NCBI RefSeq assembly: GCF_019550795.1
Contig: NZ_CP080545.1
Span: 3,630,001 to 3,694,000 of the forward strand
DNA length: 64,000 nucleotides
Reading direction: 5' to 3'
Source: Paenibacillus sp. sptzw28
GTDB taxonomy: Bacteria > Bacillota > Bacilli > Paenibacillales > Paenibacillaceae
The notes beneath the pieces are model-generated. The model saw only the letters and a list, made by a program, of their open reading frames with translations, did no database searches and was not told where the DNA came from. A program made the position numbers and the translations under genes. This document shows positions 1-64,000 of this stretch, piece by piece (within the stretch, counting starts at the first letter, position 1; each line of letters opens with the position of its first letter).

Positions 1-483
1 AGCCGTACTCATACCGAGCGTCTTGTCAGGGGCCCAGTTGTACCAAACCTGATCCAGATAATCTTCCTTTCTGAAGTCGGAATCCGCTTCAATCAAGGGA
101 TTGAGGTTTAGCAGCTTTCCATCTTCAGCCCATGCCAAGGCCGTTCCCGCCGGCATGTAACCGAGGTCCGGAGCAACGTTGCCTGCGACCATCGTAGTAA
201 TTTTCGTCGTATAGTCGGAAGGAATGTGCAGCGGCTCGACCTTGATCCCTTCATGCTTGGCTTCAAATGCCTTGAGCGCTTCCGTTACGGTCTTCTTCTC
301 AATCGTATCGCCCCAGAATGCAAACTTGAGCGTGATGGTTTCCTTTCCCTCGGCCGCTGCCCCTGCCGGGTTATCCGCACTATTCCCCCCATTGTTACTT
401 CCCGCTGAGCATCCGGTCAGCAGTAAGACAGCAATGACACATGTAGACAAGGCAATCGTCCAATACCGTTTAACGTGAGCCAT
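1..483 (-). CDS. ABC sugar transporter substrate-binding lipoprotein (N-terminal part)
   Basis: Only the first 161 codons are inside the window; the gene continues past base 1. The start is the ATG at 483, preceded by GGGGAGGAAGATGTGA. A short basic N-terminus and hydrophobic stretch end in the lipobox LTGC, followed by a Gly/Asn/Ser-rich linker and then TLKFAFWGD, a typical first strand of family-1 extracellular solute-binding proteins. The likely role is capture of a sugar or oligosaccharide at the outer membrane face for an ABC importer whose permease genes would lie to the left. The YesM/YesN-like pair immediately upstream is the usual regulator of such importers in Paenibacillus. The substrate cannot be told. 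Confidence 0.85.
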   Translation of the reverse strand, partial: MAHVKRYWTIALSTCVIAVLLLTGCSAGSNNGGNSADNPAGAAAEGKETITLKFAFWGDTIEKKTVTEALKAFEAKHEGIKVEPLHIPSDYTTKITTMVAGNVAPDLGYMPAGTALAWAEDGKLLNLNPLIEADSDFRKEDYLDQVWYNWAPDKTLGMSTA

Positions 484-611
484 TCACATCTTCCTCCCCT
501 GAAAATGTTTTAAAACCGCCCGGGAAAATTTACTGAATATTCACATTAATAAGTGTAGTACAACAACCGGCCTGTCATATAGTCGAACATTTTTGTAAAG
601 GTGGACGATTT

Positions 612-2435
612 TTATAGGTTTGTGCCTGGAAGTGTGATGATGACGATTGTGCCTTGTCCCTCCAGCGAATCGATACGGACTCCGTAGCCGTCGCCATAGA
701 TCAGCTTGATTCTTTTGTTTACATTTTGAATGCCGATTGAATCCTGTCCGCTGGCTGCGATCTCCCTCAGCTTGCCGCTGCTGATCCCTCTTCCGTTATC
801 TTCGACGGCAAAGTACCGATCACCATCTTCGATCCATCCGCGAATGCGGATTTCCCCACCGCTTTCGATGCCGGAAAATCCGTGGATAATCGCATTTTCC
901 ACAAAAGGCTGGAGGAACAGCTTGGGCACCTTATACTTGTACAGCTCCGGCTCTATCTCGAAGGCAACGGTGAATTTACCTTCGAAACGGTTATCGATAA
1001 TATAGATATAATTCCGCAGCCACTCCAAATCGGCACCGAATTCGCCGATATCGTGCTGATTTTGCGATGTATATTGAAGCATGGAGGATAAGCTGATCAG
1101 CATTCGGCTGATTTCCTTCTGTTTATTTTCAAGCGCCATCCAATTGATAACATTCAGCGTGTTATACAGAAAATGAGGATTCAATTGAATGTTAAGCGCC
1201 ATAATTTCCGCTTCTTTCTCGCGAATGGCCACTTTATAATTTTCCTCGATCAATATTTTGATTTTCGCGCTCATTTGATTAAACTTACTGATCAAATATC
1301 CCATTTCGCTTTTGTTGTTTATTGGAATTTTTGTTTCAAAGTCGCCTTCCCCCGCCTTTTTGATCGCCTGAAGCAGCTTCTTGACCGGTTTGGTTATCGA
1401 TTCGGCAAACAGAAACGCAAACAGGAGCGAGGCGGCGACCAATATAACCGCAAGATAAAACGTATATGACCTGATAGTCGGAATGAACGAGCTCATCAGC
1501 TCCTCAGGCGAGATGACGATTCCGGATATCCAGCCCGTGACACGAGAGGTGTCGAAACAGACGATCATCGGCTTGCCCCCGCTTGAAATCACAAGCGAGC
1601 CGCTTCCTCGTCGGGCCATATCGTCCAACCATTCCGGCGTTTCCCGGGCAGCGATCTTATTCTTGTCGCTGTGAGCGATAATATCGCCTTCTTTACTGGT
1701 CACGAAGAACGAAGCCCCTTTGACAGGGAGGCTGTTCTCGAACACATCCAGGTACAGATCGGGCTGGTAATTCACGACAAGTACGGGAAGCTCCGCCCTG
1801 CCTTCAAGCGGAGTCATATCATTGCCGTCCAGTTGGAACAGCTTCAGGAGCCGGACCGCAGAAAACAGGTACCGGTAATCGATGCTTGCCGATTTCAAAT
1901 AATCGCTGTGAAACATATCCGCAAAGTCGTAGGAGGGGATCCATGAAAGCCCGCCGTCCATCCTCATAGCTTCCCGGTAAAGCTGCGTGCTTTTGAAAGC
2001 GGCGTATGGAATAACCTGGGAAGAACCGAAATTGGCATAGCCGGTTATAAGATGGACGGAATAAATATTGTTGAATTCCGAGAAATACTTGCTTTCGATG
2101 CGCCTAATGTTCTTTTCCATGGTGATCATCCTGTATTCGTCGCCCTGCCTGGCGTTCAGAAATTCCTTGAACAGATCCTGGTCGGCGATCATCGCCAAGG
2201 AGCTGTCCGTAATGCGGGAGAGCTCCGCATCGATCATTTCATTATTTTGCTTGACGATGGAGTGGATGTTTTGCCTGGCGAACTCGGATACAAAGTCCAT
2301 ACTGGCCCAGTAGTATTTGTAGCCCATAATGCCGAGCGGAACGATAATCAGAATCATATAGGATACCAGAAGCTTTGTTCTGAAGCTCGGATGGCGCATT
2401 CTTGATAGCCGGGAGCGGGTGTAGCTGATCCTCAT
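612..2435 (-). CDS. YesM-type sensor histidine kinase
   Basis: Membrane sensor kinase of about 607 residues. TM1 lies near residues 20-40, then a long extracellular sensor region (dCache-like length), TM2 near 325-345 and a HAMP segment. The His_kinase domain has NPHFLYNTLN with the phospho-His near 421. The ATPase has FVENAIIHGF (N box) and EDNGRGIS (G box). The ATG at 2435 is preferred over the one at 2444 because AAAGGATG then has normal spacing; at 2444 it would abut the start. The gene follows the response-regulator gene after only about 12 bases, so the two form an operon. By analogy with YesM/YesN it probably senses carbohydrate and controls the adjacent binding-protein gene; that part is inference. 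Confidence 0.92.
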   Translation of the reverse strand: MRISYTRSRLSRMRHPSFRTKLLVSYMILIIVPLGIMGYKYYWASMDFVSEFARQNIHSIVKQNNEMIDAELSRITDSSLAMIADQDLFKEFLNARQGDEYRMITMEKNIRRIESKYFSEFNNIYSVHLITGYANFGSSQVIPYAAFKSTQLYREAMRMDGGLSWIPSYDFADMFHSDYLKSASIDYRYLFSAVRLLKLFQLDGNDMTPLEGRAELPVLVVNYQPDLYLDVFENSLPVKGASFFVTSKEGDIIAHSDKNKIAARETPEWLDDMARRGSGSLVISSGGKPMIVCFDTSRVTGWISGIVISPEELMSSFIPTIRSYTFYLAVILVAASLLFAFLFAESITKPVKKLLQAIKKAGEGDFETKIPINNKSEMGYLISKFNQMSAKIKILIEENYKVAIREKEAEIMALNIQLNPHFLYNTLNVINWMALENKQKEISRMLISLSSMLQYTSQNQHDIGEFGADLEWLRNYIYIIDNRFEGKFTVAFEIEPELYKYKVPKLFLQPFVENAIIHGFSGIESGGEIRIRGWIEDGDRYFAVEDNGRGISSGKLREIAASGQDSIGIQNVNKRIKLIYGDGYGVRIDSLEGQGTIVIITLPGTNL

Positions 2436-2447
2436 GAGCTTCATCCT

Positions 2448-3998
2448 TTATTGGCTCACGGTCCGGTGTCGGTACTCATCCGGCGCCGCCCCATACTCTT
2501 TTCTGAATAAGCGGGTAAAATATTTCACATCCTGATAGCCGACCATTTTGGCGATTTCATAAATTTTCCTGCTGGTGTTTAACAATAAGTGCTCCGCTCT
2601 GCGCATCCGGATTTTCAAAATATAGTCGCTGATATTCGTTTGAGTATGGTTCTTAAAAAGCAGACAGAAATAGGAGGCGTTGAAGTGGAATTTACGGGCG
2701 AGGAAGCCCAGGGACAGCTCATCAGCAAAATGCTCTTCGATATAAGCTTTACACGCTTCGATAACCGCTTCGTTCCGTTTACCTCTGCCGCCGCGAAGCA
2801 TATCGATCATGCCATGCAGCATCCGAATGGCAGTGTCTCTCAGCTGCCCGATATCCTTGCATTGCATAAGCTCGTCGGTGAAATCCGGCGCCAGCAGCGC
2901 CTTCAGCTTCTCCTCATAAAGCGCGATCGAATGCATGACGGCATTGGCGAAGCTGTAAACAAACCGTTCGGGGTTGGGATAGCCGTCCGTAAAGCTGCGG
3001 GAAATCGAAGCGTCGATAACATACGTGACACGTGCTTTATCCGCTTGCAGCAAGGCTTCCGCCAAACGTCGCGGATCAATTTTTACCGCTGTAAGCTTGC
3101 GCTTCATATCCATTTCCCGGCCGCAAACGACTCTTCCGCCGCCGGTATAAAATTTGCACCGGAGCGCATTAACCGCAAGCTTATATGAATGCCCAGCCTC
3201 CGACTGCATTTGCTTGAATTCGGTGCCGGCTCCGATGGTAACCTCGATGCCGTATTCGGCAGACATGCTGCGAATAAATTCGTTCAGCCGTGCCGCATGG
3301 GCCGGGGCTGGGAAAGGGGCTTGCTGCTCGGGGGTACTTATTACAGTTACGATTCGGTCGATGTTGTCGGGAAGAAAGAATGCCGCATGCTGTCCATAAT
3401 CGGCAAGGATTCGCTGCAAATTGTTTTTCACTTCCTGCCGAACCCGCTCCTCGTCTGCGGCTGACTGAGGGTCGGCATCCCCCGAACGCTGAAAACCGAT
3501 CTCGGCAACCAGCACGATCCCTCGCCCGCCCGGCGGAAACAAGAAGTGCAAACGTTTAAGCTCATTGTCCGTAATCGTACCCCGCAGCAGCTTAGCCATG
3601 AGTACATCGCAGTTTTCCGCACTTTCGGCTTTCACCTTGTTCTCGATATCCTTCAGAATCTGTTCGACCTTCGATTCCCCCACCGGCTTGAGCAGATAGT
3701 CGAATGCCCCCAATCGGACCGCTTTTTGCGCATATTCGAAGTTTGAGTACGCGCTGAGGATAACAATGCTCATTTCCTTGCAGCGCGAACCAAGGCTTTC
3801 CATAAGCTGCAGCCCGTTCATCGTCGGCATTTGGATATCGGTGATGATAATATCGATGAGATTGGAATCTATACACCGAATGGCCTCCGCACCGTCTTTC
3901 GCATCATAGATTCGATACTCGGGTCTCAATTCTTTGATCAGGAGGGTCAGCCCTCTCCGATGTCTGGGCTCGTCGTCGACAACTAACACGCTGAACAT
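2448..3998 (-). CDS. YesN-type AraC-family response regulator
   Basis: A 516-residue cytoplasmic regulator. Residues 1-120 are a receiver domain starting MFSVLVVDDE, with the phosphoacceptor Asp near 54 in ITDIQMP and a conserved Lys in LLKPVG. The middle is the poorly conserved region typical of YesN proteins. The last 100 residues hold two helix-turn-helices of the AraC/XylS type (LGFLARKFHFNASYF and YEIAKMVGYQDVKYF). The frame is open 26 codons further upstream, but the start is put at 3998 because GAGGGGTG precedes that ATG at good spacing and the receiver domain begins exactly there. It is the partner of the downstream kinase. Confidence 0.92.
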   Translation of the reverse strand: MFSVLVVDDEPRHRRGLTLLIKELRPEYRIYDAKDGAEAIRCIDSNLIDIIITDIQMPTMNGLQLMESLGSRCKEMSIVILSAYSNFEYAQKAVRLGAFDYLLKPVGESKVEQILKDIENKVKAESAENCDVLMAKLLRGTITDNELKRLHFLFPPGGRGIVLVAEIGFQRSGDADPQSAADEERVRQEVKNNLQRILADYGQHAAFFLPDNIDRIVTVISTPEQQAPFPAPAHAARLNEFIRSMSAEYGIEVTIGAGTEFKQMQSEAGHSYKLAVNALRCKFYTGGGRVVCGREMDMKRKLTAVKIDPRRLAEALLQADKARVTYVIDASISRSFTDGYPNPERFVYSFANAVMHSIALYEEKLKALLAPDFTDELMQCKDIGQLRDTAIRMLHGMIDMLRGGRGKRNEAVIEACKAYIEEHFADELSLGFLARKFHFNASYFCLLFKNHTQTNISDYILKIRMRRAEHLLLNTSRKIYEIAKMVGYQDVKYFTRLFRKEYGAAPDEYRHRTVSQ

Positions 3999-4052
3999 CG
4001 TTTTCACCCCTCGCCAGAGTATAGAATTGTACGGCTCTAATAATGGAAAAGG

Positions 4053-4072
4053 GAAAACCGCGGGCGGTTCTC
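4053..4072 (-). terminator. probable terminator of the hydroxyproline operon
   Basis: On the minus strand GAGAACCGC and GCGGTTTTC form a nine-pair stem with a very tight loop, followed by a pyrimidine tract (CCTTTTCC). It lies just beyond the stop codon of the last catabolic gene and before the YesN-type gene. The loop is short and the T-tract is interrupted, so it is only a reasonable candidate. Confidence 0.45.
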
Positions 4073-4082
4073 CCACTTTCTG

Positions 4083-5333
4083 TCATCTCTCGGCTGTCAT
4101 CGTTTCCCGCCACAACCGGTATACGCTGCGCCTTGCCTCCGCGATCCCCGGATGAAATTGAATTAGTGCAGAGGAGCGGACCCGGTGAACTTCCGCCTCT
4201 GCTGTTAAGACAAACCTCTCCCCTTCTTCTCCGGACGCTCCGGAATCGCTGCAGATCGATGCCGCCGCCAGCCTGCCCTGAGCGGCTGCGACGAGAGCGC
4301 TTTCCACACCGGTTATATTGCCTGCCACATACAATCCCTTCACCGGCGTCCGCATTTGCTCGCTGTGAACAGGGATGTATCCGCCCAGCTCTGGTACGTG
4401 AATAAAGGGGCAGCCAGCAACCGATGCCAGCTCGGCCAGCGGATATAATCCGCCTGCCAATGCGACGAAGTCTACGGGCTCTTCACGTTCGCTGCCCGGA
4501 ACCGGTGAACCGTCATCGTTCACTTGGGTCAGAGTGACGGATTCGACACGGCCCACTCCATTAATGGAAACGACGGCTGTACGCAGCCGGACAGGGATAC
4601 CCCATACGTTGACGCCTTTCCCTGGAAACCATTTCACAATGAGCCGTGAAAGCTTCATCGCATTGGCCAGCTGCCCGCCGTAACGCATAAATGCCGACGG
4701 AGCCAGATGAGACAGATTCATAAGCAGCTGCAAATTCGTCTCCGGAAGGGCGGATTTCCCGGAGAACGGCCCTGCGGCGGGAAGCACGATTCCCGCCAGA
4801 TTGACGCCGCTTACCGCCAGTTCCCTGGCAATCGCCATGGCGAGCACGTTCACTCCGATAATGATCCCCCGTTCCCCCGGCTTCACATAATGAACGTTCG
4901 TCATGACCTGCGCCGCGCCGATCGACATGACTCCGGGAAGCGTCCAGCCGTCGGCCGGTATCGGGGCTTCGGCCGCACCTGTGGCGAGAAGGACATATGG
5001 AGCGGTCATTTTGCCAAGGGAAGTCGAAACCTCCCACTTATCCTCCTTCTGCAGGATACCGTAGACGGAAACGCCGCAGCGTATTTCGACGCCCGAACGC
5101 CTGTTTTCCTCGATAAGCTCAGCCGCCAAATGCCTGCCGATCCACCAGCCTTTACCCCGCTCTTCGTGAAATTGCCCCGGCAGGCGTCCGCCGGGCTCTG
5201 GGAATTCGTCGACAACCGCCACACGCAGGCCGTGACTTGCCGCGACTGCTGCCGCCGATAACCCGGCCGGACCGGCCCCTACGACAATAAGATCCTTCTG
5301 CGATTGCGGCTGCAGCTGCGGTTTATGGTTCAT
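4083..5333 (-). CDS. D-hydroxyproline dehydrogenase-type FAD/NAD-binding subunit (HcnB-like)
   Basis: A 416-residue flavoprotein of the HcnB / opine oxidase A family. The FAD Rossmann motif VGAGPAGLSAAA is near residue 18, with EPGGR after it. A second nucleotide-binding core GIIIGVNVLAMAIA lies near 155, and the C-terminal FAD motif LYVAGNITGVESA near 335. In hydroxyproline-degrading bacteria such a subunit assembles with small 2Fe-2S subunits and an HcnC-like oxidase to oxidise cis-4-hydroxy-D-proline to pyrroline-4-hydroxy-2-carboxylate. It is the last gene of the catabolic operon and its start overlaps the preceding ferredoxin-like gene by 4 bases. Assignment to D-hydroxyproline rests on the neighbours; the family also handles opines and glycine. 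Confidence 0.85.
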   Translation of the reverse strand: MNHKPQLQPQSQKDLIVVGAGPAGLSAAAVAASHGLRVAVVDEFPEPGGRLPGQFHEERGKGWWIGRHLAAELIEENRRSGVEIRCGVSVYGILQKEDKWEVSTSLGKMTAPYVLLATGAAEAPIPADGWTLPGVMSIGAAQVMTNVHYVKPGERGIIIGVNVLAMAIARELAVSGVNLAGIVLPAAGPFSGKSALPETNLQLLMNLSHLAPSAFMRYGGQLANAMKLSRLIVKWFPGKGVNVWGIPVRLRTAVVSINGVGRVESVTLTQVNDDGSPVPGSEREEPVDFVALAGGLYPLAELASVAGCPFIHVPELGGYIPVHSEQMRTPVKGLYVAGNITGVESALVAAAQGRLAAASICSDSGASGEEGERFVLTAEAEVHRVRSSALIQFHPGIAEARRSVYRLWRETMTAER

Positions 5334-5665
5334 GGCAGCATTCTCCCTGTAATTTCATTGGACAGCTGCTTACCTTCGGATATATGCATCCCATCCTCGA
5401 GCGGAGTGAGGCAGGCGCGCACCTGTCCAAGCCCCTCAACGTCCACCCTGCATTCCATGCAGTGGCCGATGGCGCAGTAGAACCCTCTCGGGTTGCCGGA
5501 CTCCTCATGCCTTCTGAGCATCCGGATGCCGGCAGCCAATAAGGCGGCAGCTATCGGCTCGCCCCGTAAGCCCTTCATACCGGCACCATTAAACATGAAT
5601 GACACTGATTCCCTATCAGGCCCGGGACCCAAAATCGGATGATTCAATATCCGGTTGGAATTCAT
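5330..5665 (-). CDS. small 2Fe-2S subunit (Fer2_4, HcnA-like) of the dehydrogenase
   Basis: A 111-residue protein with the plant-type ferredoxin-like domain found at the N-terminus of HcnA and sarcosine oxidase alpha. The cluster ligands are the cysteines in YCAIGHCMECR and a fourth in VRACLTP. Earlier sequence has the usual ...GEPIAAALLAAG helix. It would pass electrons from the flavin subunits towards the respiratory chain. It overlaps by 4 bases both the following FAD subunit and the preceding BFD-type gene, so translation is probably coupled. Confidence 0.85.
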   Translation of the reverse strand: MNSNRILNHPILGPGPDRESVSFMFNGAGMKGLRGEPIAAALLAAGIRMLRRHEESGNPRGFYCAIGHCMECRVDVEGLGQVRACLTPLEDGMHISEGKQLSNEITGRMLP

Positions 5666-5940
5666 GTCTCTTCACCCTTTGCTAGCTGTCCGAACGTTAT
5701 CGGACGAATTGGCGGACGGTGCGAGAGCAGCTCAATGTCATGCTGCGTCTTGCCGGGAACTAATTCCCCGATCCATGCTTCGACGAGCCGGCGGCATACC
5801 CTGCCCTGACACGCTCCCATTCCGGCTCTTGTTTTCAACTTCAATTGGCGGGCTGTGCACATTCCCGAGCGGTAAGCATCCTCAAGCTGCCCGATCGTCA
5901 CTTCCTCGCAGCGGCAAACGATTATTGATGTCTGCATCAT
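5662..5940 (-). CDS. BFD-type 2Fe-2S subunit of the dehydrogenase
   Basis: A 92-residue protein matching the BFD-like [2Fe-2S] domain. The first cysteine pair is in VCRCEEVTIGQL near residues 9-11 and the second in MGACQGRVCRRL near 47-52. In HcnB-type enzymes of other bacteria this domain is usually the C-terminus of the FAD subunit; here it is a separate gene, as in some hydroxyproline clusters. It lies 8 bases after the aldehyde dehydrogenase gene's coding direction neighbour and overlaps the Fer2 gene by 4 bases. Confidence 0.82.
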   Translation of the reverse strand: MMQTSIIVCRCEEVTIGQLEDAYRSGMCTARQLKLKTRAGMGACQGRVCRRLVEAWIGELVPGKTQHDIELLSHRPPIRPITFGQLAKGEET

Positions 5941-5948
5941 ACAGGGCT

Positions 5949-7397
5949 CTACGACCGGGCAAAGCTGATTGCGCAGGTCTTGACCTCGGAGTAGAAATCC
6001 AGAGCCGACTGTCCCTGCTCGCGGGTGTGAGAGCTGGACAGCTTCATGCCGCCGAACGGCGCCTGGTATTCGACGCCGGCCGTCTCCTGATTGACCCGGA
6101 CCATCCCGGCCTGCGCTTCCTGGAGAAAGCGGTGCGCATTGGAGAGGTCCTGCGTGAACAATGACGCGCTAAGTCCGAACACGGTCTTGTTGCAGAGTTC
6201 GATCGATTCTTCGAAATCTTCAGCCTGCAGCACGGAGACAAGCGGACCGAAGATTTCTTCCTGCAATAGCGGGTGATCGGCGTCAACCCCGGCAGCCACC
6301 AGCGGCCTTATGAAGTATCCGTCGTTCACCTCCGCGAAGCCTTCCCCTTCGGCCACGATATCCGCCTGCTCGCGCGCCAATCTTACATAGGACATAACCG
6401 TCTCGTATTGTCCCGCCGAAGCGACCGGCCCCAGATAGGCCGACGGATCGAGAGCCGGCGCAAGCTTGACGGCGGACACCGCTTTACGCAAAGCGTGGAT
6501 GAACGGCTCATAGATCGCCCGTTCGACAATGACTCTGCTTGTCGCCGTACATTTCTGGCCTGCAGAGCGGAACGCGCCGCTCATAATCATGGGCACCGCC
6601 TTCTCCAGATTGGCATCCTTCAGCACCACTGCCGCGTTCTTGCCGCCCATTTCCGTCTGGTACTTGATGTTTCTCTTCGCGCAGCATCCTGCAACGTGCA
6701 GACCGGTTGCCGTAGAGCCGGTAAAACTGACGCCATTTAGTTCGGTTTGGTTTAGCAGAGCATCGCCGATCCGGCTGCCTTTGCCGATCACCAGATTCAG
6801 AACGCCGGCGGGGAGCTGGGCTTCGGCAAACACTTCAGTCAGTCGCGAAGCCGTCAGCGAGCCGAATTCCGCCGGCTTCCAAATCACGGTGTTGCCGCAT
6901 ATGAGTGCGGGGGCGATTTTCCAGATCGGAATGGCAACAGGGAAATTCCAAGGTGTTATTATACCGACCACCCCGAGCGGAACCCGTTTTGTATATTGCA
7001 GAACATCGGCTTCGTTAGAAGGAATGACGCTGCCGTTTGCCCGGACGCCTTCTGCGGCGTAATACCGCAGCAGGTTTACCCCCCGCATGACTTCCCCGCG
7101 CATTTCCGTAATCGGCTTGCCCATTTCCATACTCGCCAAGGTCGCGATCTCGCCAAGCCGCTCCTCCAGCTTAGCCGCGATTTTGTACAACGCCTCCCCG
7201 CGCGCTGCTCCCGTCAGGGCCGACCAGGAAGCGAATGCCCTGCGCGCCGCTTGCTCTGCCTCCATGACGGACGATGAATCCGAGAGGCGAAGAACGCCTA
7301 CCTGTTCCCCAACGTTCGAAGGATTCTTTACGACAATTTCCCCTGCGCTCGGAGCGACCCAGTCGCCTCCGATCCAGTTTCTGCTTTCCATCTTCAA
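5949..7397 (-). CDS. alpha-ketoglutarate semialdehyde (2,5-dioxovalerate) dehydrogenase
   Basis: An aldehyde dehydrogenase of 482 residues, full length for the family. Visible motifs are the cofactor loop ITPWNFPVAIP, FTGSTATG, the general base Glu in EMGGKNAAVVL and the nucleophile Cys in AGQKCTATSR. The NAD(P)-dependent oxidation of alpha-ketoglutarate semialdehyde to alpha-ketoglutarate is the final step of hydroxyproline degradation, and the gene sits directly after the deaminase that would supply the substrate. Family membership alone does not fix the substrate, so this call is mainly from context. Confidence 0.85.
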   Translation of the reverse strand: MKMESRNWIGGDWVAPSAGEIVVKNPSNVGEQVGVLRLSDSSSVMEAEQAARRAFASWSALTGAARGEALYKIAAKLEERLGEIATLASMEMGKPITEMRGEVMRGVNLLRYYAAEGVRANGSVIPSNEADVLQYTKRVPLGVVGIITPWNFPVAIPIWKIAPALICGNTVIWKPAEFGSLTASRLTEVFAEAQLPAGVLNLVIGKGSRIGDALLNQTELNGVSFTGSTATGLHVAGCCAKRNIKYQTEMGGKNAAVVLKDANLEKAVPMIMSGAFRSAGQKCTATSRVIVERAIYEPFIHALRKAVSAVKLAPALDPSAYLGPVASAGQYETVMSYVRLAREQADIVAEGEGFAEVNDGYFIRPLVAAGVDADHPLLQEEIFGPLVSVLQAEDFEESIELCNKTVFGLSASLFTQDLSNAHRFLQEAQAGMVRVNQETAGVEYQAPFGGMKLSSSHTREQGQSALDFYSEVKTCAISFARS

Positions 7398-7438
7398 GTA
7401 CCTCCCCGTATTAAGCTCAGTATCTAAAGTGGCTTATA

Positions 7439-8317
7439 TCATATCCGGCTTACAGCCGCGTATTCGAAAGCTTGTTTGATCGCCTCATAATCGGCGGCCG
7501 GAAGCGGCAGTCTTGGAGGCCGCGTCGGTCCCACCGGAAATCCGGATAATTCCATCATATATTTGATCGACTGTACAAGCTGCGGACTCGCATCATAGTG
7601 GAACAATGGAAGCAGGCGGCGATACAGCGGCAGCGCTTCCTTCAGCCTGCCTTCCCTGGCCAATCTGAACAGCTGAGCCCCTTCCTGAGGCAGCGCGTTC
7701 GGAACTCCCGAGATCCAGCCAGTTGCGCCGAACAAAGGACCCTCCATCGCAAGATCGTCGACCCCGACCATTACCTCAAGACCGGTTTTCTCCAGAATGT
7801 CATGGATTCGGCGGATATCGCCGGAAAATTCCTTAACGGCTACTATGTTCTCGATCCGCGATAATTCGGCAAGAAAATCGGGAGTGAGATCGACTTTATA
7901 ATCATGCGGATTGTTATAGGCGACGATCGGCAATCCCACTTCCGACAGCGCTTCGAAATGGGCGATAACCTCATGCCTGAGCGGCTTGTAATTGATAGGC
8001 GGCAGAGCCATCACTCCCGCAGCCCCCGCAGCTTTGGCGTGCCTTACCCAACCGACGGCTTGCTCTGTCGACGGTGCTGCCGTGCCGACGACAACCGGAA
8101 CCCTGCCTGCTGCCGCTTCAATAACGGTTTCGACAACCTTCGCACGCTCTTCGCCCGACAATGTCGCGTATTCGCCAAGCGAACCGGTGGGAACGAGGCC
8201 GTCTACGCCGCCTGAGATTAACCGGTCGCACAGCTCCCTGAGCCGCTTGTAGTCCACCTCATAAGCATCCGTAAACGGTGTAACCATTGCCACATATACA
8301 CCTTCAAAATGCGTCAT
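7439..8317 (-). CDS. pyrroline-4-hydroxy-2-carboxylate deaminase (DapA family)
   Basis: A class I aldolase-fold protein of 292 residues related to dihydrodipicolinate synthase. It shows TGSLGEYATL in place of the DapA GTTGE motif, the catalytic Tyr in VAYNNPHDYK and the Schiff-base Lys in VAVKEFSGD. Start at 8317 because GAGGGGAAGAGCGG precedes that ATG. In hydroxyproline catabolism this family converts pyrroline-4-hydroxy-2-carboxylate to alpha-ketoglutarate semialdehyde with loss of ammonia. The true DapA reaction is unlikely in a locus holding epimerase, dehydrogenase and semialdehyde dehydrogenase genes. Confidence 0.85.
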   Translation of the reverse strand: MTHFEGVYVAMVTPFTDAYEVDYKRLRELCDRLISGGVDGLVPTGSLGEYATLSGEERAKVVETVIEAAAGRVPVVVGTAAPSTEQAVGWVRHAKAAGAAGVMALPPINYKPLRHEVIAHFEALSEVGLPIVAYNNPHDYKVDLTPDFLAELSRIENIVAVKEFSGDIRRIHDILEKTGLEVMVGVDDLAMEGPLFGATGWISGVPNALPQEGAQLFRLAREGRLKEALPLYRRLLPLFHYDASPQLVQSIKYMMELSGFPVGPTRPPRLPLPAADYEAIKQAFEYAAVSRI

Positions 8318-8346
8318 CCGCTCTTCCCCTCTCATCATTAAACTTA

Positions 8347-9357
8347 TTAACAAAGCAGAAACCCTTCCGCAAGCGGGTCGGTCGGATCGACGACAAACTG
8401 CAGGAAGCCAATAATATAAGCCGTTCCGGTGACCAGCGGAACAATTGCAGGGTAGTCCTTTACCGTTGTTTCCGCTGTGATCCTTGCTGTAATTTGCGTA
8501 CCGACTATACCTTCATGGTACGATGTGTCTTCGGCCCCCAGCTTCCCTTGGCCGGCAAGCGACGCCATCAGCGCACAGACACCGGCTCCGCCAGGCGAGC
8601 GGTCGAATTGACCGCCCGCGAGCACAGTAACGTTACGGTATCGGCGGTCCATATGTCCGGTCGTCGAATCTGCGATAACAACCCCATGGATGCCTTCCAA
8701 TTCAGGTATAAGCGGATGCCGAACATTCAAGCCCATCTCGAGGTATTGTTTAATATCCCTGCCCCAGCTCTGCAGAACCGGCAGCTCGCTTTCTTGCAGG
8801 CGGACACCCCCCAGCTCTCCGGCTTCAACAATGGCGTAAAACGCCCCTCCGAAGGCGATATCTACCGTAAACTCAAGCCCGTGCAGTGCAACAGGAACAT
8901 CCTTTGCATATACAAACGAAGGCACATTGTGAAAGGATACCGAATGCACCTCCGAACCTTCGAAGTTGGCGTATGCTGCAATCAGGCCTGCCGGAGTATC
9001 GATCCGAATAGCCGAATCCGCTTCACCGGGCGCAAGCTGTCCGGAGCCGATCAATGCGGTTACGGCGCTTATGATACCATGCCCGCTCATCGGGCTCATC
9101 CCCCCGTTATCCATAAACAATAAACCAAGCTCTGCGTCCCCGCTGGCCGGCTGCGTCACGAAACACCCTGCCATACCGTGATGGCCCCGCGGCTCGGACA
9201 TCAGCAGTCTGCGTATGGAATCGCAGCCCTGCCCGAATTCCTGCGATCTCTGCAGCTGAGTATCCCCCCGCAGATGCGGTACGCCCGAAGTTATTATCCT
9301 CAGCGGCTGGCCGCCCGAGTGTGCGTCAACGGCCGTAAACCATTTGCTCAACTGCAT
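8347..9357 (-). CDS. proline racemase-family protein lacking both catalytic cysteines
   Basis: A 336-residue member of the proline racemase/hydroxyproline epimerase family. At the first catalytic position the usual MCGH is MSGHG (Ser91); at the second, DRSPCGTG is DRSPGGAG (Gly256). The DNA codons are AGC and GGC, so this is not an ambiguous reading. The rest of the fold looks intact (PRGHHGMAG, RIDTPAGL). Start at 9357, preceded by AAGGGAGG. It is followed by the deaminase gene and preceded by a Cys-Cys paralogue in the same operon. Trans-3-hydroxyproline dehydratases of the family have one substituted position; a Ser/Gly pair is stranger. Function unknown: possibly a dehydratase or a non-catalytic partner. 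Confidence 0.8.
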   Translation of the reverse strand: MQLSKWFTAVDAHSGGQPLRIITSGVPHLRGDTQLQRSQEFGQGCDSIRRLLMSEPRGHHGMAGCFVTQPASGDAELGLLFMDNGGMSPMSGHGIISAVTALIGSGQLAPGEADSAIRIDTPAGLIAAYANFEGSEVHSVSFHNVPSFVYAKDVPVALHGLEFTVDIAFGGAFYAIVEAGELGGVRLQESELPVLQSWGRDIKQYLEMGLNVRHPLIPELEGIHGVVIADSTTGHMDRRYRNVTVLAGGQFDRSPGGAGVCALMASLAGQGKLGAEDTSYHEGIVGTQITARITAETTVKDYPAIVPLVTGTAYIIGFLQFVVDPTDPLAEGFLLC

Positions 9358-9387
9358 CGCTGCGCCTCCCTTAACGGGCATCAAGTA

Positions 9388-10389
9388 TCATAACAGGAAA
9401 AATCCGTCCTTCAGCGGGTCTCTCGGGTCGATCACAAATTGATGGAACCCGGTCACCCACGCCGAACCGGATATTTGCGGAACGACGGCGGGCAGATCGC
9501 CTACCTTCGTTTCTTCGATCACTTTGGCCCTGAACACCGATCCGACGATGCTTTCATGCACGAACTCCTCATCGAACCGGAGCTCGCCTTTGGCATACAG
9601 CACGGCCGCCTTCGCAGAGGTTCCCGTGCCGCACGGCGAACGGTCGATGCCGCCCGGAGGAACGACAACGGCATTCCGGCAGTGCGCCAGTGAAGAGAGC
9701 GGGTCGCTGTAAAATTCCACATGCGTCATGCCTCGAATGACGGGAATCTCCGGATGGACGACCTCAACGCAGGAATTAACCGCTTCGCGTATCCGGATTG
9801 CTTTGCGTATGATCTCGGAGGCGTTATGCGGAAGCAGTTCAATGTTCAGCGGCCTTGCGTCGATAATGCCGTAGAAGTTGCCTCCGTAGGCAATATCAAG
9901 AGTAATATCCCCGAGTCCGTCAATGGTGACCGATACGTCCTTTTTATACAAGAAGGACGGGATGTTTTTGAAGGTGACCTCTTTGACCTTACCGTCCACA
10001 ATTTCCAGCTTCGCGTCGACGAGACCCGCCGGCGTATCCAGACGAAGCGTGTCTTTATCCGCCGGATAAATGCCTCCCTCGATCAAAGCGGTACAGAGGC
10101 CGATCGTATCATGCCCGCACATGGGCAGATATCCGCCGGTCTCAATGAACACGACTCCGATATCCGCGGTCGGATCGCAAGGCTCTGTAAGGATACAGCC
10201 TGACATCACTTCGTGTCCCCTCGGCTCGTACATGAGCGCCCGCCGGAAATCGTCATGATTGGCTGACATATCCATCATCTTCTCCGTCATCGTGCGTCCG
10301 CTGAGCTTGGGAGCGCCGCTCATGACCGTCCGGGTCGGGTTGCCGCCCGTGTGCGTATCGATAGTCGAAATGAGCTTGGACAGCTTCAT
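9388..10389 (-). CDS. 4-hydroxyproline 2-epimerase (proline racemase family)
   Basis: A 333-residue protein with both catalytic cysteines: Cys91 in LPMCGHDTIG and Cys253 in IDRSPCGTGT. It starts MKLSKLISTIDTHTGGNP, a typical family N-terminus with the substrate-binding TGG. It would invert C2 of trans-4-hydroxy-L-proline to give cis-4-hydroxy-D-proline, the substrate of the dehydrogenase encoded on both sides. Proline racemase activity is the alternative, since residues that separate the two activities cannot be judged safely by eye. It overlaps the preceding oxidoreductase gene by 4 bases. Confidence 0.88.
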   Translation of the reverse strand: MKLSKLISTIDTHTGGNPTRTVMSGAPKLSGRTMTEKMMDMSANHDDFRRALMYEPRGHEVMSGCILTEPCDPTADIGVVFIETGGYLPMCGHDTIGLCTALIEGGIYPADKDTLRLDTPAGLVDAKLEIVDGKVKEVTFKNIPSFLYKKDVSVTIDGLGDITLDIAYGGNFYGIIDARPLNIELLPHNASEIIRKAIRIREAVNSCVEVVHPEIPVIRGMTHVEFYSDPLSSLAHCRNAVVVPPGGIDRSPCGTGTSAKAAVLYAKGELRFDEEFVHESIVGSVFRAKVIEETKVGDLPAVVPQISGSAWVTGFHQFVIDPRDPLKDGFFLL

Positions 10390-11591
10390 ATGACGACCTC
10401 CTGATGCCCGCTCCCGCCGCGAAACCGGTCATACCTTAGCGGTTCGGTCGGTATGGACACCGGGCTTGCGCTCAGCATTTCGCTTATTACTTTGCCGGTA
10501 ACCGCTGCGAGGCTTATGCCGTCTCCTTCATGACCGGCCGCGATGTACAGTCCGGGGACCTCATCGACGGAAGAAACGATCGGCAGATGGTCCGGCGTCC
10601 ACGGGCGCAGCCCCGAATAAGTGCGCAGCATCGGTATATGCTCGATCACCGGGAAGAAGCGGATCGCCCGCTTCGCGATCAGGCGGATCACATGCTGATC
10701 GACGCGGGTGTCCATGCCGACGAATTGGCGGCTGCTGCCGATCAGAAAATTCTGCGAAGCCGTAGGTTCGAACACCAGAGCGACGCCGTATTTCTCAATA
10801 TCCTCGTCCACCTTCCGCTTGCCGCCGAACTTGCTGATCAAATAACCGAATTCCATCACTTTGCGCCGTCCGATGTTCTGCGTGCGTGCTGAAACGAGTA
10901 TATGTCCTTTGCGCGGTTCCACCGGGATATCGATTCCAACCATCCGGCAGACCTGTTTGGACCACACGCCCGCAGCGTTTATGACGATGTTTCCCTTTAT
11001 GCTGCCGCCTTCGGTCTCTACGCCCCGCACCTTGCGATTGCCGTCAAGCAGAATGGAAGTCACAGCCGTATGCGTCAGCATCCTGGCGCCCAGCCGCCTA
11101 GCGGTCGCGGCCAGCGCGTAGGTAAGCAGCACCGGGTTCACTGTGGAATCGGTCGCGCACTCCAGACCCCCGAGCAAATCGTCCGCCATGTGCGGCCATT
11201 CATCCCGCAGCTCCTTACGGTCCAGCATCCGGAAGGGCAGTCCTGCCGACTGCTGGCGGGACACCCAGCGTTCTGCCGCAACCATCTCCTCCTCGCTCTC
11301 GCAGACGAGGATGCTGCCCGGAGCGCGGTATTCGAATTCCTCATCCAGCTCATGGACCAATTCGGCAATCAGCTGCTGCGATTTCAGAGACATTTGACTA
11401 TCGAACCCCGGATCCTTGTCAATCGCCAAAATATTGCCGTCGCAGCGGGAGGAGGTTCCGCCCGATATTTCGCCCTTCTCGACGACCACGACATCCATGC
11501 CGAGTTTGGCCGTATAGTAGGCGATCGCCATCCCGATAATTCCGCCGCCAATGATGATTACGTCCGCCGTACCCGATCTCATATACCGCAC
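10386..11591 (-). CDS. HcnC-like FAD-dependent D-amino acid dehydrogenase subunit
   Basis: A DAO-family flavoprotein of about 400 residues. The FAD motif IIIGGGIIGMAIAYYTAK is at the N-terminus and SSRCDGNILA follows where the family contacts flavin. The C-terminus has LYIAAGHEGDGISLAAVTG, the closing FAD motif. It is the beta-type subunit that would oxidise cis-4-hydroxy-D-proline, working with the FAD, Fer2 and BFD subunits encoded about 5 kb downstream in the same direction. Start is probably GTG 11591, with GGAAGGAAAG seven bases upstream; ATG 11582, three codons in, is the alternative. Confidence 0.85.
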   Translation of the reverse strand: MRYMRSGTADVIIIGGGIIGMAIAYYTAKLGMDVVVVEKGEISGGTSSRCDGNILAIDKDPGFDSQMSLKSQQLIAELVHELDEEFEYRAPGSILVCESEEEMVAAERWVSRQQSAGLPFRMLDRKELRDEWPHMADDLLGGLECATDSTVNPVLLTYALAATARRLGARMLTHTAVTSILLDGNRKVRGVETEGGSIKGNIVINAAGVWSKQVCRMVGIDIPVEPRKGHILVSARTQNIGRRKVMEFGYLISKFGGKRKVDEDIEKYGVALVFEPTASQNFLIGSSRQFVGMDTRVDQHVIRLIAKRAIRFFPVIEHIPMLRTYSGLRPWTPDHLPIVSSVDEVPGLYIAAGHEGDGISLAAVTGKVISEMLSASPVSIPTEPLRYDRFRGGSGHQEVVI

Positions 11592-11654
11592 ATCACTTCT
11601 TTCCTTCCGAGTACCATCTTCTGAACGTTACTCCCAACTAATGCAGCATACTTG

Positions 11655-12731
11655 TCAGAGAAGAATAAGCTCTTTATCGGCTGATGCCGTCAGAACTTCG
11701 ATTCCCGTCTCGGTGATGAGAATGTCGTCCTCGATCCGCACTCCCCCGAATCCGGGAATATAGATGCCGGGCTCAACGGTCAATACCATACCTGGCTCCA
11801 GCACATCCCGGCTTGACTGCGAAAGACGGAGCGGTTCGTGTATTTCGAGTCCGAAGCCGTGTCCTAAACCGTGCCCGAAATAATCGCCGTACCCGTATCC
11901 GGCTATCAAATCTCTGCCCAGCGAATCCGCTTCCCTGCCTGTCATCCCAGGTTTAATTCCGGCAAGCGTCGCGCGGTTGGCTTCCAGCACGATTCGATAA
12001 ATCTCCTTCTGCTTGTCGCTTGGAGCGCCGATAAACACGGTGCGCGTCAAATCCGAGCAGTAGCCTTCATACAGCGCGCCGAAATCCAGCGTGACGAACT
12101 CGTTCGCTTGCAGCGCTTTGCCGCTTGCTACTCCATGGGGCAGGGCGGAACGTTCGCCTGATGCGACTATTGTGCTGTAAGCGGAAGAGGAAGCGCCCTT
12201 CCTGCGCATGAAATACTCAAGCTCCGCCGATATGTCCTGCTCGGTCACGCCCGGCTTCATAATACTCGTAATCTGATCGAAAGCACTTGTGGTTATTTCG
12301 ACCGCCTGCTGTATGGCGCTCAGTTCCGATGCGTCTTTAATCGCCCGAATCGTTTCTACAAAATCCTTGGTCGGCACCATTTCGATATCGGTCAATTGAT
12401 CCCGGTATGACGCATAGACGCCGTAATTCAGTCCATTCTGCTCAAATCCGAGCTTGCTCGCCTGAATATTCCTCAATAATTCATGAATCATTTCCTCAAG
12501 CTTCGGGCCCTGCTGAATGACCTCGTATGCCGTTGTTTGCTCCGACGCCTGCTTCGTATACCGAAAATCGGTGATGAGAATCGCGCGGCCGCTTGAAATC
12601 AATACCGCTCCCGATGAACCCGTAAAGCCGGTCAAATATCGCCGGTTTGCCGGGGATGTCACCAGCAGCGCATCCAAGCCGCAGGCCTCCAGCTTGCTTC
12701 GCACCTGGAGCAGGCGGTTTTGTTCCATCAT
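11655..12731 (-). CDS. Xaa-Pro peptidase (M24B family), first copy
   Basis: A 358-residue metallopeptidase with an N-terminal creatinase-like domain and a C-terminal pita-bread fold. The metal ligands are visible: the two Asp in TLDFGALYEGYCSDLTRT, the His in GHGLGHGFGLEIHE, and the Glu residues in TVEPGIYIPG and GVRIEDDI. It would release the residue before proline or hydroxyproline from peptides in the cytoplasm. Being first behind the regulated promoter of the hydroxyproline genes, it probably supplies the pathway from collagen-type peptides. Start at 12731, where AAGG is six bases upstream. Confidence 0.9.
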   Translation of the reverse strand: MMEQNRLLQVRSKLEACGLDALLVTSPANRRYLTGFTGSSGAVLISSGRAILITDFRYTKQASEQTTAYEVIQQGPKLEEMIHELLRNIQASKLGFEQNGLNYGVYASYRDQLTDIEMVPTKDFVETIRAIKDASELSAIQQAVEITTSAFDQITSIMKPGVTEQDISAELEYFMRRKGASSSAYSTIVASGERSALPHGVASGKALQANEFVTLDFGALYEGYCSDLTRTVFIGAPSDKQKEIYRIVLEANRATLAGIKPGMTGREADSLGRDLIAGYGYGDYFGHGLGHGFGLEIHEPLRLSQSSRDVLEPGMVLTVEPGIYIPGFGGVRIEDDILITETGIEVLTASADKELILL

Positions 12732-12800
12732 GATCATCCTTTCTACCAGAAATCTGATCGGTAATGGCAGATGTAAGTTGAATTATGGTTTACTTTTTTT

Positions 12801-12830
12801 AGTTTAGTTCAACCTTGTTGAATCTGTCAA
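12801..12830 (-). promoter_or_regulatory. probable sigma-A promoter of the hydroxyproline operon
   Basis: On the minus strand TTGACA (12825-12830) is followed after 18 bases by TAAACT (12801-12806). The -35 is perfect and the -10 weak, as expected of a regulated promoter. It lies 70 bases upstream of the first peptidase start and downstream of the terminator of the preceding gene. Confidence 0.55.
12808..12822. promoter_or_regulatory. candidate operator TTCAAC-CTT-GTTGAA
   Basis: A perfect inverted repeat with six-base arms and a three-base centre, filling the spacer between the -35 and -10 of the operon promoter. The same half-site TTCAAC occurs twice, 30 bases apart, in front of the XRE regulator gene (14618-14623 and 14648-14653). 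Binding of that regulator here would block RNA polymerase. The regulator assignment is inference. Confidence 0.5.
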
Positions 12831-12875
12831 TCACATTGTTCAGTCAAGCTTGGACATTTTCAAAAGGGTGCCGGC

Positions 12876-12912
12876 AACAAAAAAGCCTGTTCCAATTGCT
12901 CGGAAACAGGCT
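12876..12912 (-). terminator. rho-independent terminator after the second Xaa-Pro peptidase
   Basis: On the minus strand AGCCTGTT and AACAGGCT pair, with a GG/CC extension inside, and are followed by TTTTTTG. It begins 10 bases after the stop codon at 12923 and separates the regulator-peptidase pair from the catabolic operon. Confidence 0.85.
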
Positions 12913-12922
12913 CAAATATATA

Positions 12923-14020
12923 TTACTCTCCGATCACCGTCAGTTCTTTCGGGTACGCGGTCAGCACCTCGACCCCGGTGGATGTAACTGCGATGTCATC
13001 CTCGATCCGCACGCCCCCAATGCCCGTCAGATAAATGCCGGGCTCGATCGTCATGACCATGCCTTCGCGCAGCACATCCGTGTTCTTGCCATGAACAGAC
13101 GGATATTCGTGAATTTCCAGGCCCAATCCATGGCCGAGTCGGTGCGTGAAATATGCGCCGTACCCCTGGTCCTCAATATACCGCCTGGCCGCTTGATCTA
13201 CATCGGACATCCGTACGCCGGGACGGACCGCTTCGATTCCGCGCAAATTCGCCTGAAGCACCGTATCGTATACGGTCTTCAAGCTATCGGAAATGTCCCC
13301 GACTGCGAAAGTGCGGGTAATATCGGACATATAACCGCCCGCATATACGCCGAGGTCGAACAAAAGCAGCTCTCCCCGCCCCACCTTGCGCGTTCCGGTT
13401 GTGCCGTGCGGCATCGCGGATTTCTCGCCCGAGAGTACCGTGGTTGCAAAAGCTGGGCCTTCGGCGCCTGATTTTCTCATAGCATACTCAAGCTCTGCAG
13501 CGATCTCAATTTCCGTCATACCTGGTTTTACCTTGGCTACTACGGCGCTCAATACATCCTCTACCATACGGACGGTTTGCCTGATCAACACCATTTCATC
13601 CGGTGTCTTTACCGCCCTCATCTCGCGCATAGCTTGATCGACCGAGACATACTCATGAGCTTTAACGCTCCCTGCCAAACGTTCATAGCTATGAACCGAC
13701 ATACAGCCCTTCTCAATGCCCAGCCGCTTGATGGCCCCGCCCGCAAGGCCCTTCAGAATTTCATACGAATCTTCGGTATCGCCGTGGGTGAATATACGTT
13801 TCACACTGGAGGACGCTTGCGCCGCTTCCAGATCCAATTCCGGTACAAGCATAAAGGGCTCGTCACCGCGCTGCAGCACCAAGCCGAGAAACCGTTCATG
13901 CGGATCACTCCGATAACCGGTCAGATAATAGACATGCAGCGGAAACGTAATCAATATGGCATCCAGCAGCGTTTGTTCCATATAATCGCCGAGCTTCAGG
14001 ATCCGATCGTTCACGGCCAT
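12923..14020 (-). CDS. Xaa-Pro peptidase (M24B family), second copy
   Basis: A 365-residue paralogue of the neighbouring peptidase with all metal ligands: LFDLGVYAGGYMSDITRT, LGHGLGLEIHEYP, TIEPGIYLTG and GVRIEDD. The ATG at 14020 is preceded by AAGGAAAAGGTG. It lies 23 bases after the XRE/cupin regulator gene and before a strong terminator, so regulator and peptidase form a small operon. Two divergent copies in one locus suggest different peptide length or residue preferences, for example Pro against hydroxyproline. Confidence 0.9.
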   Translation of the reverse strand: MAVNDRILKLGDYMEQTLLDAILITFPLHVYYLTGYRSDPHERFLGLVLQRGDEPFMLVPELDLEAAQASSSVKRIFTHGDTEDSYEILKGLAGGAIKRLGIEKGCMSVHSYERLAGSVKAHEYVSVDQAMREMRAVKTPDEMVLIRQTVRMVEDVLSAVVAKVKPGMTEIEIAAELEYAMRKSGAEGPAFATTVLSGEKSAMPHGTTGTRKVGRGELLLFDLGVYAGGYMSDITRTFAVGDISDSLKTVYDTVLQANLRGIEAVRPGVRMSDVDQAARRYIEDQGYGAYFTHRLGHGLGLEIHEYPSVHGKNTDVLREGMVMTIEPGIYLTGIGGVRIEDDIAVTSTGVEVLTAYPKELTVIGE

Positions 14021-14043
14021 CACCTTTTCCTTATGAATGGTTC

Positions 14044-14589
14044 TTACGCTTTTGAATTCGAACAGAATACCGATATGTATCTCACTTCGTCTGTAATAAG
14101 GCTATACGTATGGTCCTCGAACGAGTTGAAGTACAGACTGTCTCCCGAATTCAATGTATATTCGACATTGCCGACTTTATAAATCATTTTTCCTTCCAGG
14201 ACATAAATAAACTCCTCGCCTACATGCGAAAGCGTCCTTTTGTGCGTCTTGCCTTTCTTGGCGATGAAGAAGAAAGGCTGCATCAGCTTGTCCGGCCGCT
14301 CTACAGCCATAGCCGAGAACGAATAGCCTTTATCCGTCTTGATCATCTTCTTGATGTTCATTTCACCAGTCGTATGAACCGTCCCGCCTTGGTCACTGTC
14401 ATCCAGCAGGAGAGAAATCTTGGTTCCCAGCGCCTCCGCTATTTTGATAAGCGTTCCGATAGGAGGTACCGTTTTTCCGTTCTCGATTTTGGACAGCAGA
14501 CTTTTCGTAAAACCGCAGACACCTGCGATATCGTCAAGACTCCTGTTCTGCTCTTTCCTGATTTTTCTGATTTTACTTCCCAGTTCCAC
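14044..14589 (-). CDS. XRE-family regulator with C-terminal cupin sensor
   Basis: A 181-residue transcription factor. Residues 1-60 are a Cro/C1-type helix-turn-helix (SLDDIAGVCGFTKSLLSKIENG); residues about 105-175 form a small cupin barrel (LSHVGEEFIYVLEGKMIYKVG and LNSGDSLYFNS). HTH-plus-cupin regulators commonly control amino acid or amine catabolism with the cupin sensing a small ligand. Position at the head of the hydroxyproline locus makes it the obvious local regulator. It has its own good promoter, with TTCAAC half-sites overlapping it, suggesting autoregulation. Confidence 0.9.
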   Translation of the reverse strand: MELGSKIRKIRKEQNRSLDDIAGVCGFTKSLLSKIENGKTVPPIGTLIKIAEALGTKISLLLDDSDQGGTVHTTGEMNIKKMIKTDKGYSFSAMAVERPDKLMQPFFFIAKKGKTHKRTLSHVGEEFIYVLEGKMIYKVGNVEYTLNSGDSLYFNSFEDHTYSLITDEVRYISVFCSNSKA

Positions 14590-14630
14590 AATGATCTATC
14601 CTTTTATTTTCATATCGTTCAACACGATTT

Positions 14631-14659
14631 ATTGTAAAGAAACATTATTCAACCGTCAA
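14631..14659 (-). promoter_or_regulatory. sigma-A promoter of the XRE/cupin regulator gene
   Basis: On the minus strand TTGACG (14654-14659), 17 bases, then TACAAT (14631-14636), a near-consensus promoter 42 bases upstream of the start codon. One TTCAAC half-site directly abuts the -35 and a second lies downstream of the -10, inside the 15-base palindrome ATCGT-TCAAC-ACGAT at 14615-14629. Confidence 0.7.
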
Positions 14660-14691
14660 TTCTCTCCCCATATATTCACGTTTCCTTCTCA

Positions 14692-14734
14692 AAATAAAAC
14701 GACGGCTGCCCCCGTTGAAAACCGGGAACAGCCG
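14692..14734 (-). terminator. terminator after the YciI-like gene
   Basis: On the minus strand CGGCTG and CAGCCG pair with an inner CCCGG/CGGGG stem, followed by a T-rich tract (TCGTTTTATTTT). It starts just after the stop codon of the small gene at 14752. Confidence 0.75.
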
Positions 14735-14751
14735 CCGCATATGAAGCTTCG

Positions 14752-15051
14752 TTATGAATGCGTTTCAGTCATAATGACGGATAAACGCGGATCATATTTG
14801 GTCGGAGTAAATTCGATGATCTCGTAATCGGCTGCTTTTTGCATATGGAAAGGATCCTTCTGCAGGATCGCATTCAGCTCATCCTTTGACTGAATATTGG
14901 CGACGATCACGCCGCCGATTCGGGGATTTCTGGGGCCGGAAAAAATAAATTTCTTCTGCTTGTACTGTTCGTCAAGAAATTGTACGTGCACAGACAGCAG
15001 CGCTTCGATTTCTTCCAAAGGCTTTATGTATGAAAGCAGCACAATATACAT
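14752..15051 (-). CDS. YciI-like protein
   Basis: A 99-residue cytoplasmic protein of the YCII-related (DUF dimeric ferredoxin-like) family. Family features seen are FLDEQYKQKKFIFSGP, the turn RIGGVIVANI and KDPFHMQKAADYEIIEF, which includes the conserved His proposed to be catalytic. Exact function is unknown in this family. It lies 19 bases downstream of the uppP gene and upstream of a clear terminator. Confidence 0.8.
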   Translation of the reverse strand: MYIVLLSYIKPLEEIEALLSVHVQFLDEQYKQKKFIFSGPRNPRIGGVIVANIQSKDELNAILQKDPFHMQKAADYEIIEFTPTKYDPRLSVIMTETHS

Positions 15052-15070
15052 TGTTCTCCATTCCTTCCAC

Positions 15071-15883
15071 TTAAGATGCCAGCAGATAAATCAAAAATAC
15101 CGCTGCAAGCACGAAACGGTAGTACGCGAATGGGGCCAGTTTCAAGCGCGCGAGCAGCTTTAGAAACGTCATGACCGCAGCAAGTGCAACGACGAATGAA
15201 ACCACAAATCCTGTCGCAAAGAAGCCTGCGTCCGCCGCCGATAGCGAATGGTAGTTTTTCAGCAGTTCATAGCCTGTCGCTGCAAACATGATCGGTATCG
15301 CAATCAGGAATGAAAAGTTAGTTGCGGCTCTGTAGCTGGCTCCCACAAGCATCCCGCCGGCAATCGTCGCACCGGATCGTGAGAAGCCCGGCCATAACGA
15401 GAGGCATTGAAACATACCGATCAGCAGAGCCTGGCGGTACGACAATTGATCGATCCCCTCGGCCTCGACCTTCGGCTGCATCTTCTGGCCAATGAGCATG
15501 AATATTCCGCCGACAACCAGTCCAATCAAGACCGTATACGGAGAGAACAAGTACTTTTTTATAATGGACTGAAAGATCAATCCCATCAGCATGGCCGGAA
15601 AACACGCCAGAATGACATGAATGAGATTCAATCGGGTGGCTCCCGCAGAGTCTGTTCCGACTTTAGCTAATCCAAGCAAACCTAATAATCTCCGCCAGTA
15701 AATAACCGCTACGGCCAGAATAGCGCCAAGCTGAATAATAATTTCAAAAGTATCCGCCTTATCACCAGTGAAACCCAGAAGCCTGCCCGTCAGAATCAGA
15801 TGGCCGGTTGAAGAGACCGGTAAAAACTCCGTCAGCCCTTCGACAATTCCTTGAATTACGGCTGTTACAATATCCTGCGTCAA
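15071..15883 (-). CDS. uppP: undecaprenyl-diphosphatase UppP (BacA family), first copy
   Basis: A polytopic membrane enzyme of 270 residues that removes a phosphate from undecaprenyl pyrophosphate, recycling the cell-wall lipid carrier and giving bacitracin tolerance. Both signature motifs are intact: EGLTEFLPVSSTGH near residue 15 and WPGFSRSGATIAGG near 160. The start appears to be TTG at 15883, with AAAGGAGG nine bases upstream. A second full copy lies at 36859-37695; the two differ clearly and are not a recent duplication. Confidence 0.93.
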   Translation of the reverse strand: MTQDIVTAVIQGIVEGLTEFLPVSSTGHLILTGRLLGFTGDKADTFEIIIQLGAILAVAVIYWRRLLGLLGLAKVGTDSAGATRLNLIHVILACFPAMLMGLIFQSIIKKYLFSPYTVLIGLVVGGIFMLIGQKMQPKVEAEGIDQLSYRQALLIGMFQCLSLWPGFSRSGATIAGGMLVGASYRAATNFSFLIAIPIMFAATGYELLKNYHSLSAADAGFFATGFVVSFVVALAAVMTFLKLLARLKLAPFAYYRFVLAAVFLIYLLAS

Positions 15884-15968
15884 TCCCTCACTCCTCCTTT
15901 ATTTGTACCCGTATACCAAATGTAACGTGTAAAAATAAAGTATCCGTGAAGCAATGATTAAATCTTTC

Positions 15969-17159
15969 TTAACAGGGCGTATTCGTTTGAAACCGCGTTC
16001 CGGGTGAAAAGAGATAAAATCCGGAGATGACCGCAAATATTGCCGCACAAACCCAAAACGGAAAGGAAGGCTGCAGCCTCTCTGCCAGCCAGCCGCCCAG
16101 CATCGGACCTATAATCACGCCTGAGCCTTCAATTGTGGAAATCATTCCCCACCCCGTCCCGACCGATTCTTTCGGGACATATTGTGCGATTAAAGAATTC
16201 CAAGCGGGAAGTAACATGGCATAAGACAGTCCCAGAATAACGGATAGCGTTTCCGTCTCAGCGAATGTTTTGGCAAACGTCAATCTGTATATGGCCAGCG
16301 CAAATACGCCGAATCCGCTGACGAGGAACCATTTTCCTCCCAGAGAATCGGTCAGCCTTCCCATTGGAATGAGCAGAAGTACGGCGCAGAGCCCTCCCGT
16401 AACCAATGCAATGGACAGCTCCGAATGACTGAGTCCGATATGCTGCGTGGCGAAGGGCGAAAGCAGCGGAACAAGAATTCCTCCTGCGGTTGTCTGCAGT
16501 ATCATTCCAGGCAGCAAAAAGCCCATACTGGAGAGACGGCTGAGCACCGCTCTTCCCTGTTCCTTAATGGTGAGTGTAAATACCGCAGCCTGCCTCTCCA
16601 GGCGCATCCGCGCCGCAAACAGCCACCCGATGGCAAATAGAACGATCATTACCGAGAAAGCAGCCGTATATCCGATGTCCATGAAGAAATTTATGATAAC
16701 AGGCCCGAGTCCAAGTCCCGACATCCAGAACACATAGAGAACACCCATTTGCGACGCCCGCTTTTCCTCCTGAACATGACTTAAGCAGATAAGCCAAATC
16801 GGAGATCCGCCGATCCCGAGAAGTGCGGCAGCCGTTATAAGCAGCCACTGGGTGTGGGCGTTAACCATAAGGCAGATGGCCGATAATGAGAGAAATAAAC
16901 CACAGTTTACAATAATCTTCGGTGAAACGCGGTCAAGCAAATAACCGACAAAACATTTGACAAAGCTGTCCGCCAGATAATGGACGGACACCGCCAAGCC
17001 TACAATCGATATCGATATATGCAGCCTGTCGATCGCATAGGAAGGCAGATAGGAAATCAGAAACGCGCCTCTGACAAATTCCACAAGAAACAGGATAAAT
17101 AAACTCCACAGAAATTCGGAAGACCGGCCGGTTTCGTTCCTGCCGCTATGAGTAATCAT
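15969..17159 (-). CDS. MFS transporter
   Basis: A 396-residue twelve-helix major facilitator protein. Visible family features include the loop 2-3 region DSFVKCFVGYLLDRVSPK and the mirrored PMGRLTDSLGG between helices 8 and 9. It overlaps the preceding glycosyltransferase gene by 14 bases, so the two are probably translated together. That coupling suggests a lipid or glycolipid-related substrate, as in LtaA-type lipid-linked disaccharide flippases next to diglucosyl-diacylglycerol synthases, but this is inference. Confidence 0.82.
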   Translation of the reverse strand: MITHSGRNETGRSSEFLWSLFILFLVEFVRGAFLISYLPSYAIDRLHISISIVGLAVSVHYLADSFVKCFVGYLLDRVSPKIIVNCGLFLSLSAICLMVNAHTQWLLITAAALLGIGGSPIWLICLSHVQEEKRASQMGVLYVFWMSGLGLGPVIINFFMDIGYTAAFSVMIVLFAIGWLFAARMRLERQAAVFTLTIKEQGRAVLSRLSSMGFLLPGMILQTTAGGILVPLLSPFATQHIGLSHSELSIALVTGGLCAVLLLIPMGRLTDSLGGKWFLVSGFGVFALAIYRLTFAKTFAETETLSVILGLSYAMLLPAWNSLIAQYVPKESVGTGWGMISTIEGSGVIIGPMLGGWLAERLQPSFPFWVCAAIFAVISGFYLFSPGTRFQTNTPC

Positions 17160-18321
17160 GTAAAACTTGCCTTCCCTGCTGCACCGGCTCCGCCTGCCTC
17201 ACTACAGCGTAATTGCTCAAATGTGTTAACACTTCTTCCACTATCGTATTCGCCGAGTGATTGCCGCTAACAGGCTGGGTTGCAGCGGAAAATTTATCGG
17301 TGGTCCCCTCCGGTTTCATAGTGCTCCTGATCGCCTGCTTCAGTTCCCCGGTATTGCTCACGATTTGCAAATTCCCTTTGCCTGCCCAGTATTCGGCATT
17401 CCCTTTCTCTTGGCCGGGCAAGGGGCGATAAACGATTACCGGCAGCTTCAGCACCATCGCCTCGGAGAGCGTAATGCCGCCGGCTTTCGTGATCATGCAG
17501 GACGACACCGACATCAACTCTTCGATGTGCTCGACAAAGCCGAACACAGTGACATTCTGCTTCCCTGCGAAGGCTTTCAGCATATCGGCATACAGCTTCT
17601 GGTTCCTGCCGCAAACCAGAAGCAGCTCGTGCTCATCGTTCAACAGACCATCAATGATTTTGCCGACATCTGACAAGACGCCGTAAGCGCCGGCCATGAC
17701 AAGAACATATTTCTTGCCCGCTTGAAGCCCGTATTTCCGGTACACGTGCTGCTCGTTGCATGGCGTGTTGAAAGCTCTTCTGACCGGAATTCCGCTGACG
17801 GTAATCCGGTCTTTGTCAACTCCTCTGTCAACCATCTTTTCTTTCAATTCATCGCTAGCGACAAAATAGCGGTCGGTTTCCGGATGAATCCAACGGCTGT
17901 GCGTAACATAGTCGGTAAGAACAGTGAAGCTCATCATTGGAATACCGGTTTTATAGCGCAATTCCGACAGAGCAAGGAAAGGGAACGTATGAATGACTGC
18001 ATCCGGCTTTTCTCTTGCAATAATTTCCTTCAATTTCTGAACGCCGATCATATGGATCCATCTTCCCAATCGTGCATTCGGCCTGAATTTGTCAGTAATG
18101 GAATAAGTCCAGCCATAGAGCTCCGGCCAGTATACCGAGCTTTTGATATAAGCGAAACGCGAAATCGCATTCAAGACCGGGTGCGCCTCGGCAAACAAAT
18201 CGACAAGCTTGACCCCCTGAATCCCTTTGTCCAGAAAATGCTGCCGCAGCGCCTCGGACACCTGATAATGCCCGTCGCCGAATTTGGCGTACAAAATAAG
18301 AATGTTAAGGTTTCTATTCAT
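17146..18321 (-). CDS. MGDG-synthase-type glycosyltransferase (UgtP-like), first copy
   Basis: A 391-residue GT28-family enzyme. The N-terminal half starts ILILYAKFGDGHYQVSEAL, as in diacylglycerol glucosyltransferases. The C-terminal nucleotide-sugar site has TKAGGITLSEAM and VYRPLPGQEKGNAEYW. It probably adds sugar to diacylglycerol at the inner membrane face to make glycolipid or the lipoteichoic acid anchor. It is followed by an overlapping MFS gene and preceded by a YuiD-type gene. A paralogue lies at 22352-23500. Confidence 0.85.
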   Translation of the reverse strand: MNRNLNILILYAKFGDGHYQVSEALRQHFLDKGIQGVKLVDLFAEAHPVLNAISRFAYIKSSVYWPELYGWTYSITDKFRPNARLGRWIHMIGVQKLKEIIAREKPDAVIHTFPFLALSELRYKTGIPMMSFTVLTDYVTHSRWIHPETDRYFVASDELKEKMVDRGVDKDRITVSGIPVRRAFNTPCNEQHVYRKYGLQAGKKYVLVMAGAYGVLSDVGKIIDGLLNDEHELLLVCGRNQKLYADMLKAFAGKQNVTVFGFVEHIEELMSVSSCMITKAGGITLSEAMVLKLPVIVYRPLPGQEKGNAEYWAGKGNLQIVSNTGELKQAIRSTMKPEGTTDKFSAATQPVSGNHSANTIVEEVLTHLSNYAVVRQAEPVQQGRQVLHDYS

Positions 18322-18375
18322 AAATGATTCCCTGCCTCTCCATGCCTGGCATCAGCGAGCTTGCAAAGCGTGCTA

Positions 18376-18864
18376 TTAAGCGAAAAATACGAATTTAAGC
18401 AGAATACTGATGATAATCCCGAATACCGCACCGGCGAATACCTCGATCGGGCGGTGTCCGAGCAGCTCCTTAAGCTCCATTCGATTCGGTTCCTGCTGAC
18501 TCATGGAAGGAATGGTTTTGGCCAGCCGGTTCAAGAAGGATGCGTGCATGCCGGCATGCCTCCGGATCCCTGCCGCATCATACATAGTAATTGCGCTTAC
18601 AACCACGGAAATGGCGAATAAAGAAGACGCCAGTCCCTCCGATATTCCGATCGCCGTGGTCAGCGAAGAAACAGCGGCGGAGTGAGAGCTCGGCATGCCT
18701 CCGGTACTAAATCCCAATCTGATATTCAATGATTTGCTCGTAATGAGATAGAGCGGAACTTTAACGAATTGGGCTAATATGATCGACGATAGAGCCGCTA
18801 TCAAAGGGAAATTGTTGAAAATAGACAAAGCGGATCTGTCTCCTTTTCGGGTAAATTTGATCAT
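18376..18864 (-). CDS. divergent PAP2 family protein (YuiD/DUF212)
   Basis: A 162-residue membrane protein. It carries GGMPSSHSAAVSSL, the hallmark of the family and reminiscent of the PAP2 motif PSGH, and ITMYDAAGIRRHAGMHA further on. The family is thought to be a phosphatase-like membrane protein but its substrate has not been settled. It sits between a two-component system and a lipid glycosyltransferase, consistent with a role in membrane lipids. Confidence 0.88.
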   Translation of the reverse strand: MIKFTRKGDRSALSIFNNFPLIAALSSIILAQFVKVPLYLITSKSLNIRLGFSTGGMPSSHSAAVSSLTTAIGISEGLASSLFAISVVVSAITMYDAAGIRRHAGMHASFLNRLAKTIPSMSQQEPNRMELKELLGHRPIEVFAGAVFGIIISILLKFVFFA

Positions 18865-18919
18865 GCATTAACTATACACATCAATGATGAAGCGATCGTG
18901 AAGCTATTATTAATTATTT

Positions 18920-19606
18920 CTAAACCCGCAAACGATATCCCGCCCCCCATACCGTTTCAATATACTGCGGGTCGGCTGAGTTCGCTTCGATCTTCTCTCT
19001 GAGCTTTCGGATATGAACAGTCACCGTTTGTGTATCGCCCAGCGCATCGATCCCCCATATTCTTTCGAATATCTGATCTTTGCTGAACACCCTGTTCGGG
19101 TGAATCGCCAGAAAATACAGCAGCTCAAATTCTTTGGTCGTCAATACGATTTCCCGGTCATCCATATACACTCTTCGGGTATCGTAATCGATCAGCAGTC
19201 CTCGAATTTGAACGACATTACGCTGCTCTTTACTCCCGATAAGCCGCTCGTACCGGGCCAAATGGGCTTTTACTCTGGCCACCAGCTCCCCCGGCTTAAA
19301 GGGCTTCGTTATATAATCGTCGGCCCCCAAGCCCAATCCGCGGATGACATCGATGTCTTCCCTTCTTGCCGTAACCATAAGGATTGGAATATTATGCTTC
19401 TCCCGGATTTGCCGGCAAATTTCGAAGCCGTTAATGACCGGCAGCATCAGATCCAGTATAACCAAATCGTATTTTCCCGTCAGCCCCTTCTCCAGGCCGA
19501 TTTCACCATTGGCCGCAAGCTCCGCGCGATATCCGTTGATTTCCAGGTAGTCTCTCTGCAATTCGGCAATGCTTTGCTCATCTTCAATAATCAATATCGT
19601 TTTCAT
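18920..19606 (-). CDS. OmpR-family response regulator
   Basis: A 228-residue regulator: receiver domain (acidic pair IEDE at 8-11, phospho-Asp in VILDLMLPV, Lys in YITKPFKPG) followed by a winged-helix domain ending ETVWGAGYRLRV. It follows its kinase gene with a 12-base gap; kinase before regulator is the less usual order. Likely targets are the adjacent YuiD, glycosyltransferase and MFS genes, by position only. Confidence 0.92.
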   Translation of the reverse strand: MKTILIIEDEQSIAELQRDYLEINGYRAELAANGEIGLEKGLTGKYDLVILDLMLPVINGFEICRQIREKHNIPILMVTARREDIDVIRGLGLGADDYITKPFKPGELVARVKAHLARYERLIGSKEQRNVVQIRGLLIDYDTRRVYMDDREIVLTTKEFELLYFLAIHPNRVFSKDQIFERIWGIDALGDTQTVTVHIRKLREKIEANSADPQYIETVWGAGYRLRV

Positions 19607-19618
19607 AGGTCTCCATCC

Positions 19619-21079
19619 TTACCTAAGGATCGGAAAGGCAAGCTTGATCGTGGTGCCCTCCCCTTTGCTGCTTTCGGCAACGATCTCACCGCCATGGCCT
19701 TCCATAATCTGCCTTGCTATCGCCAGACCGAGCCCGCTGCCGCCTGTCCGGACATTTCTCGATTCCTCCGCACGGTAAAACCGCTCAAAGATATGCGGAA
19801 GCGCAGCGGATTCGATGCCTTGCCCGTTATCGACAATTTGAATTCGGATCGCTTCTCCCTCAGCAAATGCAAGCAGACCTATCCGTTTGTTCTCCTTGTC
19901 CATGTATTTCACGCTGTTCTCGATTATATTGGTCAGAACACGCTTGAATTTATCCCTGTCTATCAGTACTTCCACCTCTTGCTCCAAACGAATGTCGGAG
20001 TCGAAGCTTACTCCTTTCTTCTCAAGCTCGAACTGCTGTTCATCCGCCCAATCCGCCAGGAAACCTTGCATCTTCACCGGTTCGAAAGAAAACGGCAGTC
20101 TTTTTAAATCGAGCTTGGAATAGAGAAACAGTTCATCGATGAGCTGATCCATTTCTTCCGCCTTCGTTGAAATGGTTTTCATATATTTTCTCGTTTTTTC
20201 CGGCGAATCTGCAACCCCATCCATAATTCCGTCAACATATCCTTTAATGGCCGTTAAAGGCGTTTTCAAATCATGCGATATATTGGATATCAATTCTTTT
20301 CTGTTCTGTTCGTACTGCAGCTGCAGCTTGATCGACTGCTGGAGCTGATACCTCATCTCCTCGAAGGCTATGCCAAGCTGGCCGATTTCATCTTTGCCTT
20401 TCAGGTCGACCTTGAAGTCCAGATTGCCTTCTTTGATTTGCTTGGCTCCCTTTTTAAGCACCTGCAGGGGACGAATGATATGCTTGGACATGAAATAGGT
20501 CAGCAGCAGATGCGTGAGCATCAGGATAACAACAAGCGACAGAAACAAAGTCGGGAAAAATTTGCGTGCGTAATACGTTACCGGGTCCACCTTCGTTACA
20601 ATAAAAAAACTGCTTGATTGTCCATCTCTCGCCTCGTAGTCAAATTGTGTGATTACATAAAGCTCGTTGCCGTAGCGCACAGCCGCACCCTGTTTCCGGT
20701 AGCCGTCATGCTCAAAAGGCGGTAAATTCGAAGTAATCTCCGGCTGCTGACGCAAAGTGTCCGTCACGTACACGAGCTTGCCGTTCATTCGAACCGCAAG
20801 GGTCGAATCCTTTGACTTGACCTCCTCGCTAAGGTCGTTCAAATAGCTCGGATTTGTTAATAATGACGGGTTATGGCTGACCGTGCGCTTTATTTCATTC
20901 GTCAGATGGAAAAAATCTTCATGAGTGAAAGATTCTTCTGTCGACTCGTACGTGTTCTTGATATTCTGCAAATCGCCGTGAAATACGATGACGAGAAGCA
21001 GCGAGATCATCACAATCATGATCAGCGGTACAACAAGCATTGCTGCGTAAGAAAGAAGCAATTTCAAACGAATGGACAT
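19619..21079 (-). CDS. HAMP-containing sensor histidine kinase
   Basis: A 486-residue membrane kinase. TM1 is near residues 8-32, then an extracellular domain of about 150 residues and TM2 near 180-200. A HAMP domain follows (RPLQVLKKGAKQIKEGN). The phosphoacceptor His is in NISHDLKTPLTAIKGY, the N box in NIIENSVKYMD and the G box in VDNGQGIE. It heads an operon with the regulator at 18920-19606. Signal unknown; the genes around suggest cell envelope stress. Confidence 0.92.
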   Translation of the reverse strand: MSIRLKLLLSYAAMLVVPLIMIVMISLLLVIVFHGDLQNIKNTYESTEESFTHEDFFHLTNEIKRTVSHNPSLLTNPSYLNDLSEEVKSKDSTLAVRMNGKLVYVTDTLRQQPEITSNLPPFEHDGYRKQGAAVRYGNELYVITQFDYEARDGQSSSFFIVTKVDPVTYYARKFFPTLFLSLVVILMLTHLLLTYFMSKHIIRPLQVLKKGAKQIKEGNLDFKVDLKGKDEIGQLGIAFEEMRYQLQQSIKLQLQYEQNRKELISNISHDLKTPLTAIKGYVDGIMDGVADSPEKTRKYMKTISTKAEEMDQLIDELFLYSKLDLKRLPFSFEPVKMQGFLADWADEQQFELEKKGVSFDSDIRLEQEVEVLIDRDKFKRVLTNIIENSVKYMDKENKRIGLLAFAEGEAIRIQIVDNGQGIESAALPHIFERFYRAEESRNVRTGGSGLGLAIARQIMEGHGGEIVAESSKGEGTTIKLAFPILR

Positions 21080-21287
21080 AAGTGCGGGAATCTCCTTATT
21101 GAAACTTCTCTTCGTTCAAACATAAGATACCCTTGCGAAAAAAACAAGTCATGCGATTATCACCGGTCCTGTCACTTCCTCCACGGCACCAATTTCTTAT
21201 TCCCTTCTTTATCGTAATGCAATAGAATAAACTCCCCATAAATCATCTATTAAATAATTCTTAACAATTGGCGCCGAACCCGTCGAC

Positions 21288-22187
21288 TCATGCTTTGGGC
21301 CGGTTCCACACACCGGTTATCGGCGAGGATGAGCCGGTTTCTCCCACATGGTCAAGATGGTACAAATCCTCTATCGTTCGCAGTACGTTCAGGTGGTTTA
21401 TTTTTTCATGGTCCACGCCTGCTTTGATCATAGGCCCGGCGAAAATCGTCGGAATATGATTGCTCTTCGAAAAGTCATCCTCGTCCCAAGTCAGAATAAA
21501 GAGACTGTTATGCTGCTTTGCCCACTTGATGTAGGATTCCATATGATTTTTCAACCATTGATCCGCCTCTTTGACGGTCCCGTCATGCATGTCATGCGAC
21601 ATATTCGGAATGACAATAGAAACCGTAGGCAGCTTCCGGTAATCGGATGGAAATTTCGTCAACGGCATATTCGCCGATTTAGGAACGTTTGTAAAATCGG
21701 ACCAGGGATTATGCTTTCTCCCGTAGCCTTTCATACTGCATACGGCAGAACCGACAGACGGCAAATCCTCCGAATAGCCGCCGAACGAATGCCCTGATTT
21801 AATCAATTCCGCGCCTAAATTCGGTTTATTGAACGAATGGCGGCAGGAATCGTCCTTTACGCCTTGCGTGGAGCCGGAGAACAATGCCAGATAATTCGGC
21901 TCGCTGGGATGCCGGACACCGTATGAGTTCGAGAATACAGCCCCTTGCTTCGCCAGCTCGTTTATAAACGGTGCATTCGGGCTGCCGATGATGTCCTTAT
22001 ACGAATGATTCTCTTCGATGACGATTACAATATGGTCGGGTGAATCCGGAATTAGTTTCCCTGCCGCAACCGAACCCGGACGGGCTGGAACGCCTGCGCG
22101 GCTATCGGGAGTTTGTCCTGCAGCAATGCCGCTCATAATGGATAATAATACGATTACGATTAACGATGCCCAAGCAATTCTTTTCAT
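21288..22187 (-). CDS. secreted phosphoesterase family protein (acid phosphatase/phospholipase C-like)
   Basis: A 299-residue exported protein with a signal peptide (MKRIAWASLIVIVLLSIMSG then AAGQ). It belongs to the alkaline-phosphatase-superfamily phosphoesterases (PF04185 type): IVIEENHSYKDIIG supplies metal ligands, HPSEPNYLALFSG the region near the nucleophile, DMHDGTV and LTWDEDDF further metal ligands. It could dephosphorylate or cleave phosphate esters or phospholipids outside the cell. It stands alone between the kinase gene and the second glycosyltransferase. Confidence 0.85.
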   Translation of the reverse strand: MKRIAWASLIVIVLLSIMSGIAAGQTPDSRAGVPARPGSVAAGKLIPDSPDHIVIVIEENHSYKDIIGSPNAPFINELAKQGAVFSNSYGVRHPSEPNYLALFSGSTQGVKDDSCRHSFNKPNLGAELIKSGHSFGGYSEDLPSVGSAVCSMKGYGRKHNPWSDFTNVPKSANMPLTKFPSDYRKLPTVSIVIPNMSHDMHDGTVKEADQWLKNHMESYIKWAKQHNSLFILTWDEDDFSKSNHIPTIFAGPMIKAGVDHEKINHLNVLRTIEDLYHLDHVGETGSSSPITGVWNRPKA

Positions 22188-22270
22188 TGTACAGTCTCCT
22201 GATCATGGTTTATTCAAGCATCACTATCGTATAGGATACAGATTAAAATATAATGTGAAAGCCGAAAAAG

Positions 22271-22313
22271 AAAAAAAGGCTCCGGTTCCTTGTTCATTCA
22301 AGGACCGGGGCCT
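22271..22313 (-). terminator. terminator after the second glycosyltransferase gene
   Basis: A long stem of about 14 pairs (GGCTCCGGTTCCTTG against CAAGGACCGGGGCC) with a T-run on the minus-strand side, 39 bases beyond the stop codon at 22352. T-rich sequence also follows on the plus strand, so it may work in both directions. Confidence 0.85.
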
Positions 22314-22351
22314 CAGCTTTTTTTGGTAGACTGAACCGCTTCTTTCATCTG

Positions 22352-23500
22352 CTAACACATTCCCGCCGTCACGTGCTGATAACGAAGCTGCCAAATCACG
22401 TCGGCCGCGTCGAACCCTGCTCGTCTTTTCGCGCTTTTACGAGATTTCTCCCGCATGGACTTAAGTATATTGGGCTGCAGGAAGCACTCCGAGATCTGGT
22501 TCACCAATTCCTGAAGCGTATCTGCATGAAGTGCTGTCCCCGATTTCAGTAAGTATTTTACATTATCTTCTTCCTGTCCGGGCAGCGGCTTATAAACAAT
22601 CATGGGCAGCTCCATCGTCATCGCTTCCGAGATCGTCAGTCCTCCTGCTTTGGTAACCAATAAATCCGAAACCGCCATCAGCTCGTGCACATAGTCGGTG
22701 TAGCCGATGATCACTATTCGATGCTTGGAGTGCTTCAGCTTCGTATTCAACTGCTGCTTCAGCTTTTCATTGCGACCGCAGACGATTACCAATTGAAACC
22801 TGACCGCTGCCTGCTCGAAAGCGTCTATTCTATCCAATCCCTCTCCAAAAAGGCCGAATCCGCCGCCCATAAGCAGTACGGTTGGAAGTGAGGGATCCAG
22901 ATTATGCTTCTTCTTCAGCAGCTCAGAATCGTGAAATTGACTGAATTCGAGCCGGACTGGGATTCCCGTAACCGATATCTGATTGCCGGGTATATGGTGA
23001 CGGAGCAATCCCTGCTTCACCTCATCAGAGCCGACGATATAAAGATCGGTAAGCGGGTAAACCCAATAGCTGTGAACCGTATAATCGGTAATGATCGTTG
23101 CCGTAGGGACACCCGTTAGACCATGGGTTTTAAGAAACGACATGACCCCGGCAGCGATAGGGAAAGTGGATATTACGATCGATGGACGCATCGTCTCAAG
23201 CACATTCAAGAGACGTCCAAGACCGAAATGATTCAGTTTTTTGAGAAATTGGGAAAACGGATTTACAGGCCTTGTTTTGCGATATAAATATCCGTAAACC
23301 GAAGGAAGCTTCTTGACGCTTTTCAGAAAAATATAACGGCTTATCGATTGAAAGTAAGGGTTGGTCAGCTCCATGACATCCAGAATGATCGGCTCTGCGC
23401 TCGGGTGGCTGATTTTGAGCGAATCTCTTATGGCGGCGGCGGACTTCAGATGACCCTCGCCATAATTTCCAGTAAGTATCAGGATCTTTTCATTCTGCAT
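22352..23500 (-). CDS. MGDG-synthase-type glycosyltransferase (UgtP-like), second copy
   Basis: A 382-residue paralogue of the enzyme at 17146-18321. It has the N-terminal GNYGEGHLKSAAAI and C-terminal TKAGGLTISEAM with PLPGQEEDNVKYL. Start at 23500, preceded by AAAGGGGAAACCG. It stands as a single-gene unit with its own terminator. One of the two copies may be processive and the other add only the first sugar; sequence alone does not decide. Confidence 0.85.
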   Translation of the reverse strand: MQNEKILILTGNYGEGHLKSAAAIRDSLKISHPSAEPIILDVMELTNPYFQSISRYIFLKSVKKLPSVYGYLYRKTRPVNPFSQFLKKLNHFGLGRLLNVLETMRPSIVISTFPIAAGVMSFLKTHGLTGVPTATIITDYTVHSYWVYPLTDLYIVGSDEVKQGLLRHHIPGNQISVTGIPVRLEFSQFHDSELLKKKHNLDPSLPTVLLMGGGFGLFGEGLDRIDAFEQAAVRFQLVIVCGRNEKLKQQLNTKLKHSKHRIVIIGYTDYVHELMAVSDLLVTKAGGLTISEAMTMELPMIVYKPLPGQEEDNVKYLLKSGTALHADTLQELVNQISECFLQPNILKSMREKSRKSAKRRAGFDAADVIWQLRYQHVTAGMC

Positions 23501-23636
23501 TTTGCAACGGTTTCCCCTTTCATCATTCTAAACTTTCATCATCGGTTGTCCCCTATTGCATTCTATTATCTCAAGTTCATTATAATTCATGTATATTAAA
23601 TTATGCTTAGAAAGAAGATCGCAGCAGGAATAAGCC

Positions 23637-23660
23637 CCGCGCCCTGCCGGACAGGCGCGG
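23637..23660 (-). terminator. GC-rich hairpin after rocA
   Basis: CCGCGCC and GGCGCGG form seven GC pairs around a ten-base loop, 29 bases beyond the rocA stop codon. There is no proper T-run, so it is a weak terminator candidate. Confidence 0.35.
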
Positions 23661-23688
23661 AACCGGCTAAATAACCAGCCTTTCTCAG

Positions 23689-25239
23689 CTACAGCTGCTC
23701 GGAGATCAGCTTCAGCTGCGTGAATTGGAGCAAATAATCCGGACCTCCGGCCTTGGAGTCCGTGCCCGACATGTTGAAGCCGCCGAATGGATGAACGCCG
23801 ACGATCGCACCTGTACATTTCCGGTTAATATATAAATTACCGACATGGAACCGGCTGCGTGCGGCTTCCAAATGGCTCGGATTCGTCGAGAATACCGCAC
23901 CGGTCAAGCCGTAATCTGTATTATTTGCAATATCGAGCGCCTCGTCAAACGATCCCGCCTTGCAGAATGCCAGAATGGGGCCGAATATTTCCTCCTGCAT
24001 AAGCACCGAATCCGGCCCCAGATCGGCGAAAATAGCCGGTTGAATGAAATAGCCCGGGGTATCCGCCTTTCCTCCACCAAGCATAAGCCGCCCTTCACTT
24101 GCCCCGGTTTCCATGTACCCGGATATTTTATTATAGGCACTCCGGTCGATGACCGGTCCCGTGTAATTGCCGAAATCAAGCACATCGCCCGCCGTAAGGT
24201 TCGCCGTAAGCTCTATGCAGCGCTCCAGGACGGCGTCATAGACCTTATGGTGCACGATTGCACGTGAACACGCCGAGCACTTCTGTCCGGAGTAACCGAA
24301 TGCGGACGATACGATCGCCCTGGCGGCTGCCTCCAGGTCCGCTTCGCCGTCGACTACAATCGCATCCTTACCGCCCAGCTCGCCGACAAAGCGTTTTAAC
24401 CAGATTTGTCCCGGAGCGGATTTGGCCGAAAGCTCGAATATCCGCTGCCCTACTTCTCGGGAGCCGGTAAACGAGATGAACCGTGTCAGCTTGTGGGTGA
24501 CAAGGAAATCGCCGATCTCGGAGCCGCTTCCCGGCAAGAACTGCGCAACTCCGGCCGGCATTCCCGCCTCCTCCATCAGTTCGATGAATTTAAAGGCGAC
24601 GACCGGCGTCGCGCTTGCCGGCTTCAATACGACAGTATTGCCTGCGACGACGGCGGCGGTCGTCATGCCTGCCATGATCGCGAGGGGGAAGTTCCACGGC
24701 GGAATGACGACACCGACGCCGAGCGGGATGTATTGAAGGTCGTTGTCCTCCCCGTTCATCCAGACGAGCTTACTCGAAGCAGTTTCACTCATTTCGATCA
24801 TTTGACGCCCATAATATTCCATAAAATCAATCGCTTCGGCAGTGTCTGCATCCGCCTCGGCGCGCGGCTTTCCTGCCTCAAGCATAAGCCAGGCGTTAAA
24901 TTCATGCTTCCGTCGTCGCAGTATAGCGGCAGCCTTGAACAGCAGCCTTGCCCGCTCACGGACAGGGGTCTGAGACCAGACTTGGAACGTTTCGCCGGCG
25001 CTTTGAATCGCTTGCTCGGCAAGCTGTGCATTTGCTTTGGACATTGTGCCGATAATTTGACTGCTGTTAGAAGGATTGATTGAGTTAAACGTATCTTCCG
25101 TCATTATTCGGCGCCCGCCGATAATAAGCGGGTATTCGCGTCCAAGCTCACCCTGTACGAGTCTTATGGAAGCGGCGAGTGCTTCATGATTCTCTGTATC
25201 TGAAAAATCGGTAAACGGTTCCGGCCGGTATGGCTTCAT
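23689..25239 (-). CDS. rocA: L-glutamate gamma-semialdehyde (1-pyrroline-5-carboxylate) dehydrogenase
   Basis: A 516-residue NAD-dependent enzyme of the RocA/PutA aldehyde dehydrogenase type. Motifs: [23 protein letters not shown], the Glu in [12 protein letters not shown] and the catalytic Cys in [13 protein letters not shown]. The C-terminus [21 protein letters not shown] is typical of P5C dehydrogenases. It converts glutamate semialdehyde to glutamate, directly after ornithine aminotransferase encoded 19 bases upstream. Start at 25239 with AAAGGTGG upstream; the frame stays open 19 codons further into rocD. Confidence 0.92.
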
Positions 25240-25258
25240 GTTCGTTTCCACCTTTCTG

Positions 25259-26458
25259 CTACTGGAGTGATCTGAAAACGTCCTTAATACGTTCAACGGC
25301 CCATTTCATGTCGGCCTCCGAAATAATTAACGGCGGTGCGAGACGAATAACGTGGTCATGCGTTTCCTTGCATAAGAGCCCCGCTTCCTTCAATTTCTCG
25401 CAATAGCGGCGGGCGGGACCGCCTGTTTCAATGGCAATGAGCAGCCCTTTCCCCCGGATATCGATAATGTCCGGATGCTGAATCGTGCGCAGCATTGCCA
25501 GCATCCGGTCGCCAAGTTCAAGCGACCGTTCAGCCAGCCGCTCCTCCTCGGTTACCCGCAGTGCCGCAATGGCGACGGCGCTTGCCAGTGGATTCCCGCC
25601 GAAGGTAGATCCGTGGGAGCCGGGCTCGAATAGACCAAGTATGCTGCTGTCCGCCGCAACGGCGGAGACGGGGAAAACGCCTCCCCCCAGCGCCTTACCC
25701 ATTATATAAACGTCGGGGACGACTTTCTCCCAATCGCAGGCGAACCGTTTGCCGGTGCGGCCGAACCCGGTCTGGATTTCGTCAGCCATGAGCAGGACGT
25801 TATTCTCTTGGCACAGAGCTGCCGCTCGCCGCAGATATCCGCCCGGCGGAATGACAACGCCGGCCTCTCCCTGGATCGGCTCGACCAGGAACGCTGCCGT
25901 GCGCGGCGTTATCGCGCGTTCCAATGCTTCCGTATCGCCATACGGAATGATTGTAAACCCAGGAGTGAACGGACCGAAGTCTTCCCGGTACGAGGGCTCC
26001 GAAGAGAAAGAGGTAACCGTAATGGTCCGGCCGTGAAAATTTCCGGAACAGACGATGATTTCCGCCTGTCCGTCCGCAATGCCCTTCACCCGGTAGCCCC
26101 AGCGCCGAGCCGCTTTGACCGCTGTCTCTACGGCTTCAACGCCTGTGTTCATCGGCAGGATCATATTTTTGCCGGTCAGGGCGGTGAGCATTTCCAGCAG
26201 CTCGGCAAGCGGCTCGTTATAGAATGCCCTGGAGGTCAATGTTACAAGGTCGGCCTGACACTTCAATGCCTCAATAATGCGCGGGTGCCGGTGCCCCTGG
26301 TTCAAAGCGGAATAACCGCTTAACATATCCATGTAGCGGTTTCCGCCTTGGTCCTCGACCCAGACGCCTTCGGCCTTGGCGATAACAATCGGAAGCGGAT
26401 GATAATTATGTGCGCCGTAGCGCTCCGTCTTGGTCATAACATCGGTATTGTGGCTCAT
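25259..26458 (-). CDS. rocD: ornithine aminotransferase
   Basis: A class III PLP-dependent aminotransferase of 399 residues. It has [29 protein letters not shown], the Asp in [13 protein letters not shown] that pairs with the pyridine nitrogen, and the PLP Lys in [15 protein letters not shown]. It transfers the delta-amino group of ornithine to 2-oxoglutarate, giving glutamate semialdehyde for RocA. Start at 26458, preceded by GAGGGAAGAC. Unlike in Bacillus, no rocR-like regulator lies next to it. Confidence 0.92.
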
Positions 26459-26604
26459 GTCTTCCCTCATTTCATCCGGTTCTGGAAAATCCGCATTATA
26501 TTATATTCACCAGAGCGTGTGTTGAGAGCGTCAAGCGTGCTTAAGGCGCCAATTAAACCGGCGTTACTATGGAACTCAAGGACGAACCTGTGTACCTCGG
26601 GCGA

Positions 26605-27513
26605 CTAGACTGCCGTGCTCAGCTTCCACTCGCATTTCATGTGCAGCCTGCCGGCTTTTAGCTCGGCGGATAGCTTCCCGTCCATTTTTAACATCAGGCT
26701 TTTGGCTATGGATAAGCCGAGCCCGGTGCCTTTACCGGACCTTGCCCGGTCCGCTTTGTAAAACCGGTCGAACAGCATCCCCAGGTTGTATTCGGTTACA
26801 TGTTTGGCTTCATTGCTTACCGTCAATACGGCAGTTGAATGCCGCTTCTCAAGGTGAACCGACACGCTTCCGCTTGAATGAACGACCGCATTGAGAAGAA
26901 GGTTTTCAATGACTCTTTTTACCGCAGAGTCATCAGCGATAATAACAATTTCTTCATCAGGCAGGTGAATAGCCGTCTTAATGCCTTGTTCGTTAAACCG
27001 GTCATAGAATCCAATCAGGATTTCCGAGACCGCGTTAGTCATTTTTAACCTCTCCAGCCTTAATGGATAGTCGACGGATTCAATCAGGGACAATTCGAAG
27101 AAATCGTTCAACAGTTCCTGCAGCCGCTTGGTCCGGTTTCTAATAACCGACAAGTATTCTTTCTTCTCCTCCATCGTAAGCTCCTCGGCTTCGAGCAGCT
27201 GGATATACCCGAAGATAGAGGTAAGCGGTGTGCGGATGTCGTGCGACATATTGGAAACCGCCTGCCTAAGCTCATCTTCAGTCCGTCTTCTCCGGGCATT
27301 GGCCTCCGTAACGAGATCGGACTGGCGATTGATCTCGGCCGCAAGCGCTTCCAGGTGCTTATCGTAAAACGCAAGATCGATTTTCTTCTCAGTGGTTCGG
27401 TTGTTGTATTGTTTAAGCTGCCTGGTAATGCTTGTCATTTCTTTCTTCATGAAGATAAAGCGGATGAAGAAAGCTAACGCGGCTATAACCGAAACAATCG
27501 TGATATAGATCAT
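26605..27513 (-). CDS. small sensor histidine kinase of the ABC-transporter operon
   Basis: A 302-residue kinase with a single N-terminal hydrophobic segment (MIYITIVSVIAALAFFIRF), no extracellular domain, phospho-His in NMSHDIRTPLTSIFGY, and ATP-binding motifs LENLLLNAVVH and GTGLGLSIAKS. Start at 27513 with GGGTGGGA upstream. It ends an operon regulator, ABC ATPase, permease, kinase, an order common in lantibiotic or bacitracin resistance modules, where such short kinases respond to drug through the transporter. Confidence 0.88.
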   Translation of the reverse strand: MIYITIVSVIAALAFFIRFIFMKKEMTSITRQLKQYNNRTTEKKIDLAFYDKHLEALAAEINRQSDLVTEANARRRRTEDELRQAVSNMSHDIRTPLTSIFGYIQLLEAEELTMEEKKEYLSVIRNRTKRLQELLNDFFELSLIESVDYPLRLERLKMTNAVSEILIGFYDRFNEQGIKTAIHLPDEEIVIIADDSAVKRVIENLLLNAVVHSSGSVSVHLEKRHSTAVLTVSNEAKHVTEYNLGMLFDRFYKADRARSGKGTGLGLSIAKSLMLKMDGKLSAELKAGRLHMKCEWKLSTAV

Positions 27514-27537
27514 GCTTCCCACCCGCTTTCCCGAAAG

Positions 27538-28299
27538 CTATTTAATTTCCTTCCTGCGATAGACCAGAATACTCAGGAGCCCGAAAACAATAAACGTTAT
27601 AACCGGTACAAGCACGATCGTTGCCATTTCGCTGTTATTCAGGCTGAATTTACCGATATCCTGAATGAGCTTGAACACCGAGTAATCATATACGGTCCTA
27701 AGCAGCGGGAGATAACTGCCTATACCGGCGAGGATTGAATCGACAAGAAGGAAGAACACCATTGAGAAGCCGATCGTCTTGCCGCTCTCCGTGAAGATAG
27801 CCGAGAAGAACGCTGCAATGGAAGCGATGCCCGCCGCATAAAGCAGCGACAAGCCTGCCGTTCTCCATATATAAAGTCCGTCAACGGCTGCCGGAAATTC
27901 ACCGATCCCGGAGAAAAGCGAAGCTACCGCAGCGCTTACCAATGGGAACAACACGGAGATGACCATCGTCCCTGCTGAGAAGCCAAGCAGCTTGGCTGCA
28001 AATATCCGGCTTCTGCTGCTGCCTGACGATGCGATTGTCTTCATGACGCCCGTCGAATACTCGCTGGCAATGAAAAACCCGGCGAAAATCGCAGCTCCGA
28101 ACTTAATGATGTACGCATTTCCCCCGAGTCCCTTAATAAAGAATTCAATGCCTGTGCTCTGTTTAACACCGTCCGAGAGATTGTCAATATACTCGATGAT
28201 CGGATATGCAGCACCAAAGGCGATGAGAAGGTAAACGAGCGTCCAGAACGATCTGTCTTTACGCAGCTTGAATAATTCCGCTTTGACGAGATTATCCAT
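27538..28299 (-). CDS. ABC-2 type permease (lantibiotic/bacitracin-resistance type)
   Basis: A 253-residue membrane protein with about six predicted helices. Its start (NLVKAELFKLRKDRSFW) is typical of the ABC-2 permeases paired with BcrA/LanF-type ATPases. It ends in a basic tail (VYRRKEIK). Start at 28299, preceded by GGGGGG; its frame overlaps the ATPase gene by 8 bases. It would export or fend off a membrane-active peptide. Confidence 0.88.
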   Translation of the reverse strand: MDNLVKAELFKLRKDRSFWTLVYLLIAFGAAYPIIEYIDNLSDGVKQSTGIEFFIKGLGGNAYIIKFGAAIFAGFFIASEYSTGVMKTIASSGSSRSRIFAAKLLGFSAGTMVISVLFPLVSAAVASLFSGIGEFPAAVDGLYIWRTAGLSLLYAAGIASIAAFFSAIFTESGKTIGFSMVFFLLVDSILAGIGSYLPLLRTVYDYSVFKLIQDIGKFSLNNSEMATIVLVPVITFIVFGLLSILVYRRKEIK

Positions 28300-29215
28300 G
28301 ATGCAGCCCCCCGATCCGCTTCGTGAAGAAGCCTTCCAAATCTTCTCCCATCGGCATGAATTGCTCAATTACGAGCCCGGCGGCGGATAAGGCGGCCGAG
28401 ACTTTGCCCGGTTGTTCCAGATGCTTATACAGCTTGATGACACTCTCCGGCATCACCTCAAAGTCGGTGGTGGCAAGCTCATGTTCAATGACCGCCGCTG
28501 CTTTACCCGGATTGTTCACTTTAATATGCAAATACTGCTGACACTTCTCCTGCAGCTCCTTGCTTGTCAGCTGCTCCAGCAGATTGCCGTGATGAATAAT
28601 GCCGTAGTGGCTCGCCAGCAAATGCAGCTCGCTCAAGATGTGGCTCGATATGAGAATGGTAATTCCCTGCTGGCGGTTCAACCGCTTTAGCAGCTCTCTC
28701 ATCTCGACAACGCCCATCGGATCCAGCCCGTTAGTCGGCTCGTCGAGTATGAGAAACTCCGGGTCTCCCAGCAAGGCGATCGCAAGGCCCAGCCGTTGCT
28801 TCATACCTAATGAGAAGTTCTTTGCCTTCTTCTTGCCCGTCTCTTCCAGTCCGACGAGAGCCAGTGTTTTCCGGGTACACTCTTTACCGGGGATCCCTTT
28901 CAGAATTCTATGAGCCTCCAGATTGTCCTCAGCCGTCATATGCGGGTACAAGGCCGGTCCTTCAATAATGGATCCGATCCGCTTGCGGGCAAGTGTAAGC
29001 TCCTGGGCGCCGCTCTCACCGAACAGCTCGATTGAACCGCCCGTAGGGAAGGCAAGTCCTGTCGCGATTCGGATCAGGGTTGATTTGCCAGCCCCGTTCT
29101 GTCCGATAAACCCGTATATAGCGCCTTTTCGGATCGAAAGATTGACTTTATCCAAAGCATAGCTGTTCTTAAATTTTTTGCTGAGATTATTGGTCCTGAG
29201 AACATATTCGTTCAT
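28292..29215 (-). CDS. ABC transporter ATPase (BcrA-like)
   Basis: A 307-residue ATPase: Walker A IGQNGAGKSTLIR near residue 39, signature FSLGMKQRLGLA, Walker B FLILDEPTNGLDP, then a His-switch in ISSHILSEL. The 80-residue C-terminal extension is usual for drug-resistance ABC-2 partners. Start at 29215, preceded by AAAGGAGG. It is co-transcribed with the permease and the kinase at 26605-27513. Confidence 0.9.
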   Translation of the reverse strand: MNEYVLRTNNLSKKFKNSYALDKVNLSIRKGAIYGFIGQNGAGKSTLIRIATGLAFPTGGSIELFGESGAQELTLARKRIGSIIEGPALYPHMTAEDNLEAHRILKGIPGKECTRKTLALVGLEETGKKKAKNFSLGMKQRLGLAIALLGDPEFLILDEPTNGLDPMGVVEMRELLKRLNRQQGITILISSHILSELHLLASHYGIIHHGNLLEQLTSKELQEKCQQYLHIKVNNPGKAAAVIEHELATTDFEVMPESVIKLYKHLEQPGKVSAALSAAGLVIEQFMPMGEDLEGFFTKRIGGLHHG

Positions 29216-29297
29216 TTCGCCATGGCCTCCTTTATGTGATAGCTTAAGCATAAAGACGAAACCATAAGAGAAGTTAAAGCTAACGCTTAAGAAAACC

Positions 29298-29990
29298 TTA
29301 AGACTTAAGGCGATACCCCATGCCCCAAATCGTCTCGATATACTCTTCACCCGGATTTACTTTCGCCAGCTTCGTTCTCAAATTGCTCATATGGACATTG
29401 ATCGTATTGTCATCGCCAAGAAAATCGTCGCCCCACACGCTCTCAAAAACATTTGCTTTCGTGAAAATCTTTCGCGGAGACGACATGAGAAGCGCCAAAA
29501 TGCCATATTCCCGCGCCGTCAAGCTCAGCTCCGAATCATTCACGGATACAGTCTTCGCATACGGATCGAGAGTGACATCCTTGTGCTTGAGAAGAATTTG
29601 TCCGGTCTGTGGGGTAAAGCGTGCGAATCTCCTTAAATGTGAGTCGATACGGGCCGATACTTCCTCAATATCGAAGGGCTTCGTAATATAATCATCCGCA
29701 CCCGTCCGCAGCGTTTCAATTTTGGTCTGGCGCTCTTCTTTAGCCGAGATCACGATTACAGGATACGAGCCTTGCCGATTGATTCGGGCTAGAAGCTCTT
29801 CCCCGGTCATTCCGGGCAGCATTAAATCCAGCAAAACCATATGCCATTCCTGCTTCTCCAAATAAAGCAGCGCCTCCGTCCCGGAATAGGCAGGCTGAGG
29901 GGAATAACCGCTTTTCCTCAAAATCCCGCACAATAACCGGTTGATGTCGTCATCATCTTCCACCACCAAAATATTTACCGGTTTCTCCAT
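29298..29990 (-). CDS. OmpR-family response regulator of the ABC-transporter operon
   Basis: A 230-residue regulator with receiver domain (VEDDDD, phospho-Asp in VLLDLMLPG, Lys in YITKPFDIE) and winged helix ending IETIWGMGYRLKS. It opens the operon that encodes the ABC-2 transporter and kinase and most likely induces it on peptide antibiotic stress. Confidence 0.92.
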   Translation of the reverse strand: MEKPVNILVVEDDDDINRLLCGILRKSGYSPQPAYSGTEALLYLEKQEWHMVLLDLMLPGMTGEELLARINRQGSYPVIVISAKEERQTKIETLRTGADDYITKPFDIEEVSARIDSHLRRFARFTPQTGQILLKHKDVTLDPYAKTVSVNDSELSLTAREYGILALLMSSPRKIFTKANVFESVWGDDFLGDDNTINVHMSNLRTKLAKVNPGEEYIETIWGMGYRLKS

Positions 29991-30064
29991 AAGTTCACCT
30001 ATAAATTGAATTCTTTTACTTCTATCATAAACCTACATCCGGTTTCAGACAATGAAGGCAATGC

Positions 30065-30093
30065 AAAAAACCAGCCGCTGGGGCTGGTTTTTT
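30065..30093 (-). terminator. terminator after the DedA-PAP2 fusion gene
   Basis: AACCAGCC and GGCTGGTT form an eight-pair stem with a five-base loop, flanked by A/T runs on both sides, so it can act in either direction. It lies 36 bases after the stop codon at 30129. Confidence 0.85.
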
Positions 30094-30128
30094 ATGGACT
30101 GATCTCCTAAAAACAACAGTCCCTGCCG

Positions 30129-31406
30129 TTATTGCTTCATCTTTCGAAAGATCTCAAGCAGGATTACATTCAGGCTGAGCCAAGTGCCGCCGAATACATA
30201 ACCCGCGGCAACGTCACTCGGGTATTGCACATTGTAATAGATTCGGCTTAACCCGACAAGCAGGCACAGTATAATCACGACTGCCGCTGCGGCCAATCGA
30301 ATATATACTTTTCCATAATGCCGAACCAGCAAATACGCCGCGAAGCCGCATACCGTTATGGAAGTAAGAGTCTCCTTGCTCGGAAAAGTATTGAAAAACT
30401 GGAACCCGCCTGAAATCGGACCCGGACGGTGAAACAACCAGCGCAGCCCTTCGTCTAGCACTTCCCCGCCTATGACGACCACGGCAAGAAAACTCATTTC
30501 AAGACGGCGGTCCTTGCCTTTGACGATGATCCAAACCAGAGTAAATACAATGAGTGGAATAAAGACAAGGTAAGAGCCGAGCAAGGCGAAACGGCTCATC
30601 CAGGCATCCCAGCCCGCGCCAAATATTGCATGCACAAGATATGAAGTCAGCTGGTCAAAGAGGGAGAATTCTTGAGCCAGGAAATCCTGAATCAATCCGA
30701 TCATCAGGGAGAAGAACAGAATAAATACGGCAAATGCCGACAGAACGATAAATTTCACCTTGCCGAGAGAATGAAAATGCCGGATTCCTGCTTCAAGCAA
30801 ATCCGTCATGCGGGTAAAAATAAGCTGCTTATTCTTCCGGTACAGATAAACCAGGATAAAGACGACAAAAGCCGCAATACCGGCAATCAGCAGGTAGCGG
30901 TTAATGGTGTGATGGTATTTCTCCCACTTGGGACCAAGTAATTTCCCGAGAGTAATGAATACTCCCACCCATAAAAGAGCCCCCGAATAGGCAAAAACGG
31001 CATATTTGCGAAAAGACATCCGGGTAACTCCCGAGAAATAACCTGTGAAGTGTCTCACGCCTGGCAGAAAAAACGAGATGATCAACAATTTGTTCCCATA
31101 TTTATCAAACCACTCCGACACTTGAGCCAGCTTCTCCGGCCCCATATGAAACCGGGAACCATATTTCTCGAAGAACGGCTTGCCGAGTTTGAAGCCGATC
31201 CAATAAGCTGCGGTTATTCCGGCAATGGCTCCCGCGCCCGCAGATGCCAGGGAAAGCAGCCAATTTAACTTCCCCTCGTAAATCTGCAAGCCGGTATAAC
31301 TCAGCAATATTTCACCGGGAAGCGGAAGAGCGAGCATTTCGAGCGCTAGAGCTATAAACAGCACACCGTAACCGTAATGATCCAACCATTGCGTCAAGAA
31401 TTGCAT
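30129..31406 (-). CDS. DedA-family flippase fused to a degenerate PAP2 domain
   Basis: A 425-residue membrane protein. Residues 1-200 are DedA/SNARE-associated, with LEMLALPLPGEILLS and FFLPGVRHFTGYFSGV; residues about 215-425 follow the PAP2 phosphatase fold. The PAP2 catalytic residues are not conserved: K(x6)RP reads RWLFHRPGP, PSGH reads PSKE (342-345), and the nucleophile in SR(x5)H is Gln394 in SRIYYNVQYPSD. DedA proteins are known undecaprenyl-phosphate flippases. The C-terminal half is therefore probably structural, regulatory or a lipid-binding module rather than an active phosphatase. Start at 31406 with GGAGGG upstream. Last gene of an operon with a BcrC-like phosphatase and a two-component system. 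Confidence 0.88.
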   Translation of the reverse strand: MQFLTQWLDHYGYGVLFIALALEMLALPLPGEILLSYTGLQIYEGKLNWLLSLASAGAGAIAGITAAYWIGFKLGKPFFEKYGSRFHMGPEKLAQVSEWFDKYGNKLLIISFFLPGVRHFTGYFSGVTRMSFRKYAVFAYSGALLWVGVFITLGKLLGPKWEKYHHTINRYLLIAGIAAFVVFILVYLYRKNKQLIFTRMTDLLEAGIRHFHSLGKVKFIVLSAFAVFILFFSLMIGLIQDFLAQEFSLFDQLTSYLVHAIFGAGWDAWMSRFALLGSYLVFIPLIVFTLVWIIVKGKDRRLEMSFLAVVVIGGEVLDEGLRWLFHRPGPISGGFQFFNTFPSKETLTSITVCGFAAYLLVRHYGKVYIRLAAAAVVIILCLLVGLSRIYYNVQYPSDVAAGYVFGGTWLSLNVILLEIFRKMKQ

Positions 31407-31498
31407 ACTCGATCCCTCCGGGCAGGTCTCCAGACTCTATTCGACTCTCGGCGCCTTCCAGGGTTGTTCTTCCCAGTGGCCATTGACCGAATGCCTGT

Positions 31499-31723
31499 TT
31501 AGTTTGTTGTACTATCATCGCTAAACAAACTCATCTTATCTTTCTCCAAGTCGGTTTTATCGGGTATTGACCGCAATATGGCTGCAATGCCGCAGAACAG
31601 CACCAAAGACCCGATTTCGGCTGCAACCAATTTTTCCGCTGTCGGCTCGTGCCCGACTATCATGGCCCAATAAAGGCCGAGTCCGGAAATCAAGAGCAGA
31701 ATTTTCACTATCACCCGCTTCAC
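31499..31723 (-). CDS. small two-helix membrane protein
   Basis: A 74-residue protein with two hydrophobic helices (about 5-23 and 36-52) and an acidic, charged C-terminus (DKTDLEKDKM). I do not recognise a family. Start appears to be GTG at 31723, though the in-frame GTG at 31714 fits the AGAGG better. It lies between the BcrC-like phosphatase and the DedA-PAP2 gene, 33 bases after the former, in the same orientation, so it is probably part of that operon. Confidence 0.6.
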   Translation of the reverse strand: MKRVIVKILLLISGLGLYWAMIVGHEPTAEKLVAAEIGSLVLFCGIAAILRSIPDKTDLEKDKMSLFSDDSTTN

Positions 31724-31756
31724 GTCCTCTCAATGATCCGGCTGCAAGGCTCCATA

Positions 31757-32368
31757 CTAAGGCCGCTCCGTCCGCGATAAACCTTTCGGCCAAATTCGCC
31801 GCTCCACTCCTTCATACAATCCGAGGCCAGATTCAAACCACTTCCTTACTTGAAAGGAACGGTGGAACAACCCGTGTATTCCTGCGGCGGATCCGATACC
31901 GATAATAGCTCCGGCGATTACATCCAGGGGATAGTGAACTCCTGTCCACACACGGGAGAAAGCGATACACGCCGCTATCAGCAGCCATATTAAGCCGTCT
32001 CGCCTCCTGAACATATAGATCGATGTTGCGATGACAAAAGCGCCGATTGCGTGATCGCTGGGAAAGGAGGCATTGGCCGGATGGCCGATTAATTGGGTAA
32101 CGTGATGAACGACGAACGGACGGTCCCGGTAGAATAAATGACTCAAGACCACGCCGATTCCAAAAGCTGCGCATGCCGACACCAGCGCTTCGCCTACCAT
32201 CCGTCTACAGTCGCTCGTCCGGCTGAACCAGTATACGATGATGCCCGCGTAGAATAAGTAAGAGCCGTCCGAGGCAAAAAAACGCATAACTGCATCAAGC
32301 CAGGGCATCCGTCCAGCGAGATTATTGATAATTTCAAAGATGGAATAATCCATTTGCGATATAAACAT
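31757..32368 (-). CDS. undecaprenyl-diphosphatase of the BcrC/PAP2 type
   Basis: A 203-residue membrane phosphatase. PAP2 motifs are present: LFYRDRPF (motif 1), ASFPSDHAIGAF (motif 2; PSDH is characteristic of BcrC) and SRVWTGVHYPLDVIAG (motif 3 with the nucleophile His). Expected reaction: dephosphorylation of undecaprenyl pyrophosphate at the outer face, giving bacitracin tolerance. Start at 32368, preceded by AAAGGGGAATACCT. It follows the kinase gene by 14 bases. Confidence 0.9.
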   Translation of the reverse strand: MFISQMDYSIFEIINNLAGRMPWLDAVMRFFASDGSYLFYAGIIVYWFSRTSDCRRMVGEALVSACAAFGIGVVLSHLFYRDRPFVVHHVTQLIGHPANASFPSDHAIGAFVIATSIYMFRRRDGLIWLLIAACIAFSRVWTGVHYPLDVIAGAIIGIGSAAGIHGLFHRSFQVRKWFESGLGLYEGVERRIWPKGLSRTERP

Positions 32369-32382
32369 AGGTATTCCCCTTT

Positions 32383-33786
32383 CTATTCATCCACGCCATT
32401 GTGCGGCAGCGTAACGGTTACAATCGTCCCATGGTTTTCCTTGCTTGTAATGCTGATTGCGCCTTGATAACCTTCCACCATTCGTTTGGCGATCGAGAGA
32501 CCGAGGCCGCTCCCGCCTAATGTCCGGCTTCGCGCTTTATCGACACGATAGAATCTGTCAAACACGCGTGAGACTTCCTCTTCAGGGATCCCGATTCCAT
32601 AATCGGTAACCTTCAGCTGGAATAAGCGTTCGGGAGTTACTGTTACATGCAGCCGTATTACCTTTTTATCACCGGAATACTTAACCGCGTTGTCCAGAAT
32701 AATAATCAGGATTTGTTTCCAATGATCTTCGTTCATGGCGATCAACACACCGGATGCCGTTTCATAGTCGGTATTGAACGTAAACGCCGGGTAGAGAACG
32801 GCAAAATCATCGGTCAATTGCCTGATTGAAAGGATGGGATCGATTAGTTCCGGGAGCTGCTGCGTCAACGCTTCGGCGCGCGACAGGGTGAGCAGCTCCT
32901 GCGACAGCTTCTTCAGCCGGGCCAGTTCCTGAAGCGACGCCTTGAGCGACTCGTCCAGAATCGCGGGGTCGCGTTTCCCCCACCGCTGCAGCATCGCCAG
33001 ATGGCCTTCGATAATTGCTATGGGCGTACGCAGCTCGTGCGACGCATCCTCTACGAACTGCTTCTGCTGCTGAAACGACGATGAGAGACGGTCCATCATT
33101 TCATTGAACATTTGACTGAGTACCGACAGTTCGTCCTTATTGGGAATAAAATCGACTCTCTCATTCAAACCGTTATGCGTTATTCTTCCCATCGTCTCCG
33201 TCAGAACGGCAACAGGCTTGACCAACTGTCTCGCGAGCAGCACCGCGCCCAGAATGCCCACTGCTATGCCGATAAGCCCCCCGACAGCCATAATCAGAAG
33301 CATAATATGATTTACTTTCTCGTACGTTTCCAGATCTCTCACAATTTCGATGGTACCGGTGAAGGAGGTGAGTATCAACGGACTGCGCAGAATCAACAAA
33401 TGATCGTCGCCGTGCCACACCTGCACCAGCTTCGTTGCCTCAGCCACTTGAGGCAGTACCCATTGACTCGGTAGAATATCGCTGATCGTAAGAACCACGC
33501 GACCGTTATCATCAAGAATGCGAATCATCTGATTGCTTTGGTTCACTTTGCCGAGGAAGCTTCTGCTTCCCGCTATATCTGTCGAGGCCTTATCGGCGAA
33601 ATAGCCTTGTATCTCTTCAAAGCTTTTTTGCAGCGTCTGCTGCTCCTGACTCATTGCCCACCTGTTGAGAATCAAATATTGGGCGCCGCTGTAACAGGCG
33701 AACAGGATGATGATGAACAGCGACGACCATAAGGTAAGACGCCACTTTACAGGCAGCGCATTAATACGCGCGATAAGAGCTGTCAT
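32383..33786 (-). CDS. HAMP-containing sensor histidine kinase of the BcrC/DedA operon
   Basis: A 467-residue kinase: TM1 near 17-35, extracellular domain of about 120 residues, TM2 near 160-182, HAMP (RQLVKPVAVLTETMGRI), phospho-His in DASHELRTPIAIIEGH, N box IILDNAVKYSGD and G box VTDYGIGIPEEE. The start codon overlaps the regulator stop by 4 bases. The two genes downstream encode lipid-carrier enzymes, suggesting that it senses envelope or lipid II-cycle stress. Confidence 0.92.
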   Translation of the reverse strand: MTALIARINALPVKWRLTLWSSLFIIILFACYSGAQYLILNRWAMSQEQQTLQKSFEEIQGYFADKASTDIAGSRSFLGKVNQSNQMIRILDDNGRVVLTISDILPSQWVLPQVAEATKLVQVWHGDDHLLILRSPLILTSFTGTIEIVRDLETYEKVNHIMLLIMAVGGLIGIAVGILGAVLLARQLVKPVAVLTETMGRITHNGLNERVDFIPNKDELSVLSQMFNEMMDRLSSSFQQQKQFVEDASHELRTPIAIIEGHLAMLQRWGKRDPAILDESLKASLQELARLKKLSQELLTLSRAEALTQQLPELIDPILSIRQLTDDFAVLYPAFTFNTDYETASGVLIAMNEDHWKQILIIILDNAVKYSGDKKVIRLHVTVTPERLFQLKVTDYGIGIPEEEVSRVFDRFYRVDKARSRTLGGSGLGLSIAKRMVEGYQGAISITSKENHGTIVTVTLPHNGVDE

Positions 33787-34454
33787 CGCATCACATATCC
33801 GATTCCGCGAAGGGTTCGAATATAGCCTTCTTCGCCGGAATCTCCCAGTTTATTGCGAACGTATCTGACATAAACGTCTACGACATTCATCTCCACCTCG
33901 GCATCAAAGCCCCACACATTATCTAGCAGCATGTCTCTCGTCAAAACGCGGTTAATATTGCTCATGAATAAAGCGAGCAAATCGAACTCTCTCTTTGTCA
34001 GAGAGATGGACAGCTCTCCCTTCATTACGATTCGCGAATCCGTATTCAGGCTTATATCCCTGAAAGTAAGCAAGGATTGGCTGTCACCATACTTGTCCAC
34101 GCGGCGCTGCAGGGCGCGAATACGGGCAAGCAGCTCTTCGATCGCAAACGGTTTGGGAATATAGTCGTCCGCTCCGCTGTCAAGCCCCGATACCCGGTCG
34201 ATTACACTGTCTCTTGCGGTCAGCATGATGATCGGCGTGAGCTTCTTCTCCCGAACCCGTCTGCATACGTCGAAGCCGCCAAGTCCTGGAAGCATCAAAT
34301 CGAGGAGGATCAAATCCCATTCCTCACTAAGAGCCAGCTTCAGCCCTTTCTCCCCGTCATAAGCGACCGTGACCGAGTAGCTTTCATGAGTAAGCTCGAG
34401 TTCGATAAATCTGGCAAAATTAACTTCATCTTCGATGACAAGAATTTTTTTCAT
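33783..34454 (-). CDS. OmpR-family response regulator of the BcrC/DedA operon
   Basis: A 223-residue regulator with receiver domain (IEDEVNF, phospho-Asp in ILLDLMLPG, Lys in YIPKPFAIE) and winged helix ending RTLRGIGYVMR. It is the first gene of the five-gene operon regulator, kinase, BcrC-type phosphatase, small membrane protein, DedA-PAP2 fusion. Confidence 0.92.
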   Translation of the reverse strand: MKKILVIEDEVNFARFIELELTHESYSVTVAYDGEKGLKLALSEEWDLILLDLMLPGLGGFDVCRRVREKKLTPIIMLTARDSVIDRVSGLDSGADDYIPKPFAIEELLARIRALQRRVDKYGDSQSLLTFRDISLNTDSRIVMKGELSISLTKREFDLLALFMSNINRVLTRDMLLDNVWGFDAEVEMNVVDVYVRYVRNKLGDSGEEGYIRTLRGIGYVMR

Positions 34455-34628
34455 GATTTTCCCTCTTGTACCCGGATTGTTTCGGTTATCGTGTTTATTG
34501 TTTCCACGTCATTATAATCGATGTAAATGAAAATACGCTGAGAAAATTCAAATCTTTTAACAGAAAACACCGCATTTTATACCACGCAGATGTTAGAACG
34601 ACAGAATGCCGCTTTGTCCAGAGGGAAA

Positions 34629-34648
34629 CGATTAAGATTTTTTAATCG
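34629..34648. repeat. inverted repeat in the 334-base divergent intergenic region
   Basis: CGATTAA and TTAATCG, seven perfect pairs separated by GATTTT. It lies between the divergent response regulator gene (start 34454) and the NlpC/P60 gene (start 34789). It may be an operator; it could also fold as a weak hairpin ending in T on the plus strand. Apart from this I see only a TATAAT-like -10 on the minus strand near 34511 and a weak TATAGT near 34732 in this 334-base gap. Confidence 0.4.
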
Positions 34649-34788
34649 AATTCTCATTATTGGGCGCAAACCGTTGAGACCATAGATGACAGCGCTTTCT
34701 ATGTAAATGATGGAAGTTTTAAACATGCTATAGTATGTGTAGTCATCGACTCCAGCATTATTACATCATAAAACAGGGAGGCAATATC

Positions 34789-35259
34789 GTGTTGAACAAA
34801 TTCTTCAAGACAGTTATCGCTCTTACCGTCAGCTTCTCCATCATGGCAACAGGCGCATTGGTTATGGGGCCGCCGAAAGCCCATGCAACATCCGCTTCTA
34901 CTGCAAGCAATATTACCGCTACTGCAAAACGCTATTTGGGAACACCTTATAAGTTCGGCGCATCGACGTCGCGCACGGACATCTTCGACTGTTCTTCTTT
35001 CACCAAGTATGTATACAAAAAACACGGCATCTACCTGCCGCGCACCTCTAAGCAGCAATCTCGTGTCGGCTCATTCGTACCGAGAAGCCAACTGCGTCCG
35101 GGAGACCTGGTGTTCTTCTACTCCCCGGTTCATCACGTGGCGATTTATATCGGAGACGGCAAGATTATCCACACTTACGGCAAACCGGGCGTTACCATTT
35201 CCAGCATCAAATCCGGCTGGTGGAGCAAGAAATATCAAACAGCACGCCGTGTCGGTTAA
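34789..35259 (+). CDS. secreted NlpC/P60 peptidoglycan endopeptidase
   Basis: A 156-residue exported protein. It has a signal peptide with a KFFKT basic start and hydrophobic core, ending near KAHATSA. The rest is one NlpC/P60 domain: the nucleophile Cys in FDCSSFTKYVYKKHG, then RPGDLVFFYSPVHHVAIYIGDG with the catalytic His. It would cut the gamma-D-glutamyl-diaminopimelate link in peptidoglycan stem peptides. There is no separate cell-wall binding repeat. Start is GTG 34789 with GGGAGG seven bases upstream. Confidence 0.9.
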   Translation: MLNKFFKTVIALTVSFSIMATGALVMGPPKAHATSASTASNITATAKRYLGTPYKFGASTSRTDIFDCSSFTKYVYKKHGIYLPRTSKQQSRVGSFVPRSQLRPGDLVFFYSPVHHVAIYIGDGKIIHTYGKPGVTISSIKSGWWSKKYQTARRVG

Positions 35260-35280
35260 TAGAATTTAGTGTAATGAAAG

Positions 35281-35318
35281 CGAGCTTTCCTTCGATGAAG
35301 GAAAGCTCGTTTTATTAT
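35281..35318 (+). terminator. terminator after the NlpC/P60 gene
   Basis: CGAGCTTTCCTTC and GAAGGAAAGCTCG form a thirteen-pair stem with a three-base loop, followed by TTTTATTATTT, 22 bases after the stop codon. It also lies just beyond the convergent gene at 35340. Confidence 0.9.
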
Positions 35319-35339
35319 TTCTTGAAGACTCCGATTGCC

Positions 35340-35903
35340 TCACCCGAACAGTTCCCGCAGATCTCGAAGCCTGGGCTTCTGCAGCCGGATCGTCATTTGA
35401 TCATCGCCCACCAGGACGCTCTGCACCTTAAGCGGTTTCGGCAGCCCGCTCCCAATCGGTATGAGGAAATCATCGAATAACGCCTTCGGCAGAACGAGGG
35501 ATTTCACTCTTGCTTCCTGGGCCGTTGCGACGAGGTCCGGTTCCTTCCACTCCAACCGGTATGTTACAGCAAGTCCAATATCAATACGCCCGAATACCTT
35601 GATATTGAGATCGGCGATTAAACGTTCTCCCGCAAGATGAATGCGCGCGCCGGTGATGCTAACACCCGGCCTATAATCAGCTTTACGCGCCAGCCCCTCT
35701 TTGACGAAATTGTTGATATCGTCCTCCGTAAGCACCAGATCAAGACTTTGATGTCGGACCATTTCCAGAGCTCTCTCACCAAGGGGCACCTCGGTATAAT
35801 TCAAGTTGAGGGCTTGATCGGGAGATATATGCCTTAATAAAATAACGATGCCTGAAATAATAACCGCAATAAAAACAAGTATGAATTTGATCCATCTGTT
35901 CAT
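35340..35903 (-). CDS. membrane-anchored YpmS-like (DUF2140) protein
   Basis: A 187-residue protein with an N-terminal transmembrane anchor (WIKFILVFIAVIISGIVILL) and an extracytoplasmic domain resembling the DUF2140/YpmS family, including LTEDDINNFV and the alternating strands LIADLNIKVFGRIDIGLAVTY cut by Ile/Val pattern. YpmS-type proteins are envelope proteins of unknown role. Start set at 35903, with GAGGTGG upstream. Confidence 0.75.
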   Translation of the reverse strand: MNRWIKFILVFIAVIISGIVILLRHISPDQALNLNYTEVPLGERALEMVRHQSLDLVLTEDDINNFVKEGLARKADYRPGVSITGARIHLAGERLIADLNIKVFGRIDIGLAVTYRLEWKEPDLVATAQEARVKSLVLPKALFDDFLIPIGSGLPKPLKVQSVLVGDDQMTIRLQKPRLRDLRELFG

Positions 35904-36038
35904 CTTGTGCTGCCACCTCGCGCTTGTTAAGTCCTCCCACAATTATAACATCGGGTCGCTTGCGAGGAAGCGTTTTTAATCATCCAAAATATAAAAATCC
36001 TGCACTTGTATGTGCAGGATTTCATCCTGAAGCTCGGC

Positions 36039-36557
36039 CTACGCCTGGACCAAATCGGGCCTTTTTATTTGAAGCGGAGGGGGAATCAGCCAGCCCTTCT
36101 CCTTGTTCATCCTCAGGATTCTAAGTCCCATTGCGGTCTTGGTCGCATGATATTTGGCGAACAGCGCGCCGATATCCTCGCGGATGGATTTGCCCATCAT
36201 TGAACTGCACGCGACCATACCCATCGATGAATCCGCCGCAGTCTTCATTGCGATTTCCTGGTCGCTGAATCTTGCTCCCACCGGAATGTCCTCAAGCTTG
36301 GCCTCCGGCCGCTCCGGCAGTGCAGGAGCAGGAGCAATACCGTTATGAGTAAGTATGGTATCGCATTCGCTGACCTCCAGCTCGGCCTGATTGATAAGGT
36401 CGTGCAATACGCTTTTCAGTTCCTTGTCACCGGCATGATACTGCAGCGCGCGGTAGTTGGAGATGCATCCTTTGGCCATTGCCGAGAACTGCCACAGATC
36501 GTAGACTTCACCGTAATGCAAAGGCTCATTCTTCGGGTTACCGCCCAATATACCCAT
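36039..36557 (-). CDS. DUF3231 / spore-coat-like four-helix protein
   Basis: A 172-residue protein matching DUF3231, a family widespread in spore formers and related in fold to CotF-type ferritin-like coat proteins. Helical segments with NEPLHYGEVYDLW, HDLINQAELEVSE and SSMMGKSIREDI are visible. Start at ATG 36557 because AAGGAG is nine bases upstream; the in-frame ATG at 36566 would abut the ribosome site. Its start lies 1 base from the stop of the small gene before it, suggesting translational coupling. Confidence 0.8.
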   Translation of the reverse strand: MGILGGNPKNEPLHYGEVYDLWQFSAMAKGCISNYRALQYHAGDKELKSVLHDLINQAELEVSECDTILTHNGIAPAPALPERPEAKLEDIPVGARFSDQEIAMKTAADSSMGMVACSSMMGKSIREDIGALFAKYHATKTAMGLRILRMNKEKGWLIPPPLQIKRPDLVQA

Positions 36558-36558
36558 G

Positions 36559-36720
36559 CTAGACATCTCCTTCAATCGTTGGTGGCTCATTCGGCACAAA
36601 TACCTCTTGCTTCGCCAGCTGATGTATTCCGTCACTGGTGCCGGCGGCGTAAACATCGCTAAGCAGCTCTCGTGTAAGGGCATCGCCCTCGAGCTTCGAT
36701 GAATCCCGATTCTCTTCCAT
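36559..36720 (-). CDS. small hypothetical protein coupled to the DUF3231 gene
   Basis: A 53-residue soluble, acidic protein beginning MEENRDSSKLEGDALTREL and ending in a hydrophilic tail. No family recognised. Start at 36720 with AAGGAG nine bases upstream, a spacing identical to that of the following DUF3231 gene. The two are likely translated together and probably expressed in sporulation. Confidence 0.6.
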   Translation of the reverse strand: MEENRDSSKLEGDALTRELLSDVYAAGTSDGIHQLAKQEVFVPNEPPTIEGDV

Positions 36721-36858
36721 AGTCATTGTCTCCTTCATTAACTGCTGGTGGAACAACTTACCTGCTATGCTTTAAAGGTAATATCTGTTTGACTGCTTCA
36801 TTATCTGCATTCGCAATAATTTTATTCCACTGCATGAAGAAGGGCTGACCGGGGCATT

Positions 36859-37695
36859 TTAGAAATAAACGACATAGACGATCACTGCCAGAATAATCCG
36901 GTAAACGGCGAACGGTACGAGCTTAACTCTGTTGATAAGCTTCAGGAAGAAACGTATCGAGATCAATGCAAACACAAAGGCGCTGACAAAGCCTGCGATA
37001 AAAAACGGCAGGGCGTCTAATGTGAAGTACTGCCAGTTCTTAAGCAGCGAGATCAAGCTGGCCCCAAGCATAATAGGAACGGCCATAATAAAGGTGAAAT
37101 CGGCTGCTGCGCGGTGACTCATTCCAAGCAGGACGCCACCGGAAATAGTCGAGCCTGACCGGGAGAATCCCGGCCATAAAGAAAAACATTGAATGAGCCC
37201 CACGGTTAGCGCCTGCTTGTAGGTAATTTGGTCGACAGTCTGGACTTTTGGAACTTTGGCGCGGAATTTATCCGCTGCAATCATGAATATAGCACCTATG
37301 ACCAATCCTGCTAATACCGTTCCGGTGGAAAATAAATGTTCATCGATATAATCCTCAAACAGCAGTCCCAAAATACCTGCGGGAAGCAGACCGACAATAA
37401 CCTGAGTAAGTTTAAGACGCCCCTCCCCTTGGGCGGTTGGCCCGCTCCGCCTTTTCAATTTCAGTCCCAAGAGATCGAGAAACCGGTCTTTAAAGATAAT
37501 GACGACGGCCAGAATCGATCCGAGCTGAATAACGACTTTAAACGTATTGGCTACATATTTGGTTAGAAACTGTTCGGACTGAAGCCACATATCGTCTACA
37601 ATGACCATATGTCCGGTAGACGATACCGGCGCGAATTCCGTAACTCCTTCGACAAACCCAAGCACGATCGCTTTTAATATCTCAATAATGTTCAC
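36859..37695 (-). CDS. uppP: undecaprenyl-diphosphatase UppP (BacA family), second copy
   Basis: A 278-residue membrane enzyme with EGVTEFAPVSSTGHMV and WPGFSRSGSTISGG, both active-site motifs intact. The start is GTG, and its G is the last base of the TAG stop of the preceding DedA gene (one-base overlap), with GGGAGAG upstream. It is the last gene of an operon that opens with a BceRS-type system and BceAB-type transporter, so it is expected to be induced by bacitracin-like drugs and to regenerate undecaprenyl phosphate. Confidence 0.93.
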   Translation of the reverse strand: MNIIEILKAIVLGFVEGVTEFAPVSSTGHMVIVDDMWLQSEQFLTKYVANTFKVVIQLGSILAVVIIFKDRFLDLLGLKLKRRSGPTAQGEGRLKLTQVIVGLLPAGILGLLFEDYIDEHLFSTGTVLAGLVIGAIFMIAADKFRAKVPKVQTVDQITYKQALTVGLIQCFSLWPGFSRSGSTISGGVLLGMSHRAAADFTFIMAVPIMLGASLISLLKNWQYFTLDALPFFIAGFVSAFVFALISIRFFLKLINRVKLVPFAVYRIILAVIVYVVYF

Positions 37696-38327
37696 TATTT
37701 AATCTCTCCCAAGTGCCGCCCGGCTTTTCTCCGTTTACGAACGTATAAGATAATCAAAACGATCAAGCCTAAACCAATTCCCGCATATGTAAAATTCGAA
37801 TAAACGTCCATGAAGCCGAGGATTTCCTGCCAAGATTCTCCCAGAGAAGCTCCAATCAGCACAAGAATAATATTCCAGATCAAGGTTCCTATTGTTGTAA
37901 ACAAGACGAACAGCCAGAATTTCATGCCGGACATTCCCGCGGGAATGGAAATAAGACTTCGTATAAGCGGAATCATCCGGCAGAACAGCACCGTCCAATA
38001 GCCGTATTTCTCGAACCATCTATTGGCTTTATGGATATCTTCCTTGGTGAGGCGCAGGATATGACCCCAGCGGCTAACGATTAGCTCCAGCCTTTCCACC
38101 TGAAGAAGATGGCCGATCCCGTAAAGAATAACCGCTCCGGCAACAGAGCCGGCTGTAGCTGCCGCAATCACTCCGGGAACCGTCAAATCTGTATGGGTAG
38201 TCATAAAGCCGCCGAATGTGAGAATGACCTCCGAGGGAATCGGGGGAAAAACATTTTCAAGAGCAATCATGACCACGATGCCGAGATACCCGAACTGTTC
38301 CATAAATGCGGTAATCCAATTTTGCAT
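37695..38327 (-). CDS. DedA-family protein (probable undecaprenyl phosphate flippase)
   Basis: A 210-residue membrane protein with the family's conserved acidic/amphipathic loop ENVFPPIPSEVIL near residue 24 and the arginine motif CRMIPLIRSLISIPAG near 117-132. Both arginines are kept, unlike in the fusion protein at 30129. Members have been shown to return undecaprenyl phosphate across the membrane. The ATG overlaps the TAA of the BceB-like gene and its own stop overlaps the start of uppP, so bceB, dedA and uppP are tightly coupled. Confidence 0.9.
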   Translation of the reverse strand: MQNWITAFMEQFGYLGIVVMIALENVFPPIPSEVILTFGGFMTTHTDLTVPGVIAAATAGSVAGAVILYGIGHLLQVERLELIVSRWGHILRLTKEDIHKANRWFEKYGYWTVLFCRMIPLIRSLISIPAGMSGMKFWLFVLFTTIGTLIWNIILVLIGASLGESWQEILGFMDVYSNFTYAGIGLGLIVLIILYVRKRRKAGRHLGEIK

Positions 38328-40318
38328 TAGCGTAGACCTCCGTTAACTAAAGCTTTCTTCAGGTTTCGTAGATATCGGTTGCGGATGAAGAAGAAATAGA
38401 AAATTTGGGCGATGAAAAAGCTGACCAGAACAACACCCATCTCACTTGCAATAGATAGGAAAAAGAACTTTTGGAGAGCAATAAAGGCGAAAACACTGTG
38501 AACACCCGCGAATCCTATCGGCACAAAAAACAACAATGCCAGCTGCCTCGTGACAATTTTAGTGAGCTCCGGGTCCGTTAATCCGATCTTGGCTATCGTT
38601 GCAAACTGGCGGCGGTCATAGTCAAGGTCGGCATATAGACGGAAATAGAGAAAGCTGCCGGCCGCGATGAAAAATACGGTTCCGATTAGCAGAGCAACAA
38701 ACAGCATGATGCTGTATAAGCCGCTTTGCACCTCCTGCAGAGTCCCGCTTATGGTGATCGCATAAGGCTTGCTCATGTCATATCTGACTGCGCCATCCTT
38801 TGCCAGGTGACCCGCGATCCCCATTGTTTGTTCAAAATCATGAACATAGAATCCCGTATACCGGTCGATTTTGGCCGGGGCTGCGATCAGGTCGAATAAT
38901 TGATCGCTGACAACCAGCCCGCTGAAGGTGCCGTCAATATCCTCGTCAAAGTCAGTTATGTTCAAATCCTCGTCAAGGTCGGCCAGTAAGTAATCGGGTA
39001 CGGCCACATGTTCCGTATAACCTTTCTCGCGAATGACGAGGTTATTTTCCTTCAACGTATACTCTGTCATCCCGCGTTCAGTTAGGTAGGCTTTATCCCT
39101 TTGCGAAGCTATCATGACCAGCGCCTGGCTTCCGGTTAACGTTTGTTCCCGGAAGGTGAATCCTGCCATATTTACTGCTTTCCTGTAATCTGAGAATGAT
39201 ATCAGGTGCAGCTGTTTCGCCGTGGAACCGGGTGTGGACGATACCGCATCCGCATATTTTATCGGCAGTGTGAAGCTTTCATACGGGATGCCTTTGGCTG
39301 ACAATTCTTCCCGAATCTCCATCAGGTGCTGCTGTTCGACCCGGCTGCCGTCTTTCGCGAGATAGCCGACAGCGGCCGGGTAATCTTCGCGGAATTGTTT
39401 GGATAACGTATTTATAGAAGTAAATACGCCAACCGAGCAGAACGAAACAGTCGAAATAACGGTTACCATAAAGAACATCCGGGCGTTGTCCTTCAGACGG
39501 TACGCAAGACTCGAAATCATGACAATATTGGTCCTTCTCAAAAAAAACGGCCTGCGTTTCTTGAGTATCTTGATCATGTGAACACTAAGCTGGGTGTAAA
39601 AGAAATAGGAACCGGTAATAGTCATTGCCGTGACCGGCAGCATGCGTACATATACCGTGGCAACCGTGGCGGTTGCCGCCAAATAGTAGGCCGCAATCAG
39701 GAGTACTGCGGCAAGAATCGATAGAAATACGGAGCTCCTCGGATCGGATTTTGGTTTCTGACCGGCTTGAAACAATTCGATTAACTTATTCGTGCGCGTA
39801 AGCACGGACGTGCAAATCGAAATAATCAGGAACAGCAGCACGAATGAGCTGACCGTAAGCGCCAGTACCTGCCATGAAACATACAAGGGCATGGACGGAA
39901 TCCCCAGAAAGCTGGAACCGACCATAAGGAATAGCTTTCCCGTCAATAAACCACCCAAAATTCCCGTCATGATGGACCCAAGCCCGATGATCATATTTTC
40001 AAGAAAAACCATCCGGTTCAATTGGCCTTTGGTCATACCGTGCATAATCAGGATCCCGAATTCCCGCTTTCGCGTCTTCAGAAACGAACTGACCGAATAA
40101 AGAACGAATAAGAACGAGAACACATACATGATACATTCGGCCGCCATCATCGCTTGAACGGCAATGCTCGCTATAACGCCTTCCTTAACGTTCGGATTGA
40201 AGATGAACAACGCGCAAACGAAGAATATCATGACTGAGAAGGCGCTGCTGAAGAAATACGCGGCGTATGTCCGCTTGTTGCGGGTGACATTTCTATAAGC
40301 GAACTGCCGAAATGTCAC
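38327..40318 (-). CDS. BceB-type FtsX-like ABC permease
   Basis: A 663-residue permease of the peptide-antibiotic resistance type: about ten helices, with a large extracellular domain between roughly residues 300 and 540. The first cytoplasmic stretch reads FRQFAYRNVTRNKRTYAAYF. Start is GTG 40318 with GGGAGGGG upstream; the frame stays open 48 codons more within the ATPase gene, overlapping it by 26 bases. Together with the ATPase it would detach bacitracin-like drugs from undecaprenyl pyrophosphate and signal to the kinase. Confidence 0.92.
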   Translation of the reverse strand: MTFRQFAYRNVTRNKRTYAAYFFSSAFSVMIFFVCALFIFNPNVKEGVIASIAVQAMMAAECIMYVFSFLFVLYSVSSFLKTRKREFGILIMHGMTKGQLNRMVFLENMIIGLGSIMTGILGGLLTGKLFLMVGSSFLGIPSMPLYVSWQVLALTVSSFVLLFLIISICTSVLTRTNKLIELFQAGQKPKSDPRSSVFLSILAAVLLIAAYYLAATATVATVYVRMLPVTAMTITGSYFFYTQLSVHMIKILKKRRPFFLRRTNIVMISSLAYRLKDNARMFFMVTVISTVSFCSVGVFTSINTLSKQFREDYPAAVGYLAKDGSRVEQQHLMEIREELSAKGIPYESFTLPIKYADAVSSTPGSTAKQLHLISFSDYRKAVNMAGFTFREQTLTGSQALVMIASQRDKAYLTERGMTEYTLKENNLVIREKGYTEHVAVPDYLLADLDEDLNITDFDEDIDGTFSGLVVSDQLFDLIAAPAKIDRYTGFYVHDFEQTMGIAGHLAKDGAVRYDMSKPYAITISGTLQEVQSGLYSIMLFVALLIGTVFFIAAGSFLYFRLYADLDYDRRQFATIAKIGLTDPELTKIVTRQLALLFFVPIGFAGVHSVFAFIALQKFFFLSIASEMGVVLVSFFIAQIFYFFFIRNRYLRNLKKALVNGGLR

Positions 40319-41063
40319 GACTCTCCCCTCCCAACAGCGACAGCATGTCGAGAATTTTCTGGAAGAACGTCTGGCGGTTGTTACCGCGATAAATCTCGTT
40401 ATAAAATTTGCCGTCCTTAATAAATATGACCCGATGACAGTAGCTGGCGGCGGCGGCATCATGCGTAACCATAAGAGTCGTCGCCCGTTCTTGTTCGTTA
40501 ATGGCCGAGAGCGTCTCCATTACGTCCCTCGAAGCTTTCGAGTCCAGGTTTCCCGTCGGCTCATCCGCCAGGATCAGCGACGGCCGATGAATGATCGCCC
40601 TTGCAATCGCTGTCCGCTGCATCTGCCCTCCCGATATTTCATAGGTCCGTTTCTTCAAAATACTTTCGATGCCCAGCTTCCTCGCCACTTCCATTAACCG
40701 TCTGTCCATTTCTTTCACGGACGCACCGTCCAGCGTGAGCGGCAGCACGATATTTTCTTCAACGGTTAACGAGTCAAGCAAATTAAAATGCTGGAACACA
40801 AAACCCAGCTGATGCCGGCGAAATAATGCCGTCTCTTTCCTGTTTAAACCGTGCGGATCCTTCCCGTTAATCCGGACCTCTCCGGAAGTAGGCTCGTCAA
40901 TCGTAGCGATTACGTTGAGCAGGGTCGTTTTCCCGCTCCCGGATGGTCCCATTATTCCGACGAATTCGCCGCCCTCAACACAAAATTGAACATTATCCAA
41001 TGCTTTATTGGACACTTTGCCTTCGTAAATTTTCGATACGTTTTTCACATCCAAAATAGACAC
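40293..41063 (-). CDS. BceA-type ABC transporter ATPase
   Basis: A 256-residue ATPase of the MacB/BceA group: Walker A GPSGSGKTTLLN, Q loop FVFQHFNLLD, signature reading ISGGQMQR (Ile in place of the usual Leu), Walker B LILADEPTGNLD, H loop VTHDAAAA. It is separated from the kinase gene by 96 bases that contain a TATAAT -10 without a recognisable -35, as expected of a promoter activated by a BceR-type regulator. Confidence 0.92.
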   Translation of the reverse strand: MSILDVKNVSKIYEGKVSNKALDNVQFCVEGGEFVGIMGPSGSGKTTLLNVIATIDEPTSGEVRINGKDPHGLNRKETALFRRHQLGFVFQHFNLLDSLTVEENIVLPLTLDGASVKEMDRRLMEVARKLGIESILKKRTYEISGGQMQRTAIARAIIHRPSLILADEPTGNLDSKASRDVMETLSAINEQERATTLMVTHDAAAASYCHRVIFIKDGKFYNEIYRGNNRQTFFQKILDMLSLLGGESRDISAVRL

Positions 41064-41159
41064 CTGTAACGGCTCCCTTATCGTTTTTTTGAAACGATCG
41101 TTATGTCTTGATTATATAAGTCCAGGTACGGCTCAGCTATCGTTCAAGATTACATTTGC

Positions 41160-42146
41160 TTACAGCTTTGTAAGGTTGAATATTATCCGGACGACCGTTC
41201 CTTCCCCGGCGGTTGATTCCAGTTCAACCCGGTGGCCAAGCTTACCGCATATTTGCTTAACGAGATAAAGTCCCATCCCGGTCGACTCCTGAAAATTACG
41301 TCCATTCTCACCCGTAAAATAAGGATCGAAGATGCGCGGCAGATCGCCGGCCGGAATTCCGACGCCTTCATCCTGGATTTCCAGTACCCCGTTTACGCCA
41401 TGAATATATCCGTGAAAATGAATCTTTCTATTGTCTTCCACTGTATATCTGACCGCATTCGTAATAAGCTGCGTTATGACGAACGAAAGCCATTTCTCAT
41501 CCGAGGCGATACCAATCCTGCCTTCCATCCGAATAACGGGGAAAATCCGGCTGCGGATAAACAGCCGCTTCTGACTTGACGTAACGGTTCGTATAATAGT
41601 TTCCAGGTCCAGCGCTTCAACAACAAAGTCGTGCTCGAACGCATCAAGCCGCGCTGTATATAATACCATCTCAAGCCCTTTTTTTAACTTGTCTAATTCA
41701 TCGCCGATGGCATGCAGGCGCGGCTCGTCTTCGTTTTGAATCATTAGGTGGATGACCGATACAGGAGTTTTCATCTGATGTACCCACTGATTTATGAACT
41801 GAATATGATCGTCGATTTTGTGCCTATAGCGGAGAATATCCTTCTGATAATGACGGAATTGGCTTTTTAGAAGATGCTGTAAGCCTTCAGCCAGAGGGGT
41901 TTGCTGATTATTTCCCGCAAAATCTTCACTGCCGGCGAGCGGATTTTCCATCCGGTTATAGAAACTGCGATTCGTGAGATATCGGTATATTAGATAGCCT
42001 ATAAAGAGGCACCCGCTTAGCAAGCATGCATATAAGCTGACCGCAAGGCTGCGGTGGCCGTCAAGCCGGTATATAAGCGTAATGACAAGCAGCTGAGCAA
42101 GATATATGTAAAAAAGAGGGAGCTGCTCACGCAGGAAAAGCTTCAT
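41160..42146 (-). CDS. BceS-type intramembrane-sensing histidine kinase
   Basis: A 328-residue kinase with two closely spaced N-terminal helices (about 11-27 and 36-56) and almost no extracellular loop, the design of BceS kinases that are triggered by their partner transporter. The phospho-His is in NQWVHQMKTPVSVIHLM, with ITQLITNAVRYT and GMGLYLVKQICGKLGH in the ATPase. Its start overlaps the regulator stop by one base. Confidence 0.92.
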   Translation of the reverse strand: MKLFLREQLPLFYIYLAQLLVITLIYRLDGHRSLAVSLYACLLSGCLFIGYLIYRYLTNRSFYNRMENPLAGSEDFAGNNQQTPLAEGLQHLLKSQFRHYQKDILRYRHKIDDHIQFINQWVHQMKTPVSVIHLMIQNEDEPRLHAIGDELDKLKKGLEMVLYTARLDAFEHDFVVEALDLETIIRTVTSSQKRLFIRSRIFPVIRMEGRIGIASDEKWLSFVITQLITNAVRYTVEDNRKIHFHGYIHGVNGVLEIQDEGVGIPAGDLPRIFDPYFTGENGRNFQESTGMGLYLVKQICGKLGHRVELESTAGEGTVVRIIFNLTKL

Positions 42147-42844
42147 TATTCACTCCCCCAGTTCGGCAGCAGCCTGTACCCTTGACCGCGAATTGTTTGC
42201 AGAGCATCATTAATGTTTAATGTCGTTAATTTTTTGCGGACGCGGTTCACGTAAACGTTCAACGTATTATCGTCAACGAACGTTTCATCATCCCATATTT
42301 TCTCCAGCAGCCGGTCACGGCTCACCACCCGCTCTGACTTCTTCATCAGCTCATCCATTATTTTCGCTTCGGTGTGGCTGATTTCCACTTTAGCATCCTT
42401 AAACGAGAGAATTAGCCGTTCGATATCCAGTGTTAATCCTTCGACTTCAATTGACCGTTCATTAAACGTCCCCGCATATGTACCGTAAGCCCGGCGAAGC
42501 AGGCTTTTAATTTTGGCTGTTGCAATTTCATAGTCGAAAGGCTTTGTAATATAATCATCCGCCCCGTTTTCAATAGCCATTACTTGATCCATTTTCCCTT
42601 CGCGTGCGGAAATAAAAAGAATAGGACAAGTGGAACTGCCGCGAATTTGCCGGCACCAATAATATCCGTCATACTTAGGCAAATTTATATCCATCAGGAC
42701 GAGATGAGGTGCAAATTGTTCAAACTCGGATTGCACCTTCTCAAAATTAACCACCGCTTGAGTTGTATAGCCGAATTTATGCAAATGCTCTTCGAGCAAG
42801 CTGACAAGCCCCTTGTCGTCTTCAACAATAAGAATTCTAAACAT
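42146..42844 (-). CDS. BceR-type OmpR-family response regulator
   Basis: A 232-residue regulator: receiver domain (VEDDKGL, phospho-Asp in VLMDINLPKYDGYYW, Lys in YITKPFDYE) and winged helix ending IRGQGYRLLPN. The INLPKYDGYYWC segment is typical of BceR regulators. It heads the run regulator, kinase, ATPase, permease, DedA, UppP. Confidence 0.92.
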   Translation of the reverse strand: MFRILIVEDDKGLVSLLEEHLHKFGYTTQAVVNFEKVQSEFEQFAPHLVLMDINLPKYDGYYWCRQIRGSSTCPILFISAREGKMDQVMAIENGADDYITKPFDYEIATAKIKSLLRRAYGTYAGTFNERSIEVEGLTLDIERLILSFKDAKVEISHTEAKIMDELMKKSERVVSRDRLLEKIWDDETFVDDNTLNVYVNRVRKKLTTLNINDALQTIRGQGYRLLPNWGSE

Positions 42845-42904
42845 GATTCACTCATCCTTTACCCGTATTCTCTTCCGCTGAGGGTGCAGCAGCCGTAATA
42901 ACGT

Positions 42905-43171
42905 CTAAACGTATGCCTCAAACAGCTTATATATATAATCCAGCGCTTCTTCCTCGTCTTTCCCTTTGGTTACTAAACGAATAGCAGTGCCGGTTTTGAT
43001 GGGCAGCAGCAGCATGCCAAGCAGGCTCTTCACATCCACGAAGCATTCCAGGCCGTCTTCATTCGTATATTCCATTCTGATATCTGAGATAAACCGTGAG
43101 GATTTTGCCGAGATTTCTGTCAGATCGCTTCGCTGAATATTAGCATTAATGATAAACCGGTGTACTCTCAT
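42905..43171 (-). CDS. HPr-fold protein without the phospho-histidine
   Basis: An 88-residue protein, the length of HPr, aligning with it through MEY...VDVKSLLGMLLLPIKTG, where HPr has the Ser46 region KSIMGVMSLG. The equivalent serine is Ser49. The active-site loop (G-[IL]-H-A-R-P in HPr) is NIQRSDLTEIS here, with no histidine; the only His is residue 4. It therefore cannot act as an ordinary PTS phosphocarrier and may resemble Crh, which keeps the regulatory serine but has lost His15. Start at 43171, with GAAGGTGGG upstream. Confidence 0.8.
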   Translation of the reverse strand: MRVHRFIINANIQRSDLTEISAKSSRFISDIRMEYTNEDGLECFVDVKSLLGMLLLPIKTGTAIRLVTKGKDEEEALDYIYKLFEAYV

Positions 43172-43271
43172 GTGACCCACCTTCCCCCGATTAATAATCC
43201 GCCGCTTATGCGCAACTATAAGTTTACTACCATTGGAGGAACCAAGTAAATCATCCCGGACAGGCTCGCAA

Positions 43272-43300
43272 CAAAAAAAGACGTTCCGCGAGGAACGTCT
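43272..43300 (-). terminator. terminator after the CotF-like gene
   Basis: AGACGTTCC and GGAACGTCT form nine perfect pairs around GCGA, followed on the minus strand by TTTTTTTG. It starts 20 bases beyond the stop codon at 43320. Confidence 0.9.
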
Positions 43301-43319
43301 CTTCTTATAAGCTCCCGGC

Positions 43320-43958
43320 TTACTGCATGTTAAACGGAGCCATCTGTTGATTTGCCTGCATCTGTTGATTTGCCTGCATCTGTTGATTTGCCTGCATCTG
43401 TTGATTAGCCTGCATCGCTCCAGATGGAGCATATGCGCTCAGGACTGTATCTGTCGTCACTTCTTTCATCGTAGGGACTTGATAATAGCCTCTCTGATTC
43501 ATATAGCCCCATACTTCATAGGCTTGCTCCGCGCAATTGATGGCTCCTTGCTGGAGCGTGTGGCGAAGCTGCGGGTTCGCGCATTCCAACGCGCCCATCA
43601 TTTTTTTCGCGGCGCCATTTTTATGACAGCTCAGCATTGCGCTCGCCACGTCGCGATCATTCAACTCATTGATTCCGGAGACCGGTCTATGCTGAGCGGG
43701 ATGGTCGAGTCCGTAAGTCGGCGAAACATTACGGGGCGACTGATAAGTGACCGCCTGGCCTGCGCCTTGTTGCTGAAGCAGTTGAACCGTACTATTGTAT
43801 TCCTGCGTCAAAAACTGAAGCTGATGATCGAGCAGCTGTGCAAGATGCTGGTCCTTCACGTAGGGACGCAGCAGTTGAAAATGATTTGCCGTGTTAATTG
43901 CTTCCGTTAATATCTCGTGTACTTCCATTACCTCATGAGCGCCTAAATGTGCAGCCAT
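43320..43958 (-). CDS. CotF-family spore coat protein with C-terminal QANQQM repeats
   Basis: A 212-residue protein with two CotF-like helical segments: VMEVHEILTEAINTANHFQ with KDQHLAQLLDHQLQF, and NDRDVASAMLSCHKNGAAKK with AINCAEQAYEVWGYMNQRGYY. It is followed by a tail of four MQANQQ hexapeptides. It is expected to be assembled in the spore coat or on the spore surface. It forms a short sporulation cluster with the acidic protein gene before it, and ends in a strong terminator. Confidence 0.88.
   Translation of the reverse strand: MAAHLGAHEVMEVHEILTEAINTANHFQLLRPYVKDQHLAQLLDHQLQFLTQEYNSTVQLLQQQGAGQAVTYQSPRNVSPTYGLDHPAQHRPVSGINELNDRDVASAMLSCHKNGAAKKMMGALECANPQLRHTLQQGAINCAEQAYEVWGYMNQRGYYQVPTMKEVTTDTVLSAYAPSGAMQANQQMQANQQMQANQQMQANQQMAPFNMQ
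43341..43412. repeat. four 18-base tandem repeats inside the coat gene
   Basis: Four copies of an 18-base unit (plus strand CATCTGTTGATTTGCCTG), three identical and the last with one change, encode the hexapeptide repeats. The near identity at synonymous positions points to recent slippage expansion. Confidence 0.9.
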
Positions 43959-43986
43959 TATGTAGCCTCCGTTTGTTTTCTAGTTT

Positions 43987-44172
43987 TCAATTCTGCTCAT
44001 TTTCTTCCTTGTTAATAAACTCGTTTGGAATTTCTTCACCGGTCGGATTGTTGTTCTTGAACTGGCTGAGACGGCCTTTTCTAAATTCGCCGCCGTGCAC
44101 CTCGGAGCTGCTTTGGCCGTTATTGTCGCTCCCATCGTGCCGGTTCCGGTTATAGTTTGCGTCTTCCCCCAT
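43987..44172 (-). CDS. small hydrophilic protein upstream of the coat gene
   Basis: A 61-residue protein very rich in Asn, Gly, Glu and Ser (NYNRNRHDGSDNNGQSSSE) with no hydrophobic core; probably disordered. Start at 44172, preceded by AAAGGGGGCAAGCA. It lies 28 bases before the CotF-like gene in the same direction, so it is probably a minor sporulation or spore protein. No family recognised. Confidence 0.65.
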   Translation of the reverse strand: MGEDANYNRNRHDGSDNNGQSSSEVHGGEFRKGRLSQFKNNNPTGEEIPNEFINKEENEQN

Positions 44173-44274
44173 TGCTTGCCCCCTTTCTTGAACTGAAAAA
44201 ACTGGAATTACATTATATTTTCTATGACTAGGCCGTCTTTTATTCATAAAATATTGGAAAAAATCAACTTGAAA

Positions 44275-44315
44275 CAAAAAACTCCGTATCCGACTAGAAA
44301 TAGTCAGATACGGAG
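44275..44315 (-). terminator. strong minus-strand hairpin with T-run and no obvious gene before it
   Basis: CTCCGTATC-C-GACTA and TAGTC-A-GATACGGAG pair over 14 positions with a GAAA loop, and six T follow on the minus strand. It lies between the minus-strand gene starting at 44172 and the plus-strand MFS gene starting at 44476. It would stop transcription entering from the right or act as an attenuator in the leader of the 44172 gene. Confidence 0.7.
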
Positions 44316-44475
44316 AGATTTCATTCGGGGCATACTCTAGCTATAGAATAACTCACCGTTCGGAAACAGTCTATTCTTTTTTTTAATTTTCCCTTATATT
44401 TTTAATACCGCTTTTGCAGGCCTGCAGAGTGTCAATCCCCTGTAAGTGATTCCAATATGTAGGGAGTGTATAAAG

Positions 44476-45960
44476 GTGTCAATTGAACAACCGAAGGCCG
44501 GCTTGATTACGAGCGCATTATTAATGGGACTGGTCCTCTCGTCTATCGATCAAACCATCGTGTCTACGGCTATGCCGACCGTTATCAACAAGCTGAACGG
44601 ACTTAATCTGTACAGCTGGGTTTTTACCGTCTATATGCTGGCTTCAACAACAACAATGCCGATTTACGGCAAGATGGCCGATTTGTTCGGACGCAGAAGG
44701 ATTTATATGACCGGCCTGACCCTGTTTCTGATCGGCTCCGCTCTATGCGGCTTTGCCGGTAATATGACCGAATTGATTGTTTTCAGAGGAATTCAAGGCC
44801 TTGGTGCCGGAGCCTTAATGCCGGTTGCCTTTGCCATCGTCGCCGATATATACCCTCCAGGGAAAATCGGCAAATTCCAAGGCTTGTTCGGAGCCGTGTT
44901 CGCGATATCCAGTATATGCGGCCCGACTGTCGGAGGGTTTGTTGTCGAATATTTGAATTGGGGATGGATATTTTTTATTAACCTTCCGATCGGAATTCCC
45001 GCTCTCTTCATCGTGGGAATGGCATTGAAGGAGAGTAAGAGTCACGAGAAACGAATCATCGACTGGTCTGGCGCCATCACGTTGTGTGCAGCTGTCGTTT
45101 CTTTATTGCTGGCTTTGGTAATGGCCGGAAGCGGAGACGGTGCACATTATGCCTGGGAATCACCGCAAATTACCGGATTGCTCGGCAGCGGAGCAGTATT
45201 TCTAACACTTTTTCTATGGATTGAAACGAAGGCGAAAGAACCGATTGTCCCACTCCGTCTGTTCAAGATACGCACTATCGCATTCGGAAATATCGCCGGT
45301 TTTTTCGTAAGCGCGGGCCTGTTTGGCGCGATCGCTTACATTCCATTGTACGTACAAGGCGTAATCGGGGTCAGTCCTTCCGTCGCCGGCTATATATTAA
45401 CTCCCCTCATGCTCTCTACGGTTATCACTTCGAATGCCGGAGGGCGTTTAATGGGTAAAGCTTCCTATCGTACCATTCTCGTACCAAGCATTGCCATGAT
45501 GGCGGCAGGCTTTATCCTTCTCAGTCAAATGACCGCAGACACGACGATATTTGAAATTGTTCTGTACTTGATCATCACCGGTCTTGGGATGGGGGCTGTT
45601 TATCCGACGCTCGGCACCGCCGCGATAACCGCGGTAGATACGCATAATCGCGGAACTGCCTCCTCCTCCTCGCAATTTTTCCGGTCCATTGGCGGGACGA
45701 TCGGTGTCAGCGTATTCGGCTGGCTGCTGACCCGGAGAATGTCGGGAACAGATACGCAAGCCCTTCTGGACAGCGGCAGACGCGCAGCCCTCACTGGGGA
45801 AGCTTTGCTGACACTAGAGAACCTGTTCAGCCGCTCGCTTGCGCAATTGTTCCTGCTCGGTGCGGTCTTTGTCGGAATCAGTCTGATTGCAAGCATCCTG
45901 CTCGGAAATGCGCGGTTAATCAAACCGCAACGGAACGCGTCTCAAGACGAAGCTGTCTGA
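44476..45960 (+). CDS. DHA2-family (EmrB/QacA) multidrug MFS transporter
   Basis: A 494-residue exporter with fourteen predicted helices. Motifs: LSSIDQTIVSTAMPTV in helix 1 (motif D1), GKMADLFGRRRIYM (motif A) and FRGIQGLGAGALMPVAFAI in helix 4. It would expel drugs or lipophilic compounds with proton antiport. Start is GTG 44476 with AGGGAG nine bases upstream, and the hydrophobic region begins shortly after. It is one of few plus-strand genes and stands alone; no adjacent TetR or MarR regulator is seen. Confidence 0.9.
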   Translation: MSIEQPKAGLITSALLMGLVLSSIDQTIVSTAMPTVINKLNGLNLYSWVFTVYMLASTTTMPIYGKMADLFGRRRIYMTGLTLFLIGSALCGFAGNMTELIVFRGIQGLGAGALMPVAFAIVADIYPPGKIGKFQGLFGAVFAISSICGPTVGGFVVEYLNWGWIFFINLPIGIPALFIVGMALKESKSHEKRIIDWSGAITLCAAVVSLLLALVMAGSGDGAHYAWESPQITGLLGSGAVFLTLFLWIETKAKEPIVPLRLFKIRTIAFGNIAGFFVSAGLFGAIAYIPLYVQGVIGVSPSVAGYILTPLMLSTVITSNAGGRLMGKASYRTILVPSIAMMAAGFILLSQMTADTTIFEIVLYLIITGLGMGAVYPTLGTAAITAVDTHNRGTASSSSQFFRSIGGTIGVSVFGWLLTRRMSGTDTQALLDSGRRAALTGEALLTLENLFSRSLAQLFLLGAVFVGISLIASILLGNARLIKPQRNASQDEAV

Positions 45961-46003
45961 TTCGGTTTTTCAGATCCCGGCGTATCAAGCTTCTTTCTTC
46001 AAA

Positions 46004-46055
46004 GGCTGCCGATCCGAAGACCCTGTTAACAGCGGTTTCCCGGACATCGGCAGCC
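46004..46055. terminator. possible bidirectional terminator between convergent genes
   Basis: GGCTGCCGAT and ATCGGCAGCC pair over ten positions and enclose 32 bases that contain CTGTTAACAG, itself a palindrome. It occupies the gap between the convergent MFS and GHL10 genes. T-tracts are poor on both sides. Confidence 0.45.
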
Positions 46056-46063
46056 CATTCTTC

Positions 46064-47662
46064 TTATTTCAGTTTGTAATACGCTTGGAGCGCTTCAATC
46101 AGCCCGAGAGGATTTTTCCTTAAATCCTTGGCGCTGATGAATACATCTCCGCTTACTTCGGGAACAAGTGCGGCGCTATACTGGAGTTGGTCGATGAGTT
46201 CCTGTGCGCTTTGCCATCCTGCTTCGGATGTGCCAAGCTTATATCCAGCATGGCCGATATAGAGCTTCACATTCGTGCCCCGTACCTCATTGGCCCACCA
46301 ATCGACCAATGTGTCATAACGTGCCTTGTCAAACGAGAAACTCCAATAAATTTGCGGGATGACATAATCGATCCATTCCTGCTTGACCCATGTCCGCACG
46401 TCCGCATACATCGAATCAAATGCAGTAATGCTGGCCCTTGTGTCGGAACCCGTGGGATCCATCGCCTTGTTGCGCCAAACGCCAAATGGACTGATACCGA
46501 ATTGGACCTGCGGTTTCGCACTGTGAATGGATTCTCCCAACTGCCGCACGAATTCATTGATATTGTCCCTGCGCCAATCGGCAATGCCGGCTATCTGTTT
46601 GTCGTTATAGGTCCGGAACGTAAGATCGTCACTGAACGGCGCATCAGTAGGGTAGAAGTAATCGTCGAGATGAACGCCGTCAACCTCATACTGATCGACC
46701 ACTTCCATTATCGCATCGATAATATGCTGGCGCGCTGCGGGAATTCCGGGATTAATGTAGAGCTTGTTGTTCGAATTCACGATCCACTCCGGATGCTGCT
46801 TCACTACATGGCTGTCAGCCAAATTTTCAACGTTCGCTGCGGCGCTCGATTCGGTTGCCCGGAACGGATTGAACCAGGCATGAAATTCCATTCCGCGCTT
46901 GTGGGTCTCATCAATCATGAAGGCAAGCGGATCGTAATCCGGTGCTTTCCCGCTCGTTCCCGTCAGGAATCTGGACCACGGGACAAGCGAGGAGGGATAT
47001 AAAGCGTCGCCGGCGGGACGGATTTGAACAAAAACCGTGTTCATCCCTATAGCTTGCAAATCATCCAGCAGCTTCCGGAATTCCTCCTGCTGCTTAAGCG
47101 AATTTCCATAGGAGCCGGTTGTAGGCCAATCCAGATTGAACACCGTTGAGACCCATACCCCCCTGAGACCTGCGCGTCCCGCCTCACCGCCGTCACCGGC
47201 CGCCGGTTCAGTTACACCGGGGGAGATAAGAGAAATCGTTGAATCGGATGGATTCCAATTAACCTTAAGACCGAGCTGCTCACCGACAAATCGAAGCGGT
47301 ACCATCACCCTGTCCAATCTGGATTCGACCGGCACTCCTAATGATGCGCGGCTTCCTTTCACATATGCATAAGGCTGACCGACGGTCAGCTTGATCGTCG
47401 TTGCCGGCCAACTTATCGTTACGGTCTTCGTTCTTTGCGTCCAGTCCACCCCCGCTCCAAGCCCTTCGCTTATCACCCGCAAAGGCACCAAAGTAACGCC
47501 GGCTTTCGGCAAAATATACGGGGATACGTCGCTCTTAATCTCCTGTCCATCCAAATAAATACCGATTCTCCGGGCATCCTGGGCTTGAACCGAAACAATC
47601 ATTATAGAGAAGAACAACACTGTAAAGAGCAGCAGGACCGTGTATTTCCGTAATCTCATCAT
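46064..47662 (-). CDS. secreted GHL10/YngK-type glycoside hydrolase with stalk domain
   Basis: A 532-residue exported protein. It has a signal peptide (hydrophobic core TVLLLFTVLFFSIMIVS, then VQAQDA). A copper-amine-oxidase-like stalk domain with two repeats follows at about 35-150 (TLVPLRVISEGLGAGVDW, VMVPLRFVGEQLGLKVNW). The catalytic GHL10 domain spans about 165-530, with RGVWVSTVFNLDWP, FHAWFNPFR and VDGVHLDDYFYP. The family cleaves surface polysaccharide or peptidoglycan-like glycans; substrate not settled. A GGGGG ribosome site precedes the ATG pair at 47662/47659. Confidence 0.9.
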   Translation of the reverse strand: MMRLRKYTVLLLFTVLFFSIMIVSVQAQDARRIGIYLDGQEIKSDVSPYILPKAGVTLVPLRVISEGLGAGVDWTQRTKTVTISWPATTIKLTVGQPYAYVKGSRASLGVPVESRLDRVMVPLRFVGEQLGLKVNWNPSDSTISLISPGVTEPAAGDGGEAGRAGLRGVWVSTVFNLDWPTTGSYGNSLKQQEEFRKLLDDLQAIGMNTVFVQIRPAGDALYPSSLVPWSRFLTGTSGKAPDYDPLAFMIDETHKRGMEFHAWFNPFRATESSAAANVENLADSHVVKQHPEWIVNSNNKLYINPGIPAARQHIIDAIMEVVDQYEVDGVHLDDYFYPTDAPFSDDLTFRTYNDKQIAGIADWRRDNINEFVRQLGESIHSAKPQVQFGISPFGVWRNKAMDPTGSDTRASITAFDSMYADVRTWVKQEWIDYVIPQIYWSFSFDKARYDTLVDWWANEVRGTNVKLYIGHAGYKLGTSEAGWQSAQELIDQLQYSAALVPEVSGDVFISAKDLRKNPLGLIEALQAYYKLK

Positions 47663-47835
47663 TAATCCCCCAATATATAGTCATCGCTATATATTGACGT
47701 CTGCCATTTGAAATTGTTGCTGTTTATGAACAAAAAAAGATTGTCATTAATTAATATAAAACTCGCTGTGGCAATTGTGGTATAATCCATTTAATAAGGC
47801 TTTGCATATTTAAAATACGGTTACAGGAGATTCAA

Positions 47836-48102
47836 ATGACACTTAAATTTCAAATCAAGAGCCTAGTAGTGGCGGACAGCAACGTTGAATCGGGACTTTA
47901 TCATTTTGTGGCAACGCTGTCGGACAACACGCAGTGCCGGCTTATTTACAGTAAAAATCCGGATTGGAAAATAATCGGCGTCAATCGTCTGCTCAATGTT
48001 CCCTGCCCGATTTGCCGCAAGGACTACTACTGCAACTGCATGGGCAAATACGCGAACGAATTTGAGCAGGAAATTATCGATAAAGGTCTTATCTCGATTT
48101 AA
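47836..48102 (+). CDS. small cysteine-containing hypothetical protein
   Basis: An 88-residue protein with a beta-rich N-terminus and a C-terminal CPICRKDYYCNCMG segment whose four cysteines could bind zinc. No family recognised. AGGAGATTCAA precedes the ATG, and an extended -10 (TGGTATAAT, ending at 47786) lies 50 bases upstream without a clear -35, so it is probably a genuine single-gene unit. Confidence 0.65.
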   Translation: MTLKFQIKSLVVADSNVESGLYHFVATLSDNTQCRLIYSKNPDWKIIGVNRLLNVPCPICRKDYYCNCMGKYANEFEQEIIDKGLISI

Positions 48103-48198
48103 TTCAGTAACCGGCATAAGTATTCATCCTCACCTTCGCGCCTTGACTAGAATTATATCTGTACCCTGCAAGGGTCAGGCGCGAGGACCAATCCCCCG

Positions 48199-48414
48199 TT
48201 ACATTAACGAAGCAACCACTGAGGAGATAATCGAGAAAACCAAGACCGTGATTCCTAAGCTGATGTTCGTCCAACCTAAGAAACGGGCGAGTCTCCCCTC
48301 CTGCACCAAATTCGCTTTAGTATAATGTTTCACATCCACCCGCAGGATTAAATATCCCGAACAGACGAATATGAGTACGATGAAATTAAGGTAACCGATG
48401 TTCTGCTGAAACAT
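48199..48414 (-). CDS. small membrane protein, CLC_0170-like, at the end of the ger operon
   Basis: A 71-residue protein with two helices (about 7-25 and 48-68) linked by a charged loop (RVDVKHYTKANLVQEGRLARFLGWTN, cut here by description only). Proteins of this size and layout are found beside GerK-type operons in spore formers. It follows the GerC-type gene by 23 bases. Start at 48414 with GGGAAGG upstream. Confidence 0.65.
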   Translation of the reverse strand: MFQQNIGYLNFIVLIFVCSGYLILRVDVKHYTKANLVQEGRLARFLGWTNISLGITVLVFSIISSVVASLM

Positions 48415-48437
48415 GATCCTTCCCACCGCTTTTCTTT

Positions 48438-49670
48438 TTATTTGGCTTTCATCCCGACTCGCCGCATGCGCACGGTAGCATGGACGTTGATCGGCAAATC
48501 TTTATAAATCTCCTCCCAGTTCGTTTTCGTCCGGACGTGCCGGTTCCAATAGCCTGGCATTTTGGCCCGAAAATGCTCCCCAAAGCCGAAAATATCCGAG
48601 CCTGCCTTCTGTGTCTCCTTAATAAGGGCAGCAGCCGCTTCTTTAACCAAAGCCGAATCCCGCTCAGCAATTTCATCCAAATCTCTTTGTTTATCGATAG
48701 GGAAGGACTCCAGTATATTTTCTTCAACGTTATGTTCGAGAAATATATGTACATTCACACGCGGTTCTCCATCTTTGAAGTAAACCTTCGTCAGCGTTTT
48801 CCTGTGTGTGGATCTAACCATGATAGAGGGAGCCAAACCGTGCATAGGAACGAATCCGGTATATCCACCGCGGTGCACATTGGTTAAAGCCATGTATAGG
48901 CCGATTTCCAAAGGTTTTGAAGTCCCGACGAGTTTATCTTTTTTGAAGTAAGCCAGCCCTTTTATTTCGATGTTTCCGCTATCCTTGATCTCCAGCACAG
49001 GGAGTATCGGTTCAACTCCTTTGCTTGAAGCCTTGCTCCAAAATACGCCGATAAATTCGTTTGGATACTTGCCCATCTGCACGGCATGATCAAACATGGC
49101 CATCAAATACAGACCCGGTACTCTCTCCAGCTGCGGAGCCGCTTTCATCATCTCACCCGCGTTTCTACGCGAGACGGCTAACCAAGCGAGCCGCCGCACC
49201 TCCGGATTACGCCGCAAATAATCGTTTATATCCCCCATCCCTCTGCGGGCAACTTGTTCCGAGACGATAATAACGCGCAGATGCCCCAGAAAAATCCTGT
49301 CGGCGAGCTCCTGCTGCAATACCATCATCGCGTCATCAATCGAATGTCCGGTTGCGGATAGAACCCAAACAGGTTTCTGCGAGGAACTTCCCCCGCCGCC
49401 TTCACCCGGTCCCAGAGGAATACGCCCCGGAACCGCTATTTGGGCTGTAAGACGGATTTGGCCGGTATCAGGGGCCGGTATTGCACCTTTTATATGAGAT
49501 ACTTCGCTTTCCTGGAGGCCCTCCTTTCCTGCTGCTTTGTCAATAGCGATAGCGAGGATTACAGCCCGTTCTTCAATCTCAAGCCTGTCCCAGCAGCCAG
49601 CCAGAAGAGGAAACGTTAAGCCCAGAAGCAGCAACAAAAGGATCGTCTTAACTCTCTTCGGACCCGGCAT
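48438..49670 (-). CDS. Ger(x)C-family spore germination lipoprotein
   Basis: A 410-residue lipoprotein subunit of a GerA-type germinant receptor in the spore inner membrane. The signal peptide ends in LLAGC, then WDRLEIEERAVILAIAIDK, the standard family opening. The body has three mixed alpha/beta domains, with ELADRIFLGHLRVIIVSE recognisable. Start at 49670 with AAAGGGG upstream; it overlaps the GerB-type gene by 23 bases. It appears intact although the A subunit of the same operon is not. Confidence 0.9.
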   Translation of the reverse strand: MPGPKRVKTILLLLLLGLTFPLLAGCWDRLEIEERAVILAIAIDKAAGKEGLQESEVSHIKGAIPAPDTGQIRLTAQIAVPGRIPLGPGEGGGGSSSQKPVWVLSATGHSIDDAMMVLQQELADRIFLGHLRVIIVSEQVARRGMGDINDYLRRNPEVRRLAWLAVSRRNAGEMMKAAPQLERVPGLYLMAMFDHAVQMGKYPNEFIGVFWSKASSKGVEPILPVLEIKDSGNIEIKGLAYFKKDKLVGTSKPLEIGLYMALTNVHRGGYTGFVPMHGLAPSIMVRSTHRKTLTKVYFKDGEPRVNVHIFLEHNVEENILESFPIDKQRDLDEIAERDSALVKEAAAALIKETQKAGSDIFGFGEHFRAKMPGYWNRHVRTKTNWEEIYKDLPINVHATVRMRRVGMKAK

Positions 49671-50757
49671 TCGGTTCACCCCTTTGTTTACGGATGAGAG
49701 CAATTGCAAGCAGCAAGCTGGGATAGCCAATCGTGATAATGAGGCCAATTCGACCGACAATCTCAATAATCTCGTACAATTGCAGCACACTCTGCGGGAG
49801 CATGGCGAGCAAAAAGATAAACGGAAGAATAAAATACGAAAACATCTGATGATCGCGCAAATGCAGCAGCTGAGTCATGGTTTTCATCGTCAAATAGTAG
49901 CTGGAAAAAAGTGTCGTAAACACTGCGGTGACCCAGACTGCCAGAAAGGCGGCGTCCAGTCTCTCCAATATATTTGCCGGAAGCGAGGTTGCTTTGGCTA
50001 ATTCCAGCGTAGGCCATAGCATCAGCTTGATTTCTTCCGTTCCGAAAACCGCCACCGTCGCAATAACGATGAGCACATAGAAACCTCCCGCAATTAGCCA
50101 ACCCCAGAATGCCGATATGTACGCTTTCCGGGGTTGGCGCATAAAAGGGATGACCAAGGTCATTATGAAAGATCCTTGAAACAAGGTGGCGATGGTTAGT
50201 ATTCCCGAGAACACGCCGTCAGGGCCGGCACCCCAAACCGGCAACAAATTTAATACTCTGGCATTTTTCAAAGATAGCGTTACGATCACGAGGCCAGGCA
50301 ATATAATAAATGGCAAATAAAATAAATGGACATAAGCGAACGTTCTGATATCTTTTCTTGCGATCATTGCGGCAAGCAGCAGCATGACAATAACCGTCAC
50401 TTCTATGGGCGTTTGTTTGAGTACGGAAGTGACGACCACCTCGCCGAATTCACGCGATGCAAGCGCGGTCAGCTCAGCGAAGAATAGGATAATGCAAAAG
50501 CTGGCAAGATGGGAGATCCACTTTCCCAATATCATTTCACTGTATTGTGCAATTGATTTTTGTGGAAAACGGACACCCAGTATCGTAACCAGAGACAGTC
50601 CCGCTATACCAAGAAGAGCTCCCAGCACTGTCACGATAGGAGCTCCGGTATCTGCTGCAAGTACGGCCAATCGGGGGTGTGCAAGAACTCCGACTCCAAT
50701 GATGGTGCTAATGAGTATCGCCGCCGTTTGAATCGCTGTGATTTGGCGCATTTCCAA
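49648..50757 (-). CDS. GerB-type endospore germination permease
   Basis: A 369-residue membrane protein of about ten helices in the amino acid permease-like superfamily; it begins RQITAIQTAAILISTIIGVGVLAHPR. In GerA-type receptors this subunit binds the germinant. The start may be TTG 50757 (GGAGAGG six bases upstream) or ATG 50751. It overlaps the broken A-subunit gene by 50 bases and appears intact. Confidence 0.9.
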   Translation of the reverse strand: MEMRQITAIQTAAILISTIIGVGVLAHPRLAVLAADTGAPIVTVLGALLGIAGLSLVTILGVRFPQKSIAQYSEMILGKWISHLASFCIILFFAELTALASREFGEVVVTSVLKQTPIEVTVIVMLLLAAMIARKDIRTFAYVHLFYLPFIILPGLVIVTLSLKNARVLNLLPVWGAGPDGVFSGILTIATLFQGSFIMTLVIPFMRQPRKAYISAFWGWLIAGGFYVLIVIATVAVFGTEEIKLMLWPTLELAKATSLPANILERLDAAFLAVWVTAVFTTLFSSYYLTMKTMTQLLHLRDHQMFSYFILPFIFLLAMLPQSVLQLYEIIEIVGRIGLIITIGYPSLLLAIALIRKQRGEPNAGSEES

Positions 50758-52439
50758 TTTGATCCTCTCCTTTGCCTGAATGCCGGTTTCTTCCGGGATC
50801 CAGTGGATCCGACTGCTTCCTGGGGTTTGGTTTGGTCTGATCCCCCATGCGGATGCGATTAGGGGAACGCAGAATGGCAGGTCTCTTCTTCATTGACCAA
50901 ATAGGTGCACGAATGACCAAGTCCTTCATACCTTGAAAGTCTCCCGGAACAGCCGGGCTTAAATACGGAGCGCCGAACGATTTTAAAGCCAACATATGGT
51001 TGCCGATCAGAATCAGGCCGACCATTACTCCGTACAGTCCGAACATGCCTGCAAGGATAATGAGCGGAAATCTAAGCATTCTTAAGGCAAAAGCCGCATT
51101 ATAAGCGGGCGTCGCGAAAGAACCGATCGTGGTCAGCGCGATCACAACAACTGTAATAGGACTCGCAAAACCGGCTGAAACCGCCGCTTGTCCGACAACC
51201 AGTACGCCGACAATGGACAATGCCCCGCCAACCTGCTGCGGCAGACGAATCGTAGCTTCGCGGAGAACTTCCATGGAAATTTCTATAATGAGCACTTCAA
51301 TAAACGACGGAAACGGAACGCCGGCTCTAGCTCCGGCTACCGCCACGGCAAACTCTGTCGGAATTAATTCGGGATTATACGAGATGATCGCCACGTAAAG
51401 CGACGGGAAGATCAATGAGAACACAAGAGCGATCACACGAACCAAACGAATGAAGCTTCCCTGCAGAAACCGGGACGCATAATCTTCGGTGACTTGGTAA
51501 AATTGGCTGAATAGAGCGGGGAACGATCATCGCGAACGGTGTACCGTCCACGAGGATGGAAACTCTTCCCTCCAACAGATTGGCAGCGACTTTATCCGGT
51601 TTTTCCGTATACTGCACTTGAGGAAACGGTGATAAATAGTTGTCCTCGATACATTGCTCCAGATAACCGGCATCCAGAATTGCGTCGATATCGACCCTCG
51701 ATAATCGGTTTTCGACTTCCTTAACCAGACTGGGATTTACTATCCCCTCCAAGTAACAAATCGCAACCTTAGTTTTGCTGACACGCCCGATCGGAGATAT
51801 GCGAATGTGCAAATCCGGCGTCTACAGGCGATACCGGATTAATCCAAGGTTACTGTCCAGGTGCTCGATGAATCCCTCACGCGGGCCTTGTACAACCTGT
51901 TCGGTGGGCGGCTGGTCGATTGAGCGTTTCTCAACGCTGCGGTCCCCCGTCAGAAACACTACATCTAATCCGTCAACAGCAATGATTGTGGTCCCTTTAA
52001 TAAGGGCATCCACCATATCGGCAAGACTGGAGGTTGTTTTTACAGAGCAAAAGGGCAGAAGCTTCATCATTATGGACCTTTTGGTTACTTTGATCTCTAT
52101 CCGATCCGTTTCTTGCGGTTGCCCGTAAGCCCCCATCAGGGGCTGCAGAATCTCCTCGTTCAGCATCACTGAATCGGACAAGCTGTAGAAGTAGAATATA
52201 GCAGCCCGGTATTGACCCATTACGTCAAACTCGCGAATGACGAAATCTTGACTTCCGCTCAGCAAATCTTGCAAGAATGCGATTAAAGCGTCTACGGAGT
52301 CCCCGGTCACTTCATCCCCGAGACTTTCCATAATCTGATTCGGCGGTTGTTTTTGCGGCTTTGCCGATCCGGAGCCGGACGCGGATCCAGGTCGATTCCA
52401 GTTCTTCTGTTTCTCAATAAGAAACCGCCATAACGACAT
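50708..52439 (-). pseudogene. GerA/GerKA-type germination protein, broken by a stop and a frameshift
   Basis: Three reading-frame pieces together make one GerA-family protein of about 576 residues. Piece one starts at ATG 52439 (AAGGAGGG upstream) and ends at an in-frame TAG at 51822-51824, inside the conserved LGLIRYRL-x-TPDLHIRISPIG region. The frame then stays open through KTKVAICYLEGI and LLEGRVSILVDGTPFAMIVP. At 51518-51521 a run of four G on the plus strand must be three to continue into ALFSQFYQVTEDYASRF. The rest, with its transmembrane helices, is clean to 50708. Two separate lesions make inactivation likely. Confidence 0.88.
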
Positions 52440-52549
52440 GCAATTCCCTCCTTCCCACAGCGGTTGTAGTGAGCCCAATACCGTTAGGCTACCATTATTT
52501 TCTTCGAACTATTCATTAAAGCTTGAAAGACTGCTACTTGCCGTGAATG

Positions 52550-52578
52550 AAAAAACCTCCGGTACGAAATACCGGAGG
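52550..52578 (-). terminator. terminator after the alpha/beta hydrolase gene
   Basis: CCTCCGGTA and TACCGGAGG form nine perfect pairs with a CGAAA loop and are followed by TTTTTTC on the minus strand, 16 bases after the stop codon at 52594. Confidence 0.92.
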
Positions 52579-52593
52579 GCTGTTCATTACTCA

Positions 52594-53529
52594 CTATTTA
52601 TTATTCGATTCCCGCTTACCCGTTACCCATTCCAAGATATCGCAGTAGACTTGTTCCCTGCCTCTTTCATTCAGCAATTCATGGCGCATTTCTTTATACA
52701 GCTTTACTTGAAGATCGGAAACGCCTGCAGTCCGGTACCGGTCGTAAGCCCTTCGCACCATTTTACCGTAGGAGCCAACGGGGTCTTCCTGTCCGGATAA
52801 TAAGAAAATCGGCAAATCCTTTCTCGTACGCCTTATGTTGACCGGGTCGGTAATATAGAGCAGCCCGTTAAACATATCCCGAAAGCCACCGGCCGTTAAG
52901 ACAAAACCGCAGCAATTGTCCTCTATGAAACGGTCTACAACCGCTTCATCACGAGTAAGCCAGTCCTGCTTGGTCCTGGCCGGTACGATCCGATTGTTGA
53001 ACGTGTCGTATGACAATCTGGTTAAAAAGGTGCTTCGATGCCTGATTCCAAAGACTCGAATTTCAATAAGCGCAAGAAGCTTCGCCATTTTTAGAAGGAA
53101 CCTCGACTGGTGGGCAGTTCCCACCAATATGAGTCCATCGATTTCACTGCCGAACAGAGTTGCATAATGACGTGCGAGGAAAGACCCCATACTATGGCCC
53201 AACATAATGATTTTCAAGCCGGGGTGTTCTTCCCCGGCACGCCTCGTTACTAGACCAAGGTCTGCAACCATTTTGTTCCAGCCGTCCCGCTCTCCAAAAT
53301 AGCCGAGATCCGCCGAATTGGCAGCCGATTTGCCATGACCTCTAAGATCGCTTGCGTAGACGATGTATCCCTGCTCTGTCAGATAGCGGGCGAAATCTTC
53401 ATATCGGCCTCCATGCTCGCAGGAACCGTGAACCAATTGAATAATGCCGACGCTCCGGTCCGCTTCGTACGGTTCCCATTTATAAACATAAAGATTATCC
53501 TCGGACAAGCGAAAATGGGAGCTTCTCAA
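52594..53529 (-). CDS. alpha/beta hydrolase, monoacylglycerol lipase-like
   Basis: A 311-residue cytoplasmic hydrolase of the Hydrolase_4 (serine aminopeptidase S33/YtpA) type. Oxyanion region VQLVHGSCEHGGRYEDFA, strand DLRGHGKS, nucleophile elbow MLGHSMGSF, then Asp in LLSGQEDPVGSYG and His in YKEMRHELLNERG. These match lysophospholipases and monoacylglycerol lipases. It is a single-gene unit between the sigma factor gene and the ger operon. Confidence 0.88.
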   Translation of the reverse strand: MRSSHFRLSEDNLYVYKWEPYEADRSVGIIQLVHGSCEHGGRYEDFARYLTEQGYIVYASDLRGHGKSAANSADLGYFGERDGWNKMVADLGLVTRRAGEEHPGLKIIMLGHSMGSFLARHYATLFGSEIDGLILVGTAHQSRFLLKMAKLLALIEIRVFGIRHRSTFLTRLSYDTFNNRIVPARTKQDWLTRDEAVVDRFIEDNCCGFVLTAGGFRDMFNGLLYITDPVNIRRTRKDLPIFLLSGQEDPVGSYGKMVRRAYDRYRTAGVSDLQVKLYKEMRHELLNERGREQVYCDILEWVTGKRESNNK

Positions 53530-53639
53530 GAAATTTCCTCCGATCGGGATCTGTTATACTTATTCCTTATTCTAACAAATTCCCGATCGAATATTACACT
53601 ATAATCTTCCTGATAACGTGTTGATGATGAATGATTTCA

Positions 53640-54533
53640 TTAGTCCAGAAAATCTTTCAGCCGTTTGCTCCGGCTCGGGTGCCTTAACTTCCGTAATGCT
53701 TTCGCTTCAATCTGGCGAATTCTTTCGCGGGTAACGCCGAATACCCGGCCCACCTCTTCAAGCGTTCGCGTATGTCCGTCATCCAGCCCAAACCGAAGGC
53801 GCAGCACGTTCTCCTCCCGCTCCGTAAGTGAATCCAGGACATCACGGAGCTGTTCCTTAAGCAGTTGAAACGCTGCGGCATCCATTGGAGCAAGAGCATC
53901 GTGGTCTTCGATGAAATCGCCAAGCTTAGAATCGCTTTCTTCGCCGACCGGCGTTTCAAGCGAAACCGGTTCCTGGGCAACTTTCATGATTTCCCGAACT
54001 TTATCGGTGCCAAGCTGCATTTCTTGCGCGATCTCTTCCGGAGTCGGCTCGCGTCCAAGCGATTGCAGGAGCTGTCTGGATATACGGGTATACTTATTGA
54101 TCGTTTCCACCATATGCACAGGAATGCGGATCGTTCTGGCCTGATCGGCAATCGCCCGGGTAATTGCCTGACGAATCCACCATGTGGCATACGTGCTGAA
54201 TTTAAATCCCTTTGAATGATCGAATTTTTCTACAGCCTTGAACAATCCCATATTACCTTCCTGGATCAAATCGAGAAACAGCATACCGCGCCCCACATAA
54301 CGCCTTGCTATGCTGACGACAAGACGCAGATTGGCTTCAGCGAGCCTCCGCTTCGCCTCTGGATCGCCGTTGCTGATTCTGACTGCCAGTTCCACTTCTT
54401 CCTCGGATGAGAGCAGCTGTACGCGTCCGATTTCCTTTAGATACATTCTCACCGGGTCATCCATATTGATTCCAGCAGGCAATGAAAATTCAGCTTCAAG
54501 ATTAAGCGCTTTATCATCACGTTCATTTTCCAT
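53640..54533 (-). CDS. SigA-like primary-type sigma factor lacking region 1.1
   Basis: A 297-residue sigma-70 factor. Region 1.2 reads [18 protein letters not shown]; region 2 has [18 protein letters not shown] and [17 protein letters not shown]; region 2.4/3.0 has [15 protein letters not shown]; region 4.2 has [22 protein letters not shown] and ends [14 protein letters not shown]. The promoter-contacting regions look like those of housekeeping SigA, but SigA itself is normally about 370 residues with region 1.1 and dnaG beside it. This is therefore probably a SigA paralogue with overlapping promoter choice. Start at 54533 with GAAGGAG upstream. Confidence 0.88.
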
Positions 54534-54601
54534 ATCCGCAGCTCCTTCGCCCGATTAATGCGGGTTCCAATGAAATACCGTACTGCTTTCGACTTTCTTT
54601 A

Positions 54602-54630
54602 TTGACAAAAAAAGAAGTCCGTGATATGAT
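54602..54630 (+). promoter_or_regulatory. consensus sigma-A promoter facing away from the sigma factor gene
   Basis: TTGACA (54602-54607), a 17-base spacer and TATGAT (54625-54630) on the plus strand. No plus-strand gene follows before the convergent gene at 54856; instead a terminator-like hairpin ends about 95 bases downstream. This is the best promoter match in the 322-base gap. Confidence 0.7.
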
Positions 54631-54636
54631 TAATTT

Positions 54637-54732
54637 GATTGTTACAAATTTTATCTATTAAATGTTACCTATCATAATAACATAAACCTATTTCGAATTC
54701 AACTGATGCCCCTACGGTATCGGTTTTTTATT
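54637..54732 (+). ncRNA. candidate small RNA of about 100 nt
   Basis: Defined by the promoter at 54602-54630 (start expected near 54637) and the terminator at 54703-54732. The transcribed part is very AT-rich. The only ATG-led frame is seven codons without a ribosome site, so it looks non-coding. No known RNA family recognised. It is divergent from the SigA-like gene and might regulate it or an unlinked target. Confidence 0.4.
54703..54732 (+). terminator. rho-independent terminator of the candidate small RNA
   Basis: CTGATGCC and GGTATCGG form eight pairs (two of them G-U) around CCTAC, followed directly by TTTTTTATTT on the plus strand. Confidence 0.6.
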
Positions 54733-54824
54733 TGTCCTCATGAGTGCCTCTAACCAATACGAGCGGTATGTAACAAAGTGCGGCATAATGCGCGTGGAGC
54801 TCATGTTTTCTTTTACATTTGTAA

Positions 54825-54857
54825 ACAAAAGAAAACCGCCATTGAGAAAGGCGGTTT
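54825..54857 (-). terminator. terminator after the secreted hypothetical gene
   Basis: AAACCGCC and GGCGGTTT pair over eight positions with a nine-base loop; TTTTCTTTTG follows on the minus strand. The stem begins at the stop codon of the gene at 54856. An adjoining AT-rich inverted repeat (GTTTTCTTTT against AAAAGAAAAC) overlaps it. Confidence 0.7.
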
Positions 54858-55371
54858 AAGGAATATATTGCTGCACGATTTTCACCACTACGCCGTCTTT
54901 AATCTCCAGATGAAACGGATAATCGCTTATGTCAAGCAGACTGTTGTTGCGATAGATTTCTTTGAATTTTGCCGTTGAAACGGGTTCATTCCAAGCCACA
55001 TTCACATCTTCCGGATTTCCCGAATGATCATAGATTTGCATCAGTATCTGTGCATCCGGCGCCACTTCGAATGAGCGCAGCCGGGTGCTGTCGTTGACTA
55101 TGTAGTAGCCGTCCGGAGCCCCATCCAGACCGGAATCCCCCTCATGCTCAAGAAAGACTTTATCCGCCTCTTTCCCCTCATACCAATCAATATAATCCGT
55201 ATCAATGAACAATTTCCCATCCTTAACGTCCATGTGGTCGATATAGGCTGTCTCCGTCACCGGTTTAGTCGCAGCGGGCTTACCGCCTCCATTGTCGGTT
55301 GCATACGCAGACATAAAGGATATAGAAAGACAGACAACGAATATCGTTGCGCCTAGCGTTGTTTTTTTCAC
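54856..55371 (-). CDS. secreted hypothetical protein
   Basis: A 171-residue exported protein with a clear signal peptide (KKTTLGATIFVVCLSISFMSAYA then TDNGGG, described not quoted in full). The mature part is acidic and rich in Asp, Tyr and Val, with DTDYIDWYEGKEADKVFLE and YYIVNDSTRLRSFEV. No family recognised; Paenibacillus genomes hold many such single-domain secreted proteins. It is a single-gene unit. Confidence 0.7.
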   Translation of the reverse strand: MKKTTLGATIFVVCLSISFMSAYATDNGGGKPAATKPVTETAYIDHMDVKDGKLFIDTDYIDWYEGKEADKVFLEHEGDSGLDGAPDGYYIVNDSTRLRSFEVAPDAQILMQIYDHSGNPEDVNVAWNEPVSTAKFKEIYRNNSLLDISDYPFHLEIKDGVVVKIVQQYIP

Positions 55372-55555
55372 GTAAAGGGCTCCTTCCCGATTCTGATATA
55401 AACTATAAACGATCTATCTGTCCAAATTGTTGCAAAATGGTTACAGAGGTCCGGATTTTAATAATTGATCTGCGATTCATACAGTCTTTTAAAAACACAT
55501 AGTCTGTTTATTGGGGACCGAAACGGAACTAATCAATGCGAAGGAAGGGACACTT

Positions 55556-56299
55556 ATGTCATTGAATACGGATATGCCCACTATTCGGCCGGGAAACTTC
55601 GCCATTGCAGCTCCCGCGGATCGTATGCGCCACACTTACGATGCCTGGAACGAGCAAATTGTTTATCATAGAATGCCTGTACAATTTCTGTTTATCGGAG
55701 AATCGATAACGGAATTTTGGGACTTGCAGACGTACTTCGGACGAGCTGGAGATTACGTAGTGAACCGGGGTATTTCAGGTGATATAACAGCACATATGGT
55801 AAGAAGGTTTGCCGCAGATGTTCTGCAATTGAAACCGAAATTTGTGCATATTATGGGAGGCACGAACAATACGTGGAGGCTGGATGCATTTGAGCCTTGG
55901 GAGAGAACGACGCCCGAAGATATTTTCCAAGGGACGATATCAGACTTCTGCCGCATGATCCGACTGGCAAAAGCAATCGGTATTATCCCGATCATCGGAT
56001 CGAATTTACCAACCGGAAGAGGAATTCCATGCTTTACGTACGAGCCGCTGCTTTCCTGCCGGGACAACAGCGTTGCCCTACGCAATGAGCTGATAAATCA
56101 AATAAACCAAGGACTGCGGCTCCTTGCAGTCAAAGAACAAGCGGTTTACGTTGACTACCATTCGTATATGACAGGTCCGGACGGAAGAACATTGCGCTCT
56201 GAGCTAGCCTCAGACGGACTTCATCCCAATGTACTGGGCTACAATATTATGGCAGAGGTCCTGCGGAGTACGCTGCAAGCTGTACGCATCGAAATTTGA
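55556..56299 (+). CDS. SGNH/GDSL-family esterase
   Basis: A 247-residue hydrolase with the four SGNH blocks: FIGESITEFW (block I, GES in place of GDS), VNRGISGDITAHM (Gly block), MGGTNNTWR (Asn block) and LASDGLHPNVLGYN (Asp/His block). The catalytic Ser, Gly, Asn and His are all present. No signal peptide, so it acts inside the cell, probably deacetylating or de-esterifying a sugar or lipid. Start at 55556 with GGAAGGG upstream; the frame runs 15 codons further back. Confidence 0.88.
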   Translation: MSLNTDMPTIRPGNFAIAAPADRMRHTYDAWNEQIVYHRMPVQFLFIGESITEFWDLQTYFGRAGDYVVNRGISGDITAHMVRRFAADVLQLKPKFVHIMGGTNNTWRLDAFEPWERTTPEDIFQGTISDFCRMIRLAKAIGIIPIIGSNLPTGRGIPCFTYEPLLSCRDNSVALRNELINQINQGLRLLAVKEQAVYVDYHSYMTGPDGRTLRSELASDGLHPNVLGYNIMAEVLRSTLQAVRIEI

Positions 56300-56416
56300 A
56301 TATTTAATTACTAATTACAAGCACCCGGGGAATTGACAGCCGATCAATGTGTTCACTAAGCTTCCGTTTCCGGATCCGTGACTATTCCATCATGAGCGTT
56401 AACAGAAGCGAAGCGT

Positions 56417-56452
56417 GTGCCTTCTCTCCGCCTGTTGGCGAAGGTGAGGCAC
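56417..56452. repeat. imperfect 36-base inverted repeat
   Basis: GTGCCTTCTCTCCGCC and GGCGAAGGTGAGGCAC pair with a TGTT loop, 12 of 16 positions matching. It lies in the 277-base gap between the convergent esterase and penicillin-binding protein genes. No T-run on either strand, so it is not a standard terminator. A 34-codon frame (56392-56496, plus) runs through it but has no ribosome site. Confidence 0.4.
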
Positions 56453-56576
56453 TGATCACAGCTGTCGGCTTATACCGGAGATCGAGAGAAGCTTGACCTT
56501 GTTCCCATTCATATTATCATCCTGCTCTTTGGCTGAATTAAGTTACAGCACAATTTATCTCACACTCTTCTGGCTG

Positions 56577-58637
56577 TCAATCTTTTCCTTTTCCTTCCTT
56601 CTTGCCATTCTCCTTGTCTTTCCGCTTTTCATGCTTGTCTTCTCCCGACTCCTTATTATCATCGTCTTTCTTCCCGCGGTCTTTGTCCGGTTTCCATTTC
56701 TCTTCCTTCGAGTCATAATTCCCGCGTTCATCGTCTTTGCCGGCTTGGGCGGCCTTCGATTGAGGAAAAGCGAGAACAGGCTCATCCTTAAGCGCCTCAG
56801 TCATCAATGCCTGGAAAACCGCCGCTGCCGCTTTGGAGGTTGTCGTCAAATAATGACCCCCATCCGTATGATCGTATCCCAGCCACACGGCTCCGACAAG
56901 CTGCGGGGTATACCCCACGAACCAGTTGTCTTTGGCCCCCTGTCCGCCTGAACCCGGCATTTCCGTCGTTCCCGTCTTGCCGGCAACCGGTCGATCAGGC
57001 AGGGCAGCAGCCTCGCCGGTACCTTCCCTGACAACGCCTTGAAGCACTGACGTCATCGTATGGGCAACGGACGGTTCCGTCACTTTCAATCCCGCGTCGT
57101 GATCTGCCTCTGCCAGAATCTCATCATCGGCGGACTCGATTCGGACAATCGAATGAGCCGGCATCCGGGTACCGTTATTGGCAAATGCGCCGAATGCCTC
57201 TGCCATCTCCAGAGGCGATACGCCTTCCTGCAAGCCGCCCAAAGCAAGACCCAGCGTCCGGTCTGCATCGGTAAGCCGGATACCGAACCGTTCTGAAGCT
57301 TCCATACCCGCGTCGATGCCGATATCGTTCAGCAAGCGGACAGCCGGTACGTTGTACGAATGTACGATCGACTCATAAATCGATACCTCGCCATGATAAG
57401 CTCCTCCCGCATTTTTCGGCTGGTACCCTCCGATATTAATCGGCTCGTCCAGCAGTATATCGCCCGGGCTATAGCCTTGTTCGAAGGCGGGCGTGTATAC
57501 CGAAATCGGCTTCATGGTAGAGCCGGGCTGACGCTTAAGCTGGACGGCCCGGTTAAATCCGCGAAAAGGCTGCTTGCCCCGTCCTCCAATTAGCGCTTTG
57601 ATACCGCCGTCGCGCGGATCGACCAGAACGGCGCCGCTTTGGATAAGCTGATCCGCCGTGCTCTCGGGGAACAATGCTTCCTGTGCATAAACCCGTTCGG
57701 CCGCCTGCTGCATTTTCGTATCCAGGGTGGTATAGATACGCAGCCCTCCATGAAGCACCTCATTTTCGGTCATGCCATACTTAAGCGAGGCTTCGCGTAC
57801 GATCTGATCCACATAGTAAGGATATTTGACCGCTTCGCCGCGATCGGGTCTGGACCCTTGAAGCTTAACCGGTTCCCGAACTGCCTTATCGAACATATCC
57901 GGGCTGATTTTGCCCTGCTCCTTCATAAGCTGAAGCACGATGTTACGGCGTTCCCTGGCCTTCTCCGGGTTTTTATACGGCGATAGTGCTGAAGGCGCCT
58001 TGACGATGCCCGCCAGCATAGCGGACTCGGCAAGGCTGAGCCGATTGACCGGCTTGCCGAAATAAACTGCAGCGGCCCGCTTGATTCCCCAAGCCCCTTC
58101 ACCGAAATAAATCCGGTTCAAATACATTTCCATGATTTCAGGCTTACTATAGTGTTCCTCGATTTTTTTGGCCAGCAGAACTTCGTTCCATTTCCTCGAC
58201 CAGGTTCGCTCCTGGGACAAAAAGACGTTTTTGGCCAACTGCTGGGTAACCGTACTTGCTCCCTGAACGGTTCTCCCGTTCGTCAAATTTGTAAACAGCG
58301 CACGTATAATCCCCCATATATCCATCCCGTCATGCTCGAAAAATCGTTTATCCTCAACCGCGACAACCGCGTCAACCAATTGCTTCGGCAGGCTGTCATA
58401 GCTTACGGGCTCGAAGGAATTAAGTGAAATCCGGGTCGCTTCCTTCCCCTTCTGGTCATAGATAATGGTTGCAGCCGGCAGCGGCTTGTCGAGCCGCGTT
58501 ATATCCTGCCCCGCCACCAACAAGCGGAATACCGCCCAAGCCAAGAGGCTTAATAAACTCGCTGCCAATATTGCGCTAATAATAATCCTGTTCCATGCTC
58601 TTCCACTGTTTGACCGCTTATTAATAACCGGTTTCAT
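56577..58637 (-). CDS. class A penicillin-binding protein (PBP1A type)
   Basis: A 686-residue bifunctional cell-wall synthase. TM anchor near 16-40. The GT51 glycosyltransferase at about 70-240 has EDKRFFEHDGMDIWG and QLAKNVFLSQERTW with RIYFGEGAWGIKRAA. The transpeptidase at about 320-610 has the nucleophile in PGSTMKPI, SYNVP and AGKTGTTEMP. The last 55 residues are a strongly charged Lys/Asp/Glu tail (KKDDDNKESGEDKHEKRK), probably disordered outside the membrane. Start at 58637 with TTGGAGG upstream. Confidence 0.94.
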   Translation of the reverse strand: MKPVINKRSNSGRAWNRIIISAILAASLLSLLAWAVFRLLVAGQDITRLDKPLPAATIIYDQKGKEATRISLNSFEPVSYDSLPKQLVDAVVAVEDKRFFEHDGMDIWGIIRALFTNLTNGRTVQGASTVTQQLAKNVFLSQERTWSRKWNEVLLAKKIEEHYSKPEIMEMYLNRIYFGEGAWGIKRAAAVYFGKPVNRLSLAESAMLAGIVKAPSALSPYKNPEKARERRNIVLQLMKEQGKISPDMFDKAVREPVKLQGSRPDRGEAVKYPYYVDQIVREASLKYGMTENEVLHGGLRIYTTLDTKMQQAAERVYAQEALFPESTADQLIQSGAVLVDPRDGGIKALIGGRGKQPFRGFNRAVQLKRQPGSTMKPISVYTPAFEQGYSPGDILLDEPINIGGYQPKNAGGAYHGEVSIYESIVHSYNVPAVRLLNDIGIDAGMEASERFGIRLTDADRTLGLALGGLQEGVSPLEMAEAFGAFANNGTRMPAHSIVRIESADDEILAEADHDAGLKVTEPSVAHTMTSVLQGVVREGTGEAAALPDRPVAGKTGTTEMPGSGGQGAKDNWFVGYTPQLVGAVWLGYDHTDGGHYLTTTSKAAAAVFQALMTEALKDEPVLAFPQSKAAQAGKDDERGNYDSKEEKWKPDKDRGKKDDDNKESGEDKHEKRKDKENGKKEGKGKD

Positions 58638-58805
58638 ATGTTTGCCTCCAAGCTTATCCTGTCACCTGCAGTAATCGCAGACTATAAGCATTCGAAGGAA
58701 CAGCCGGTTTTCAGTACGTTAGGCCTGAGAACATCGTTAATCCAAGCCCGATTTGCCGCCGGGAAGCGATGCCGGGTAGAAGATATTTTTACGCGGGAAT
58801 CAGTT

Positions 58806-59972
58806 TTACTTGGAATCAGGACTATCGAGGGTATCGTTTACATTCACCCACACCTTCCTGGAATGGCTCTGAGCGATCGCCTCATTAATGAGGACAATAT
58901 AATGCCCGTCTCGAAATGATGCAAAGGTCTTCGGCTTCTCCTCATCGCCTCCCAGATGACGCCGGGAGACGGTATCGTAGAAATCAATGAATAAGTTCTT
59001 GACACCGTCCGGCCACCCCTCCTCGTGGCCGCCGGGATAATGAACCATTGCGGCGGCCTCCTCTGAGAGCTCCGTAGGATCCGTACCTATCTCCCTGTTC
59101 GCCTGCCCCCGGCGCCCGAGCCACAACCGGTTTGGCTTCTCCTGATCCCAGCGCAGCGATTCGTTGGCGGCGGCAATGTCGAAGGTTAGTTTGTTCTTGT
59201 GGCCTGCGCTTACTTGCGATACGGTAAACACACCGTGGGCCCCGCTTGCAAAATGCACAAGTACAGTGCCGAAATCCTCGGTGCGGACGGGAAATCCGGT
59301 ATATTCGCCGTTTCCGCTTTCTTCACTTTGCATCTTGCGTACAGGATGCACCGTCTTCAGATCCGCGAACACTTGGGCGATCTTATCTCCCGTCAGATGC
59401 TGAATAAGATCGCACCAATGCGAACCGATATCTGCGATCGCCCGGGTAGGTCCGGAGCGCTCGGGAAACAACCGCCAATTATAGTCCGTCTCCTCCAGGA
59501 GCCAGTCCTGTAAGTAACCGCCCGTTACCAGATTGATCCTGCCGGAACGGCCCGACATTATTCTCCTTTTCGCTTCCGCGACAAGCGGAAAGTGACGGTA
59601 GTTAAAGCAGATGCCGCTAACGACGGAGCTCGCTTCAGCGAGCGCGACGAGCTTTGCTGATTGCTTGCTGTCAATCGCCAAAGGCTTTTCGGACAATATA
59701 TGCTTGCCGAGCCGAAGCGCTTCCGAGTTAATCTCGAAATGAAGGTCGTTTGGCGTACAATTATGGACCGATTCCACTTCGTCATCATGGATTAGAGCTT
59801 CCCACGAGCCGTATGCTTTGCGGATGGCATAACGTGCAGCTGTCGCCTCTGCTTTAGCGACCGTACTCCCCGCAATTGCAACAACCTCCACATGAGGGAG
59901 CCGCCGGAGCGCTTCCAGATGGAAACCCGCAGAAAAACCGGTGCCTATAATGCCGATCTTTATTTTATCCAT
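58806..59972 (-). CDS. Gfo/Idh/MocA-family oxidoreductase
   Basis: A 388-residue NAD(P)-dependent dehydrogenase of sugars or cyclitols. The Rossmann motif GIIGTGFSAGFHLEAL lies at the N-terminus, EKPLAID carries the catalytic Lys, and DIGSHWCDLIQHLTG is the C-domain His region. Start at 59972 with GGAGGG upstream rather than the ATG at 60008. It is isolated, so its substrate cannot be inferred. Confidence 0.9.
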   Translation of the reverse strand: MDKIKIGIIGTGFSAGFHLEALRRLPHVEVVAIAGSTVAKAEATAARYAIRKAYGSWEALIHDDEVESVHNCTPNDLHFEINSEALRLGKHILSEKPLAIDSKQSAKLVALAEASSVVSGICFNYRHFPLVAEAKRRIMSGRSGRINLVTGGYLQDWLLEETDYNWRLFPERSGPTRAIADIGSHWCDLIQHLTGDKIAQVFADLKTVHPVRKMQSEESGNGEYTGFPVRTEDFGTVLVHFASGAHGVFTVSQVSAGHKNKLTFDIAAANESLRWDQEKPNRLWLGRRGQANREIGTDPTELSEEAAAMVHYPGGHEEGWPDGVKNLFIDFYDTVSRRHLGGDEEKPKTFASFRDGHYIVLINEAIAQSHSRKVWVNVNDTLDSPDSK

Positions 59973-60055
59973 GACATTTCCCTCCAGCGAAAAATATGCG
60001 AGAAACAAACCTGCAGCGGCGCGGCTGCATTACACTGCACTACAACGGAAAGCCT

Positions 60056-60595
60056 TTAGCCTTCTTTCGTATCGCTGCCTCCGGAATCCGAATCTCCATA
60101 GCTCTCGAGCGATTTCCAGGCGTCGGCATCGTCGAAACGGCCGGCATGCCGCTGGCGGTTTATTCCCGCTCCCGAAGGAGGCGGCGTCATAACTTGTTCT
60201 TCAACGGGCCGATCTTCGGCAATATTTCGGTCAGGCGTATGATTCTTGCAATATGAAGTGGACGGAATAGCCTGCAGCCTTTCGGACGGAATCGGAATTC
60301 CGCACACCTCGCAGCGGCCGTAGGTTCCTTTATCTATCCTTTCAAGCGCCAGGTTCACTTCATCAAGCTTAAGCTCAATCACTTTGTCAATTGCCATATC
60401 GCGTTCCCGGTCGCTTGTCTCGGTAGCAATTTCCGCTGGATGGTTGTCATAGGAGGAAAGCTCTCCGGTTGAATCCGTCATCGTTCCAAGCTCCTCGGAA
60501 TCCCCGCTCAAACTGAAATGATTTTCCAATTGGCGCTTCTCTTCCAGAAGCTTATCCTTCAGCTGTCCAAGCTCGGATTCTTTCATCGTATTCAT
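60056..60595 (-). CDS. YteA-type TraR/DksA zinc-finger protein
   Basis: A 179-residue protein with an N-terminal coiled coil (ELGQLKDKLLEEKRQLENHF, cut by description) and a C4 zinc finger: CEVCGIPIPSERL followed by a widely spaced YCKNH in which only one cysteine is seen. In Bacillus and Paenibacillus such proteins (YteA, YlyA) modulate transcription in sporulation or germination. Start at 60595 with AAGGAGG seven bases upstream. Confidence 0.82.
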   Translation of the reverse strand: MNTMKESELGQLKDKLLEEKRQLENHFSLSGDSEELGTMTDSTGELSSYDNHPAEIATETSDRERDMAIDKVIELKLDEVNLALERIDKGTYGRCEVCGIPIPSERLQAIPSTSYCKNHTPDRNIAEDRPVEEQVMTPPPSGAGINRQRHAGRFDDADAWKSLESYGDSDSGGSDTKEG

Positions 60596-60648
60596 GCGAT
60601 TTCCTCCTTGTAAGGAAATTCGGAATCAGATGATCCCGTACCTACTCC

Positions 60649-60837
60649 TTACCCGGATGGAGATGACACGCACCACTCGCCTCCAGTCCACATAACCTCG
60701 TCGCCTTCTTTCACGCCTGGGCTCACTTTTGCCGAAGGAACATGAATCTCCTTATCATCGATTACCAGCACAGCGGTATCCGGCTCGAAGCGGACTATAA
60801 CGCCGGTTCTCTTGACCTTACATTTGTTATCCTGCAT
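60649..60837 (-). CDS. small DUF3006-like protein
   Basis: A 62-residue protein with a compact beta pattern (VIVRFEPDTAVLVIDDKEIHVPSAK, described only in part) and GVKEGDEVMW near the end, resembling DUF3006 or other SH3-like small proteins. GGAGGTG lies unusually far (17 bases) upstream of the ATG, so the start is uncertain. Role unknown. Confidence 0.55.
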   Translation of the reverse strand: MQDNKCKVKRTGVIVRFEPDTAVLVIDDKEIHVPSAKVSPGVKEGDEVMWTGGEWCVSSPSG

Positions 60838-60885
60838 ATCGGCTTGGATCTTTGCACCTCCACAAATTTATTGCCGTGATCCCAA

Positions 60886-62049
60886 TTACGTCAGATCGAT
60901 TTTGGTTATTTTCCCGGGCAGCTCGTTTGTCATAAAATCATTCAAAATCCTCGATGCGATCGACTGCTTGATTTGCAGCTGGTCGCCCGCCGACAATTGA
61001 TCGAACGTCTTGGAAACCCGCTTCTCCACCTTCATGACATGATAACCGAAGGCGGATTTCACCGGATCGCCTGTTTTGCCTACAGGCTGCGTGTTTGCAG
61101 CGTCCTTGAACTCGGTTACCCAAAGCTTGGATTGCTGATCCTCATACAACCCGCCACTATCCTTCGAGCCGGGATCATCGGAATATTCTTTGGCTAGGAC
61201 ATTCCAATCTCCGCCTGCATCCAGGAGCCCTTTTACTTTCTGTGCGCGAGTCAGAGCCTCTTCATCCGTCCGCAGCTGCTTGCCGGTTTGCGGATCGGTT
61301 GTGGAGACAAGGATATGCCTTACCGAAACAACATTATAATCGGCCTTCGTTTTCTCGAATTCCGCCTGTATGAGGGCATCCGTCACTTTGCTCTCGATAT
61401 CATTCATTGCGCCTGTGATCATCATGTAGAAGTGCTTGAAGTCGCCTTCGGACAAGCCTTCCTTGTCTGCGGCCGCTTTAATCTCGGGAGCCTGACTTAA
61501 ATATGTCTTAACCTGCCCGAGAAACTCGTTCATCTTCGCTTCCTCTTCCTTCGTCATCACTTTCTCCGCGACCTTAGCATACAACAGTTTATAACCGATA
61601 TATTCACGCAGGAACTGCTCCTTCATCTGCGGATCGCCCATGTAAGCTGAGGTTTGCGGATTCACGATGCTGAAGAACCTCGCATATTTATTGAACTCCT
61701 TATCCGTCACTATACCGCCCTGGTAGGTTGCGATAATTTTGGATGCGGCCGTTTGCCCGGAGACTGTCGAAGCGTTTGTTTTGATTTCGACGGTTTTCTG
61801 CTTCGCGTTCCAGCTGACGGTGGCGCCGACCAGCTTGCCGATGTCCTTAATATAAACATACGTTTTCCCTTCATAGGACAAAGTCGGATTGGTTAATGAA
61901 GACGCTTTCCCATTCACGGTGATTTTTGCGTTGTTGTTAAGCAGCGCCTTGATTGCCTGGATCCCGTCGTCGGCAAATGCGACGGAAGATACAGTGAGCA
62001 AAGAACCGAAAAGAGTTCCGATCACAAACGGTTTAATTGATTTTTTCAT
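60886..62049 (-). CDS. PrsA-like peptidyl-prolyl isomerase with a stalk domain
   Basis: A 387-residue exported protein. The signal peptide runs to SSVAFADDG. A copper-amine-oxidase-like stalk repeat is near 40-90 (YVYIKDIGKLVGATVSW). A SurA/PrsA-type helical segment follows, then a parvulin rotamase domain at about 240-345 (VSVRHILVSTTD, AKEYSDDPGSKDSGGLYE, KSAFGYHVMKVEKR). It should fold secreted proteins at the membrane-wall interface. Unlike classic PrsA there is no lipobox cysteine, so attachment must differ, perhaps through the stalk domain. GGAAGGGGAATACATA precedes the ATG. Confidence 0.9.
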   Translation of the reverse strand: MKKSIKPFVIGTLFGSLLTVSSVAFADDGIQAIKALLNNNAKITVNGKASSLTNPTLSYEGKTYVYIKDIGKLVGATVSWNAKQKTVEIKTNASTVSGQTAASKIIATYQGGIVTDKEFNKYARFFSIVNPQTSAYMGDPQMKEQFLREYIGYKLLYAKVAEKVMTKEEEAKMNEFLGQVKTYLSQAPEIKAAADKEGLSEGDFKHFYMMITGAMNDIESKVTDALIQAEFEKTKADYNVVSVRHILVSTTDPQTGKQLRTDEEALTRAQKVKGLLDAGGDWNVLAKEYSDDPGSKDSGGLYEDQQSKLWVTEFKDAANTQPVGKTGDPVKSAFGYHVMKVEKRVSKTFDQLSAGDQLQIKQSIASRILNDFMTNELPGKITKIDLT

Positions 62050-62341
62050 TATGTATTCCCCTTCCCGTTATTGAATTACAACTAATTATAGCATCATTGT
62101 CGCAGGAAAGAAGTGACTATCCTATCAACCGGAATAAGGGCAAGCGGTTCAGTCGTAAACCTAAGAATCGGCACTTTCGAGCAAACAACCGCTTACGCAG
62201 GTAACAGTTAATATCTTTGTTGTTATTTTTTAACATAAATGTCGTATAATTCAGCATGTTTGCAATTATTCACGATTGCATCTTCATGCTCATTATTTTA
62301 TGATTAATCACGTTAATTGTTTTTGAAAGGGGAATATTCAA

Positions 62342-63010
62342 TTGCATACCATTATGACAAAACGTTATAAACGTTTTATGCCGCTCGCGGGAATGCTGAT
62401 TTTTCCGGTTCTTGGATGGCTGTATGCCTTGCTGAACCAACCGGGTTCCGAGGTGTATAACCTGATGACCGATCTGGATCACTCGATACCAACCGTCAAA
62501 GCGTTTGTCCTTCCTTATTCCATTTGGATTTTCTATATTTACGTATGCCTGATTTACTTCTTTACCAAAAATCCGCGCGTGTACATCCGGTGTTTGCTTA
62601 CGTATACGATCTGCGCCCTTGCCTGTTACGCCATCTATCTTGTCTTTCAAACAACGGTTCCGCGGCCGGCGCTCGAAGGCTCGGACCCGATCACAAGTCT
62701 GCTGTCGTATGTATACTACCGCGATCAGCCGTATAACTGCTTTCCGAGCATTCACTGCTTCTCCAGCTATATGGTTATGAAAGCACTTCATTCGAGCTCG
62801 TTCCGTAATCGGATCAATCAAACCGTAATTTATGGAATGTCAGCCTTGGTCATTGTCTCGACATTAATGATCAAGCAGCATGCAATCATGGATGTTATAG
62901 CAGGAGTTCTTCTTGCCGATGTAGTGTACCGGATGCTCGCGGTTGTGGAGAGAAAGAGAAGCGCCAGCAAAGCTTCTCCGTCTCCCAGCTATAAGATGCT
63001 GGACTATTAA
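62342..63010 (+). CDS. AUR1-type PAP2 membrane phosphatase/transferase
   Basis: A 222-residue membrane protein with about six helices. PAP2 motifs: TTVPRPALEG (motif 1), NCFPSIHCFSSY (motif 2) and MIKQHAIMDVIAGV (motif 3 with the nucleophile His), in the arrangement of AUR1/inositolphosphotransferase-like proteins. It may dephosphorylate or transfer a lipid phosphate. Start is probably TTG 62342, nine bases after AAAGGGG; the first ATG is at 62354. A TATAAT box at 62245-62250 lies upstream. Confidence 0.82.
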   Translation: MHTIMTKRYKRFMPLAGMLIFPVLGWLYALLNQPGSEVYNLMTDLDHSIPTVKAFVLPYSIWIFYIYVCLIYFFTKNPRVYIRCLLTYTICALACYAIYLVFQTTVPRPALEGSDPITSLLSYVYYRDQPYNCFPSIHCFSSYMVMKALHSSSFRNRINQTVIYGMSALVIVSTLMIKQHAIMDVIAGVLLADVVYRMLAVVERKRSASKASPSPSYKMLDY

Positions 63011-63030
63011 AGTGAATCCCCAAATTAAAA

Positions 63031-63066
63031 AAGTCGATGCTTCCCTTGTAGGGAACACATCGACTT
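63031..63066. terminator. bidirectional terminator between convergent genes
   Basis: AAGTCGATG and CATCGACTT pair, with TTCCC/GGGAA inside, and A/T runs lie on both sides. The minus-strand T-run (TTTTTTAATTT) is the stronger and serves the aldo/keto reductase remnant; the plus side serves the PAP2 gene. Confidence 0.88.
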
Positions 63067-63076
63067 TATATTAAGC

Positions 63077-63993
63077 TTATGCTTGATAATAATTGCGTAT
63101 CCAGCGGTGAGGCTTCAGCTTCTCCAACTGCTCCTTCGGCAATCCCCGTCCGTCTCCCACCCGCATATTCCGTTCGACGTTGGCTACCGACCGCATGCCC
63201 GGTATAACCGTGGAAACAGCCGGGTGGCTGAGCACGTACCTAAGCGCTTTTTCCGCTACTTCATCCACTGCAATACCCAGATCGGTGGCGATTTGCCGGA
63301 CCCGATCAAACACTTCCTGTTTGCGGTCGCCCCGGAAGTAATTATTGCGGAAATCGCTTTCCGCAAATGTCGTTTCAGGAGTAATCCTGCCCGTCAAACC
63401 GCCTTCGTCCAGCGCCACCCTGACGATAACCCCGACGTTATGCTTTGCGCAGGCCGGTAACAGCTGATCTTCGGGACTTTGATCGAAAATATTGTAGATA
63501 ACCTGAACCGAGTCGACAAGCCCCGATTCAACCAGCTTAACCGCACTGCCCGGTTGATGATCGTTTATCGATACGCCGAAGAAGCGGATTTTGCCCTGCT
63601 CCTTCAATTTGCGTATGCCCTCGAGCCAGTCTCCCTGGTCAATCCATTCATCCGACCACACATGAAACTGTTGGACGTCGATTGTATCGAGTCCGAGGTT
63701 GCGCAGACTTCGCTCCGTGCAGGCCACTGCATGTTTTTAGGCGGGATTTTGCTGGCTGCATAAATCGGTTCATTGTGAGCTTTGATTACTTGTCCGACCA
63801 GCTTTTCACTGTGGCCGTCACCATAGACGAGCGCAGTGTCAATGAAATTAAGCCCAAGCTCAATGGAGCGGTTTAATGCTTGAAGCGATTCATCGTCCGA
63901 TGCTCCGATCCACATCGATTTGCCGATTCCCCATGCGCCATAGCCGATTTCCGATACCTTCAAGCCTGATTTGCCGAGCGTTCTGTAGTTCAT
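63077..63993 (-). pseudogene. aldo/keto reductase broken by a small deletion
   Basis: The N-terminal piece (from ATG 63993) has GYGAWGIGKSMWIG, FIDTALVYGDGHSEKLVG with the catalytic Asp/Tyr, and [14 protein letters not shown] with the Lys, then runs into a wrong frame. The C-terminal piece (63077-63727) resumes at [22 protein letters not shown] and continues clean to the end, with the catalytic-region His in QFHVW. Relatives have roughly 15 more residues (RPG...FP..YI) between PAR and CTE. The join falls on GCCTGCACGG at 63715-63724, which fits loss of the DNA between two short direct repeats. The gene is almost certainly inactive. Confidence 0.85.
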
Positions 63994-64000
63994 TGTTTCT

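Follow-up and report, generated by a model that had tools for sequence, protein, structure and literature searches.

A Bce/Psd-type operon extended by dedA and uppP in Paenibacillus: a candidate carrier-salvage module

Why should a peptide-drug sensor and transporter be followed by genes for a DedA membrane protein and an undecaprenyl-diphosphate phosphatase? This question is raised by a 64,000-nucleotide stretch of the Paenibacillus sp. sptzw28 genome (hereafter the window; contig NZ_CP080545.1, positions 3,630,001 to 3,694,000), whose open reading frames include the series bceR-bceS-bceA-bceB-dedA-uppP on the minus strand (42844-36859). Directly observed here are the gene order, its conservation, a regulatory box and the protein families. 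We favour, with moderate confidence, a Bce/Psd-type response to peptide drugs in which an inducible operon is extended by two carrier-recycling genes, that is, a carrier-salvage operon.

Layout, promoter and drug-sensing module

The preliminary description had assigned these genes as BceRS-BceAB-DedA-UppP, and family tests of all six ORFs agree with it (Table 1). The one-base overlaps that it placed at the bceB/dedA and dedA/uppP junctions were confirmed as TAATG and TAGTG, respectively, each a stop and a start codon with one common base on the minus strand, the start codon of uppP being GTG. The genes bceR and bceS also have one base in common (42146), and bceA and bceB overlap by 26 bases, taking the GTG at 40318 as the likely start of bceB and the ORF reaching 40462 as an upstream extension. 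Between bceS and bceA lies a gap of 96 bases (41064-41159) containing a -10-like TATAAT. The window also encodes a DedA-PAP2 protein (30129-31406), about 5 kb past the end of uppP.

Table 1. Genes and promoter elements of the operon, in window coordinates
Feature	Position	Strand	Basis
bceR-like response regulator, OmpR type	42146..42844	-	Response_reg and Trans_reg_C domains
bceS-like kinase	41160..42146	-	closest solved relative BceS, E 2.6e-40; hydropathy
BceR-type box TTACA-N4-TGTAA, overlapping the bceS stop codon	41160..41173		pattern search, conservation
TATAAT, -10-like element of putative bceA promoter	41111..41116	-	invariant in 5/5 aligned promoters
bceA-like ATPase	40293..41063	-	ABC_tran
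bceB/psdB-like permease	38327..40318	-	solved relatives PsdB/BceB; FtsX domain; hydropathy
dedA, UptA-like membrane protein	37695..38327	-	VTT domain; residues
uppP, undecaprenyl-diphosphate phosphatase	36859..37695	-	NF001390; solved UppP E 4e-78

Bce-type modules, as PsdRSAB and BceRSAB of Bacillus subtilis, have a regulator box, an inverted repeat, upstream of the ATPase gene, and a box of this kind is present here about 100 bases upstream of bceA. The pattern occurs once in the window against 0.01 sites expected, and the sole exact copy of its 16-base form CTTACAN4TGTAAG in the whole genome is the one of the operon. There was no support for a regulon beyond the operon, as with one mismatch the 16-base form gave 4 sites in the genome versus 23 for the reversed control pattern. 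Among the loci of the order sample described below (L044 excluded, its bceA being cut by the contig), the box was found at a comparable position in 66/77. The conservation of box and -10 element supports a salvage operon, while the 11/77 promoters missing the box in the searched form count against it.

The regulator, kinase, ATPase and permease genes are clustered as in Bce-like modules (excerpt of PMC3023708). By hydropathy, the kinase spans the membrane twice, with helices at roughly residues 8-26 and 35-53 and an 8-residue loop between them, in line with the exactly two helices and loop of at most 12 residues given for Bce-like kinases (excerpt of PMC3023708), and together with the Bce-type box this bears out the proposed BceRS-type sensor upstream. 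The permease has ten helices and an outside loop of about 230 residues (hydropathy over a 19-row alignment, helices counted by hand with overlapping peaks merged), with peaks at about 22-40, 62-80, 109-127, 151-169, 197-215, 222-240 (weak) and 281-299 before the long stretch and at 539-557, 595-613 and 627-645 after it, as expected for Bce-like permeases, which have ten helices, the seventh and eighth separated by a loop of more than 170 residues (excerpt of PMC3023708). PsdRSAB and BceRSAB share these features, with four components, a two-helix short-loop kinase and a ten-helix large-loop permease.

Compared with solved relatives, the permease is nearest to PsdB and not to BceB of B. subtilis, both as a profile (353 versus 161 bits) and as a single sequence (279 versus 128). 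Therefore, bacitracin is not implied as the drug: as a substrate it is unsupported, as is the earlier claim that BceAB frees the carrier from bacitracin. For PsdAB, the reported drug is nisin, which binds lipid II (excerpt of PMC7038271). Downstream, UppP scored above the curated equivalog cut-offs (NF001390, 363.7 versus 260; TIGR00753, 300 versus 217.5) and, with its match to a solved UppP, is clearly predicted to be the carrier phosphatase it had been taken for.

Conservation within and beyond the order

In 392 genomes sampled from the window's order, with about three candidates scored per genome in both the order and the class searches, where further bce copies may be missed, we read all 91 close BceB matches. 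Within the window's BceB clade, uppP was present in 78/78 loci (for 30 of them, L005 and L031-L059, the reading extended just some 1.5 kb downstream) and dedA plus uppP were complete in 72/78 (counting L052 despite a dedA match in two pieces), versus neither gene in the 13 next-nearest BceB loci and the 33 other bce loci (0/46 controls). These counts reject chance adjacency and support the salvage operon. The survey of bce-operon neighbours called for in the preliminary description thus found dedA and uppP to recur, and the arrangement is clearly not absent from related genomes. dedA was missing in 5/78 loci and a fragment in 1/78, and among these six only the genome G234 has another relative of dedA at E 1e-30 (36%). 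The six loci weaken the salvage reading, and the five without the gene and the one with a fragment make the statement that the operon restores the whole carrier cycle too strong. No other part is lost as often as dedA, and the flippase looks like an add-on.

Gene order and direction were conserved across the loci, while the exact one-base overlaps were not. In the 72 complete loci, dedA followed the end of the BceB match after a median of 23 bases (1 to 75), and uppP followed dedA after a median of 71.5 bases (-10 to 450). In one genus, a 2-kb block lies between bceS and bceA with bceAB-dedA-uppP intact. BceRS therefore need not belong to the same coupled transcript, as had been suggested, and co-transcription of bceRS was rejected as a requirement; that bceAB-dedA-uppP stays whole where bceRS is split off supports the salvage operon.

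Outside the order, a universal tie of the BceB clade to dedA and uppP fails: two close BceB relatives have the box and neither gene, which counts against the salvage operon, and a more distant one (G905) has bceAB-dedA without uppP. Moreover, dedA-uppP without bceAB was found by script in varied neighbourhoods in 16/80 DedA loci, the best 80 of 244 by DedA similarity (15 without L127; 7 were viewed). L127, ending at a contig edge within an apparent bceB remnant, is a pair in the context and box counts and an operon in the tree; L155, with a damaged bceB, is an operon in the context count and tree and a pair in the box count. The existence of dedA-uppP without bceAB and of bceAB-dedA without uppP supports the salvage reading.

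Whole-region synteny was also rejected as a cause. None of the non-core genes of the window recurred over 9 kb in 39 complete loci (45% identity, 60% cover), apart from a second UppP encoded in the window, and the matches of the latter fell on the operon's own UppP in 78/79 cases across the 78 loci. In addition, BceB-UppP distances correlated with r 0.91 and BceB-DedA distances with r 0.81 against a permuted maximum of 0.13, with common species history also contributing to the correlations (70 loci, omitting L052 and L105 with genes in two pieces, the five dedA-less loci and L102). The unrelated flanks and correlated distances both support the salvage operon. The genome has two UppP and six DedA proteins besides the operon copies, so the operon is not the sole source of either, a point against the salvage operon.

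The operon DedA and UptA

DedA proteins had been described as known undecaprenyl phosphate flippases. This stands for some members, as has been reported, and not for the family as a whole, which in B. subtilis also includes PetA, proposed for phosphatidylethanolamine (excerpt of PMC11474028); the operon DedA itself falls below both NCBIfam cut-offs for UptA, the undecaprenyl phosphate transporter (NF052605, 175.2 versus 300; NF052604, 126.1 versus 250). It belongs to the same domain family and keeps four of six tested carrier-binding residues, E32, R112, R118 and W146, which supports the salvage operon (excerpt of PMC11474028), while Q64 is replaced by A and H119 by S. In the tree it falls in a separate clade (100/100) next to UptA, and this side-by-side placement is weak (84/89), with the bootstrap not settled. 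The failed cut-offs, the two lost residues and the separate clade weaken the salvage reading. The true UptA orthologue of this genome is another DedA protein (genome position 4931140-4931727, 308 bits), and the operon copy was rejected as such. Judged on its sequence, the operon DedA appears UptA-like, near the UptA group, and probably flips the carrier back inside.

Carrier salvage and competing explanations

From these observations we infer the drug, the induction, the flipping and the coupling of the three acts. The transporter would sense a peptide drug and take it off its carrier-linked target outside the membrane, and this activity would turn on the kinase and the regulator, which would bind the box before bceA and raise bceAB-dedA-uppP together. 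Undecaprenyl pyrophosphate, whether freed or left behind, would be converted by UppP to undecaprenyl phosphate before the drug rebinds, and DedA would take the undecaprenyl phosphate to the inner face, away from the drug, for a new round. A transporter that frees the carrier for the next enzyme (excerpt of PMC7038271) and BacA/PAP2 and DedA/DUF368 proteins working in series (excerpt of PMC12826051) have been described. More tentatively, the transporter, phosphatase and flippase might act in sequence, perhaps in one membrane complex, with the freed carrier reset and pulled inside before rebinding. The recurrence of the gene set in many relatives suggests a genuine, though still putative, repair line for the carrier.

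It is also conceivable, if unlikely, that the drug is of the amphomycin or laspartomycin type, with undecaprenyl phosphate itself as its target. DedA would then be the main protector, clearing this target off the outer face, and the transporter would serve mostly as a sensor. The presence of dedA in 72/78 operons would fit, as would the amphomycin resistance given by a carrier translocase of another family in a permeable laboratory E. coli (excerpt of PMC9876793). Laspartomycin C induces the B. subtilis Psd promoter 25-fold, yet the four-component Bce/Psd modules there, lacking a flippase, give no protection, a gap that a Psd-like module plus flippase would fill (excerpt of PMC7690785). Against this, friulimicin B, with the same target, induces neither Bce nor Psd, and UppP, which would make more of the target, is constant while dedA is sometimes lost. 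That the operon DedA moves another lipid, e.g., phosphatidylethanolamine, and alters the membrane surface, with a non-mechanistic uppP adjacency, seems improbable: the existence of PetA and the UptA cut-offs and residues (Q64, H119) would allow it, but on the staphylococcal UptA model every one of the genome's six other DedA proteins falls short of the 175 of the operon copy (111, 71, 70 or no score), and dedA-uppP pairs without bceAB tie DedA to the phosphatase, though this alternative is weakly tested by a tree set with no identified PetA. Least probable is that uppP and dedA are functionally uncoupled spare carrier genes gaining from a strong inducible promoter, as the unrelated flanks, the extra copies of both genes and the variants missing one or both could suggest, since the association is confined to one BceB clade, is nearly fixed there within the order and shows coordinated divergence.

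The operon is best read as a novel, drug-induced carrier-salvage version of the Bce/Psd module. Whereas PsdRSAB, whose PsdB is the nearest solved permease, and BceRSAB are described as four-component modules (excerpt of PMC3023708), here dedA and uppP follow bceB; uppP-like genes are usually not adjacent to bceRSAB (excerpt of PMC6208641). The bacRS-bcrAB-uppP loci of the B. cereus group (bcrAB-type with uppP or bcrC) also combine a sensor pair, an ABC transporter and a carrier phosphatase, but the transporter is of another class and the excerpt mentions no DedA gene (PMC6208641). Translocase and phosphatase domains are linked in one protein in DUF368-PAP2 and DUF368-BacA fusions (excerpt of PMC9876793) and in a DedA-PAP2 fusion (excerpt of PMC12893004), unlike the separate genes behind a drug sensor found here. 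Our literature search found no description of a bce operon with dedA and uppP, in agreement with the earlier remark that none with a carrier flippase was known.

If true, resistance in such a drug-induced retrieval line would consist of clearing the target from the surface and not just of removing the drug. DedA proteins are often multi-copy, and what they do in response to drugs is difficult to discern; this conserved operon, with one of them placed behind a peptide-drug sensor next to the matching phosphatase, offers a natural setting for testing when carrier flipping limits survival, and naturally occurring loci that lack dedA or uppP can serve as controls. It suggests that such genomes may meet carrier-binding drugs by target clearing plus target protection.

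Operon layout and control

The operon runs on the minus strand from 42844 to 36859 in the order response regulator, kinase, ATPase, permease, DedA and UppP, in agreement with the domain assignments. Reading of the open frames confirmed this gene row and the one-base stop/start overlaps of the preliminary description, as one base is common to stop and start at bceB/dedA (TAATG) and dedA/uppP (TAGTG), and also at bceR/bceS; bceA runs 26 bases into bceB, and a 96-base spacer separates bceS from bceA. The permease start is most likely the GTG at 40318. A crude scan, which found more sites than in shuffled sequences, placed all minus-strand terminator-like sites within genes; the junctions and the stretch after uppP had none.

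By the features of section 5 of PMC3023708, the sensor and transporter set is a Bce-like module: regulator, kinase, ATPase and permease are the clustered four components, and hydropathy gives two helices with a short loop for the kinase and ten helices with a loop of ~230 residues for the permease. A profile search of solved structures placed the kinase closest to BceS; for the permease PsdB came first at 353 bits and BceB second at 161 bits. The available part of PMC7038271 links PsdAB to nisin, which binds lipid II; bacitracin is thus not implied as the drug, and its preliminary assignment as the BceAB substrate is not supported.

In five aligned promoter regions a box is accompanied by TATAAT and by another GTAA half-site. 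It is placed 93 to 137 bases upstream of the BceA match start in 66 of 77 order-sample loci (missing in the other 11) and was found in 95/110 loci across all overlapping sets. The window has one box site against 0.01 expected; the exact 16-base form occurs once in the genome. In four loci of one genus (L060, L062, L064, L072), opposite-strand genes separate bceS from bceA. By eye these encode an oxidoreductase and a MarR-type regulator, joined at three of the loci by a small membrane protein. The row bceAB-dedA-uppP is intact there, which indicates that bceA can be the first gene of the effector operon. The table lists other carrier-lipid genes nearby, and the window as a whole could be an island for carrier recycling equipped with several sensors.

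Control elements, neighbouring genes and other carrier-lipid genes in the window
Feature	Position	Strand	Remark
TATAAT	41111-41116	minus	between bceS and bceA
Box TTACAGCTTTGTAA	41160-41173		overlaps bceS stop codon
Small HPr/Crh-like protein (by eye)	42905-43171	minus	next gene upstream of bceR
Coat-like protein (by eye)	43320-43958		tandem QANQQM tail
ABC pair with flanking regulator and kinase genes	26605-29990		pair nearest lantibiotic-protection type (below cut-off)
DedA-PAP2 fusion	30129-31406
PAP2 protein, BcrC-like (by eye)	31757-32368		behind own sensor pair, 32383-34454
Second UppP	15071-15883
DUF212 divergent PAP2 protein	18376-18864

Conservation in the order and beyond

A BceB search of a 392-genome sample of the order gave 91 matches at E 1e-170 or better, spread over 88 genomes. 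The surroundings of all 91 were examined, 30 of them over only ~1.5 kb downstream. The matches form two groups, 78 at >800 bits and at least 50% tblastn identity (the window's clade) and 13 at <670 bits and 40 to 44%. We found uppP downstream in 78/78 clade loci and an intact-looking dedA in 72; dedA is absent from five (L044, L051, L080, L082, L084) and a fragment in L102. Neither gene occurs at the 13 lower-scoring loci, nor within 4 kb downstream at 33 other bce loci (L247-L279, 29 to 40% identity; the relatives search gave 34, one already among the 13). The survey of bce neighbours proposed in the preliminary description bore out the arrangement, which recurs with both genes in 72 of 78 clade loci of related genomes and in 0/13 and 0/33 of these other loci.

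Two further species of the window's own genus (L003, L004) have bceAB-uppP without dedA, each with a DedA (56 to 58% identical) ~35 kb off. In six order-sample genomes the operon dedA is not intact; at E 1e-30, five of them (G377, G389, G410, G399 and the 68% complete G248) gave no relative of the operon DedA, and G234 gave one at 36%.

In the class sample (398 genomes), BceB matched in 20, eight of them outside the order. In two of these, G887 and G871, BceB is close (54 to 55%) and the box is present, with no dedA or uppP in ~5 kb downstream. In a third, G905 (BceB 43%), bceRSAB-dedA has neither an adjoining uppP nor a box; the single UppP match of this genome is on a different contig, and a second DedA of the operon kind lies elsewhere on the operon's contig. 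The other five had neither dedA nor uppP within the 1.5 kb examined. The association of bceB with dedA and uppP is thus almost fixed within a single lineage and loose outside it. Searching through DedA, we found the full operon in the Bacillaceae, in Metabacillus bambusae (L152), Metabacillus arenae (L159) and a Rossellomorea (L179). In G905 (L296:5155-10191, L297:16241-19876), bceRSAB-dedA lies ~4 to 5 kb from a gene that by eye looks like one for a peptide synthetase, and could serve self-protection of a peptide producer.

The DedA protein and the pairing of its gene with uppP

UptA/PopT was reportedly first presented by Roney and Rudner. The genome encodes seven DedA proteins, and a different member of this set is the UptA orthologue (308 bits vs cut-off 250), so the operon DedA was rejected for that role; on the staphylococcal UptA model it is the highest of the seven, at 175 vs cut-off 300. 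For B. subtilis UptA, the available text of PMC11474028 names E32, Q64, R112, R118, H119 and W146, single changes at E32, R112, R118 and W146 being said to lose most binding. Numbered through the above-cut-off UptA of genome G549, which has identical letters at identical numbers, the operon DedA retains these four and has A at 64 and S at 119. As counterparts of both arginines are also needed in E. coli DedA proteins (same source), this is better evidence for a functional DedA than for what it carries. The four residues speak for the carrier flippase proposed earlier, and the sub-threshold score and the absence of Q64 and H119 speak against it.

We also looked at the context of the best 80 of 244 confirmed DedA loci of the named collection. 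A scripted count gave 31 bceAB-dedA-uppP (including L155, with a damaged bceB), 16 dedA-uppP without a bceB match (including L127, at a contig edge with an apparent bceB end) and 33 without uppP. In the tree, the 81 operon-type DedA rows (window plus 80) group in a single clade, separate from UptA, across which the context label switches several times, and seven viewed pairs without bceAB have varied gene neighbourhoods. That dedA and uppP stand together even without the transporter speaks for a role of the pair in its own right. In the Bacillaceae such pairs were seen at L139, L143, L144, L148, L150, L153, L157, L158, L160, L162, L167, L173 and L182. L148 has TTACAAAATTGTAA 110 bases upstream of dedA, which would allow control of this pair by a Bce-type regulator encoded elsewhere. 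L155 has no bceA, bceR or bceS matches beside its apparently damaged bceB, yet retains dedA and uppP.

Across 39 complete loci, compared over 9 kb, none of the genes that flank the operon in the window reappears at 45% identity. Distance correlations in 70 loci were r 0.91 for BceB/UppP, 0.81 for BceB/DedA and 0.80 for DedA/UppP, against a maximum of 0.13 for these pairs with permuted labels; species history alone would account for part of the correlation.

Proposed carrier recycling and published systems

According to the argument in the accessible portion of PMC7038271, release of the carrier by the transporter lets the next enzyme work for at least one more round before the drug rebinds. 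More phosphatase, with inward removal of its product, would make each transporter release count. According to the available part of PMC7690785, laspartomycin C binds undecaprenyl phosphate and induces Psd and Bce of B. subtilis, which give no protection; a Psd-like module with a flippase might protect against it.

In PMC6208641, as far as its text was available, uppP and bcrC are usually non-adjacent to bceRSAB. In line with the preliminary statement, no bce or psd operon that includes dedA turned up in the open-access texts and extracts searched, and no open-access paper there has BceAB, DedA and UppP together. The one listed paper with all four terms BceAB, undecaprenyl, operon and DedA, PMC11279074, mentions dedA a single time, in a table entry about colistin heteroresistance.

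In conclusion, protein families and gene company point to the putative function of the operon, which is real, conserved and well placed to matter.
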